Assembly: GCA_025358295.1 (NCBI GenBank)
Contig: JANYJY010000025.1
Location: 1-40,256, forward strand
Source of the DNA: Gammaproteobacteria bacterium
GTDB taxonomy: Bacteria; Pseudomonadota; Gammaproteobacteria; Steroidobacterales; Steroidobacteraceae
Reading direction: 5' to 3'
DNA length: 40,256 bases
Below the pieces are notes generated by a model. That model did no database searches and was not told where the DNA came from. It saw only the letters and a program-made list of their open reading frames with translations. The position numbers and the translations under genes were made by a program. Every line of letters begins with the position of its first letter. Within the stretch, counting starts at the first letter, position 1. Below are positions 1-40,256 of this stretch, piece after piece.

Positions 1-2
1 CT

Positions 3-224
3 CGAAACTATCCCGATCGTAAGACGCTGCTCGAGTTCGGCAAGACGATTTGCCAAGTACTGCACCCGCAACGAACTATAGAGCGCAGTGCTGACGCAAT
101 GTCTGAGACGCTGAATGCCGAACGTGATCGCATTGAGCCAAGTCTCCTAAAATCCTTGAGCGCTGCATGGGATGAGGGACGCCGATCCGTTGAGCCTGAT
201 CGCGTGTTCACTCGTGCCCAGTGA
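3..224 (+). CDS. C-terminal part of an unidentified protein (partial, doubtful)
   Basis: An open frame enters from the left edge and ends at TGA 222-224, giving about 73 residues that start RNYPDRKTLLEFGK and end VFTRAQ. The composition is hydrophilic and helical, with several Arg/Glu pairs, and its codon use is roughly like that of the neighbours. I do not recognise a family. The frame may be the tail of a real gene whose start lies outside the window, or chance, because an opposite-strand frame of similar length covers the same bases. Nothing downstream is coupled to it. Confidence 0.3.
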   Translation, partial: RNYPDRKTLLEFGKTICQVLHPQRTIERSADAMSETLNAERDRIEPSLLKSLSAAWDEGRRSVEPDRVFTRAQ

Positions 225-514
225 ATAAATTGTGGAGGCGGTACTGCCGACACAAGACGCCAAGGCCACCTGAGGCGTAAAACTAGGAGTGCTCGAGCCG
301 GGCAGAGGGGTGGATTTCTCGATGACGGCAAATGGAACCATGGAGCCTTGAGCCGTCCTGCACGGCCTCGACCAGATTGTCGTGGTGCGCATGCGCTAGC
401 GGCACCAGCGACATTATTTGACCATGCAAGGAGTGGGGATCTACGAAGCCCATGACTGATCCTGGTGAAAGAATGGAACGGCGATGGCGGCCTGCGAACT
501 CATGGCGGCATAAT
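225..514. other. Gene-free stretch before yciH
   Basis: No convincing gene, tRNA or repeat is visible here. An in-frame ATG at 452 would extend the following SUI1 gene by 21 residues, but those residues do not resemble the family N-terminus. A purine-rich AAGGAG near 428-433 has no start codon at a useful distance. The segment probably holds the promoter for the SUI1-family gene. Confidence 0.4.
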
Positions 515-868
515 ATGGGAATGACCGCGCGAATTATCTACTCAACCGGAGTGGGAAGTCTCTGCCCGAATTGTCGCCGCGCGGTGCGCGAGTGTGTTTG
601 CCCCAAGGGCGCGCCCGGTGCCGCAAAGCCCACGGCCGTGCGCGTCGGCCGGGAGATCAAGGGTAGGGCGGGCAAGGGCGTCACGACCGTGACCGGTCTG
701 CCCATGTCGTTGTCGGACATCGAATCCCTGGCCACGCAACTAAAGAAGCGCTGTGGTTCCGGCGGCACCGTCCGGGAAGGCGTCATTGAAATTCAGGGCG
801 ATCATCGTGATGTCATCGTTGCTGAATTGAGCAAGCTGGGATGGTCGGCCAAGAAATCGGGCGGATGA
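515..868 (+). CDS. yciH: SUI1/eIF1-family translation factor, YciH-like
   Basis: This encodes a bacterial homologue of eukaryotic initiation factor 1. The family is thought to act on start-site fidelity at the 30S subunit, but its bacterial role is poorly defined. The start gives MGMTARIIYSTGVG, which matches the usual short N-terminus (R-x-V-Y-S-T). A Cys-rich segment follows (CPNCRRAVRECVCP), resembling a small zinc-ribbon insertion. Then comes the SUI1 core with GRAGKGVTTVTGLP, LKKRCGSGGTVREGVIEIQGD and a C-terminal LGWSAKK. The length of 117 residues is normal for YciH. The start is uncertain: ATG 521, ATG 473 (with a GGTGA 5 bases upstream) and ATG 452 are alternatives. It stands alone upstream of the glycine riboswitch. 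Confidence 0.85.
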   Translation: MGMTARIIYSTGVGSLCPNCRRAVRECVCPKGAPGAAKPTAVRVGREIKGRAGKGVTTVTGLPMSLSDIESLATQLKKRCGSGGTVREGVIEIQGDHRDVIVAELSKLGWSAKKSGG

Positions 869-910
869 GCGGGTTGCGGTTCGTGTATCATGGCCCCATC
901 GCGATAAGAG

Positions 911-1092
911 CTGTCTGGAGAGAGTCCTTTCGATAGGGACCGCCGAAGGCGCAACCGCCCGGAAACGCTCAGGCAAACGAACGGCAGACTCTCGCGATCT
1001 CTGGAGAGCGATCGCGCTGAATCGGCGATCCACCGAAGGGGAGCCGCGCTGGTAGAAGCGCGCAATCTCTCAGGTCTTAAGGACAGAGGGGC
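911..1092 (+). promoter_or_regulatory. Tandem glycine riboswitch upstream of gcvT
   Basis: Two consecutive glycine aptamers are visible. The first (about 911-993) has CTGGAGAGAG, then CCGCCGAAGGCGCAA and CGCTCAGGCAAA. The second (about 997-1092) has CTCTGGAGAGCG, CACCGAAGGGG, CTCTCAGG and GGACAGAGGG. The order GGAGAG ... CCGAAGG ... CTCAGG ... GACAGAG is the signature of the class, and two aptamers joined by a very short linker is its common form. The glycine cleavage operon begins 52 bases downstream, so the RNA very likely switches gcvTHP on when glycine is high. A TATCAT box at 886-891 would place transcription start near 898, just before aptamer 1; no good -35 box is seen. Confidence 0.95.
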
Positions 1093-1139
1093 AAGGCACG
1101 ACGGTGCTTGAGTCTCAGTGCGTTCTTAAGACTGCGAGG
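1073..1139 (+). promoter_or_regulatory. Possible expression platform and gcvT ribosome binding site
   Basis: Bases 1074-1084 (GTCTTAAGGAC) can pair with 1122-1132 (GTTCTTAAGAC), with one G-U pair. This 11-bp helix uses the 3' part of aptamer II (TTAAGGACAG) and would compete with the ligand-bound fold. A smaller hairpin (1094-1109, four-base loop) sits inside. GAGG at 1136-1139 lies just beyond the helix, five bases before the ATG at 1145. No T-run follows, so control of ribosome access is more likely than termination. The pairing is read by eye; no folding was done. Confidence 0.55.
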
Positions 1140-1144
1140 TTGCA

Positions 1145-2227
1145 ATGGGCCAAAAAACTGTTCTCTATGACACCCACGTTCTGCAGGGTGCAAAAATCGT
1201 CGATTTTGGCGGCTGGGAAATGCCGCTGCACTATGGCTCGCAGATCGACGAGCACAATGTCGTGCGCCGCGATTCAGGCATGTTCGATGTGTCGCACATG
1301 GGCGTCGTCGATCTTCGCGGCGACCGCGTTCTCGAGTTCTTGCGCGGCCTGCTGGCCAATGATGTCGCTCGATTAAAGACTCCCGGAAAGGCATTGTATT
1401 CGTGCATGTTGCTTCCGAGCGGCGGCGTGATCGATGACTTGATCGTCTATTTCATGTCGGACACCTGGTTTCGACTGGTCGTGAATGCCGGCACTCGCGC
1501 CAAGGATTTGGCCTGGATTCGGCGGCACGCTATGAGTTGCAGCGTGAGCGTGGCCGAGCGCGATGATCTCGCCATGATTGCCATACAAGGACCCAAGGCT
1601 CGCGAAAGAGTCTTGCCCATTTTGCCGGCGGCCTGGCGCACTCGCGCGAGCAAGCTAGCAGTCTTCCAAGGCGGGTGCTTCGATTCCTGGTTCATCGCGC
1701 GGACCGGTTATACCGGCGAAGATGGATTCGAGGTGATGTTGCCGGTCGTCGATGCCATTGCGACGTGGACGGCGTTGCGGGCAACGGGGATTCAGCCGGC
1801 CGGCTTGGGCGCCAGGGACACCTTGCGCTTGGAAGCCGGCATGAATTTGTACGGCAACGACATGGATGAGGATCACCATCCATTGGAATGCGGGCTGGCA
1901 TGGACGGTGGCGTTCGAGCCGGCGGAGCGCGATTTCATCGGCCGCCAAGTGTTGGAGGGCCTGGGCCGGACCTCCGATGACGAACTCGTCGGCTTGTTGC
2001 TCGAAGAGCGCGGCGTGCTGCGCAGTCATCAAAAGATTATTCCCGCAGGTGAAGTCACCAGCGGCACATTTTCTCCCACCTTGAATCGTTCCATCGCGCT
2101 GGCGCGTGTGCCGCGCAACACTGCTTCACCCGTACAAGTCGAGATTCGCGGCAAATTGCATGTAGCGAGCATCGTCAAGCCGCCCTTCGTCCGTCATGGA
2201 CGGGCGCTGATTCCAATCCAGCCATAG
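1145..2227 (+). CDS. gcvT: Glycine cleavage system T protein (aminomethyltransferase)
   Basis: The enzyme transfers the methylene carbon of glycine from the aminomethyl-lipoyl group of GcvH to tetrahydrofolate, releasing ammonia. It is cytoplasmic. The 360 residues are a normal length. Family segments run from TVLYDTHVLQGAKIVDFGGW and MPLHYGSQIDEH at the N-terminus, through MFDVSHMG, RTGYTGEDGFEV and LGARDTLRLEAGMNLYG, to a C-terminal barrel with SPTLNRSIALARVP. GAGG five bases before the ATG fixes the start. It is first in the riboswitch-controlled order gcvT-gcvH-gcvPA-gcvPB-dgkA. Confidence 0.97.
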   Translation: MGQKTVLYDTHVLQGAKIVDFGGWEMPLHYGSQIDEHNVVRRDSGMFDVSHMGVVDLRGDRVLEFLRGLLANDVARLKTPGKALYSCMLLPSGGVIDDLIVYFMSDTWFRLVVNAGTRAKDLAWIRRHAMSCSVSVAERDDLAMIAIQGPKARERVLPILPAAWRTRASKLAVFQGGCFDSWFIARTGYTGEDGFEVMLPVVDAIATWTALRATGIQPAGLGARDTLRLEAGMNLYGNDMDEDHHPLECGLAWTVAFEPAERDFIGRQVLEGLGRTSDDELVGLLLEERGVLRSHQKIIPAGEVTSGTFSPTLNRSIALARVPRNTASPVQVEIRGKLHVASIVKPPFVRHGRALIPIQP

Positions 2228-2237
2228 GAGATCCACA

Positions 2238-2633
2238 TTGAGCAATATTCCGAATGATCTGCGGTATACGAAAAGCCACGAATGGGTCCGCGCGGGCAAG
2301 GACGGTGCCGTCGAGATCGGCATTTCCGATCACGCGCAGGGCGCGCTCGGTGATCTGGTGTTCGTCGAAGTTCCGGAGCCGGGGCGCAGCTTGAGTGCCG
2401 GGGAGGCCTGCGCCGTCGTCGAATCGGTCAAAGCTGCATCGGATGTTTACTGCCCGGTGAGCGGCAAGGTGACCGCCGGCAATCCAGCGCTGGCTGCTCA
2501 ACCTGAACTGCTCAATCAGGATCCGTATGGCGCCGGGTGGCTGTTCCGCCTGCAAATATCCGCACCGATCGACGATGCTGCCCTGATGAGCGCCGCGGGC
2601 TACGCGAATTTCCTGGCCGCGGAAGGCCACTAG
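2238..2633 (+). CDS. gcvH: Glycine cleavage system H protein (lipoyl carrier)
   Basis: This carries the aminomethyl group between the P and T proteins on a lipoyl-lysine. The lipoylation site is Lys65 in [12 protein letters not shown], within a standard biotinyl/lipoyl hammerhead. The N-terminus ([15 protein letters not shown]) and the C-terminus ([10 protein letters not shown]) are typical, and 131 residues is the usual size. It starts with TTG at 2238, supported by AGGAG at 2226-2230 seven bases upstream and by the lack of a nearby in-frame ATG. It follows gcvT by 10 bases. Confidence 0.97.
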
Positions 2634-2641
2634 AGGGGCAC

Positions 2642-4030
2642 ATGGCATTCATTCCTCATACTCCTGATGATGTCGCCGGCATGCTGGCCGTAATCGGTGT
2701 GCAGTCGATTGAAGACTTGTTCGATGAAATCCCCCGCGAACTTCGGACGGGCAAGCTCGCCGTGCCGCCTGCCATGGCTGAAATGGACGTCGGGCGATTG
2801 TTGACCGAACGCGCGGCCCTCGACGGCCGGCCGATGAATTTCATCGGTGCGGGCGCCTATGAGCATCACATCCCCGCGCCCGTGTGGGCGATCACGACGC
2901 GCGGCGAATTCTATTCCGCGTACACCCCATACCAAGCCGAGGCCAGTCAAGGCACGCTGCAGCTGATTTACGAATATCAATCGATGATCTGCGCTCTGAC
3001 CGGGATGGAAGTATCGAATGCCTCGCTTTACGACGGTGCTTCCGCTCTGGCTGAGGCCTGCCTCATGGCGGTACGTGCCAATCGCGCCTCCAATTCGCGG
3101 CGCATTCTGCTGCCGCGAGCCGCGAATCCCATCTATGCGCAAGTCGCGCAATCGATTACCGGCAATCAGGGCATTGTGTTCGAAAGCGTGGATTTCGATC
3201 CGGTGAGCGGCCTCACACTGCTCGAATACCTGCAACCATACAGTGGCCAGGACATCGCCGCCCTGGTGGTGCAGCAGCCGAATTTCTTTGGCAATCTGGA
3301 AGAGGTCGACCAGATCGCCGACTGGGCGCATCAAAACAAGATTCTGCTGATCGCTGTCGTGAACCCCACGTCGCTGGCCGTGCTCAAGCCTCCCGGGCAG
3401 TGGGGCGCATCGACGGACGCGGTTCGAGGCGCCGACATCGTGTGCGGTGAGGGTCAGCCCCTGGGTGTGCCTCTCGCGGCGGGCGGACCCTACTTCGGAT
3501 TCATGGCGACACGAATGCAGTATGTGCGGCAGATGCCGGGGCGGATCGTGGGGCGCACTATGGACGTGGAGGGACGTCCGGGATTCAGCCTGACTTTGCA
3601 GGCGCGCGAGCAGCACATTCGGCGCAGCAAGGCGACCTCGAATATCTGCACCAATCAGGGATTGATGGTGACCGCCGCCACCATCTACATGTCGCTGATG
3701 GGTCCGACCGGCCTTGCGCGCGTTGCGGCTGCCAGCATGCAACGCACTGCTGATTTGGTGACGCGCTTGACCCGGGTTGCCGGCGTCAAGCAGGCCTTCA
3801 CCGCAGCGCGCTTCCATGAGGCCGTGTTGATTTTGGACCGGCCTGTGGCGCCGATCCTTGCGGCTCTCGCGCGCCGCGGGATTGTCGGCGGATTGGATCT
3901 TGCAGAGCGCTATCCGGAGCTGGGCCACGCACTGTTGGTATGCGCGACTGAGACCAAGCTGGCCGCCGACATCGATGCCTATGCCGGCGCGTTGGCCGAC
4001 ATCATGAATTCATCACGCGCCGCTGCCTGA
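2642..4030 (+). CDS. gcvPA: Glycine dehydrogenase (decarboxylating) subunit 1
   Basis: This is the N-terminal half of the P protein in the two-subunit form. With GcvPB it decarboxylates glycine and passes the aminomethyl group to GcvH. The start ATG 2642 gives [15 protein letters not shown], which matches the family; a longer open frame reaching back into gcvH is not used. Recognisable parts are [63 protein letters not shown] and the [13 protein letters not shown] region. At 462 residues it is close to the usual 440-450. It is 8 bases downstream of gcvH. Confidence 0.96.
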
Positions 4031-4056
4031 GTGCGCGCCGCGATCAGGAGAGCACA

Positions 4057-5526
4057 ATGACTGAATTGCAGGCCAGAGAGCCGCTGATATTCGAGCTGAG
4101 CAAGCCGGGCCGTCAGGCCGGAACGCAGTTCCCGCCGCCGGTCGATGGATCGGCGCAGATTCCGGCGCATTTGCGCCGCGCGACACCGCCGGCATTGCCG
4201 GAGGTGTCCGAACTGCAGACGGTGCGCCATTTCACGCGCCTGTCGCAGATGAATTTCTCCATCGACACGCACTTCTATCCGCTCGGCTCGTGCACCATGA
4301 AATACAACCCCAAGGCATGCAACAGCTTTGCCATGCTGCCGGAGTTTCTGGGCCGCCACCCGCTTGGGCCCGAGCCGCAGGGATTTCTCGCCTGCATGTA
4401 CGAGCTGCAAGAAATGCTGCAGGAAATCACCGGCATGCAAAGCGTCAGCCTCACGCCCATGGCAGGCGCGCAGGGTGAGTTTGCCGGAGTCGCCATGATT
4501 CGCGCCTACCATCGGGCGCGAAATGACCTGGGACGTACGGAGATCATCGTGCCGCAGGCCGCCCATGGAACCAATCCCGCCACCGCTGCGATGTGTGGTT
4601 GCACGGTCAAGGAGATTCCCTGTGATGTGGACGGCAATGTCGATATCGACGCCCTGAAGGCTGCGGTGAGTCCGGCAACCGCCGCGATCATGCTGACGAA
4701 TCCATCCACTCTCGGGGTGTTCGAGCGCAAGATCACCGAGGTCGCGCGCATCGTCCACGAAGCCGGCGGGCTGCTGTACTACGACGGCGCCAATCTCAAC
4801 GCCATACTCGGCAAGGTGCGGCCAGGCGACATGGGCTTCGACGTTATCCATATGAACTTGCACAAGACCTTTTCCACGCCGCATGGCGGCGGGGGGCCGG
4901 GTTCCGGCGCGGTCGGGGTCGGTGCGCGACTTCGGCCCTTCCTGCCCATTCCCATTGTGGGCAAGGACGGTGCGCGGTATCGCTGGCTGACGGAGCGCGA
5001 TTTGCCCCAGACCATCGGCCGATTGTCGGGCTTCATGGGCAATGCCGGCGTCAATTTGCGGGCCTATGTTTATATGCGATTGCTGGGCCGCGACGGCATG
5101 GTGCGAGTCGCAGAATTCGCCGCGTTGAATGCAAACTATTTGATGAAGCGCCTGCAAGCGGCGGGATTCGAGGCGGCTTACCCCTCGCGCCGCGCCAGTC
5201 ACGAATTCATCATCACGCTGAAGCGGGAAAACCGCATGTACCAGGTAACCGCGATGGACGTGGCGAAGCGGCTTCTCGATTACGGATTTCATGCTCCAAC
5301 CACTTATTTCCCGTTATTGGTGCCGGAATGCCTATTGATCGAGCCGACCGAAACGGAGGCCAAGGAGGACCTTGATCGCTTCTGCGACGCCATGATTGCG
5401 ATTCGGCGTGAAATGGAGCAGGACCCCGAGAAACTCTCCTCGGCTCCGCATACAATGCCAGTGCGACGGCTCGACGACGTGCGCGCAGCAAAACAACTGG
5501 ATTTGGCATGGAAACCCGCCGCTTGA
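4057..5526 (+). CDS. gcvPB: Glycine dehydrogenase (decarboxylating) subunit 2
   Basis: This is the PLP-bearing half of the split P protein. The cofactor lysine is Lys270 in [18 protein letters not shown], the standard motif. Other family segments are [37 protein letters not shown] and [10 protein letters not shown]. The C-terminal domain ends with [17 protein letters not shown]-like sequence. Its 489 residues are typical. A GGAGAG lies 6 bases before the ATG. Split gcvPA/gcvPB replaces the single long GcvP found in many gammaproteobacteria. It ends one base before the dgkA start codon. Confidence 0.96.
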
Positions 5527-5901
5527 ATGAGCGATAGAAATAAACCCACAGGAATAACGCGGTTATTTCGCGCCTTCGGCTATTCCTTCCAAGGGTTTCG
5601 TTACGCCTGGCGGGAAGAGGCGGCGTTTCGGCAGGAGGCGGTGCTGTCGCTGCTGGTCATTCCGGCGGGGCTGTATCTGGGCAATTCGGGCGTGGAACGG
5701 GCCATGCTGGTGAGCCCGATGATGCTGATTCTGGTGATCGAAATACTCAATAGTGCGGTGGAAGCCGTCGTGGACCGCGCCGGCACGGAACGCCATCCCC
5801 TGGCGGGAATGGCCAAAGACATGGGATCAGCCGCGGTCATGCTGAGTTTCGCTCTGTTAGGAACCGTCTGGCTCCTTATCTTGTCCGATCACGGGCATTG
5901 A
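5527..5901 (+). CDS. dgkA: Diacylglycerol kinase (DgkA type)
   Basis: A small integral inner-membrane enzyme that phosphorylates diacylglycerol to phosphatidic acid, recycling lipid released by membrane-derived glucan or LPS modification. The 124-residue protein has the amphipathic N-terminus (GYSFQGFRYAWREEAAFRQE), three membrane segments and the family signature EILNSAVEAVVDR at about residues 76-88. The ATG follows the gcvPB stop directly, so it is probably read through with the gcv operon; a functional link to glycine cleavage is not evident. Confidence 0.93.
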   Translation: MSDRNKPTGITRLFRAFGYSFQGFRYAWREEAAFRQEAVLSLLVIPAGLYLGNSGVERAMLVSPMMLILVIEILNSAVEAVVDRAGTERHPLAGMAKDMGSAAVMLSFALLGTVWLLILSDHGH

Positions 5902-5925
5902 ACACAATCTAACCCTAGGACCGGC

Positions 5926-8784
5926 ATGACCCGTATCGCGTTACTTCTGTCCCTATGCGCCTTGTCCGTTGCCCACCTCTGTAGCGCTGCCGTGCCCGCG
6001 CCGGTGCCCGGCATACCCAGTTCACCGGCGAATTGGGCGCAAACCATCGAGCGAATCGCGAGCGGTGTGGTCACCATCCAAATCGACAGCACTCGTGCCT
6101 TCGACACGGAGTGGAATACCACCGCCCAGGCCACGGGCTTCGTCATCGACGCCAAGCGCGGATTGATCTTGACGAATCGGCACGTGTTGACGCCGGGTCC
6201 CGTCACTGCGCAGGCGATTTTCCTCAATCGTGAGGAAGTGCAGCTGTATCCGGTGTACCGCGACCCCATCCACGACTTCGGCATTTATCGCTACGATCCG
6301 GCGAAGCTCAAATTCATTCAGCCGGCGGAGTTGCCTCTTTATCCTGCCGGTGCAGTCATCGGCCGTGAAATTCGCGTGGTCGGCAACGATGCCGGCGAGC
6401 AATTATCGATTCTTGCCGGCACCCTGGCGCGTTTGGATCGCGAGGCGCCGGAGTACGGCTACGGCAAGTACAACGATTTCAACACGTTCTATTACCAGGC
6501 TGCCTCCAGCACTTCGGGCGGTTCCTCGGGCTCTCCCGTCATCGACATCGAGGGCCGGGTGGTCGCACTGAACGCGGGCGGTGCGACCGGCGCCGCGTCG
6601 AGTTTTTATCTGCCTCTGACGGCCGTGACGCGTGCATTGAAATACATCGATGAGGGCAAGCCCGTGCCGCGCGGCACGCTGGAGACGGTGTTCAAATACA
6701 CCCCCTACGATGAGCTGAGGCGACTCGGCCTGGATCCCAATACCGAAGCGCGCATGCGCAGTGCATTCCCGAAATTAACCGGCATGCTGGTGGTGGAGGA
6801 CGTGCAGCCGGGATCGGGCGCCGATGGAGTGTTGGCGCCCGGCGATATTCTCGTGGCCATCGACGCCAAGCCTATCCCTGAATTCTTTTCGCTCGAGGAC
6901 GTGCTCGATAGTCACGTCGGACAGCCGATCAGTGTGGAAACTCAACGCGGCCCGGGGACTCTGCGGCATTCGCTCGACGTGCAGCCCCTGAGCGCGATCA
7001 CAGCGGATTCTTACATCGAATTCGGCGAGGCGGTTGTGCATACGCTGTCCTACCAACAAGCGCGCCATTTCAATGTGCCCATCAAGGGCGTGTACGTCGC
7101 CAACCCGGGGTATGTGTTCGGCAGTGCCGGTATTCCGCGGGCCGCGCTGATCAGTTCGTTCAACGGCAAGAAAGTCGACAATCTCGCGGATTTCGAGGTC
7201 GCACTCGGCGATCTGGCCGACGGTGCCAGCGCGCCGGTCCGCTATGTGACGCTCGAGGACCCGCGGGCCGTGCAATTGAAGGTGATTCGGATGGATAGGC
7301 GCTGGTTCCCGGCGCGCAAGTGCACTCGCGACGATGTGTTGGGGACTTGGCCCTGTGTTGCAATCAGTCAGGGCCCGAGCGCCTCGCCCGTAAAGCCTGC
7401 CTCGACTCAATTCGCCAAGACCGGCGATCCGCGCATCGACCGGCTAGCCCCGTCCTTGGTCATGGTGAACTTCGATATGCCGTATTCGGCATCGGGCGTC
7501 ACCGAGAAGAACTATCACGGTACCGGGGTCATCGTCGACACCGAACGCGGTCTGGTGGCCGTCGACCGCAATACCGTGCCCCTCGCCATGGGAGATGTGC
7601 GCATCACCTTCGCGGGTACGGTCGAGGTGCCTGGCAAAGTGGTTTTCATCCATCCTCTGCACAATCTTGCGGTGATTTCCTACGACCCGAAGTCGATCGG
7701 CGCCACGCCGGTGCGGGCCGCGACCCTGCTGACCAAATCCTTGAGTGCGGGCGACGATGTGTGGGTGGCGGGGCAGCGTACGGACTCCAAGATCCTGTCG
7801 CAAAAGACTCAAATATCCAGCGTCGATGTGGTCTCGTTCCCGTTGTCGCGCACCTTGCGTTTTCGCGACAGCAATCTGGAGGCCATCAGCCTCATCAATC
7901 CGCCGGGTGATTACGACGGCGTACTGGCGGATGAAAAAGGCAATGTGCTGGCGTTGTGGTCGAGTTTCGCGTTCGAGTCGCAGCGCGAACTCGAGCAAGT
8001 CAATCGCGGCATGCCGGCGGAGCTGGTGTCCGAAATGATCGCAGTGGTAGCCCAGGGCCGGCCCCTGTATTCGTTCGAAGCCGAGTTCGCCGTGCAATCC
8101 CTGGCCGGCGCGCGCGAACTTGGATTGTCCGATGAGTGGGTGAAGCGTTTCGAGGACCATAACCCGCAGCGCCGGCAGGTCCTTGCGATCGACAGGCTGG
8201 TGGCTGGTTCTCCCGCGGCGGCGCTACTGGAGCCCGGCGATTTACTGCTCGCCATCGACGACAAAGTGGTCAATCGCTTCCGCGAAGTGGAGCGCGCCGT
8301 ACAACAGCCGCAAGTGAAGCTGAGCGTCTGGCGGGAGGGTGCCGAGAAGACGCTGCAACTGAAAACTGTGCCCCTGGACGGGCGCGATGTCGATCGGGTG
8401 CTGATCTGGGCAGGCGCCACTCTGCAGGCGCCGCATCGGGCCATGGCTGCGCAGCGCGGCATCGCTCCGTACGGCGTCTTCGTTTCTTTCTTCTTCTACG
8501 GTTCGCCTGCGACGCATTATGGCCTGTATGCCGGGCGGCGCATCACCGAAGTCGACGGTCAGCCTACCGCCGATCTAGACGCCTTCATCAAAGCAGTCAG
8601 TGGCAAGCGCGATCGCGCGTCTCTGCGCTTGAAGACCGTCAGTTGGAATGGTCAAACGGATGTGATCACACTGAAGCTCGACAAGCACTTCTGGCCGGCT
8701 TACGAGCTCAATCGGCAAAAGGACGGGACCTGGGTCCGCACCGCGCTTGATCCACCGGAGGTCACGGCACAGTTGGCTCAGTAA
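5926..8784 (+). CDS. Tandem HtrA/Nma111-like serine protease with four PDZ-like domains
   Basis: A signal peptide (about residues 1-22) sends this 952-residue protein to the periplasm. The first trypsin-like domain has an intact triad: His86 (NRHV), Asp117 (HDFG) and Ser201 (GGSSGSPV). Two PDZ-like domains follow, at about 260-350 and 365-455. A second protease-like domain (about 500-710) is degenerate: the His position is Asn549 (DRNTV), the Asp is Asn580 (HNLAV), and the serine loop reads PPGDYDGVLAD. Two more PDZ-like domains follow, at about 720-815 and 825-925. This double layout, with the second catalytic site lost, is that of fungal Nma111p. A role in protein quality control is inferred. 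The 3' end overlaps the convergent nitrile hydratase accessory gene by 23 bases. Confidence 0.85.
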   Translation: MTRIALLLSLCALSVAHLCSAAVPAPVPGIPSSPANWAQTIERIASGVVTIQIDSTRAFDTEWNTTAQATGFVIDAKRGLILTNRHVLTPGPVTAQAIFLNREEVQLYPVYRDPIHDFGIYRYDPAKLKFIQPAELPLYPAGAVIGREIRVVGNDAGEQLSILAGTLARLDREAPEYGYGKYNDFNTFYYQAASSTSGGSSGSPVIDIEGRVVALNAGGATGAASSFYLPLTAVTRALKYIDEGKPVPRGTLETVFKYTPYDELRRLGLDPNTEARMRSAFPKLTGMLVVEDVQPGSGADGVLAPGDILVAIDAKPIPEFFSLEDVLDSHVGQPISVETQRGPGTLRHSLDVQPLSAITADSYIEFGEAVVHTLSYQQARHFNVPIKGVYVANPGYVFGSAGIPRAALISSFNGKKVDNLADFEVALGDLADGASAPVRYVTLEDPRAVQLKVIRMDRRWFPARKCTRDDVLGTWPCVAISQGPSASPVKPASTQFAKTGDPRIDRLAPSLVMVNFDMPYSASGVTEKNYHGTGVIVDTERGLVAVDRNTVPLAMGDVRITFAGTVEVPGKVVFIHPLHNLAVISYDPKSIGATPVRAATLLTKSLSAGDDVWVAGQRTDSKILSQKTQISSVDVVSFPLSRTLRFRDSNLEAISLINPPGDYDGVLADEKGNVLALWSSFAFESQRELEQVNRGMPAELVSEMIAVVAQGRPLYSFEAEFAVQSLAGARELGLSDEWVKRFEDHNPQRRQVLAIDRLVAGSPAAALLEPGDLLLAIDDKVVNRFREVERAVQQPQVKLSVWREGAEKTLQLKTVPLDGRDVDRVLIWAGATLQAPHRAMAAQRGIAPYGVFVSFFFYGSPATHYGLYAGRRITEVDGQPTADLDAFIKAVSGKRDRASLRLKTVSWNGQTDVITLKLDKHFWPAYELNRQKDGTWVRTALDPPEVTAQLAQ

Positions 8785-9142
8785 GATCAGCGGGCCGCAG
8801 TTCAATGGGTGAGCCGTGCGGCGTGCGCTCGGCAGCTTGCGCCCACGCGTGTTGATATCGGTCGAGTTCGTCGCCGGAGGCCGCTCCCTTGCGCGCCACC
8901 ATGCCCTCGAGCGTTCGCAGCCAGTGTTCATAGTAGGTGTCGCCCAGATCGGCGTCGCCGCGTGCCCGCGCCGTGCCGATCTCGTGCGCAAGGGCCTCGG
9001 CCCATTCGTTCCAAGTGAACACTCCGCGCTCATGCAGCCGAAGCGCCATGGCAAAGGCCTTGGCTTCCCAGGGCTCCTTGAATACAGGGCCTTCGCTGTC
9101 GCGCGGAAGGCCGGGCAGCCCGAGCGGCGAATCGCGGCTCAC
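8762..9142 (-). CDS. Nitrile hydratase accessory protein (P14K-like)
   Basis: The product resembles the small activator/chaperone family that helps insert cobalt into nitrile hydratase and is itself similar to the beta-subunit N-terminus. Diagnostic parts are GPVFKEPWEAKAFAMALRLHERGVFTWNEWAEAL and the YYEHWLRTLEGMV segment. I choose GTG 9142, which overlaps the TGA of the beta-subunit gene (GTGA). This gives 126 residues; a longer open frame reaching back inside the beta gene has non-family sequence. It is last in the minus-strand cassette. Confidence 0.85.
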   Translation of the reverse strand: MSRDSPLGLPGLPRDSEGPVFKEPWEAKAFAMALRLHERGVFTWNEWAEALAHEIGTARARGDADLGDTYYEHWLRTLEGMVARKGAASGDELDRYQHAWAQAAERTPHGSPIELRPADLTEPTVP

Positions 9143-9813
9143 GACGGCTCCAGATAGGGTTCCCACGCATCCACCGAGATGGTGGAGTGTGGGTGCGGTG
9201 TGGCCGGCCCCCAGAGTTCGTCCCCTGTGAAGGCCACGGTGTACAGCCACTGCGGCTGTTCTCCCAAGCCCTGCGCGTTCGAGTCTGCAAAGACATGGGC
9301 ACCATGCACTCGTTCGATGACGCCGCGCTTGTCGCGCGCATAGCCGGGGAGGCGAGTGTGATGTTGCGGCGTGGCGGCACCCGCCGGTGGCCCCGTGCGT
9401 ACCCATTGTCCGAGCGTGAAGCGCGCCGGCTGCGTTGCTCTTCGCGCCGTCGGCGCGCCCCGCGCCAGCGCGGCCGCGACCTGGTCGGCGCGTAGCATCG
9501 CTGGGATTCCCGCGGCGGCATGCAATGAACGCCCGCTTTTTATTTCATCGGGCTGCACGACGCCGAATCGCAGCAGGAGTTTCTCCAGGCCAGCCAGCCA
9601 GATCTGGTAGTAGCTGAGTACTCGATAGTCGGCGAGGGTTTCGCGCGCGGCGCGGCTGATGTCGATATTCCACAGGCCGCAAGCGCCCATGGCGAGAGTA
9701 AGCGCCAGCACGCGCGGCTCCCACGCGGCATGAAACAATTCCCCCTCCGGTTCGGGTCGAACGGCACCATGCCCCTCCTGCCCGCCGAGATCAGCGTGCG
9801 ACTGGTAATTCAT
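9139..9813 (-). CDS. nthB: Nitrile hydratase subunit beta
   Basis: Beta subunit of nitrile hydratase, which hydrates nitriles to amides together with the alpha subunit. Family features include an N-terminal [11 protein letters not shown]-like segment, [41 protein letters not shown], and a C-terminal SH3-like domain with [35 protein letters not shown] and [13 protein letters not shown]. The 224 residues are normal. ATG 9813 overlaps the alpha-subunit stop by four bases (ATGA), so translation is probably coupled. The active-site metal cluster lies in the alpha subunit. Confidence 0.95.
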
Positions 9814-10427
9814 GGCGCGCGCGCCAATCCGGTCCCGATCATCGAATCGCGTGTCACCAGGTCCGCGAGTTCCGTTTCGGTCAGATGCTCGGTCGCTGCA
9901 GGCCGCTGCGGCAGCACCAGATAGCGTACTTCAGCAGTGGAGTCCCACACCCGGATACGCACGGCCTCGGGCAGGGTAACGCCGAAATCCTTGAGCACTC
10001 CGCGCGGATCCTTGACCACTCGAGCGCGATACGGAGCGCTCTTGTACCAAGTGGGCGGTAGTCCGAGCACCGGCCAGGGGTAGCAGCTGCACAGGGTGCA
10101 GACCACCATGTTGTGCAGTTCCGCGGTGTTCTCGACCGCCACCATGTGCTCACCCTGTCTGCCTTGGAAACCCAGCGAAGCGATCGCCGCAGTGGCGTCA
10201 TCAAGAAGCCGGCGCCGAAATTCGGCATCGCACCATGCCCGCGCCACCACCCGCGCGCCATTGCGTGGCCCGATCTTGGTCTGGTAGGTCTCGATCAACA
10301 CATCGAGCGCGGCCGGATCGACATAGCCCTTTTGGGTCAGTACGGTCTCCAATGCGCGCACTCTCAACTCCAGCTCACTTAGGCTGCTGTGCTCGTGATC
10401 TTCGTGATCGTGGGCATGTCCGGACAT
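9810..10427 (-). CDS. nthA: Nitrile hydratase subunit alpha, cobalt type
   Basis: Catalytic alpha subunit. The metal-claw motif is [10 protein letters not shown] with Cys110, Cys113 and Cys115. Thr between the first two cysteines is the pattern of cobalt enzymes; iron enzymes have Ser. In characterised enzymes two of these cysteines are oxidised after translation. The N-terminus [13 protein letters not shown] has five His and several Asp/Glu residues in 14, which could hold metal before insertion (inference). The 205 residues match the family. It is first in the order alpha-beta-accessory. No amidase, nitrilase or aldoxime dehydratase gene is adjacent. Confidence 0.95.
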
Positions 10428-10472
10428 ATGCCCATGCTAAGTCAGGCCGGTGAACTGAGCTACTATTGTCTG

Positions 10473-10985
10473 ATGATCGACAACGCCTCCCGCCACGAAA
10501 TGCCGCAGATTCTCTCGATCTACAACGAAGTCATACGTAACTCGACCGCCGTCTATTCGGAGGAGGAGTTCACGCCGGCTCGCGGTGAAACATGGTTCGA
10601 TGCCAAGACGGAGTACGGCTTTCCGCTGCTCGTGGCCCGGGACGAATCGGGCATTACTGGGTTCGGCACCTTCGGCGAGTTCCGCGCATGGCCTTGCTAT
10701 CGTCATAGCGTCGAACATAGCGTACATGTGCGCGCGGACCGGCGCGGCCAGGGAATCGGGCGAGCACTGGTGGTCGAACTCCTGGCCCGCGCCGCCGCCA
10801 TGGGCAAGCACGTGGTGATTGCCGGCATCGACGCGGACAATGCGGTTTCGATCGGCTTACACGGCAGCCTGGGATTCACCAGCGTCGGCCATTTTCACGA
10901 AGTGGGCTTCAAGTTCGGCCGCTGGCTCGACCTGGTGTTCATGCAATGTATCCTGAAACCGACAGTTGACTCGTTTGTGAAGTAA
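10473..10985 (+). CDS. GNAT N-acetyltransferase, phosphinothricin acetyltransferase-like
   Basis: The protein belongs to the Pat/Bar/YncA group, which acetylates the amino group of small amino acids or analogues such as phosphinothricin or methionine sulfoximine. Visible parts are the N-terminal IYNEVIRNSTAVYSEEEFT, the acetyl-CoA loop VRADRRGQGIGRALV and a C-terminal SIGLHGSLGFTSVGHFHEVGFKFGRWLDLVFMQ, which is strongly family-like. ATG 10473 gives 170 residues; upstream in-frame ATGs add sequence overlapping nthA and unlike the family. No ribosome binding site is seen before the ATG. The gene is divergent from nthA with only 45 bases between them. Confidence 0.85.
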   Translation: MIDNASRHEMPQILSIYNEVIRNSTAVYSEEEFTPARGETWFDAKTEYGFPLLVARDESGITGFGTFGEFRAWPCYRHSVEHSVHVRADRRGQGIGRALVVELLARAAAMGKHVVIAGIDADNAVSIGLHGSLGFTSVGHFHEVGFKFGRWLDLVFMQCILKPTVDSFVK

Positions 10986-11092
10986 CGCAAAGTGGCGCAT
11001 TGACGCAGGCAAAACCGGCATTTCTGCGCAGATCGAACATTTGAATGCGAAGCTAAGCCTTGTTGGTAGCGCAGTCTTGATATTATGGATAG

Positions 11093-12082
11093 GTGGTAAG
11101 AGCAACTCAGACTGAAATAGAAGAGGCCGTCGAAGCCCTGCGTGCCGGCGATTTGGTGGTGTTCCCGACCGAGACCGTCTATGGACTCGGGGCGAACGCC
11201 TCCAATCCAGCCGCCGTACGCAAGATTTTCGAGGTCAAAGGACGCCCCCCCGACCATCCGGTCATCGTGCACTTGGACGATCCGCGATACTTGCATCGCT
11301 GGGTTTCCTCGGTGCCCGCCGTGGCCGAGCAATTGGCTGCTCATTTCTGGCCAGGACCTCTGACGCTAATATTGCCCAAGGCGGAGAACGTCAACGACAT
11401 CGTTACCGGCGGCCAGGACAGCATCGGTATCCGGGTGCCTTCGCATCCCATGGCGCAGCAGTTGCTGAACGCCTTCGGCGGCGGTATTGCGGCACCCTCC
11501 GCCAATCGCTATGGGCGGCTCAGTCCGACCAAGCCAGAACATGTGCGTGACGAACTGGGCGATGCGGTGAATGTCATCCTCGACGGCGGGGATTCGCCCA
11601 TTGGCCTTGAATCGACCATCGTCTCCTGTCTGGACAATGAAGCGCGCCTGCTCCGGCCCGGATTCATCACTCGGACTCAGCTCGAACAGGTGGTCGGACG
11701 TATGGCGGTCGGTGGCGCCATACCGCGCGCCCCGGGCGATCGTGCACTGCACTACGCGCCGTCCACGCCGCTTGAGATCGTGGGTTCGGACGATCTGGAG
11801 GTCCGAGCCGGTGAGGTGACCGCTCGTGAGGAAAAGGTGGCGGTGTTGGCCATGCGCCCGCCCTTGCAGACCCAACGGCACATGACGTGGATCAATGCCG
11901 GCAAGAGACCGGATATTTACGCACACAACCTTTATAACCACCTGCGGACGCTGGATCGCGCGGGCTGTGTCAGGATTTTTGTCCAGGGACTGCCCCAGGA
12001 TGAACGCTGGGCGGCGATTCTCGATCGTCTGCAGCGTGCCAGCGGCATGGGCGACGATTCCCTTGAATTGAGCGTGAGTTAG
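11093..12082 (+). CDS. tsaC: L-threonylcarbamoyladenylate synthase, long Sua5 form
   Basis: It makes threonylcarbamoyl-AMP from threonine, bicarbonate and ATP, the first step of t6A37 modification of ANN-decoding tRNAs. The YrdC domain covers residues 1 to about 200, with VVFPTETVYGLGANA, KIFEVKGRPPDHP, HFWPGPLTLIL, IRVPSHP and PSANRYGRLSPT. A Sua5-type C-terminal domain follows (to residue 329), with HYAPSTPLEI. The start is GTG 11093. No clear ribosome binding site is visible, and a TATTAT box at 11081-11086 would put transcription start at the start codon. The stop overlaps the next GTG by one base. Confidence 0.93.
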   Translation: MVRATQTEIEEAVEALRAGDLVVFPTETVYGLGANASNPAAVRKIFEVKGRPPDHPVIVHLDDPRYLHRWVSSVPAVAEQLAAHFWPGPLTLILPKAENVNDIVTGGQDSIGIRVPSHPMAQQLLNAFGGGIAAPSANRYGRLSPTKPEHVRDELGDAVNVILDGGDSPIGLESTIVSCLDNEARLLRPGFITRTQLEQVVGRMAVGGAIPRAPGDRALHYAPSTPLEIVGSDDLEVRAGEVTAREEKVAVLAMRPPLQTQRHMTWINAGKRPDIYAHNLYNHLRTLDRAGCVRIFVQGLPQDERWAAILDRLQRASGMGDDSLELSVS

Positions 12083-13290
12083 TGCCCAAGATCGCGTTGA
12101 AATCGCTGGCCGCTGCCGGCGAAACATTGGAGCTGGCTGCGTCTCAGGATCCCTTTGCGCCGGAGTCCATCAAACACTTGGTGAACCGTTACGGCTCACC
12201 GCTGTTCATCATCGATGCCGAGCGAGTACGACAGCAATATCGGCGGCTGTCGGCGGCGCTGCCCGGAGTCGACCTTCACTATGCATTGAAGCCGCTGCCG
12301 CATGCGTCAGTCATCAAGACATTGAACGACGAAGGCGCGTTCTTCGACTTGGCCACCAACGGTGAAGTGGAGCTGGTGCGGCGATTGAACATCGCACCGC
12401 AGCGCTGCATACATACCCATCCCATTAAGCGCGACAGTGATATCCGCACGGCGCTGGCCTACGGCGTCAATCGATTTGTCGTCGATAATCCCGATGAGCT
12501 TCGCAAGTTCGTCAAATACCGCAATCGCTGCACGCTGCTGATCCGGGTGTCCTTTCGCAGTCCCAATGCACGGGTAGACCTGTCGCGCAAGTTCGGCTGT
12601 GAGCCGGACGGTGTGCCCGATCTTCTGCAACTAGCGGCCGAGTTACGCATCAAAATCGACGGATTGTCCTTTCACGTCGGATCTCAAGCGGCAGACCCCA
12701 AGATGTTCGTCGCCGCCATTGCACGCTGCAGCGAGATCATGCGGGCGGCGCCAGAATCAGGACACAGCATCGGCATCCTGGATATCGGCGGCGGCTTTCC
12801 CGTCGACTATCTGCAGACGTGTATGCCCATCGAGGAATTCTGCGAGCCGATTGTCCGGGCGCTGAAAGAGCTCCCGACGAGCGTGCGGGTGATCGCGGAG
12901 CCGGGCCGATATATTTCTGCGCCTGCCGCAATTACCGCGGCCTCGGTCATGGGGCGCGCGCTGCGGGACGGATGCTGGTGGTACTACCTCGATGATGGTC
13001 TGTATGGCAGCTACAGCGGTCAGATTTACGATCACGCAGCCTATCCGGTGGAAGCGCTGGTGGACGCGGGGAAAACCTACCCGTCGGTGCTCGCCGGCCC
13101 CACGTGCGACAGCATCGATGTCATCAAAGAACACCTCGAATTGCCCAAACTGGACATGGGCGATCTCATCGTTGGCCGTGCCATGGGTGCTTACACCTGG
13201 GCGTCCGCCTGCGAATTCAATTTCTTCCCACGTGCCACCGTGCTGGTTCTGGACGGCGGGCGCCTGCTCACCGACGGGAGTCCGGAATGA
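12082..13290 (+). CDS. Group IV PLP decarboxylase, ornithine decarboxylase-like
   Basis: A fold-type III PLP decarboxylase of the eukaryotic ornithine decarboxylase type. Lys70 (HYALKPLPHASV) binds PLP, His198 (HVGSQ) stacks on the ring, GGG 236-238 and Glu273 (EPGRY) bind the phosphate, and Cys342-Asp343 (GPTCDSID) is the ornithine/lysine decarboxylase signature. Putrescine formation is likely; lysine or diaminopimelate as substrate cannot be excluded, although diaminopimelate enzymes normally lack this exact GPTCDS motif. The start is GTG at 12082, inside the tsaC stop. Its stop overlaps the next ATG (ATGA), so the three genes form one unit. Confidence 0.85.
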   Translation: MPKIALKSLAAAGETLELAASQDPFAPESIKHLVNRYGSPLFIIDAERVRQQYRRLSAALPGVDLHYALKPLPHASVIKTLNDEGAFFDLATNGEVELVRRLNIAPQRCIHTHPIKRDSDIRTALAYGVNRFVVDNPDELRKFVKYRNRCTLLIRVSFRSPNARVDLSRKFGCEPDGVPDLLQLAAELRIKIDGLSFHVGSQAADPKMFVAAIARCSEIMRAAPESGHSIGILDIGGGFPVDYLQTCMPIEEFCEPIVRALKELPTSVRVIAEPGRYISAPAAITAASVMGRALRDGCWWYYLDDGLYGSYSGQIYDHAAYPVEALVDAGKTYPSVLAGPTCDSIDVIKEHLELPKLDMGDLIVGRAMGAYTWASACEFNFFPRATVLVLDGGRLLTDGSPE

Positions 13291-13856
13291 CTTGGAGCCG
13301 GCGCAGAGTACTGAAGGCGGGAAGTGTTTTCGCCGGGGTGTCGGCGGCGAGCCTGCTGTTGGGAACCGCGCGCAGTCAGGAGCCTCTCAGGGCCACCGGC
13401 GCGAGCGCGCCGATGCGAATTGCGCTGTTCAATTTACACACCGACGAGCATCTTGACATTGAGTACGCCCGCGACGGCGCGTATCTGCCCACCGCGCTGT
13501 CGGCCATCGAAGTGCTGCTGAGGGATTTTCGCACCGGCGAGCGTCATGCCATTGACCCAACTCTCATGGACCACCTTGTGAATGTTGCGCACGCAGTAGG
13601 CGCCGACCCTCAGTTCAGCGTGATCTCCGGCTATCGGTCACCGCTGACCAATGCGCGCCTGCATGAGCGTAGCTCTGGGGTCGCCTCTCACAGCCTGCAC
13701 ATGGAGGGGCGCGCCATCGATGTTCGATTGAGCGGCGTCGATTGCGCCAGTCTGGCCTCGCGTGCATTGGACTTGAGGTGCGGCGGCGTCGGTTACTACC
13801 GAGCGTCTAATTTCGTGCATTTGGATACAGGTGCGTGCCGGACTTGGAAAGGCTAG
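13287..13856 (+). CDS. mepK: YcbK/MepK-like murein endopeptidase (M15 fold)
   Basis: A 189-residue exported zinc peptidase. The N-terminus SRRRVLKAGSVFAG looks like a Tat signal followed by a hydrophobic stretch to about residue 30. The metal motif is S136-x-H138-x2-G-x-A-x-D145 (SLHMEGRAID), with H178-x-D180 (VHLDTG) completing the site. E. coli MepK of this family cleaves 3-3 crosslinks in peptidoglycan. The convergent gene downstream encodes an L,D-transpeptidase, which makes such crosslinks, supporting the assignment. ATG 13287 overlaps the decarboxylase stop by four bases. Confidence 0.85.
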   Translation: MTWSRRRVLKAGSVFAGVSAASLLLGTARSQEPLRATGASAPMRIALFNLHTDEHLDIEYARDGAYLPTALSAIEVLLRDFRTGERHAIDPTLMDHLVNVAHAVGADPQFSVISGYRSPLTNARLHERSSGVASHSLHMEGRAIDVRLSGVDCASLASRALDLRCGGVGYYRASNFVHLDTGACRTWKG

Positions 13857-13912
13857 CCACGGAGCGTTTCCGCGTTCAGTGACACCGCGCGCGCATCGTA
13901 ACGCTAATTAAT

Positions 13913-14175
13913 AGCGCGCGTGCAGGGGGAGTCGCCTACTCACCGTCCCTCGTTGCCCATCTTCTCAAACATTTCGGTGAGCGAATTCGAGGCCTCAAGG
14001 ATTTCTCAGGCGACATTGCTTACGCACGAGAAATCGCGGCTATCTCACCGACTTTCGATGTGTTCCCGTCGAACGCACACCTGACGGGACAGAGGCAATC
14101 GTCAGTCGCTCATCCGCCGCGACAGCGAGCAGCGCTTCCGTACCGAGAGTTTCCGGGCTGGTGGCAGGCTGCTAA
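13913..14175 (+). pseudogene. Decayed dihydrodipicolinate synthase-family fragment
   Basis: In the frame through 13931 the translation reads GVAYSPSLVAHLLKHFGERI, then RGLKDFSGDIAYAREIAAIS and FDVFPSNAHLTG. This matches the middle of the DapA/N-acetylneuraminate lyase family: the GRTGV-xxSP segment, the catalytic-lysine motif G-x-KD-S-SGD, and the following substrate loop. No start or N-terminal barrel strands exist; an in-frame TGA lies at 13880-13882. After about 14089 the similarity appears to move to another frame and ends at TAA 14173. It is a dead remnant of roughly 80 codons, between mepK and the convergent transpeptidase gene. Confidence 0.55.
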
Positions 14176-14210
14176 GTCCAAAGAGCGTGATTGCGACGAT
14201 CGCCTCGCTC

Positions 14211-15911
14211 CTAATCCCGCGCGTGTTTCGCCTCCAGCGCCTTTTGCAGCCTCTCGTCGTGGCGATAGATGTCGTCAAAGAAGAGAATATTGCCCTTCTC
14301 TGTGGCTATGGCGGTGCCATAGAGCATAAAGACGCGGATGCGGTTCTTCAGAGTCACGGTCTGCGTTTTGTTGCCGTTCATCGCGGCTTGAATCTTCTCG
14401 CGGGTCCATTCGGGGGCGTCGCGCAGCACGTATTGCGCCAATCCGATGGGATCGCTGACCCTGACGCAGCCGTGGCTGAACGCGCGGCTGTTCTCCGCAA
14501 ACAGTGCCTGGGCCGGCGTTGAGTGGAGGTACACGTTGTAGGGGTTGGGCATCATGAATTTCACCAGCCCGAGTGAATTGTCGGGCCCCGGCCGCTGGCG
14601 AAGCCGCAGTGTGCCCTTGGCGACGAGTTCAACGTTCGCAACGGTATTCGGCATGACGACGCCGGCGTCGCCGTTGCCTTTCACGATTTCCATGTTTCGC
14701 CGCTCGATATCGGCGGGATTGTTACGCGCTGTCGGTACGATTTCTTTCAGCGCGATGCTGTACGGAACTTCCCAATAGGGCCGAAAAACCAGGTAGCTCA
14801 TGTCGGCGGCAAATACCGGTGTCTGGGTCGAGTCGAAGGTCTTGCCGACTATCACATCCATCTGGCGGATCTGCGACTCTGAATCGACGGTCGACTCGAA
14901 CGCAAACAGGCGAAATTGGGGGATGTTGACCATGATGGGTGCGGTGACGAGCTCCGACGGCAGCCAACGCCAGCGCTCCATGGTGAGTTCAATTTGCTGA
15001 ACTCGCTGACTCAAGGGCCGCGTGAGCTGGGTGAAAGTGACTGCGCCCAACACTCCGTCGGCCTTTTCACCATGCCGGCTTTGAAAGTGCTTCAGCGCAT
15101 CGGCCAGGTCAGGTGACAGGGATTGCGGCGGCGGCGCAGCGGGCGGCGGTGCTGCAGCGTCGCCCAGTTCCACGAGTAGCCGTTGCAGCTGCGGTGCCCC
15201 CGAATACTCATCGCCGGGTTTGAGCGATTTCGCGGGCAGCGCCGGCAAGTCGGTGAGGCCGTCTTCACTCGCCAGTGTCCGATACCGGGACAAGTGCTTT
15301 TTTAGCAGCGCGAAATGCGTGAACTGCGGTTCCAACGCATCGACGGCTACAGTGACGTCGACCGCGCTCGACAGATGCGCAAGCGTGGTGGGTATATCCA
15401 GTTTTATCCGCCCGACGCTGATGTCGTGTCCCATGGACGCGGGATCGATCCGGCCCAAATGCACATCCGACAGGAATCGCATTCCGGCAAGCGACAGGCC
15501 GGCATCGAACAGCGCCCACTGTTCAATGCCTGAATGCGGCGAGTCGATCAAGTCAACCAAGAGGTAGGCCAAGCTATTTCCAGGATAGTCCTCAGGATCC
15601 AAGCCGCGTTCGCCGGCCAGGCGAAGTTGTTGCAGCAAGGCGATGGCCGCCGTCGTGGGCTTGGCGCCGTCGCTCCAAAAAAGCCGATAGCTATTGGCCG
15701 CGTATAGTTTCGCAATCTGGTCGCGCTCGCTCGAGGCCGACGACCAGTCCACGTAGGCTGGATTGCCTTCTTCGATAATTTGTTTCAACGCGTCTTCGGC
15801 CGGTGACACGGCTGTCGGCGGCGTTTGCGCTTGCGCCATCGAGGCAATTAAACAGACAATCGCTGCCACCGATGCCGAGCAGATGCGCATTGTCGCGCCA
15901 GATGGTCGCAT
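14211..15911 (-). CDS. ldtD: L,D-transpeptidase, YcbB/LdtD type
   Basis: It forms 3-3 crosslinks between diaminopimelate residues in peptidoglycan. A signal peptide covers about residues 1-28 (cleavage near AQAQ). An N-terminal YcbB-type domain follows, then a Pro/Ala linker (252-266), a peptidoglycan-binding repeat at about 268-300 (LKHFQSRHGEKADGVLGAVT) and the YkuD catalytic domain. The active site is Cys482 in FSHGCVRVSDP, with His463 (YLHSTP) upstream. The 566 residues fit YcbB. GGAG seven bases before ATG 15911 supports this start; ATG 15890 would shorten the signal peptide. It converges on mepK; the two genes are also neighbours in E. coli. Confidence 0.92.
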   Translation of the reverse strand: MRPSGATMRICSASVAAIVCLIASMAQAQTPPTAVSPAEDALKQIIEEGNPAYVDWSSASSERDQIAKLYAANSYRLFWSDGAKPTTAAIALLQQLRLAGERGLDPEDYPGNSLAYLLVDLIDSPHSGIEQWALFDAGLSLAGMRFLSDVHLGRIDPASMGHDISVGRIKLDIPTTLAHLSSAVDVTVAVDALEPQFTHFALLKKHLSRYRTLASEDGLTDLPALPAKSLKPGDEYSGAPQLQRLLVELGDAAAPPPAAPPPQSLSPDLADALKHFQSRHGEKADGVLGAVTFTQLTRPLSQRVQQIELTMERWRWLPSELVTAPIMVNIPQFRLFAFESTVDSESQIRQMDVIVGKTFDSTQTPVFAADMSYLVFRPYWEVPYSIALKEIVPTARNNPADIERRNMEIVKGNGDAGVVMPNTVANVELVAKGTLRLRQRPGPDNSLGLVKFMMPNPYNVYLHSTPAQALFAENSRAFSHGCVRVSDPIGLAQYVLRDAPEWTREKIQAAMNGNKTQTVTLKNRIRVFMLYGTAIATEKGNILFFDDIYRHDERLQKALEAKHARD

Positions 15912-15943
15912 CGGGATTCTCCGGTTCCGTTAAGGTTGAATAG

Positions 15944-16417
15944 ATGTCGACACAAAACATATTAGCAATACTCGCTCTGGCAGGTGCTCTCACTGCGTGC
16001 TCGGCAAAAGCACCGGCCGGCGCCCCGGCGACACTCGCCGGCGCGGAATCTTCGCAGCCCGGGTCAACGTCCGCTGCGACGCCTGCAACCGCGCCTGGCG
16101 CCGCGCTGGGTGAGCGCATTTACAACGGCAATTGCCTGGCCTGCCATCAACAAAGCGGCGTTGGGATACCCGGCGTCTATCCGAGTTTGTCCGCATCACC
16201 CGTGGTGCTGGGCGATCCTGCAGAGTTGGCTCTATGGGTGATCAAGGGAATAAGACCTCGTTCCATGCCGGCGGGCCGATACAGCACGCAAATGTTGCAG
16301 TTCGGCTGGATGAAACCTGTCGATGCGGCGGCCCTGTTCTCTTATCTGCGTTCTAACTTTGGTAATTCCGCTGCGCCGGTTGATGCCGACACCGTGGCCA
16401 AGGCCTTGGGTCAATGA
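15944..16417 (+). CDS. Membrane-anchored c-type cytochrome (lipoprotein)
   Basis: A class I cytochrome c of 157 residues. The signal peptide ends in a lipobox (ALTAC, Cys19), so the mature protein is probably tethered to a membrane in the periplasm. An Ala/Pro/Ser linker (20-55) follows. The haem site is C64-L-A-C-H68, and Met108 (RSMPAG) is the likely sixth ligand. It is probably a small electron shuttle; the partner is not identifiable. ATG 15944 is divergent from ldtD by 32 bases. Its stop overlaps the following HIT gene by four bases. Confidence 0.88.
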   Translation: MSTQNILAILALAGALTACSAKAPAGAPATLAGAESSQPGSTSAATPATAPGAALGERIYNGNCLACHQQSGVGIPGVYPSLSASPVVLGDPAELALWVIKGIRPRSMPAGRYSTQMLQFGWMKPVDAAALFSYLRSNFGNSAAPVDADTVAKALGQ

Positions 16418-16866
16418 CGCCGCTGACCGCCATCCATGCCATGGTCGAGCGGTGCCGTACCGGCGAGTATCCGGCGGCCGTCGCAAGACTGGGTTCGGGC
16501 TGGGTGGTCATGGGCGAGCGCCAAGTATTGACGGGGTACTGCCTGCTGCTGCCCGATCCGGTCGTACCGCACTTGAATGGGCTGCCGCCTGAGCTGCGGG
16601 TTCAGTTCTTGTCGGATATGGCGCTGGTAGGCGATGCGCTGTTGGACGTCACGCTGGCTCTGCGCATCAACTATGCTATTTACGGCAACGTCGAGCCCGC
16701 CTTGCACGCGCATATTTTTCCGCGTCATTCCGCGGAGCCCGAGGCGATCCGTACCGCGCAACCCTGGGCGCTCGACTGGAATGCAGCACCCATCTTCTCG
16801 AGCGCCTTGCACGGCGAACTGAAGCGCCGCGTGGCGGCACGGCTTGCCGCTGTTCAAGCCGTCTAA
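16414..16866 (+). CDS. HIT-like nucleotide-binding protein
   Basis: A 150-residue histidine-triad-fold protein, related to diadenosine polyphosphate hydrolases or nucleotidyl-amide hydrolases. The core is GYCLLLPDPVVPHLNGLPPE, then NYAIYGNVEPALHAHIFPR. The nucleophilic middle histidine (His98) and the third (His100) are kept, but the first triad histidine is Ala96. Activity on a nucleotide substrate is therefore likely but not certain. ATG 16414 overlaps the cytochrome stop (ATGA), so the two are translated together; no functional link is known to me. Confidence 0.8.
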   Translation: MTPLTAIHAMVERCRTGEYPAAVARLGSGWVVMGERQVLTGYCLLLPDPVVPHLNGLPPELRVQFLSDMALVGDALLDVTLALRINYAIYGNVEPALHAHIFPRHSAEPEAIRTAQPWALDWNAAPIFSSALHGELKRRVAARLAAVQAV

Positions 16867-16890
16867 CCGTCGGCGGTGCGGTCGGCTATG

Positions 16891-18894
16891 TCACTCAATA
16901 CGCAGCGCGAGCGTTCGCGCAAGCTCGCCTAGATCGGTCAACGGTGCCGAGCACGTCATCCCGGTACACACATAGGCCGCCGTCCCGGCCACGGCGCGCT
17001 TCGTAGAGAGCGCGGACGGGAGTTCCTCGGCATCGCGGGGTATGGCGAATATCATGCGCGCGGGTGCGTACAAAGCCCCAATCTTTGCCGACCATTCCGC
17101 GATTCGAAGTGCATCGCCACGGATAATCAGGATTTGTACGGACGTCAGGAAGTCCTCCAGTGCATTCGCCACGCTCATATGTGCTGGAGGGTATTGCTGG
17201 AGCAGGGGCCATCCTGCCCGCAAGGTGCGCTCGGCGGCGTCCAAGTAGGGTAGCTCGCCGAGCAAATATCCCAGCCGACACAGCACCGATGCCGCAATTC
17301 CATTTCCGGACGGGGTGGCGTCGTCGCTGAATGTTTTGGTGCGATGAATGAGCCGCTCGTGATCGCTGGCGGTGAAGAAAAATCCGCCGTCGGCGGCATC
17401 CTCGAATTGCAACAGCAGCGCATCCATCAATGATTTCGCGAACGTCAGGTCGCTGCTCCGCCAGCGCGATTGCAACAACTCGAGCAAGGCGTCGGCGAGA
17501 AATGCGTAGTCATCGAGGTAAGCCGGTAAGTGGGCTCGTCCGTCCTTGGTGGTCGCCAGCAGGCGGCCGTCGCGCCATAGGTTGCGACAAATAAAATCGA
17601 CGGCGGCCGTTGCGGCGTCGGCCAAGTCGGGGCGATGCAGCACGCGCGCGGCGATCGCCAATCCCTTGATCATGAGTGCGTTCCATGACGTGAGAATCTT
17701 CTCATCGCGCGCCGGCCACACGCGCAAGTCACGCACTTTCAATAGTTTGGCGCGTGCGGACTGGATCAAATCGTCGACCGCTTGCGGCGATTCTCCGAGT
17801 GCGGCCGCAATGGCATCGATGGACTCATAGGTGTGTAGATGCCACTCAGCTTCGAAGTTGGCATCCCTATCCAAGCCGAAGCGGCGCGAAAATGCCGCGT
17901 ATTCCTGCGGACTCAACAGCGGTTCAACTTCGGTCCGGGTCCAAATGTAGAACTTTCCCTCGTGTCCCTCCGAATCCGCATCCAAGCTGGAATAAAATCC
18001 GCCTTGCGGCGAGCGCATATCGCGCAAGGCCCAATCCGCCGTCTCGCCAGCGATCCGTATGAACAGCGCTTCGCCGGTGGCGAGCGCGCCCCTCGAGTAC
18101 TCGCAGAGCAGCTGGCCGTTGTCATACAGCATCTTTTCGAAGTGCGGAATCATCCACTGCCCATCGACGGAATAGCGCGAAAACCCACCGCCCAGTTGAT
18201 CATAAATGCCACCTTCCGCCATGCGCGTCAGGCTCAGGCTCGCCATATACAGGGCCTTGAGATCCGGGCTGGTACCGGCCGATGTGCGGTACCAATGGCG
18301 CATACATCGCTCGATGCTGCCGGGGTGGGGAAATTTAGGGGCCTGGTTGAAGCCGCCGCACTGGCTGTCGAAGGTCCGCTCGAAGGCCGCGCGCGCCTCG
18401 TCCAGCGGCGCTGCATCGAGTTCGACGCTCGCGGGTGCGGGTCCCGTGGTGAGTTGCGCGAGGGCGAGTTGCAATTGCTCGTTCTGCTTGCCGATTTCCG
18501 CGCCGTGAGCGTGATAGTACTCGGCCACTCGTCGTAGCAGATCGCCGAAGGCGGGCATCCCGTAGCGCGGTTCTTTCGGAAAGTACGTGCCACCAAAAAA
18601 CGGCGCCTGGCCTGCCGGCGTCAGGAACATCGTCAGCGGCCAGCCCCCGGAGTCATGAGTAATGAGCTGCTGAGCTGCCTGGTAGATCTTGTCCAGATCC
18701 GGCCGTTCTTCCCTATCCACTTTGATGTTGATGAACAGTCGATTCATCAGGGCTGCGGTCTCGGGGTCCTCGAATGACTCGTGCGCCATGACGTGGCACC
18801 AATGGCAGGCTGAGTAGCCGATCGACAGCAATATGGGCTTGTCTTGCTGCTGGGCCGCGAGTAAAGCCGGCTCTCCCCACGGATGCCAATCCAC
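16891..18894 (-). CDS. Thioredoxin-domain protein, YyaL/DUF255 family
   Basis: A cytoplasmic protein of the YyaL/SSP411 family. It has an N-terminal thioredoxin-like domain with CHWCH ([18 protein letters not shown]) and a long alpha/alpha-toroid domain resembling glycan epimerases, for example [52 protein letters not shown] and [10 protein letters not shown]. Biochemical function is unknown. The first usable start in frame is GTG 18894 ([11 protein letters not shown]), giving 667 residues. However, family-like residues ([18 protein letters not shown]) are encoded in the same frame just upstream with no ATG, GTG or TTG before an in-frame TAA at 18976-18978. The true start is unresolved. Confidence 0.88.
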
Positions 18895-19010
18895 CGGATT
18901 CTCCGCGTGCTGCAGCAGGTACGGGCTGGTTTCTGCGGCAAGGCGATTGCGCTGCGTGTTACAGCTCCGCGTCGGTTAGAATGCGCGCCACTATAGCCGA
19001 AGTCATTTCC

Positions 19011-20222
19011 ATGTCTGATCCCACTACTGCCGCAGAATTGCCTGCGCTGCGCTTAAAACGGAATGAAGACCGCCGTCTGCACGCCGGGCATCTATGGATC
19101 TTCAGCAATGAGGTCGATACCCAGCAAACGCCGCTGACCAAGTTCAAGGCGGGCGACCTCGTACGCGTATTGGCTCACAACGACCGCGCCTTGGGGCTGG
19201 CGTACGTGAATCCGCAGTCCCTGATCAGCGCGCGCCTGCTCGAGACGTGGAAGCTTCCCGATGCGGCCTGGCTGGCGGTGCGCTTTCGAGCGGCCTTGAG
19301 CATACGGGAGCGGCTGTATGCAAAACCCTACTACCGCCTGGTATACGGCGAGTCCGACGGGTTGCCGGGCCTGGTGATCGACCGTTATGGTTCAGCCTGC
19401 GTTGCGCAGATCGGTACCGCCGGCATGGAAAAGCTCAAGCCCCAGATTCTACAAGCGTTGGAGCAGGTTCTGCGCTGCAGTGCGCTGCTTTTCAAGAATG
19501 ACAGTTCGGCGCGCGAAATGGAGGGCCTTACCAGCTACGTGGAAGCCGCCAAGGGAAAATTCAATGAATCGAGCGCCGTCATCGAGGACGGCCTTGAATT
19601 TCAGGCCCCGCTGGCCGAAGGACAGAAGACCGGATGGTTCTTCGACCAGGCAGCCAACCGGCGAGCGCTCTCAAAATACGTGCGCAAGGGCGCTCGAGTT
19701 TTGGATGTGTTCAGCTATGTGGGAGCCTGGGGTGTGCGCGCGGCGCAGGCCGGCGCTAGCCAAGTGCTGTGCGTCGACAGTTCTGCGGCCGCGCTTGAAT
19801 TGGCCGCGAGCAACGCCGAGCGCAACGGCTTCAAGCTGGAAACGGTCAAAGGCGAGGCCTTCGATGTGCTGGAGGACCTGGCCAAGAAACGGGCTCGGTT
19901 CGAGGTCGTGGTGATCGATCCGCCGGCGTTCGCGAAGCGCAAGAAGGATCTGCCGAAGGCACTGGCCGCCTACAAGCGATTGAACCAATTGGCAATGCAG
20001 GTGACCGCGGACGACGGCATTCTCGTTTCCTGCTCCTGTTCGTATCATGTGAGCCCGGAAGACCTGCAGGAAGCCATAGCCAAGGCGGCGCGGGGGGCGG
20101 ACAAGCACGTGCAAATTCTGGAAGCGGGCGGCCAGTCGCCCGACCACCCGGTGCATCCCGCCATTCCCGAGACCCGATACCTGAAAGCCTATTTCTGCCG
20201 GGTTGGGGACAGTTTAAAGTAG
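19011..20222 (+). CDS. rlmI: 23S rRNA m5C methyltransferase, RlmI-like
   Basis: This SAM-dependent enzyme methylates a cytosine of 23S rRNA (C1962 in E. coli). The order is an N-terminal PUA domain (ALRLKRNEDRRLHAGHLWIFSNEVD), a central EEHEE-type region (YRLVYGESDGLPGLVIDRYG) and the Rossmann methyltransferase with VLDVFSYVGAWGVRAA, VVVIDPPAFAKRKKDL and SCSCSYHVSP containing the catalytic cysteine. I chose ATG 19011 (403 residues) over ATG 18981, because a TAGAAT -10-like box at 18977-18982 would start the RNA near 18989. It is divergent from the YyaL-family gene and 5 bases from lgt. Confidence 0.92.
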   Translation: MSDPTTAAELPALRLKRNEDRRLHAGHLWIFSNEVDTQQTPLTKFKAGDLVRVLAHNDRALGLAYVNPQSLISARLLETWKLPDAAWLAVRFRAALSIRERLYAKPYYRLVYGESDGLPGLVIDRYGSACVAQIGTAGMEKLKPQILQALEQVLRCSALLFKNDSSAREMEGLTSYVEAAKGKFNESSAVIEDGLEFQAPLAEGQKTGWFFDQAANRRALSKYVRKGARVLDVFSYVGAWGVRAAQAGASQVLCVDSSAAALELAASNAERNGFKLETVKGEAFDVLEDLAKKRARFEVVVIDPPAFAKRKKDLPKALAAYKRLNQLAMQVTADDGILVSCSCSYHVSPEDLQEAIAKAARGADKHVQILEAGGQSPDHPVHPAIPETRYLKAYFCRVGDSLK

Positions 20223-20227
20223 AGCGC

Positions 20228-21064
20228 ATGCTGACCTACCCACACATCAATCCCGTCGCCGTATCGATTGGCCCGGTATTAGGATTGGGACCCTTGCGCG
20301 TCCATTGGTACGGCATCATGTACCTCATCGGATTCGTCGCTGCCTGGTGGCTGGCGCGATACCGTGCGCGTAAGCCGGGATCGACATGGTCCGCCCTCGA
20401 TATCGATGACCTTATCTTTTATAGCGCCATCGGCGTCATCGTCGGCGGCCGGCTCGGCTGGTGCATATTCTACGGCCACGACGTGATCGCCGAGAATTGG
20501 CTTAACGTGTTCCACATCTGGGATGGCGGCATGTCCTTTCACGGCGGCATGACCGGCGTGCTGGTGGCGGGCATGGTCTTCGCGCGGGTCAAGAGCAAGC
20601 GAATCCCCGACGTGCTCGACTTCTTGGCGCCGCTGCCGGGCATCGGGCTCATGGCCGGCCGGTTGGGGAATTTCATCAATGGCGAACTGTGGGGCAAGCC
20701 GACCGATCTGCCCTGGGGCTTCGGCGTGCCGAATGCCGATGGCGTGCTGGTCGCGCGGCATCCCTCGCAGCTCTATGAGGCGGGCCTCGAAGGGTTGGTG
20801 TTGTTCTCGGTGCTGTGGTGGTTTACGAGCAAGCCGCGGCCGCGTCTGGCGCCCACCGGTCTGTTTCTGCTCCTGTACGGATGCGCGCGCTTCACCGTCG
20901 AATGGGTTCGCCTGCCCGATGCGAATATCGGCTATCTGGTCGGCAATTGGTTGACCATGGGCATGCTGTTGACAACACCCATGATTTTCATCGGCGCCGG
21001 AATGATGATGTATGCCTATCGGCGCAACGCGCCGAGCGGCAATCTGGGTGCAGTGACAGCCTGA
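20228..21064 (+). CDS. lgt: Prolipoprotein diacylglyceryl transferase
   Basis: Inner-membrane enzyme that transfers diacylglycerol from phosphatidylglycerol to the lipobox cysteine of prolipoproteins. Its 278 residues have about seven membrane segments. They include [11 protein letters not shown], a [10 protein letters not shown] segment, [13 protein letters not shown] and the Lgt signature [13 protein letters not shown]. The C-terminal [13 protein letters not shown] is also typical. Its TGA overlaps the thyA ATG by one base, the usual lgt-thyA pairing of proteobacteria. Confidence 0.97.
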
Positions 21065-21858
21065 TGCGGCAGTATCTCGATTTTCTGCGCCATATCAAAC
21101 AAACGGGCGCGCGTAAGAGCGATCGTACGGGCACCGGCACATTGAGCGTGTTCGGTTACCAAATGCGGTTCGATCTCGCAGCTGGCTTTCCCCTGGTTAC
21201 CACCAAGAAGCTGCATCTGCCGTCCATCATTCATGAGCTCCTGTGGTTTCTGAGCGGCGACACCAATGTGAAGTATTTGCGCGACCGCGGCGTCAGCATC
21301 TGGGACGAGTGGGCCGACGCAGACGGCAACCTGGGGCCTGTGTACGGCAAGCAGTGGCGCAGTTGGCCGGCCGCCGACGGCACCAATGTGGATCAGCTTG
21401 CGCGAGTGATTGAGCAGCTGAGGAGCAACCCGGACTCGCGGCGCATTCTCGTGAGCGCGTGGAACGTCGGGGAATTGGATCAGATGGCGCTGCTGCCGTG
21501 TCATGCTCTTTTCCAGTTCTATGTAGCCGGCAACCGCCTGTCCTGCCAGCTCTACCAGCGCAGCGCCGACGCCCTGCTGGGTGTGCCGTTCAATATCGCC
21601 TCCTACGCACTGCTCACCCATCTGTTGGCGCAACAATGCGATCTCGAAGTCGGTGACTTCGTGTGGACGGGCGGGGATTGCCATCTATACCTGAATCATC
21701 TGGAGCAGGCCGATTTGCAATTGAGCCGCGAGCCCTATCCGCTCCCCCGGCTGGTTCTGCGGCGCCGGCCGCCCAGTTTATTCGACTATTCCTTCGAGGA
21801 TTTCGAAATCCTCGATTATCGTTTCCACGCTGCAATCAAGGCTCCCATCGCTGTATGA
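21064..21858 (+). CDS. thyA: Thymidylate synthase
   Basis: It converts dUMP to dTMP with methylenetetrahydrofolate. ATG 21064 gives 264 residues, the length of the E. coli enzyme; a longer frame starting inside lgt is not used. Motifs are [43 protein letters not shown], catalytic [35 protein letters not shown] and GDCHLYLNH. It sits between lgt and the SET-domain gene and overlaps both by a few bases, so the three are probably translated together. Confidence 0.98.
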
Positions 21859-22460
21859 AAAAAGCTCCGACTCGCCGCCGCGCTCCCCTTTTCAAAGTGC
21901 GTCACTCGCCCATCCATGGATATGGAGTGTTTGCCGCGCGCCGCATTCGCAAGGGAACGACCGTCATCGAGTATCTCGGCGAGCGCGTGAGTCATGCGAA
22001 AGCCGATGCGCGCTACGAGGACAAGGACCCGAACGACAATCACACTTTTCTGTTCACGGTGGACGCGAGGACCGTGATCGATGCCGGCGTGAACGGCAAT
22101 GAGGCGCGGTACATCAATCATGGCTGCGACCCGAACTGCCAGAGCACGACCGAAAACAGGCGGATTTTCATCGAAGCCATTCGGACCATCCAGCCCGGCG
22201 AGGAACTCGCCTACGACTACCAGATCCAGCGCGACAGTGACGATGCGCCCAACGTCGATGAGATCTACGCCTGCCGCTGCGGAGCCAAAAATTGCCGCGG
22301 CAGCATGCTGGAGGAGCCCAAGAAGCCGCGCCAAGCCGCGCGGCGCGCGCCGCAGCGCGCCGCCGGGAAAAAGGGAGCTACCCGCAAAAATGGGGCAACT
22401 CGCAAGCGGGTGGCAAGGCGTGGCGGTACGGCGAAGCAGTCGCGGCGGAGTGGCCGCTGA
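21855..22460 (+). CDS. SET-domain lysine methyltransferase with basic histone-like tail
   Basis: A 201-residue protein whose residues 12-150 form a complete SET/post-SET domain: [26 protein letters not shown] (85-95), GEELAYDY (115-122) and the post-SET cysteines Cys140, Cys142, Cys147 with Cys95. SET enzymes methylate protein lysines using SAM. Residues 152-201 are almost entirely Lys, Arg, Ala and Gly with repeated GATRK units, like bacterial histone H1-type or AlgP tails, so DNA or RNA binding is likely. ATG 21855 overlaps the thyA stop (ATGA). The substrate is unknown; its own tail is one candidate. Confidence 0.88.
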
Positions 22461-23082
22461 CACCGATGTGTTCGCGCGCCGCCGATCCTTAAGCGTGGTG
22501 GCCGACTGGGGCGATGACTTGGGTATCGACGGTGTCGCCACTCGAGAGCAATTTCTGCCATCGGAGCAGATCCGCGCACTGGCCGAGTGCGCGAGGCTGC
22601 GACGGGAGCGGGGCGATTTCGGCGCGGCGCGCATCGGCAGCGATGAAACGCTGCAGCGTCGCGAGGAGATCCGCGGCGATTCTACCTGCTGGATAGTTCC
22701 ACCGCTTTTGACACCCGAAATTCCGTTGCTGGCTGAATTCGAACGCCTGCGTTTGGAGCTGAACATACAGGCTATGCTCGGTTTGTTTGAACTCGAGCTG
22801 CATTACGCGTGGTTTCCGCCAGGCGCCGGGTACGCACGCCACGTCGATCAACCCCTGGGACGCAGGCAGCGCCAGGTCTCTGTGGTGCTGTACTTGAACG
22901 AGAACTGGACGCCCGGGGCGGGGGGAGAGTTACGGATCTTCGGCGCTGACGAGCAGTATCGGGATATCGAACCGGTTGCCGGACGCCTGGTATGTTTTCT
23001 GACGCCGGGCCGCGAGCACGCGGTGCTGCCGACGAGCAGCGATCGCCTCAGCATCAGCGGCTGGTTCCGCGTCCGCGGTTAG
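22450..23082 (+). CDS. 2-oxoglutarate/Fe(II)-dependent oxygenase
   Basis: A prolyl-4-hydroxylase-like double-stranded beta-helix protein. Iron ligands His131 and Asp133 (YARHVDQP) and His190 (REHAVLP) are present, with Arg199 (SDRLSISGWFR) for 2-oxoglutarate; GGELRIF is a family landmark. Relatives hydroxylate protein side chains. The start is uncertain. GTG 22450 (210 residues, overlapping the SET stop by 11 bases) is used here, but GTG 22468, 22495 and 22498 are possible and ATG 22391 would overlap further. It follows the SET gene in the same apparent unit. Confidence 0.82.
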   Translation: MAADTDVFARRRSLSVVADWGDDLGIDGVATREQFLPSEQIRALAECARLRRERGDFGAARIGSDETLQRREEIRGDSTCWIVPPLLTPEIPLLAEFERLRLELNIQAMLGLFELELHYAWFPPGAGYARHVDQPLGRRQRQVSVVLYLNENWTPGAGGELRIFGADEQYRDIEPVAGRLVCFLTPGREHAVLPTSSDRLSISGWFRVRG

Positions 23083-23086
23083 CGCT

Positions 23087-23482
23087 GTGCCCGGGAGAAG
23101 AACATTCGCGGAACTATTCAGGCCGTCGAGTCGACCGACGTCGCGATCTTCGCAACCGGCGCAGCCCGAGGACAACCCTGCGATTCAAGCGATGTGGCAT
23201 GTGGTCTGTGCGATTCCTCGCGGTCAGGTCTTAACTTACGGGGTAGTGGCCCGTACCGCGGGGTTCCCGGGGCGTGCGCGTCAGGCAGGATTGGCATTGC
23301 GGCTTGCGCCCGATGCGATGAATCTCCCCTGGCATCGGGTCGTGGGCGCGGGCGGCCGCATCGTGTTTTCAAAAAATTCACATCAGCATAGGGAGCAGGC
23401 CAGGCGTCTGCGCGCTGAAGGCGTTTTGGTCAGAAACGGCCGCGTGCCCGATTCTGCCATGTCGCTGCTCGACGAGATCTAG
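23087..23482 (+). CDS. Alkyltransferase-like (ATL) DNA-binding protein, MGMT family
   Basis: It resembles the DNA-binding domain of O6-methylguanine-DNA methyltransferase: IPRGQVLTYGVVARTAGFPGRARQAGLAL, then NLPWHRVVGAGGRI. The acceptor cysteine of the PCHRV motif is Trp82 (PWHRV), as in ATL proteins. These bind O6-alkylguanine without repairing it and hand the lesion to nucleotide excision repair. There is an unusual N-terminal extension of about 30 residues rich in Arg/Ser/Pro. It starts at GTG 23087, four bases after the oxygenase stop. Confidence 0.88.
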   Translation: MPGRRTFAELFRPSSRPTSRSSQPAQPEDNPAIQAMWHVVCAIPRGQVLTYGVVARTAGFPGRARQAGLALRLAPDAMNLPWHRVVGAGGRIVFSKNSHQHREQARRLRAEGVLVRNGRVPDSAMSLLDEI

Positions 23483-23497
23483 GGAGGCGTAGCCTCC
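23483..23497 (+). terminator. Short GC-rich stem-loop after the ATL gene
   Basis: GGAGGC (23483-23488) pairs with GCCTCC (23492-23497) around a three-base loop, immediately after the ATL stop codon. No T-run follows, so it is at best a weak or factor-assisted terminator. It separates the lgt-thyA-SET unit from the catabolic locus. Confidence 0.3.
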
Positions 23498-23533
23498 GAA
23501 CGCAGCAAAAGCGTATGCTATAGTTTCAGTTAC

Positions 23534-23545
23534 TTGACGTGTCAA
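23534..23545. promoter_or_regulatory. Inverted repeat TTGAC-GT-GTCAA before the cyclase gene
   Basis: A 5-bp inverted repeat with a 2-bp spacer lies 15 bases before the cyclase ATG. A TATAGT box at 23519-23524 would start transcription near 23531, so the repeat would sit just downstream of the start point, a usual place for a repressor site. It does not resemble the CATATGATA element found elsewhere in this locus. The evidence is symmetry and position only. Confidence 0.35.
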
Positions 23546-23559
23546 CTAACGGATACCAC

Positions 23560-24345
23560 ATGAACTACTCGCAGACTCTTGCACAGTTGATCGGCGGCAT
23601 CGTCACCGGCGGCATTCGCGTGATCGATTTGACAGTGCCGCTCGCGGCGGAGACGCCCGTCATCAAGCTGCCGCCGCAATTTGCGCCGTCGAAATCATTC
23701 GAGCTCGAAGAGATCTCGCGTTATGACTCGCGCGGGCCGGCGTGGTATTGGAACAATATCTCGTGTGGCGAACATACCGGGACACATTTCGATGCCCCGA
23801 TACATTGGGTCACCGGCAAGGATTATCCGCAGAATGCGACGCATAATATTCCGGTGGATCGGTTCATCGGCCCTGCCTGCGTGATAGACGTCGCGCAACA
23901 GGCGCGGGAAAACGCCGATTTCCTGCTGACGACGGAAGTGGTCGAAAATTGGGAGCGCAAGCACGGCAAGATCCCCGAACACGCCTGGGTACTGATCCGC
24001 ACGGATTGGTCGAGGCGAGGCAGCGCCGAGGCATATCTGAATATTGCCGACGATGGTCCGCATACCCCGGGCTTTCATCCGGACTGTGTGCCATTCCTGG
24101 CGCGCGAACGCGACATTCTCGGCGTGGGCGTGGAGACGGTCGGTACCGATGCGGGTCAGGCAGCGACCTTCAATCCCATGTTTCCCTGCCACACCATCAT
24201 GCATGGATCGAACCGCTTTGGTCTCGCGAGCCTTACCAATCTCGACCAGCTGCCGCCCACCGGCGCCATCGTGATTGCGCCGCCGTTGAAAATCGTCAAC
24301 GGTTCCGGCAGCCCGCTGCGAGTGCTTGCCTTGGTGCCAGTTTAA
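23560..24345 (+). CDS. Cyclase-family metal hydrolase (KynB/isatin hydrolase type), cytoplasmic
   Basis: Members of this family (PF04199 type) are metal-dependent hydrolases, including bacterial arylformamidase KynB and isatin hydrolase. The metal motif is intact: H72-x-GTH76-x-D78-x-P-x-H82 (EHTGTHFDAPIHW). Further family segments are IRVIDLTVPLAAETP, HAWVLIRTDW and LGVGVETVGTDAG. There is no signal peptide. ATG 23560 gives 261 residues with ACGGA seven bases upstream; GTG 23539 would add seven residues. A second, exported member is encoded at 33.6 kb. The substrate is unknown; formamide or lactam hydrolysis is the family precedent. Confidence 0.85.
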   Translation: MNYSQTLAQLIGGIVTGGIRVIDLTVPLAAETPVIKLPPQFAPSKSFELEEISRYDSRGPAWYWNNISCGEHTGTHFDAPIHWVTGKDYPQNATHNIPVDRFIGPACVIDVAQQARENADFLLTTEVVENWERKHGKIPEHAWVLIRTDWSRRGSAEAYLNIADDGPHTPGFHPDCVPFLARERDILGVGVETVGTDAGQAATFNPMFPCHTIMHGSNRFGLASLTNLDQLPPTGAIVIAPPLKIVNGSGSPLRVLALVPV

Positions 24346-24351
24346 TCCGGG

Positions 24352-24855
24352 TTAACGCGATTTTGTGGTTGCGGAAGCGGCGATCCGCCGCTTGCGTTTC
24401 TTGGAATGCGGGGCTGGATGCGTTACTGAACCGGGCGCCTCGGAGTCGATCGCGAAGCGCTGCATCCGATTGACGAGTTCCGGTGGAATCGGTGTCGCCC
24501 GTGCGGTGGCGGCGGAAATGAACACGAGTACCTGCTTGGCGCGCATGCGCAACTCGCCTTGATGCGAGGCCTCGATGCGAAGTTCACAGGAAGTGGTGCC
24601 AGCTTTCACGGTCCAAAGATTGAAGGTCAGTCGCTCTCCGTAACGTGTCGGCCTGGCGAAATCGACGGTGAAATGCACGGAGGGCGTCAATATCTGCTTG
24701 TGGTGGAACAGCCCAGGAGCACTCGCCGCGAGACCGTCTTCGAACCAATCTTCAACGAAATCGCTGATCATTTCGAAATAGCGGGGATAGAACACCCAGC
24801 CGGCGGCGTCGCAGTGGCCGAAGCGAACCAGAATTTCGCGCTGAAATGCTGACAT
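24352..24855 (-). CDS. Hotdog-fold acyl-CoA thioesterase (4-hydroxybenzoyl-CoA thioesterase type)
   Basis: A 167-residue protein with the catalytic-loop pattern of this thioesterase class: VRFGHCDAAGWVFYPRYFEM, with Asp16 as the presumed catalytic residue, followed by VHFTVDFARPTRYGERL. The C-terminal 25 residues (PHSKKRKRRIAASATTKSR) are a basic tail not usual for the family. It converges on the cyclase gene with six bases between the stops. The substrate is unknown. It may serve the surrounding catabolic locus, since aryl-CoA or acyl-CoA products are plausible, or be unrelated. Confidence 0.82.
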   Translation of the reverse strand: MSAFQREILVRFGHCDAAGWVFYPRYFEMISDFVEDWFEDGLAASAPGLFHHKQILTPSVHFTVDFARPTRYGERLTFNLWTVKAGTTSCELRIEASHQGELRMRAKQVLVFISAATARATPIPPELVNRMQRFAIDSEAPGSVTHPAPHSKKRKRRIAASATTKSR

Positions 24856-24971
24856 GGCATGACTCCGCCGTTGATCTATTGCGCGAGCTTACCTGCAAGC
24901 GCCGGAAACCTGAACTGCCGCATTCCAGCGCGAGCCCGCCGGCCGCGACGGCAGATTCGTCATGCTAGACT

Positions 24972-24983
24972 GAACTCGAGTTC
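24972..24983. promoter_or_regulatory. Perfect palindrome GAACTCGAGTTC before the permease gene
   Basis: A 12-bp perfect palindrome about 30 bases before the permease start, in the likely promoter region (a TAAATA stretch follows at 24987-24992). It could be an operator. No second copy was noticed in the window, so the evidence is symmetry and position only. Confidence 0.35.
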
Positions 24984-25012
24984 GAATAAATAACCAGTAC
25001 TCAAGGGAAAGC

Positions 25013-26386
25013 GTGGACGCATCCGCGATTACCAGCCGTGAGGCGGGCCTTCACAAGGAACTGACCCGAGCGCAGCTCGTGATGATCGGCCTCGGCGGCG
25101 CGATCGGCACGGGCCTGTTCATGGGCAGCGGCCTCGCGATCGGCTATGCCGGGCCTGCGGTGATTATGAGCTACACCATTGCCGCGATCGCTGCGGCGGC
25201 CATGGTATTCAGCCTGTCGGAGATGGCGGTAATGCATCCGACCGCCGGTTCGTTCGGCACTTACGCTGAGATTTACTTGAATCCGTGGGCGGGCATGGTC
25301 GCTCGCTACTCATACTGGATGGCCCAGGTGATCGCCGTGGGCGGCGAGGCCGTCGCGGCGGGCGTCTATATGACGTTCTGGTTCCCCGGCACGCCGGTTT
25401 GGCTGTGGTCGGTGGGTTTCGCCTTTGTGCTCCTGTATTTCAATTCTCGATCGGTCAACAACTTCGGTTCGATTGAATACTGGTTCGCCCTCATCAAGGT
25501 CGTCGCCATCGTCATTTTCATCATCTTGGGATTGGCGGCCATCCTCGGCATAGGGTTCCAACCTATAGGTTTTCACAACCTGACCGGGTTGCCCGGCGGT
25601 TTTATGCCGCATGGATTCGGCGGCGTTTGGATGGCAGTGATCATTGGGATATTGTCGTTCAACGGCATCGAGGTGATCGCCGTCACCTCGGGAGAGGCCA
25701 AGGATCCGGTGCGGGCGATCCCGGCGGCGTTGCGCACCATGGCGCTGCGTTTGTTCCTTTTCTATGTACTGGCGCTGACCATCGTAGTGACCTTCGTCCC
25801 TTGGACCGAGACGGGGGCGAGCGTCGTGACCCAGAGCCCGTTCGTTCGGGTCTTCGCGCATTCCGGAATCCGCAATGCGGCCGGAATAATGAATTTCGTG
25901 GTGTTAAGCGCCGCGCTCTCGAGCATGAACACCAATGTGTATCTGTGCTCGCGAATGCTGTTCTCGCTGTCTCGGGGAGGGTATGCGCCGCGGTTTCTGG
26001 GAAAGCTCAGCAAGAACGGCACGCCGATCACGGCGATACTGCTCTCCGGCGCCTGCATCCTGCTCGCGGCAGGACTCTCCAAGCTGACGCCGCTCGCCTA
26101 CAACTACTTGTTCGGGGTCGCGTTGTTCGACGCGATGATCGTCTGGATCATCATTCTGCTCAGTCACTTGAGTTTTCGACGCAAACACAAGGTCGAAGAT
26201 TTGCCGGTGCGGATGCCCTGGTTCCCGTTCATACAGATTGCCGGCTTGACCCTGTTATGTGCCGTGCTGGTGACCATGGGTCTCGACAAGGACATCTGGC
26301 GCATCTCGTGGATAGTCGGAGTTCCGTGGCTGGCCGTGTTATCGGCCGCCTATTTCATTCTCAAGGCGCGCCGCGCCGGCGGCTAA
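25013..26386 (+). CDS. Amino acid permease (APC superfamily)
   Basis: A 457-residue inner-membrane transporter with about 12 hydrophobic segments. The N-terminus (HKELTRAQLVMIGLGGAIGTGLFMGSGLAIGYAGP) carries the conserved GGAIGTGLF motif of proton-coupled amino acid/GABA permeases. Other landmarks are FNGIEVIAVTSGEAKDP and the loop NVYLCSRMLFSLSRGGYAP. It starts at GTG 25013 with AAGGGA at 25003-25008. Its position inside the PLP-enzyme locus suggests that it imports the amino-acid-like substrate across the inner membrane (inference). Its stop overlaps the convergent lyase gene by four bases. Confidence 0.9.
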   Translation: MDASAITSREAGLHKELTRAQLVMIGLGGAIGTGLFMGSGLAIGYAGPAVIMSYTIAAIAAAAMVFSLSEMAVMHPTAGSFGTYAEIYLNPWAGMVARYSYWMAQVIAVGGEAVAAGVYMTFWFPGTPVWLWSVGFAFVLLYFNSRSVNNFGSIEYWFALIKVVAIVIFIILGLAAILGIGFQPIGFHNLTGLPGGFMPHGFGGVWMAVIIGILSFNGIEVIAVTSGEAKDPVRAIPAALRTMALRLFLFYVLALTIVVTFVPWTETGASVVTQSPFVRVFAHSGIRNAAGIMNFVVLSAALSSMNTNVYLCSRMLFSLSRGGYAPRFLGKLSKNGTPITAILLSGACILLAAGLSKLTPLAYNYLFGVALFDAMIVWIIILLSHLSFRRKHKVEDLPVRMPWFPFIQIAGLTLLCAVLVTMGLDKDIWRISWIVGVPWLAVLSAAYFILKARRAGG

Positions 26387-27351
26387 CCCGGCGTGCGGCC
26401 CTCAAGAATGGTCGCCAGCATTGAATTGTCGATATTTCCGCCCGAGACGACGGCGCAGACCCTGGTCTCGGCGTAACGTCCGGACAAGGCCGCGGCCACC
26501 GACACGGCGCCCGCGCCTTCGGCCACAATCCGATTGTGTTCGACCATGGTTTTGATGGCCGCGGCCACTTCGTTCAGCGATACGGTGATGACATCGTCGA
26601 TCATGGCTTGCGCCAGCGGCCACATTTCAGGCAGGACCGTACCAAAGCCCACGCCGCTGACGAAGCCCGGCGCGTGCGCGGTCTCAACCGGTGCGCCGGC
26701 GGCGCGCGCCGCTTTGAGCGGGTGCGCGCTCTGCAATTCGCAAGCGATGATTCTCACATCCGGTCGCAGCGCGCGTACCGCGCAGGCGATGCCGCAGGCA
26801 AGACCACCGCCGCCGAAGGGAATCATGATTGCTTCGACGTCTGGCGACTGCGCAAGGATTTCCAGTCCAATAGTGGCATCGCCCGCCAGCGAAGCGGGGT
26901 CTCGCACCGCATCGATGTATACGCCCGCCCGATCGGCAAGGACGCCGCTGCGGATGGCCTGCCACCATTCCTCGGTCGGGCGCATCTCGATTCGCGTGCC
27001 CAGGCGCCGCAGCTTCTCAAGCTTGGCTTGCGGCGCGTTCATGGGAACGACGGCGGTCGCGGCAATGCCGAGCCGGCGCGCCATGAAGGCGACACCGAGC
27101 GCGCTATTGCCGGTGCTGGTCGTATAGATTCCCGAATTCAAGTCGGCGCGCGCTCTCGCGAGCACGGCGTTGCCGATGGGCCGGATCTTGAACGACCCGA
27201 TGGGCTGCAGGTTTTCGAGCTTCAGACAGACGGACTTGCCGGCCGGTGCGGCCTCGCAGGCGACGAGCGGCGTGACCGAACTCAAGCCGTGGAGACGCGT
27301 TTGAGCTGCCTCGATTTGCGTCATGGGAACCGGCTTTACAGTGTCGAACAT
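26383..27351 (-). CDS. Fold-type II PLP lyase, threonine dehydratase-like (paralogue 1)
   Basis: The PLP lysine is in GSFKIRP (Lys55 from this start). TSTGNSALG is the substrate loop, PFGGGGLACGI binds the PLP phosphate, and VSGGNID completes the fold. No C-terminal ACT domain is present. Threonine/serine dehydratases usually have FK-x-RGA after the lysine; here a proline replaces the glycine. ATG 27351 (322 residues) is chosen because AAGGA lies nine bases upstream; ATG 27369 adds six residues. The gene points away from the class V operon, and the shared upstream region holds the CATATGATA operator. A dehydratase, racemase or ammonia-lyase reaction on a hydroxy-amino acid is likely. Confidence 0.85.
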   Translation of the reverse strand: MFDTVKPVPMTQIEAAQTRLHGLSSVTPLVACEAAPAGKSVCLKLENLQPIGSFKIRPIGNAVLARARADLNSGIYTTSTGNSALGVAFMARRLGIAATAVVPMNAPQAKLEKLRRLGTRIEMRPTEEWWQAIRSGVLADRAGVYIDAVRDPASLAGDATIGLEILAQSPDVEAIMIPFGGGGLACGIACAVRALRPDVRIIACELQSAHPLKAARAAGAPVETAHAPGFVSGVGFGTVLPEMWPLAQAMIDDVITVSLNEVAAAIKTMVEHNRIVAEGAGAVSVAAALSGRYAETRVCAVVSGGNIDNSMLATILEGRTPG

Positions 27352-27405
27352 CGTTGTTGGTCCTTGCATGCCGGCGTCAAAATACCCGGTGCCAGTGGCT
27401 CATAA

Positions 27406-27434
27406 TTGCACAATCATATGATATTGCATATAAT
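27406..27434 (+). promoter_or_regulatory. Promoter and operator of the class V/OCD/lyase/MarR operon
   Basis: TTGCAC (27406-27411), a 17-base spacer and a perfect TATAAT (27429-27434) form a strong sigma-70 promoter, with start expected near 27441. The spacer and -10 are covered by CATATGATA-N3-CATAT (27415-27431), which has CATAT repeated at a 12-base interval. ATCATATGAT (27413-27422) is a perfect palindrome, flanked symmetrically by TGCA on both sides (27407-27410 and 27425-27428). The same element recurs at the receptor promoter in the same register. It is the probable site of the MarR protein encoded as the last gene of this operon. Confidence 0.75.
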
Positions 27435-27468
27435 AAAACGCCTAAATAATTGCGATCGGAGCGGCGAC

Positions 27469-28620
27469 ATGGAACCGAACTTTCAGGCCTTGCGCAAGGA
27501 ATTCCCAGTGCTGGCGCGCAAGACCTACTTGAACAGCGGTTCCTACTGCGCTCTTGCGAACGACGTGAAGGCGGCCTTCGAAGCGTACATGGAGGACCGT
27601 CTGCTGGTGGGCGCGAATTGGGATGTATGGATCACCAAGAATGAATCCGTGCGAGCGCTGACGGCAAAGCTGCTGAACGCCGCTCCCGATGAGATCGCGG
27701 TTACCGCGTCGGTGTCCGCCGGTCTCAATGCGCTGGCGAGCGCGCTTGATTTTTCGGGGCCGCGCAACAAGGTCGTGATCAGCGACTTCGAGTTTCCTAC
27801 CAACGCCCAGATCTGGCACGCTCAGGAGCCGCGTGGCGCGCGGGTGGTTCATGTGCCGCGCGCCGCGGACGGCTACATACCATTGGAGAATTTCGCCAAG
27901 GCCATCGACGAGAACACCCAGCTCGTGGCCATCACGCATGTGTGCTTCCGCAACGGCGCCAAACTGGACATTCCCGGCATCGTCCGTCTCGCTCACGCCA
28001 AGGGCGCCAAGGTGCTGCTCGACTGCTACCAGGCCGTGGGCTCGCTCGACATCGACGTCAAGGCGCTAGAGCTCGATTTCGCCGTCGGTGGGATGCTCAA
28101 ATATCTGCTCGGTACGGCGGGAATCGCTTTTCTCTATGTGCGCGACTCATTTATTCAATCCCTCCTGCCGACGAACAGCGGCTGGTTCGCTCAGGCCGAC
28201 ATTGGCGCCATGGACATCACCGCCAATCGACCGGCGCCGAGCGCGCGCCGCTTTGAAGCCGGCACGCCGGCCGTCGTGAATGCCTACGCGGCCGAGGCAG
28301 GACTGAAGTTTCTGTTGGCTGTGGGCACGCCGGCCATCGAGAAGCGCAACTACGCGCTGACACGGCGTTGCATGCAGAGACTGCAGGAGATCGGCTGGGC
28401 GAGCGTGACGCCGGTCGAGGATGAGCGTCGCGGCGCCACAGTTGCCGTTGCTGCGCGTGACAGCGGTGGATTGTCCAAGGAGCTCATGAAGCGCGACATC
28501 GTGACTTCGCATCGCGATAAGAATATCCGTGCGAGCTTCCATTTCTATAATAATGACGACGATGTGGAATCCTTCATCGCGGCCATGAAGGAATTGCGCG
28601 GCTCATTCAATCCGGCATAA
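27469..28620 (+). CDS. Class V PLP-dependent enzyme (aminotransferase/kynureninase-like)
   Basis: A fold-type I PLP enzyme of 383 residues. The cofactor lysine is Lys211 (VGGMLKYLLGTAGIAFLYVR) and Asp185 (LLDCYQAVG) pairs with the pyridine nitrogen. LNSGSYCAL at the N-terminus and RFEAGTPAVVNAYAAEAGL near the C-terminus are class V features. Kynureninases, cysteine desulfurases, isopenicillin-N epimerases and class V aminotransferases share this fold, and I cannot choose among them. ATG 27469 has CGGAG seven bases upstream; an upstream GTG at 27406 lies inside the promoter and is rejected. It is first of four closely packed genes (gaps 9, 5 and 2 bases). Confidence 0.88.
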   Translation: MEPNFQALRKEFPVLARKTYLNSGSYCALANDVKAAFEAYMEDRLLVGANWDVWITKNESVRALTAKLLNAAPDEIAVTASVSAGLNALASALDFSGPRNKVVISDFEFPTNAQIWHAQEPRGARVVHVPRAADGYIPLENFAKAIDENTQLVAITHVCFRNGAKLDIPGIVRLAHAKGAKVLLDCYQAVGSLDIDVKALELDFAVGGMLKYLLGTAGIAFLYVRDSFIQSLLPTNSGWFAQADIGAMDITANRPAPSARRFEAGTPAVVNAYAAEAGLKFLLAVGTPAIEKRNYALTRRCMQRLQEIGWASVTPVEDERRGATVAVAARDSGGLSKELMKRDIVTSHRDKNIRASFHFYNNDDDVESFIAAMKELRGSFNPA

Positions 28621-28629
28621 GGGGGCACG

Positions 28630-29613
28630 GTGGAAATTCGGGTCCTGCGGGGAGCGGATGTGCGGCGGCTGCTGCCGATGGCGGAATGCATTGATCTCAT
28701 GCGCCAAACCATGATCGCCACGGCGGAACGGCGCGTCGTGTTGCCGCTGCGTTCCGTCATGGTCATGCCGGACGACAAGGGCATGCTTGGCAATATGCCG
28801 GGGTATCTCGCCGATCCCGAGTGCTTTGGGGTCAAGCTGGTGAGCCTGATTCCACGCAACAAGCCGCCGCAGTACTCCTCGCACCTGGGATTGGTGCTGC
28901 TGTTCGAAGCCGAACACGGCCAGCCGGTGGCGCTGCTCGACGCCGCCGAAATCACTGCCATACGCACAGCCGCTGCCAGCGGATTGGCGACCCGCCTGCT
29001 GGCTCTCCCGCAAGCTGGTGACTTGGCGTTGTTGGGAGCCGGCGAGCAGGCCCGCAGTCATCTCCAAGCCATGTTGGCAGTACGAACGCTGCGGCGCGTT
29101 CGAGTATGGGCACGCGATCTCGACAAGGGGGCCGAGTTTGCGCGAGCGGAGGGCGCCCGTCATCGAATCGATATCGAGACGTCGGCTTCGGTGGCAGACG
29201 CGGTCAAGGGCGCGGACATCATTTGCACTCTGACCAAGGCGCGCGAGCCCATCCTGAGGGGCGAGTGGCTGGCTCCCGGCGCGCATTTGAATGTGGTGGG
29301 TTCCAGTATTGCCGCCACCGCGGAAATCGACACGCCGGCAGTGGTGAAATCGCGCTTTTTCGTCGACTATCGAGAATCCACCATCAACGAAGGCGGCGAA
29401 TACCTTCGAGCGCTCAAGGCCGGCGCCATTACGCCGCAACACCTTTTGGCGGAGATAGGAGAAGTCGCGAACGGATCCAAGCCCGGCAGACTCGCGCCCT
29501 CCGATGTCACTCTGTACAAGTCCTTAGGCATTGCGCCGCAAGACCTCGCCTCCGCCCACTATGTGCTCGAAAAGGCTCGCGCAGCCGGCTTGGGACAGGT
29601 CATCGATTTCTAA
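28630..29613 (+). CDS. Ornithine cyclodeaminase/mu-crystallin family protein
   Basis: NAD(P)-dependent family acting on amino/imino acids: ornithine cyclodeaminase, alanine dehydrogenase, ketimine or iminosuccinate reductase. Landmarks are GVKLVSLIPRN (with Lys69), LLDAAEITAIRTAAASGLAT, the Rossmann loop LALLGAGEQARSHLQAM (G136-x-G138) and FFVDYRESTINEGGE. The 327 residues are normal. The start is GTG 28630. Pairing with a fold-type II PLP enzyme recalls EutB/EutC, SbnA/SbnB and BhcB/BhcD, where the two act in sequence. Imine reduction after the lyase step is therefore a reasonable guess, not a proof. Confidence 0.9.
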   Translation: MEIRVLRGADVRRLLPMAECIDLMRQTMIATAERRVVLPLRSVMVMPDDKGMLGNMPGYLADPECFGVKLVSLIPRNKPPQYSSHLGLVLLFEAEHGQPVALLDAAEITAIRTAAASGLATRLLALPQAGDLALLGAGEQARSHLQAMLAVRTLRRVRVWARDLDKGAEFARAEGARHRIDIETSASVADAVKGADIICTLTKAREPILRGEWLAPGAHLNVVGSSIAATAEIDTPAVVKSRFFVDYRESTINEGGEYLRALKAGAITPQHLLAEIGEVANGSKPGRLAPSDVTLYKSLGIAPQDLASAHYVLEKARAAGLGQVIDF

Positions 29614-29618
29614 CAGCC

Positions 29619-30593
29619 ATGCCTGCGGCTTCAGACCTGGCATTGCCGACGAGCGAAGAGGTGAGCGCCGCGCGCGACAATATTCGCGGCTCTGCCGTTC
29701 GGACCCCGTTGCTCCGGCTGTCGGCCGCCATTCCTGGCGTCAATGTTTTTCTCAAGCTGGAGAATCTTCAACTCCTGGGCTCGTTCAAGATTCGGCCTGC
29801 AATCAATGTGCTGAAAGTCATGGACCCCGAGCTCCTTAAGCGTGGGGTGTTGACTGCAAGCGCCGGAAATTTTGGCTTGGGGCTGGTGTTCGCGGCACGC
29901 CAGATCGGCGTGCCGGCTACGGTCGTCGTGCCGGAGGGCTCTGCGATGACCAAGGCGAACGCACTGGCTGAACTTGGCGCAAAGGTCATTCGGCTGCCCT
30001 TCGATAACTGGTGGAGCGTGCTCACCAACCGCCGCTATCCCGGCGAGGAGGGTGTATTCGTCCATCCGGTGGCCGAGTCCGGTGTGATGGCAGGTAACGC
30101 CACCATCGGCGCGGAAATTCTCGAGGATTTGCCGGATTGCGACGCAGTAGTAGTGCCGTTTGGCGGCGGCGGCTTGGCCTGCGGCATCGGTTCGGTGATG
30201 CGGCGCCTGAAACCTGCCGTGCGCATGATTGTCGCCGAATCGGAAGCGGCGCAGCCGGCCGCGGCCGCGATTGCAGCGGGAGGACCCGTGCGTGTACGCC
30301 ACTTGCAGAGCTTCGTCGATGGCATGGGAAGTTCCACGGTGCTGGATCAAATGTGGCCGTTCATTCGCGACATGGTGGATCAAGCGACGTGCGTTTCATT
30401 CGCGCAAATCACGGATGCGATTCGGCTGCTCGCGGGCCGCCACCATGTCATCGCCGAGGCGGCCGGCGCTGCCTCGGTGGCTGCCGCCATGGCTGGACTC
30501 GCCGGCACGGGCAATATCATCTGTATAGTTTCGGGCGGTAACATCGACCTGCCCAAATTGGGCGCCATACTCAACGGACAGAGTCCCTTCTAA
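29619..30593 (+). CDS. Fold-type II PLP lyase, threonine dehydratase-like (paralogue 2)
   Basis: This is a second enzyme of the same unusual subtype as the one at 26.4 kb. PLP lysine Lys57 is in GSFKIRPAINV, the substrate loop is TASAGNFGLG, the phosphate loop is PFGGGGLACGI (180-190), and VSGGNID is near the end. Both paralogues have FKIRP and a double Trp (NWW here, EWW there) in the same region, so they come from one duplication or joint recruitment. ATG 29619 gives 324 residues; a long frame extending back into the previous gene is a shadow. It lies five bases after the cyclodeaminase-family gene. Confidence 0.88.
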   Translation: MPAASDLALPTSEEVSAARDNIRGSAVRTPLLRLSAAIPGVNVFLKLENLQLLGSFKIRPAINVLKVMDPELLKRGVLTASAGNFGLGLVFAARQIGVPATVVVPEGSAMTKANALAELGAKVIRLPFDNWWSVLTNRRYPGEEGVFVHPVAESGVMAGNATIGAEILEDLPDCDAVVVPFGGGGLACGIGSVMRRLKPAVRMIVAESEAAQPAAAAIAAGGPVRVRHLQSFVDGMGSSTVLDQMWPFIRDMVDQATCVSFAQITDAIRLLAGRHHVIAEAAGAASVAAAMAGLAGTGNIICIVSGGNIDLPKLGAILNGQSPF

Positions 30594-30595
30594 CT

Positions 30596-31078
30596 ATGAC
30601 GGCAACAAAACGCCCTAAAATCACCGAGGAAAAATCATCGGCATCGCCTGATCAGGCTATGTTCGACGATTTTCTGCCCCATTTGATTGCGCGGCTCGCC
30701 TATCAGCTCAACGGCGATCTGGTCGAGAAGTTGCGGCGCGAGGGCATCAATGTCACGCGTTGGCGAATTTTGGCCGTGCTCGCGATGGGCGACGGTATCA
30801 CCATCAACGAAATCATCGATCGCGCGATGATGCAGCAGTCGGCGCTCAGTCGAGCGCTGATGAACATGGAGAAAGAAGACTATGTTCGGCGGGTGCTGCG
30901 ACGCGAGGATGCTCGCTACGTCGAGGTGTACCTGACCGACAAGGGGCGCGCGCTGTTCAACTCACTCAACGTCGTGGTGCGCCGCCGTCAGCAGCGTCTG
31001 TTGAAGGGATTTTCTCCTCAGGAACTCGCCACGGCGTTCGAACTGATGCGCCGTCTCAGCGGCAATATGATGCGCTGA
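30596..31078 (+). CDS. MarR-family transcriptional regulator
   Basis: A 160-residue winged-helix protein. The recognition region is INEIIDRAMMQQSALSRALMNMEKEDYVRRVLRREDARYVEVYLTDKGRALF, with the wing Arg-Glu-Asp-x-Arg typical of MarR. The helices at both ends form the dimerisation surface. It is the last gene of the class V operon, two bases after the lyase. It is most simply the repressor of its own operon and of the receptor operon, whose promoters share the CATATGATA-N3-CATAT element. MarR proteins usually release DNA when they bind a phenolic or other small ligand, often the pathway substrate. Confidence 0.9.
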   Translation: MTATKRPKITEEKSSASPDQAMFDDFLPHLIARLAYQLNGDLVEKLRREGINVTRWRILAVLAMGDGITINEIIDRAMMQQSALSRALMNMEKEDYVRRVLRREDARYVEVYLTDKGRALFNSLNVVVRRRQQRLLKGFSPQELATAFELMRRLSGNMMR

Positions 31079-31147
31079 GTGGCGAGAACGCGCCACGCTG
31101 GACCGGCCGCTTTAGGCCATTGCGCCGTATCAGTGTTCAAAGTGTAG

Positions 31148-31168
31148 GTTGCGCGCAACAATTTTTTT
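31148..31168 (+). terminator. Possible intrinsic terminator after the MarR gene
   Basis: GTTG (31148-31151), loop CGCG and CAAC (31156-31159) are followed by AA and seven T (31162-31168). The stem is short, so termination would be weak. The T-run also lies just upstream of the receptor promoter -35 box and could act as an UP element. Confidence 0.4.
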
Positions 31169-31173
31169 GTGAC

Positions 31174-31202
31174 TTGATATTTCATATGATAACTCATATT
31201 GT
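31174..31202 (+). promoter_or_regulatory. Promoter and operator of the receptor/cyclase/CDGSH-cupin operon
   Basis: TTGATA (31174-31179), a 17-base spacer and TATTGT (31197-31202) form the promoter, with start expected near 31209. CATATGATA-N3-CATAT occupies 31183-31199. Over 22 bases (31181-31202 against 27413-27434) 16 positions agree, counted by eye. In both promoters the -10 box begins 16 bases after the first base of this window. A repressor here would cover the spacer and -10 and block RNA polymerase. Confidence 0.72.
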
Positions 31203-31229
31203 AATTGGACAATAACGGAGGGACTGCTG

Positions 31230-33629
31230 ATGCGCGCCATTAAGAGCCTGTGTTCTGAGCGAAACAGAAAGCCGAGCCGCATGCTCGCTGCCGGTGCCGG
31301 CTTTGCCGCGCTGTTGAGCCTGTCGTTCGTCGCGCAAGGCGAGTCATTGGGCGGAGCGAGTTCCGGCGGGTTGGACGAAATCATCGTCACTGCTAACAAG
31401 CTGAATTCGCAAAAGGTTCTCGATATTGCCGCTTCCATCCAGGCCATCAGCGGTGAGGCGCTGCAAGCCGCGGGCGTGTCCGGCATCATGGATATCGCGG
31501 GCAGCATTCCCGGCCTTTCGATTCAGGATCTTGGTCCCGGCGATAAAAAGTATGTGATCCGCGGGATCAACTCCACCGGCGACTCGACCATCGGCGTCTA
31601 TTATGGAGAGGCGGTGATCAGCGGCTCGAATGCCGATGACGGCGGCGGCTTCGAATCCGACATTCGATTGTACGATTTAGATCGCATCGAAGTGCTGCGA
31701 GGCCCCCAAGGGACTCTATACGGCGCAAGTTCCATGAGCGGGACCATCCGCTTCATCCCGAAGTCGCCGGACATGAACACCGTCGGAGGGTACGTGACGG
31801 TCGAAGGTTCGGAGACCTCCCACGCCAGCGGCAATTACAATGTGAATGGCGCGCTCAATCTTCCCATCATCGACGGCGTGCTGGCGCTGCGCATGGTGGG
31901 CTGGAAACTCTACAACAGTGGCTACGTCGACCAAATTCGCGTGGGTCAGGGTGTCACCGGACTGGTCAATATCGGCACCCGTGCCGTTCCGAACTATCAA
32001 TCGGAGCCGGTCCCAGCCTTGGGTTCAATGAAGGGCGTCAATGACGACGTTGTCGGCGGCGGGCGGGCGATTCTGCGTTGGCAGCCGACCGACAAGCTGG
32101 CCATCGAGGCCAATTACACCTCGCAGACCGAGACTTCCGGCGGCTCGTCGCGCTACACGCCCGCGGGCGTCACGGCATTCAACGCCGGCGCCGGCAGCAA
32201 CATTCCGCCCGTGCAGGGCTGCGATCTATGCAACACCGATGTGACTCAGAGCCCGTGGAGCGACAACCTCAAGGTGTTCGGCACCACCATTACCTACGAC
32301 ACGGGCAAGGGTGTCGTGACGGCGACCACGAATCAGTTCAATCGCAGAACCGACTTTGGTTTCGATTCAACGCCCATTCTGGTGTCCTTCCATGTACCCG
32401 TGCCCGCCCAGACATTCGAGCCGCGTAATCGGGAAGTAAACTCCAGCGAGATCCGATTCGCGAGCGCATTCGATTCCGCCGTCAACTTTGTTGCCGGCGT
32501 GTACCGCGACCATACTCATCAGGTGCTGGACGTACAGGTAATCGCGACCGGTGGCACCGGCCTGCCGACGGGGCCGTTCTGCAGTGCGAATAGCTGCGAT
32601 GCCTTAACTTTTCCCGGCGTCGGTACCACCTTCTTCGGGCGAGAGGATGAGCGCCGGTCGACTTCCTACGCAGGCTTCGGCGAGGCAACATGGAAGATCA
32701 CGGACGCCTGGACGGCGGTCGCCGGCATCCGATATTTCACGGAGTCCTTACAGGGCGTACAGACGCAGACTCACCCGTTCGGCGGCTTTCCCGGCTCGCC
32801 GACGCTGGTGCCGCTCCCCGATCCGGACCAGAGCTTCAATAAACTTACGTGGAAGGCCAACTTGAGCTACAAATTCAGCGACAGCTTGCTGGCCTACGGC
32901 ACAGCGTCGACCGGATTTCGCAGCGGCGGCCTGAACGCGATCAGTGAACCTTTCGAGCCGATTCCGGCCGCCTACTCGCCGGATACTCTGACGAACTATG
33001 AACTGGGCGCCAAGGGGCGTCTGTTGAACGGCATGTTCGACTATCAGGCCGACGTGTACCTGATCAAGTGGAGCAACATTCAGGTGCAGGAGACCACCGG
33101 AGACGGAGCGTTCGTTTACCAGGGCAACGCAGGTGCAGCCACCGTCAAGGGCGTGGAATTCGAGTTCACTGCGCATCCCATGCAGTACCTCAGCGCCGGA
33201 TTCGCGGGTTCTTACTCCCATGCCTACCTGACGCAGGGAGCTACCGCCGCTCAATATGCACTGAATCCCACGCTGGGGCTGGCGGGCAACGACATTCCGA
33301 ATGTGCCGAAGTACCAGTTCAGCTTCAATCTCAAGTACCGTCAGCCCATCGCCAATGGCTGGGACGGGTTGGTGTCGACCAACGTGACCTACCGCGACGG
33401 TGTGGATTCATATTTCTCGTCCAACCGATTCAACATTGCTTTGGCTCCCTACACGTTGGTGGGGCTGCAGATGGGTGTGACCAACGGTCCTTGGAGCATC
33501 ACTGCCTTTGCGCGCAATTTGACCGACAAGCGCGCGCAGGTATCGGCCATCAATTCCAATCAGGATCCGGATGCGCTGTTGACCGTGCGGCCGCGGACGA
33601 TTGGCGTGACCTTGACGCGAACTTTTTAG
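31230..33629 (+). CDS. TonB-dependent outer-membrane receptor
   Basis: A 799-residue receptor for energised uptake of a large or scarce solute. A signal peptide (to about residue 37) is followed by a TonB box (DEIIVTA, 49-55). The plug has QAISGEALQAAGVSGIMDIAGSIPGLSI, YVIRGINSTGD, and IEVLRGPQGTLYGASSMSGTIRFIPKSP. The beta-barrel ends in the terminal aromatic residue (TLTRTF). It resembles the FecA-like receptors with a GTIRF plug motif that are abundant in bacteria degrading plant or aromatic compounds, rather than a typical siderophore receptor. GGAGGG at 31217-31222 supports ATG 31230. It is first of three tightly linked genes. Confidence 0.92.
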   Translation: MRAIKSLCSERNRKPSRMLAAGAGFAALLSLSFVAQGESLGGASSGGLDEIIVTANKLNSQKVLDIAASIQAISGEALQAAGVSGIMDIAGSIPGLSIQDLGPGDKKYVIRGINSTGDSTIGVYYGEAVISGSNADDGGGFESDIRLYDLDRIEVLRGPQGTLYGASSMSGTIRFIPKSPDMNTVGGYVTVEGSETSHASGNYNVNGALNLPIIDGVLALRMVGWKLYNSGYVDQIRVGQGVTGLVNIGTRAVPNYQSEPVPALGSMKGVNDDVVGGGRAILRWQPTDKLAIEANYTSQTETSGGSSRYTPAGVTAFNAGAGSNIPPVQGCDLCNTDVTQSPWSDNLKVFGTTITYDTGKGVVTATTNQFNRRTDFGFDSTPILVSFHVPVPAQTFEPRNREVNSSEIRFASAFDSAVNFVAGVYRDHTHQVLDVQVIATGGTGLPTGPFCSANSCDALTFPGVGTTFFGREDERRSTSYAGFGEATWKITDAWTAVAGIRYFTESLQGVQTQTHPFGGFPGSPTLVPLPDPDQSFNKLTWKANLSYKFSDSLLAYGTASTGFRSGGLNAISEPFEPIPAAYSPDTLTNYELGAKGRLLNGMFDYQADVYLIKWSNIQVQETTGDGAFVYQGNAGAATVKGVEFEFTAHPMQYLSAGFAGSYSHAYLTQGATAAQYALNPTLGLAGNDIPNVPKYQFSFNLKYRQPIANGWDGLVSTNVTYRDGVDSYFSSNRFNIALAPYTLVGLQMGVTNGPWSITAFARNLTDKRAQVSAINSNQDPDALLTVRPRTIGVTLTRTF

Positions 33630-33642
33630 CAGGAATGATTGA

Positions 33643-34620
33643 ATGACGGCGCGGGTCCAGCGGTCGGCCGCTTGGCGAATTGTCGTGTCGTTTCTCGGTT
33701 CGGCGCTGTGCGTGGGTGTCGGACAGAGCGCGAGATCTCAAGTCCAAGGTGGCAAGGGAATGCCACTTTGGAATTTCTATCACTCGACGTTGAGCCACGC
33801 GAAGTACATCGACTTGACGCATGCAATCGCGCCCGGCGGCCCCATTGGCGAAGGATTTGTCGATTTCAAAGTGGGTCCGACCTTGGCGGGAGTGGCCATC
33901 CCGGGCGTCATCAACCTAGGCGAGCCCTTCAGCTATGAGAAGCAGGGCGCAGCGATCACCGCCTACGATTTGCCGATGGACCATATCGGCACTCAGTTCG
34001 GGCCGCCCGCTCACCTGAACGAACATGGTGCCACCATCAGTGATATTCCGCCGACGGTCGCGCTGCGTCCCTTGGTGGTGATCAATGTCGCTCCCCAGGT
34101 GGCGGCCGATCCGGGCTACCAGGCGACCGTTGCCGACATCAAACGATGGGAGCACCGCCACGGGCCGATTCCCAACGGCTCCGTGGTGATGATTCGATCC
34201 GACTGGTCGAAGCATTGGAGCGAACCCAAGCGATTTACGACTGCGCCGTTTCCCGGAGTAAGCTTGGCGGCTCTCAAGTACTTATACTTGGATCGGCATG
34301 TTTTGATGCATGGACACGAACCCTTGGACACCGACAACACGGCACCGGAATTTGTGGGCGAGAAATGGCTGCTGGAGCATAATTTTGCCCAGGCTGAGGG
34401 AGTTGCCAATCTCGATTTGGTTCCCGAGAGCGGCGCTCTCATCTCCATTGGTTTCGCTAGGTTCGAAGGCGGAACCGGCGGATTCGCCCGCTACATTGCC
34501 ATCGCACCGGCGAGTTGGCATTACGGCGTGACCATCGATCAACAGCCTGGTGCACCCCTGCCGACTCATGAGCATCCGCTACGACGCGGGGCGGATGGCG
34601 TGCTGAGAGAATCCCCATGA
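33643..34620 (+). CDS. Exported cyclase-family protein with altered metal motif
   Basis: This is the second PF04199-type protein of the locus, 325 residues, with an N-terminal signal sequence (hydrophobic core about 11-27) implying a periplasmic location. The family motif H-x-GTH-x-D-x-P-x-H reads H114-IGT-Q118-F-G120-PPAH124, so one histidine and the aspartate ligand are replaced by Gln and Gly. Other family segments are kept: YIDLTHAIAPGGPIGEG, GSVVMIRSDWSKHW and the C-terminal ALISIGFARFEGGTGGFARYIAIAP. Activity may use a different metal set or be lost. It lies 13 bases after the receptor gene and overlaps the next gene by four bases. Confidence 0.85.
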   Translation: MTARVQRSAAWRIVVSFLGSALCVGVGQSARSQVQGGKGMPLWNFYHSTLSHAKYIDLTHAIAPGGPIGEGFVDFKVGPTLAGVAIPGVINLGEPFSYEKQGAAITAYDLPMDHIGTQFGPPAHLNEHGATISDIPPTVALRPLVVINVAPQVAADPGYQATVADIKRWEHRHGPIPNGSVVMIRSDWSKHWSEPKRFTTAPFPGVSLAALKYLYLDRHVLMHGHEPLDTDNTAPEFVGEKWLLEHNFAQAEGVANLDLVPESGALISIGFARFEGGTGGFARYIAIAPASWHYGVTIDQQPGAPLPTHEHPLRRGADGVLRESP

Positions 34621-35684
34621 GCGACACCAAGAGTCTCCCGGTCATTGCCAACCGCAAGGGCTACTACTATGAGATCAAGGCCGGGAAGCGCTATTTGTGG
34701 TGCAGTTGCGGGCGCTCCAAGAGTCAGCCGTTCTGCGACGGTTCGCACGCCGGCACCGGCTTTCTGCCGGTTGCGCACAAGGCGGAGCGAGACGAGGACG
34801 TAATCTTCTGCGGCTGCAAGCACACGGCCACGCCACCGTTTTGCGATGGTGCCCACAGTAATTTGCCGGGCGGTTATCTCACCGACGAGCCTGACAGTTC
34901 GGAAAATCGGCGAATCGCGATGCGCGCGGCCGGGCCCGAGCCCATCGTGCAGCTCGACGGCCGATGCTATGTGTTTGCCACGTCACGCGCGTCGCTGACG
35001 TCGCAGGGGGCGATGGGCTACTGCCCCGTGGTAAGCCCGGCCACGGGAGCGCAGTTTCAATCGCAGTTCTACGCGGAAGTTGTTCGCGGCGCCTCGCCCG
35101 TGATTTCCGCCGACGGACGGCACACGGTGTTGTTCGTGACCGAAGGCGCGGGCGAGATCGAGATCGGTGGACGCCGCTTTCCCGTGGGCGCGCGCACCGG
35201 CATATACATCCGTCCAAGTGAAGCGTACCGAATACACAACGAGAACACGGCTCTCGTGAAACTCTTCATATCGAACGGGCCCGGCAGCGAAGATCTTGTC
35301 TGGCTGGACGATATGCCGACGAACTTCGAAGCGCAATTCCCTCAACGCGAGGCGACGGTGGACCCCGCGCAGCGGCACAAAATGGCCGAACGCTACTACC
35401 AAATGCTGGTAAACCGCGAGCACGGTTCGACCGTGGTGACGCAATTCATCGGCAATATTCCGCTGTCGAAGGCTGAACCGCATCGACATCTGTATGAAGA
35501 AGCGCTGATATTTCTGAATGGCGCGGGTGTGGTTTGGACCGAGACCGTCAAAACCACAGTCGCCGCGGGAGATGTTCTATTCCTGCCGCGCAAGCAATTG
35601 CACTCGGTACAATGCACGACACCGGGCGGCTTCGACATCGTCGGCGTCATCTATCCCGGCGACAACCCCTCGATCAACTACTAA
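34617..35684 (+). CDS. Tandem CDGSH iron-sulfur domain fused to a double cupin
   Basis: Residues 29-44 (C-S-C31 ... C40-D-G-S-H44) and 65-80 (C-G-C67 ... C76-D-G-A-H80) are two complete 3Cys-1His [2Fe-2S] CDGSH motifs. A bicupin follows. Cupin 1 (about 145-220) lacks clear metal ligands. Cupin 2 (about 270-350) has H289-x-H291, Glu294/295 and H329 (LPRKQLHSV), a normal metal site. Tandem CDGSH proteins of bacteria are usually stand-alone and under 100 residues. The fusion suggests an oxygenase-like or isomerase-like cupin supplied with electrons by the iron-sulfur part (inference). It has no signal peptide. ATG 34617 overlaps the cyclase stop (ATGA). Confidence 0.85.
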   Translation: MSDTKSLPVIANRKGYYYEIKAGKRYLWCSCGRSKSQPFCDGSHAGTGFLPVAHKAERDEDVIFCGCKHTATPPFCDGAHSNLPGGYLTDEPDSSENRRIAMRAAGPEPIVQLDGRCYVFATSRASLTSQGAMGYCPVVSPATGAQFQSQFYAEVVRGASPVISADGRHTVLFVTEGAGEIEIGGRRFPVGARTGIYIRPSEAYRIHNENTALVKLFISNGPGSEDLVWLDDMPTNFEAQFPQREATVDPAQRHKMAERYYQMLVNREHGSTVVTQFIGNIPLSKAEPHRHLYEEALIFLNGAGVVWTETVKTTVAAGDVLFLPRKQLHSVQCTTPGGFDIVGVIYPGDNPSINY

Positions 35685-35752
35685 AGCCCCGACCAGAGTG
35701 CCGACTCATTGCGTTGCAGGCCATTGCTGACGGACCTTGGGTGGGCCGCCTC

Positions 35753-35775
35753 GGAGACCGGTTCAAACCGGGGGC
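35753..35775 (+). repeat. Left inverted repeat of the ISKra4-type remnant
   Basis: GGAG-A-CCGGTTCAAAC followed by CGGGGGC. It is the reverse complement of 36416-36438 except at position 35757. Confidence 0.8.
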
Positions 35776-35819
35776 AAGCCGAAACCGATGCTACGCTGCC
35801 GCGACCATCGAGGGCGGGG

Positions 35820-36368
35820 GATATCACTTTTCTGTCGGACGGCTGGGACACCGTGCGTCAGGCCCAACTCGGATTCGGGCCGTGGGGCGAGTAAGTGCTC
35901 GATTGGTTTCACATCGGCATGCGGTTCCAGAATCTCACGCAGCTGGCTAAGGGCCTGGAGGAAACCGATGATAGCCCCAAGCGCGGCGCAATCCTGAAGG
36001 ACATTGAAGATGCCAAATGGCACTTGTGGCATGGTTCAGCGTACCGAGCGATTCAACGTCTTGGGTCGCTGACCTGGGACGTCGAGGCAATGCCAGACGG
36101 GGAAGCGAAGACCAAGCTGACGGCGAAACTTGGGGACTGCCTAACCTACATCGATAACAACCAGAGCTTCATCGTCAATTACGGCGACCGCTTCCGGCCT
36201 GGCGATCCGATCGCCAGCGGATTCGTCGAATCGGCGGTGAACCAGGTGGTGGCCAAACGTTTCGTGAAGCAGCAGCAGATGCGGTGGTCTGATCAGAACG
36301 CCCATCGCTTGCTGCAGGTACGAACAGCTGAGCTCAATCGTCAGCTACGTCGACACTTCGAGCACTAG
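35820..36368 (+). pseudogene. ISKra4-family transposase, C-terminal fragment with in-frame stop
   Basis: The frame reads DITFLSDGWDTVRQAQ, then a TAA at 35892-35894, then an open stretch from GTG 35895: LDWFHIGMRFQNLTQLAKGL, IKD-like and KWHLWHGS segments, YIDNNQSFIVNYGDRFRPGDPIASGFVES and VNQVVAKRFVKQQQMRW. WFHI-x-MR, KWxLWHG, FVES-x-VNQVV-x-KRF-x-KKQQMRW are hallmarks of the ISKra4 transposase C-terminus. The N-terminal and middle parts are missing, so the copy is dead. The 157-residue open part may still look like a gene to automatic tools. Confidence 0.85.
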
Positions 36369-36415
36369 TATCCTGGAATCGCAGCCAATGATTCCAGCGC
36401 ACAGCTCGCAGCATA

Positions 36416-36438
36416 GCCCCCGGTTTGAACCGGCCTCC
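36416..36438 (-). repeat. Right inverted repeat of the ISKra4-type remnant
   Basis: It ends 70 bases after the transposase stop. GCCCCCGGTTTGAACCGG is the exact reverse complement of 35758-35775, and the repeat continues five more bases with one mismatch. Confidence 0.8.
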
Positions 36439-36749
36439 AAAAAAAGCCGCTGACCAAGGCAAGATCGCATCGATCGATAACGTCGGAGTGACGAAATCAT
36501 GTGTGAATCTGGGCAACCATGGAGCATTTGAGCGGCCAACGTTCGTCCGGTCATGGAGGGAAAGAAATCCGGTCATGAAAGATAAACGAGATCAGGACGA
36601 GCCAATCGCGCATGCTGCGAACAATGGCCGGAGTTGGCTGCGTTCGCAAGTCTATAACTCAGTCGCAGAGTGCGGCAGAATCGCAATTCGCCATGGACAG
36701 GGCGCCGGCTCGGCAGGACCTCCGGCTGACATCGGGAATGCCATGGTCA
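36439..36749. other. Gene-free stretch between the ISKra4 remnant and the ATP-grasp gene
   Basis: An open frame of 124 codons on the plus strand crosses this stretch, but its translation resembles no family I know, has no ribosome binding site and starts inside the inverted repeat. I see no repeat, tRNA or promoter worth naming. It is probably decayed mobile or inserted DNA. Confidence 0.35.
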
Positions 36750-37610
36750 TCACCACCATGTTCCGAGCACATCGTCCCACGACTCGGGTTGGAATGTGAA
36801 CAATCCAGCTCGGGGCGTAAACGTAAGCTCACCAAAGTACACTCGGCCTCTGACGTTGTAGAGGTCGACTCGGACGAAGTCGATCCCTCGTGATAGTGCT
36901 TGCGCCACTGCGACTAGCTCGGAGAGGTTGTTCGGCTTCGGGGACTGTGTCGCTTGGCCACCACCTGAGCGATGCCGCAGCGCCAAGCTGTTCCATTCGC
37001 TGTCGTAAAATTCGAGCCGGCTATACGCCGGATTATCGAGCTGGATCAGCCGCACCTGACCGTGGAAACACCAACAGCGGAAATCGAGAGGCCCCAAAGG
37101 AACGCCGTCATCGATCAGCTCTTCCACCAGCACCTGCGGAACAATGTGGAAGTATTGGAATTCTCTCGAGCGCCAATAGTAGTTCTCGCGTAAAGCCGCC
37201 CCAAACCGAGCGACGACTTTCGATCGATCTACTTGTCCGCGCACGAAGACATGCCCTCCAGAGCCGTGGTTGGTTTTGATCACATACGACGCGGGCAGCG
37301 TATTGAAGGGAATCGTTGCGGCATTCCTGCCGTGCCACAACAATTCGATGAGATGCTCAGAGCCAACGCGTTCGCGTACATAGTCGCGAACCAGAACCTT
37401 ATCAACGAGTGGGGTAAAACTGCTGTCGGACTCACGCTCCAGCGCGATCATCCGACGGAAAACCTTTTCACTGAAAGTCTGCGGGCTCCTGTCATTGAGC
37501 GACTTTCCGTAGTGATGTTGATATGACGCACGGATGGACCGCAAACCCGTTGCGCGCCTGAACGTCCACTTACCCGCAGCTTTCAACAACCGCGGCACTG
37601 ATGACATCAT
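36750..37610 (-). CDS. TupA-like ATP-grasp protein (cell-surface polysaccharide type)
   Basis: ATP-grasp proteins of this type are found in exopolysaccharide and teichuronopeptide clusters and are thought to ligate amino acids to surface polymers. Visible parts are QTFSEKVFRRMI, DKVLVRDYVRERVG, YVIKTNHGSGG (ATP-binding loop), VEELIDD, LDFRCWCFHGQVRLIQLD and FVRVDLYNVRGRVYFGELTFTP. ATG 37610 (286 residues) is chosen because GGGAG lies 5-6 bases upstream; TTG 37697 and ATG 37664 would extend it. It is alone, with no glycosyltransferase nearby, and is flanked by mobile-element debris, so it was probably acquired by transfer. Confidence 0.8.
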   Translation of the reverse strand: MMSSVPRLLKAAGKWTFRRATGLRSIRASYQHHYGKSLNDRSPQTFSEKVFRRMIALERESDSSFTPLVDKVLVRDYVRERVGSEHLIELLWHGRNAATIPFNTLPASYVIKTNHGSGGHVFVRGQVDRSKVVARFGAALRENYYWRSREFQYFHIVPQVLVEELIDDGVPLGPLDFRCWCFHGQVRLIQLDNPAYSRLEFYDSEWNSLALRHRSGGGQATQSPKPNNLSELVAVAQALSRGIDFVRVDLYNVRGRVYFGELTFTPRAGLFTFQPESWDDVLGTWW

Positions 37611-38084
37611 CTTCGCTCCCGAGTTGAAATGAAATTTTACGTGGTGCTTGGCCACAGAGTTCATCGTAAGCGGCCAAAGAAGCACGTCTTGATTCAAGTC
37701 TCTTTATCGATCATCCGGGGGAGTATCCCCTGTGGTCCGCAATAATTCGGCACGGCGGCGGCGGTCGCGAAGAAGATCGGCGCCCCCTATGTAATAATAT
37801 TCTAGAAGGACGGGTTGTTCCCGCGCTTCCTCGCGGGTTGCTTCGGCGTCGTCTCCGTGCCTACATTGATCGTACGCAGGCACGATTGATATCGCGGTCT
37901 TCTCGTTAGCACAGTTGCTATCGGGCCGCAGATCAGGTAACACGCGCCATCTCCTTGGGGTGTAGCCGCCCGGCGTGACCGGGCCGTACGTCAACACACT
38001 TGGGCGCAAGCCCATGGCGTATGGGGCCTTCGGGCATGGCGGGTAGTGGACTTGTCGGATTAGGAGAACGCGGCTAAAGCAAGG
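37611..38084. other. Unassigned stretch with hairpin-rich segment near 38.0 kb
   Basis: An open minus-strand frame covers 37704-38258, but only its upstream part (above about 38085) is recognisable, as Tn3 transposase. The rest matches nothing I know. On the plus strand TGGGC-GCAA-GCCCA (38001-38014) is a hairpin with a GNRA loop, closely followed by GGCC-TTCG-GGC. Neighbouring hairpins with GNRA and UUCG loops are typical of structured RNA, for example a group II intron piece, but I cannot identify one. Confidence 0.35.
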
Positions 38085-38719
38085 TGCCAGCCAGCTTTGC
38101 ATCGTCAACGACGCCTCACGTGGCTTGACGATCGATTGCTGCCGGCGCTCGAGCAACTCCTCACCGACATCCGCATGAATCGTCTGCGCCAGCGTCGTAT
38201 CATTTTGCCGTCGGGCTGCGACAATGACGGCCCGCAGATCGCGATCGCGCGCCACCAATAACTTGTGGTCGTACAGCCAACGCCGTGCGAACGTCGCCGG
38301 CCTCGATCTGAAGTATGCGTAACCTCCTCTCGTAGGGCTCGAATCAAGGCGCGACGTTGCGCCTCCGTCAGTGACCGAAATCCAAGAATCTCGCAGGCAA
38401 GATCCTGCTGTTCAAATAACGTCCGATGTCGCCGATACATGCCCTTAAGCGAGGCCAGATCCGGCGCCGTGACCCCCAACTGTTCGTAGAGATGTCGCCA
38501 AAGCGGGGGTGGCACGATGTTTACCGAATCGAGCGGCCGGCCGCTCATGCGCAGAAAACCAATCTGCAACGCGAGCCCCAAGTTGAGCGGCGCCTGGCGC
38601 CGCGCCCCGATACTCTCGCGCTCTGCCGCCGTAAAAGTGAAAAACGCTTCAATCTCGAAGCCACTCAGCTCCCGCGGGAGCCGTTTGAGGCCCAAAAAAG
38701 TCGCTTGCCACATATCCAT
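38085..38719 (-). pseudogene. Tn3-family transposase, frameshifted N-terminal fragment
   Basis: From ATG 38719 the protein reads MDMWQATFLGLKRLPRELSG, then FTFTAAERESIGARRQAPLNLGLALQIGFLRM and LWRHLYEQLGV ... LKGMYRRHRTLFEQQDLACEILGF. This is the N-terminal domain of Tn3-family transposases (DUF4158 type). Near 38285-38330 the reading frame changes and continues as FARRWLYDHKLLVARDRDLR, then the family-like ARRQNDTTLAQTIH and SLTMQSWL, and stops matching at about 38085. More than three quarters of the roughly 1000-residue protein, including the catalytic core, is missing. No Tn3 terminal repeat was seen. Confidence 0.8.
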
Positions 38720-38836
38720 TGCGGCTCCATGACGGTCGGCCCGATCGCCCGGCAAAAACGGGAACAGCAGGTTACTGAATTACCAAGGAAAAACAAGATC
38801 AAGCCTTATAATTTGCGGCAAATCCTACCGTCATAC

Positions 38837-38847
38837 ATGGACGCCCC
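38837..38847 (+). repeat. Subterminal inverted repeat of the IS1111-group element (transposase 3' side)
   Basis: ATGGACGCCCC, the exact reverse complement of 40232-40242. It lies about 270 bases beyond the transposase stop. Confidence 0.65.
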
Positions 38848-39118
38848 GTCCTTGCCAAGCGTTTCTTTGGTTTTGATTTCACAGGAGTAGATTGCAGCCA
38901 TACATCCGGCCTTTGTGTGCGACGCGAAGTCGCTGGCCCTGATGGAATATGCTGGTTGACGCCTGATCACTTTTGCGGACTGTTGAAGTCCCTTGACGGT
39001 ATGAGGCTCGGTCAACCCTGGTCTTACCTGTGATGCCATCACTTTGAAAAACGCCTGTGCAATCGGTGGTGAGAAACTTGTGTCGAACGTTTGTGGTCGC
39101 TGTCGATTCTTCGCGAGT
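38848..39118 (-). other. Long non-coding end of the IS, candidate bridge-RNA region
   Basis: No credible protein is encoded here. In IS110-family elements the non-coding end carries a structured bridge RNA that pairs with donor and target DNA; in the IS1111 group it lies downstream of the transposase gene, as here. GCGAC-GCGAA-GTCGC (around 38922-38936) is a clear hairpin. The RNA boundaries and guide loops cannot be fixed by eye. Confidence 0.45.
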
Positions 39119-40162
39119 TTATGCGGCCGTGGGATTTACTGAACGGTAGCCGGCCTGGTAGTCGCGGCCGTGCGCCAATAGCGCCCACACGGTACGTGCA
39201 TTTTTGTTCGCCAGCGCAACGGCCGCGATATTCGGATTACGCCGCGTCGCCACGCGCGCGAGCCACCCATCGGCCCGATCGGGGTGACTCTTCAGATGCA
39301 GCAGCACCGAACGCGCGCCGTGAATCAACATCGTACGTAAGTATGTGTCGCCGCGTTTGCTGATGCTGAGCAGGTTCGTCTTGCCGCCGGAGGAGTTCTG
39401 GCGAGGTACGAGCCCGAGCCATGCCGCAAACTGGCGGCCGTTATGGAACACTTTCGCGTCGCCAACGCTGGCCACCAGCGCACTTGCCGTCAGAGGGCCG
39501 ATCCCGGGAATCGCCTGCAGACGCTGGCTCGCCGCGTCCTCGCGGTGCCAGGCGTTGATTTCTCGCTCCAGCTCCGCAACTTGCCGATCGAGCGCTCGGA
39601 AGTGCTCGAATAATCGGGCGAACAGTGCACGGCTGACCCCCGACAAGCCGTTCTTGGCGTCCTCCAGAATGTCGGGCAGCTTGCGCTCGAGGGAGCGGAT
39701 GCCCACGGGTATCACCAGGCCAAATTCGGTCAGGAGTCCGCGAAGCTGGTTAGCTTGCGCAGTGCGTTCGATGACAAATCCTTGGCGTGCCCTGTGCAGC
39801 CCCAACAGCGCTTGCTGTTCGGTGTTCTTGATTGGCACAAACCGCATGTTCGGTCGGCCCACCGCCTCGCAGATTGCTTCGGCATCCGCCGCGTCATTCT
39901 TGTTCGTCTTGACGTACGGTTTGACGAACTGCGGTGCAATCAGCTTCACCGTGTGCCCGAACTCGCAAAGCTTGCGAGCCCAGAAATGCGCTCCGCTACA
40001 GGCTTCCATCCCAATGAGGCACGGTGCCAGTTGAGCGAAAAACACAGCTACCTGATGGCGCTTCAATTGCTTGCGCAGTACAACTTTGCCCCGCGCATCA
40101 ACCCCATGGACCTGAAAAACTAACTTTGCCAAATCGATCCCAACCTGAGTAATGTTCATCAT
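39119..40162 (-). CDS. IS110-family (IS1111 group) transposase/recombinase
   Basis: A DEDD-type recombinase with a RuvC-like N-terminal domain: GIDLAKLVFQVHG (first Asp), IGMEACSGAHFWA (Glu) and TNKNDAADAEAICEA (two Asp). The C-terminal Transposase_20 domain has IPGIGPLTASALVASVGDAKVF, FAAWLGLVPRQNSSGGKTNLLSISKRGDTYLRTMLIHGARSVL, with the catalytic serine expected in the SSGGK region. ATG 40162 (MMNITQVGID) gives 347 residues, a normal length. A longer start at 40213 would lie in the non-coding end. The frame is open throughout, so the enzyme may be active. Confidence 0.93.
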   Translation of the reverse strand: MMNITQVGIDLAKLVFQVHGVDARGKVVLRKQLKRHQVAVFFAQLAPCLIGMEACSGAHFWARKLCEFGHTVKLIAPQFVKPYVKTNKNDAADAEAICEAVGRPNMRFVPIKNTEQQALLGLHRARQGFVIERTAQANQLRGLLTEFGLVIPVGIRSLERKLPDILEDAKNGLSGVSRALFARLFEHFRALDRQVAELEREINAWHREDAASQRLQAIPGIGPLTASALVASVGDAKVFHNGRQFAAWLGLVPRQNSSGGKTNLLSISKRGDTYLRTMLIHGARSVLLHLKSHPDRADGWLARVATRRNPNIAAVALANKNARTVWALLAHGRDYQAGYRSVNPTAA

Positions 40163-40231
40163 GGACGCTCCAGCTTGACTAAGTGGTTGCTTGACACTTC
40201 CACTCTGGCACAACTGATGCCGTTAAAAGCG

Positions 40232-40242
40232 GGGGCGTCCAT
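40232..40242 (+). repeat. Subterminal inverted repeat of the IS1111-group element (transposase 5' side)
   Basis: GGGGCGTCCAT, pairing with 38837-38847. It lies 70 bases upstream of the transposase ATG (minus strand). Confidence 0.65.
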
Positions 40243-40256
40243 TCCATTACTTTTGG

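Follow-up and report, generated by a model that had tools for sequence, protein, structure and literature searches.

A conserved ATATG-N6-CATAT repeat as the candidate operator of a MarR-family regulator in two adjacent operons of a gammaproteobacterium

Two adjacent operons in the window (the whole stretch of DNA analysed, 40,256 nucleotides from a representative of Steroidobacteraceae) carry the same 16-bp inverted repeat, ATATG-N6-CATAT, in their promoters, and comparison with related genomes indicates that they are very probably under joint control of one regulator. With considerable confidence, we regard both copies as putative operators of the MarR-family protein encoded at 30596-31078, which would repress its own operon and the adjacent one and be released by a ligand. 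The kind of gene control proposed here is ordinary, though well supported. The features concerned are as follows:

26383-27369, minus strand: PALP1, divergent PALP-family gene facing operator 1 (Pfam PALP, 203.9 bits)
27406-27434, plus strand: promoter 1, TTGCAC (27406-27411), 17 bp, TATAAT (27429-27434), the candidate operator occupying part of the spacer and extending into the -10
27416-27431, no strand assigned: candidate operator 1, ATATG-N6-CATAT, between PALP1 and the oppositely oriented class-V PLP enzyme gene
27469-28620, plus strand: class-V PLP enzyme (SufS/kynureninase-like; below, "aminotransferase"), first gene of operon 1 (Pfam Aminotran_5, 162.8 bits)
28630-29613, plus strand: ornithine cyclodeaminase/mu-crystallin family enzyme, OCD (Pfam OCD_Mu_crystall, 233 bits)
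29619-30593, plus strand: PALP-family enzyme, threonine-dehydratase-like (Pfam PALP, 206.7 bits)
30596-31078, plus strand: MarR-family regulator of 160 aa, closing operon 1 (Pfam MarR_2 and MarR, structure model, PDB matches)
31174-31202, plus strand: promoter 2, TTGATA (31174-31179), 17 bp, TATTGT (31197-31202)
31184-31199, no strand assigned: candidate operator 2, ATATG-N6-CATAT, upstream of the TonB-dependent receptor
31230-33629, plus strand: TonB-dependent receptor, opening operon 2 (129.2 bits for Pfam TonB_dep_Rec_b-barrel and 55.2 bits for Plug)
33643-34620, plus strand: cyclase-family protein (Pfam Cyclase, 97.8 bits)
34617-35684, plus strand: CDGSH iron-sulfur and cupin protein (Pfam zf-CDGSH and Cupin_2)

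The preliminary description of this DNA reported the element as CATATGATA-N3-CATAT, and exact copies are indeed present at 27415-27431 and 31183-31199. Its count of 16 agreeing positions out of 22 was reproduced for 27413-27434 and rises to 17/22 when the frame is moved one or two bases onward. The copies of CATAT every 12 bases, to which it drew attention, exist as well, but their reading as a direct repeat is disfavoured: in five of the eight site-1 sequences the leading C is replaced by T while ATATG is invariant, and the element is better read as the inverted repeat. Since the leading C is retained in all nine sequences of site 2, this site by itself cannot choose between the two readings. 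All arm letters are invariant in the eight site-1 sequences, and alignments of the gaps made without anchoring on the repeat agree with the conservation of the arms.

At both sites the element lies inside a promoter with a 17-base spacer, and the -10 starts 13 bases past the start of the repeat, just as had been described. The qualification of both promoters as good sigma-70 promoters stood only in part: the hexamers and the 17-bp spacing are present, but TTGCAC matches three of six letters of the -35 consensus and is weak. Among the tabulated sites (own included), a TTG-initial -35 and the -10 keep the same register in 8/8 cases at site 1; at site 2 the -10 is TATTGT in eight of nine and a TTGA-initial -35 stands at 17 bp in eight of nine, the -35 being displaced by 2 bp in genome G020. 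A promoter scan reported both 27407-27434 (as TGCACA, spacer 16) and 31174-31202; however, the five promoters found by it in 22001-40256 do not exceed the shuffle mean of 5.9, and the promoters alone thus prove nothing. On the side of the divergent PALP1 gene there is a possible -10, TATGAT, at 27418-27413, upstream of which no -35 was visible on inspection by eye, so that control of PALP1 from site 1 is only possible. One more conserved element was observed upstream of site 2, at 31149-31161.

The repeat was sought upstream of the orthologous genes in 12 genomes possessing this MarR (own included), and absence from these promoters, which would have told against the proposal, was not seen. The aminotransferase promoter carries an exact repeat in all ten of the MarR-bearing genomes in which this gap is present, the own genome among them, and the receptor promoter carries it in all 11 that hold it (eight exact, three with one mismatch), although these counts are not independent, as the relatives are related to each other. 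The gaps between marR and the receptor gene contain the exact repeat in eight of nine cases and one mismatch in the ninth; both unlinked receptor genes have it with one mismatch, and in the twelfth genome, G009, no receptor match was found at E 1e-60. In G192 and G193, marR, the aminotransferase and the receptor genes reside on three different contigs, with the repeat at each. The aminotransferase promoters of these two genomes were first found via the repeat itself, and a protein search showed that this aminotransferase is the only close one in each genome. Divergence of PALP1 and the aminotransferase gene is retained in relatives, and marR has a class-V PLP gene as its neighbour also in the two genomes in which its location has changed. 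Four distant MarR proteins (32-34% identity) have a related repeat directly upstream of their genes; they were picked rather than sampled, those of G137 and G146 being chosen for the adjoining repeat. The earlier proposal of a single regulator for both operons is thus supported by the conservation of the repeat and its co-occurrence with marR, from which we infer binding of the MarR protein.

At the scale of whole genomes, the exact repeat occurs in the own genome (4.02 Mb) at three places, namely the two promoters and a 563-aa ORF, while the base composition of these loci predicts about 0.9 (0 in the reversed control); given this expectation, the genome-wide count by itself is weak, and it is the pairing in this locus together with the conservation in relatives that is not chance. 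At least one exact repeat was found somewhere in 72 of 148 relatives. Whole-genome scans of 11 MarR-bearing genomes gave 24 exact repeats, three of them at places other than the cluster genes (own genome, C14; G017, C522; G193, C121). The data do not support a wide regulon in the own genome, where the sole extra exact match is the one inside the ORF. When up to one mismatch was allowed, 32 places were found (14 in the reversed control); of the 29 with a mismatch, 12 were examined, all of them falling within ORFs of at least 90 aa.

The regulator scored above the cut-offs of both Pfam families, MarR_2 (PF12802, 45.5 bits; cut-off 27) and MarR (PF01047, 33.0 bits; cut-off 24.6). Its best predicted structure (mean pLDDT 75, pTM 0.63; mean pLDDT of the other four models, 38.9-67.9) contains helices 18-48, 53-64, 70-77, 81-93, 115-135, and 141-159 and strands 97-101 and 109-113, which corresponds to a predicted winged helix-turn-helix between dimerisation helices, and Foldseek matches this model to MarR structures at probability 1.00. 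Assignment to the homoprotocatechuate regulator HpaR was rejected (TIGR02337, 48.8 bits; equivalog cut-off 121.2). According to the available passages, MarR dimers bind palindromes and repress when the site overlaps the -10 or -35 (PMC5487221, PMC12016517), the quoted operator length being about 16-20 bp (PMC12016517); a 16-bp palindrome in a putatively regulated promoter agrees with this.

The following mechanism can be proposed. A MarR homodimer would bind the inverted repeat at both promoters. As the repeat lies within the 17-bp spacer and reaches three bases into the -10, the bound dimer would block RNA polymerase. In this way the protein would repress its own operon, which comprises the genes for the class-V PLP enzyme, OCD, PALP, and MarR itself, as well as the adjacent one (TonB receptor, cyclase, and CDGSH-cupin protein) and possibly, from operator 1, the divergent PALP gene. 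Release would come from a small molecule connected with the pathway, so that uptake and catabolism would be induced together.

Several other explanations have to be considered. Chance likeness of AT-rich promoter DNA would agree with the lack of excess in the promoter scan and with an expectation of nearly one repeat for this genome size; nevertheless, for the 14 fixed letters of the element the expectation over both strands of the window is 3.6e-5, and in the window and 13 related loci (14 sequences, 200,440 bases) the repeat occurs exactly 19 times against 0.045 expected, with no occurrence of the same arms at spacers 0-5 and 7-15. Together with the conservation at both promoters in relatives, this makes the probability of coincidence practically negligible. 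Conservation of core promoters as such, with no operator, is very improbable: the -35 and -10 hexamers are conserved along with the repeat, as it would require, but the arm letters in the spacer are conserved equally well and form a palindrome, and two loci in G192 and G193 (L073, L074), where the repeat precedes marR, retain it with the -35 nearly absent (1/6). Moreover, G087 has kept the PALP1/aminotransferase pair with neither a MarR orthologue nor the repeat, though its gap is only about 23 bases long.

The repeat might also be the operator of another transcription factor, with MarR a bystander; the second conserved element upstream of site 2 leaves room for further factors there. This is still improbable, as the repeat is missing upstream of the aminotransferase gene in relatives without the MarR orthologue (at all 12 places in 11 such genomes, the best version in the 300 bp upstream differs from it at 3-5 positions, and the loci examined from them contain no copy with at most one mismatch), precedes marR itself where marR stands among other genes (L073, L074), stays with the target genes when they are unlinked, and has a geometry that suits MarR dimers. 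It is also unlikely that MarR binds the repeat and activates, or works both ways: BhbR2, a member of the same family, is described in the available text as an activator acting from TTGATT-N5-AATCAA, but this site extends from -22 to -43, across the -35 box (PMC12016517), whereas the repeat discussed here overlaps the -10 and otherwise falls within the spacer of promoters with normal 17-bp spacing, which is the position of a repressor. We therefore retain repression by MarR as the preferred reading.

As to the pathway, curated families leave it unnamed. Scores were below the cut-offs for hydroxyectoine degradation (EutB: TIGR02991, 196.6 vs 413.35, and NF005680, 209.2 vs 413, for the better of the two PALPs; EutC: TIGR02992, 197.6 vs 471.65), for the beta-hydroxyaspartate cycle (NCBIfam equivalogs BhcA, 21.8 vs 650; BhcB, 173.1 vs 550; BhcD, 148.5 vs 500) and for kynureninase (TIGR01814, 95.9 vs 246.4). 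Among plasmid records, 120 gave a match, each below 60% identity. In the PDB search with the cyclase, an unnamed cyclase-family protein ranked first, followed by isatin hydrolases; judged by eye, its N-terminus resembles a signal peptide. The module may comprise the TonB receptor, an isatin-hydrolase-like cyclase (perhaps exported), the CDGSH-cupin protein, a kynureninase/SufS-like PLP enzyme, OCD, and two PALP enzymes. That one MarR and one signal, perhaps a kynurenine- or isatin-type derivative of an aromatic amino acid, switch this whole undescribed uptake-and-catabolism module is a speculation which we consider rather doubtful. In any case, the repeat provides a testable candidate operator for the regulator of this cluster and joins genes that annotation alone would leave apart, relatives without this MarR and relatives with unlinked genes serving as natural controls; it also opens a route to the inducer and hence to the substrate.

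Literature searches revealed no description of a MarR regulon of this make-up among the listings and passages obtained, and the matches to ATATG/CATAT seen in some of these passages were primers. Among the closest known systems are the auxin-catabolism repressors MarR_73 (IadR) of Variovorax and IacR, MarR proteins with a short operator, released by the substrate (PMC9613470). Here, too, the MarR protein is encoded in a catabolic locus, and structures from that work are among its best sequence and fold matches. However, identity in the fold search is 23-30%, unnamed MarR structures (3cjn, 3cdh, 2fa5) match the sequence better, and the DNA site described there is 24 bp long (PMC9613470); the likeness noted here concerns protein and locus. 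BhbR2 of Pigmentiphaga, likewise of the MarR family, also has an imperfect AT-rich palindrome, of 17 bp, in the promoter of catabolic genes, but differs from our case in being an activator with its site over the -35 box (PMC12016517). In the uricase/hucR system of Deinococcus, one HucR site in the divergent intergenic region controls both sides (PMC5487221); site 1 similarly lies between divergent genes, although in our case the gene on the other side encodes a PALP-family enzyme, marR ends the operon, and a second site is located at the neighbouring operon. Finally, PheR of Sphingobium, although belonging to the IclR family and with its effect on TonB genes reported from transcriptomes, offers a parallel in that one repressor is tied both to a catabolic operon and to TonB-dependent uptake genes (PMC13273656).

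Two copies of one short inverted repeat precede the genes considered here, which are arranged in the window as follows.

26383-27369, strand opposite to operon 1: PALP1, a second PALP gene
27416-27431: site 1
27469-28620: class-V PLP enzyme ("aminotransferase"), first gene of operon 1
28630-29613: OCD, operon 1
29619-30593: PALP, operon 1
30596-31078: marR, last gene of operon 1
31184-31199: site 2
31230-33629: TonB-dependent receptor, after site 2
33643-34620: cyclase
34617-35684: CDGSH-cupin

The intergenic gaps of operon 1 are 9, 5 and 2 bases. Site 1 lies between this operon and the divergent PALP1, a placement absent from the preliminary description, and may serve both directions, including PALP1. 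Its other arm extends into TATGAT on the minus strand, for which no -35 was seen by eye on the PALP1 side. Downstream of the CDGSH-cupin gene there are two ORFs (35754-36440 and 39119-40213) which, judging by eye, resemble transposase pieces; the former is flanked by two apparent copies, in inverted orientation, of a GGTTCAAACCGGGGGC-type sequence.

The element had been described as CATATGATA-N3-CATAT at 27415-27431 and 31183-31199, and it matches exactly at both places. It is better described as an inverted repeat whose 5-bp arms stand 6 bp apart (ATATG-N6-CATAT, 16 bp in total); CATAT occurs twice, 12 bases apart, because CATATG is itself palindromic. The C that would open a direct repeat is present in only three of eight site 1 sequences and replaced by T in five, with all ten arm letters invariant; at site 2 this C is conserved in 9/9, and therefore site 2 alone does not discriminate between an inverted and a direct repeat. 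The arm columns are identical in 8/8 sequences throughout site 1 and in 9/9 at site 2, except for one letter (8/9), and columns beyond the -35 to -10 stretch are mostly conserved in 3-6 of 8 or 9. MAFFT alignments of the gaps (eight sequences each, without anchoring on the repeat) concur with these counts. Twelve bases upstream of each site, overlapping the -35, a second, imperfect copy (2/10 mismatches) is found at 27404-27419 and 31172-31187, where a second dimer may be bound side by side.

Both promoters proposed earlier have the stated 17-bp spacing (TTGCAC/TATAAT at site 1, TTGATA/TATTGT at site 2), with the -10 at the same offset, 13 bases past the start of the repeat. Across genomes, the site 1 -35 starts with TTG in 8/8 and the -10 is TATAAT in six of the eight, the remaining two being one letter off; at site 2 the -10 is TATTGT in 8/9 and the -35 at 17 bp starts with TTGA in 8/9, with a -35 displaced by two bases in G020. 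The promoter scan gave five matches vs 5.9 in shuffles, i.e., no excess, and is therefore not convincing by itself. A second conserved element, TTGCGCGCAACAA (31149-31161), precedes site 2 at a distance of about 22 bp and could be a site of another factor; TTGCGCGCAA within it is a perfect palindrome in our genome and G021, and its GCAACA is kept in six of the eight aligned sequences, our own included.

By a first-order model of both strands, 3.6e-5 occurrences of the 14 fixed letters are expected in the window. When the window was pooled with 13 loci chosen for their MarR or aminotransferase (14 sequences, 200,440 bases), 19 arm pairs had spacer 6, against an expectation of 0.045, and no pair had a different spacer between 0 and 15. 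The whole genome (4.02 Mb) carries the repeat at three places, the two described here and one within a 563-aa ORF, with about 0.9 expected and the reversed pattern found nowhere. Since at least one exact repeat occurs somewhere in 72 of 148 relatives, mere presence is uninformative and it is the position that counts. Whole-genome scans of 11 MarR-bearing genomes gave 24 exact repeats, of which 21 are at cluster genes; the other three are on contigs C14 (our genome), C522 (G017) and C121 (G193).

Among the 148 relatives, seven other genomes (G027, G013, G009, G020, G017, G073 and G021, the last split over two contig ends) have a MarR orthologue of at least 71% identity, the next match being 33%. 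The family search found MarR at E 1e-30 or better in 11 of 217 genomes, our own included, adding G151, G192 and G193; the order search gave matches in 8/396 genomes, all from the same family, and the class search none among 369 besides our genome. A scan of named genomes returned 10 MarR loci, nine taken as already counted records and one new (BA202), which brings the MarR-bearing set to 12 with our own. The BA202 contig (L078), labelled Caulobacteraceae, bears the cluster, and its MarR is 77% identical to ours, which would reflect either between-class transfer or wrong binning.

The repeat is exact at the aminotransferase promoter of all 10 genomes holding it (our own, G021, G013, G027, G009, G020, G017, G073, G192 and G193); the contigs of G151 and BA202 stop short of this promoter. 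In G192 and G193 it was first found via the repeat, and in a protein search each gene proved to be its genome's only aminotransferase match at E 1e-60. Orthologous receptors are likewise preceded by the repeat in all 11 genomes having one: MarR-receptor gaps contain it exactly in 8/9 (one mismatch in BA202), and in G192 and G193, where the receptor gene is unlinked, it has one mismatch. G009 gives no receptor match at E 1e-60, and after its marR there is a decayed operator 2 with three mismatches (locus L036, 9368-9383). In G073 a third exact repeat (L039, 4186-4201) lies upstream of an amino-acid permease gene, which suggests that the regulon there includes it.

Regulator and site remain together when the genes are unlinked. 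In G192 and G193 the class-V PLP gene that follows marR is not the window's (the two share 28-29% identity), and upstream of marR there is an exact repeat with almost no -35; a second contig of each has an exact repeat in the PALP1-aminotransferase gap, and a third carries the receptor orthologue (73% identical) with its one-mismatch repeat, where, by our reading of the printed sequence, TTGACA stands 17 bp from the -10 position. One-mismatch repeats on the second contigs (L127, 9132-9147; L128, 1112-1127) precede a CDGSH-coding stretch near a permease, a possible further target.

Of the 148 genomes, 20 match the aminotransferase at E 1e-60 or better: eight with the MarR orthologue, G054 with an adjoining distant MarR, and 11 without the orthologue, with weak MarR matches only. 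At the 12 aminotransferase places of these 11 genomes, the closest approach to the repeat within 300 bp upstream differs from it at 3-5 of 10 letters, and the loci fetched from them, including such receptor genes as fall within these, contain no repeat within one mismatch. In G087 PALP1 and the aminotransferase gene are still divergent, but only some 23 bases separate them and the repeat is absent; G014 is 71% complete, so the absence of marR there is weak evidence. Four distant MarRs were examined among many matches. G137 and G146, chosen for an exact repeat adjoining marR, have 3 and 6 exact repeats genome-wide, respectively; in G054, beside the aminotransferase gene, the repeat has one mismatch before marR and two before the aminotransferase, and in G103 two mismatches.

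The comparative evidence thus supports the earlier reading of one regulator for both operons, which are predicted on sequence grounds to be under a single MarR. The window's regulator is a MarR by Pfam score, structural model and fold matches. MarR dimers are described as inserting their recognition helices in consecutive major grooves of a palindrome (PMC5487221), and binding that overlaps the -10/-35 as leading to repression (PMC12016517). Since the 16-bp repeat occupies the spacer and overlaps the -10, its position points to a repressor. MarR would bind the repeat, shutting both the operon that encodes it and that of the receptor, and a ligand would release it. As to the pathway, none of the 10 proteins scanned reached the NCBIfam cut-offs that would name it. 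Among solved structures, the cyclase is closest to an unnamed cyclase-family protein and then to isatin hydrolases; the PLP enzyme to an unnamed aminotransferase, then to cysteine desulfurases, with kynureninase lower down; and the regulator to unnamed MarRs, with auxin MarRs next. The proposed control circuit is of an ordinary kind, that of the MarR type.
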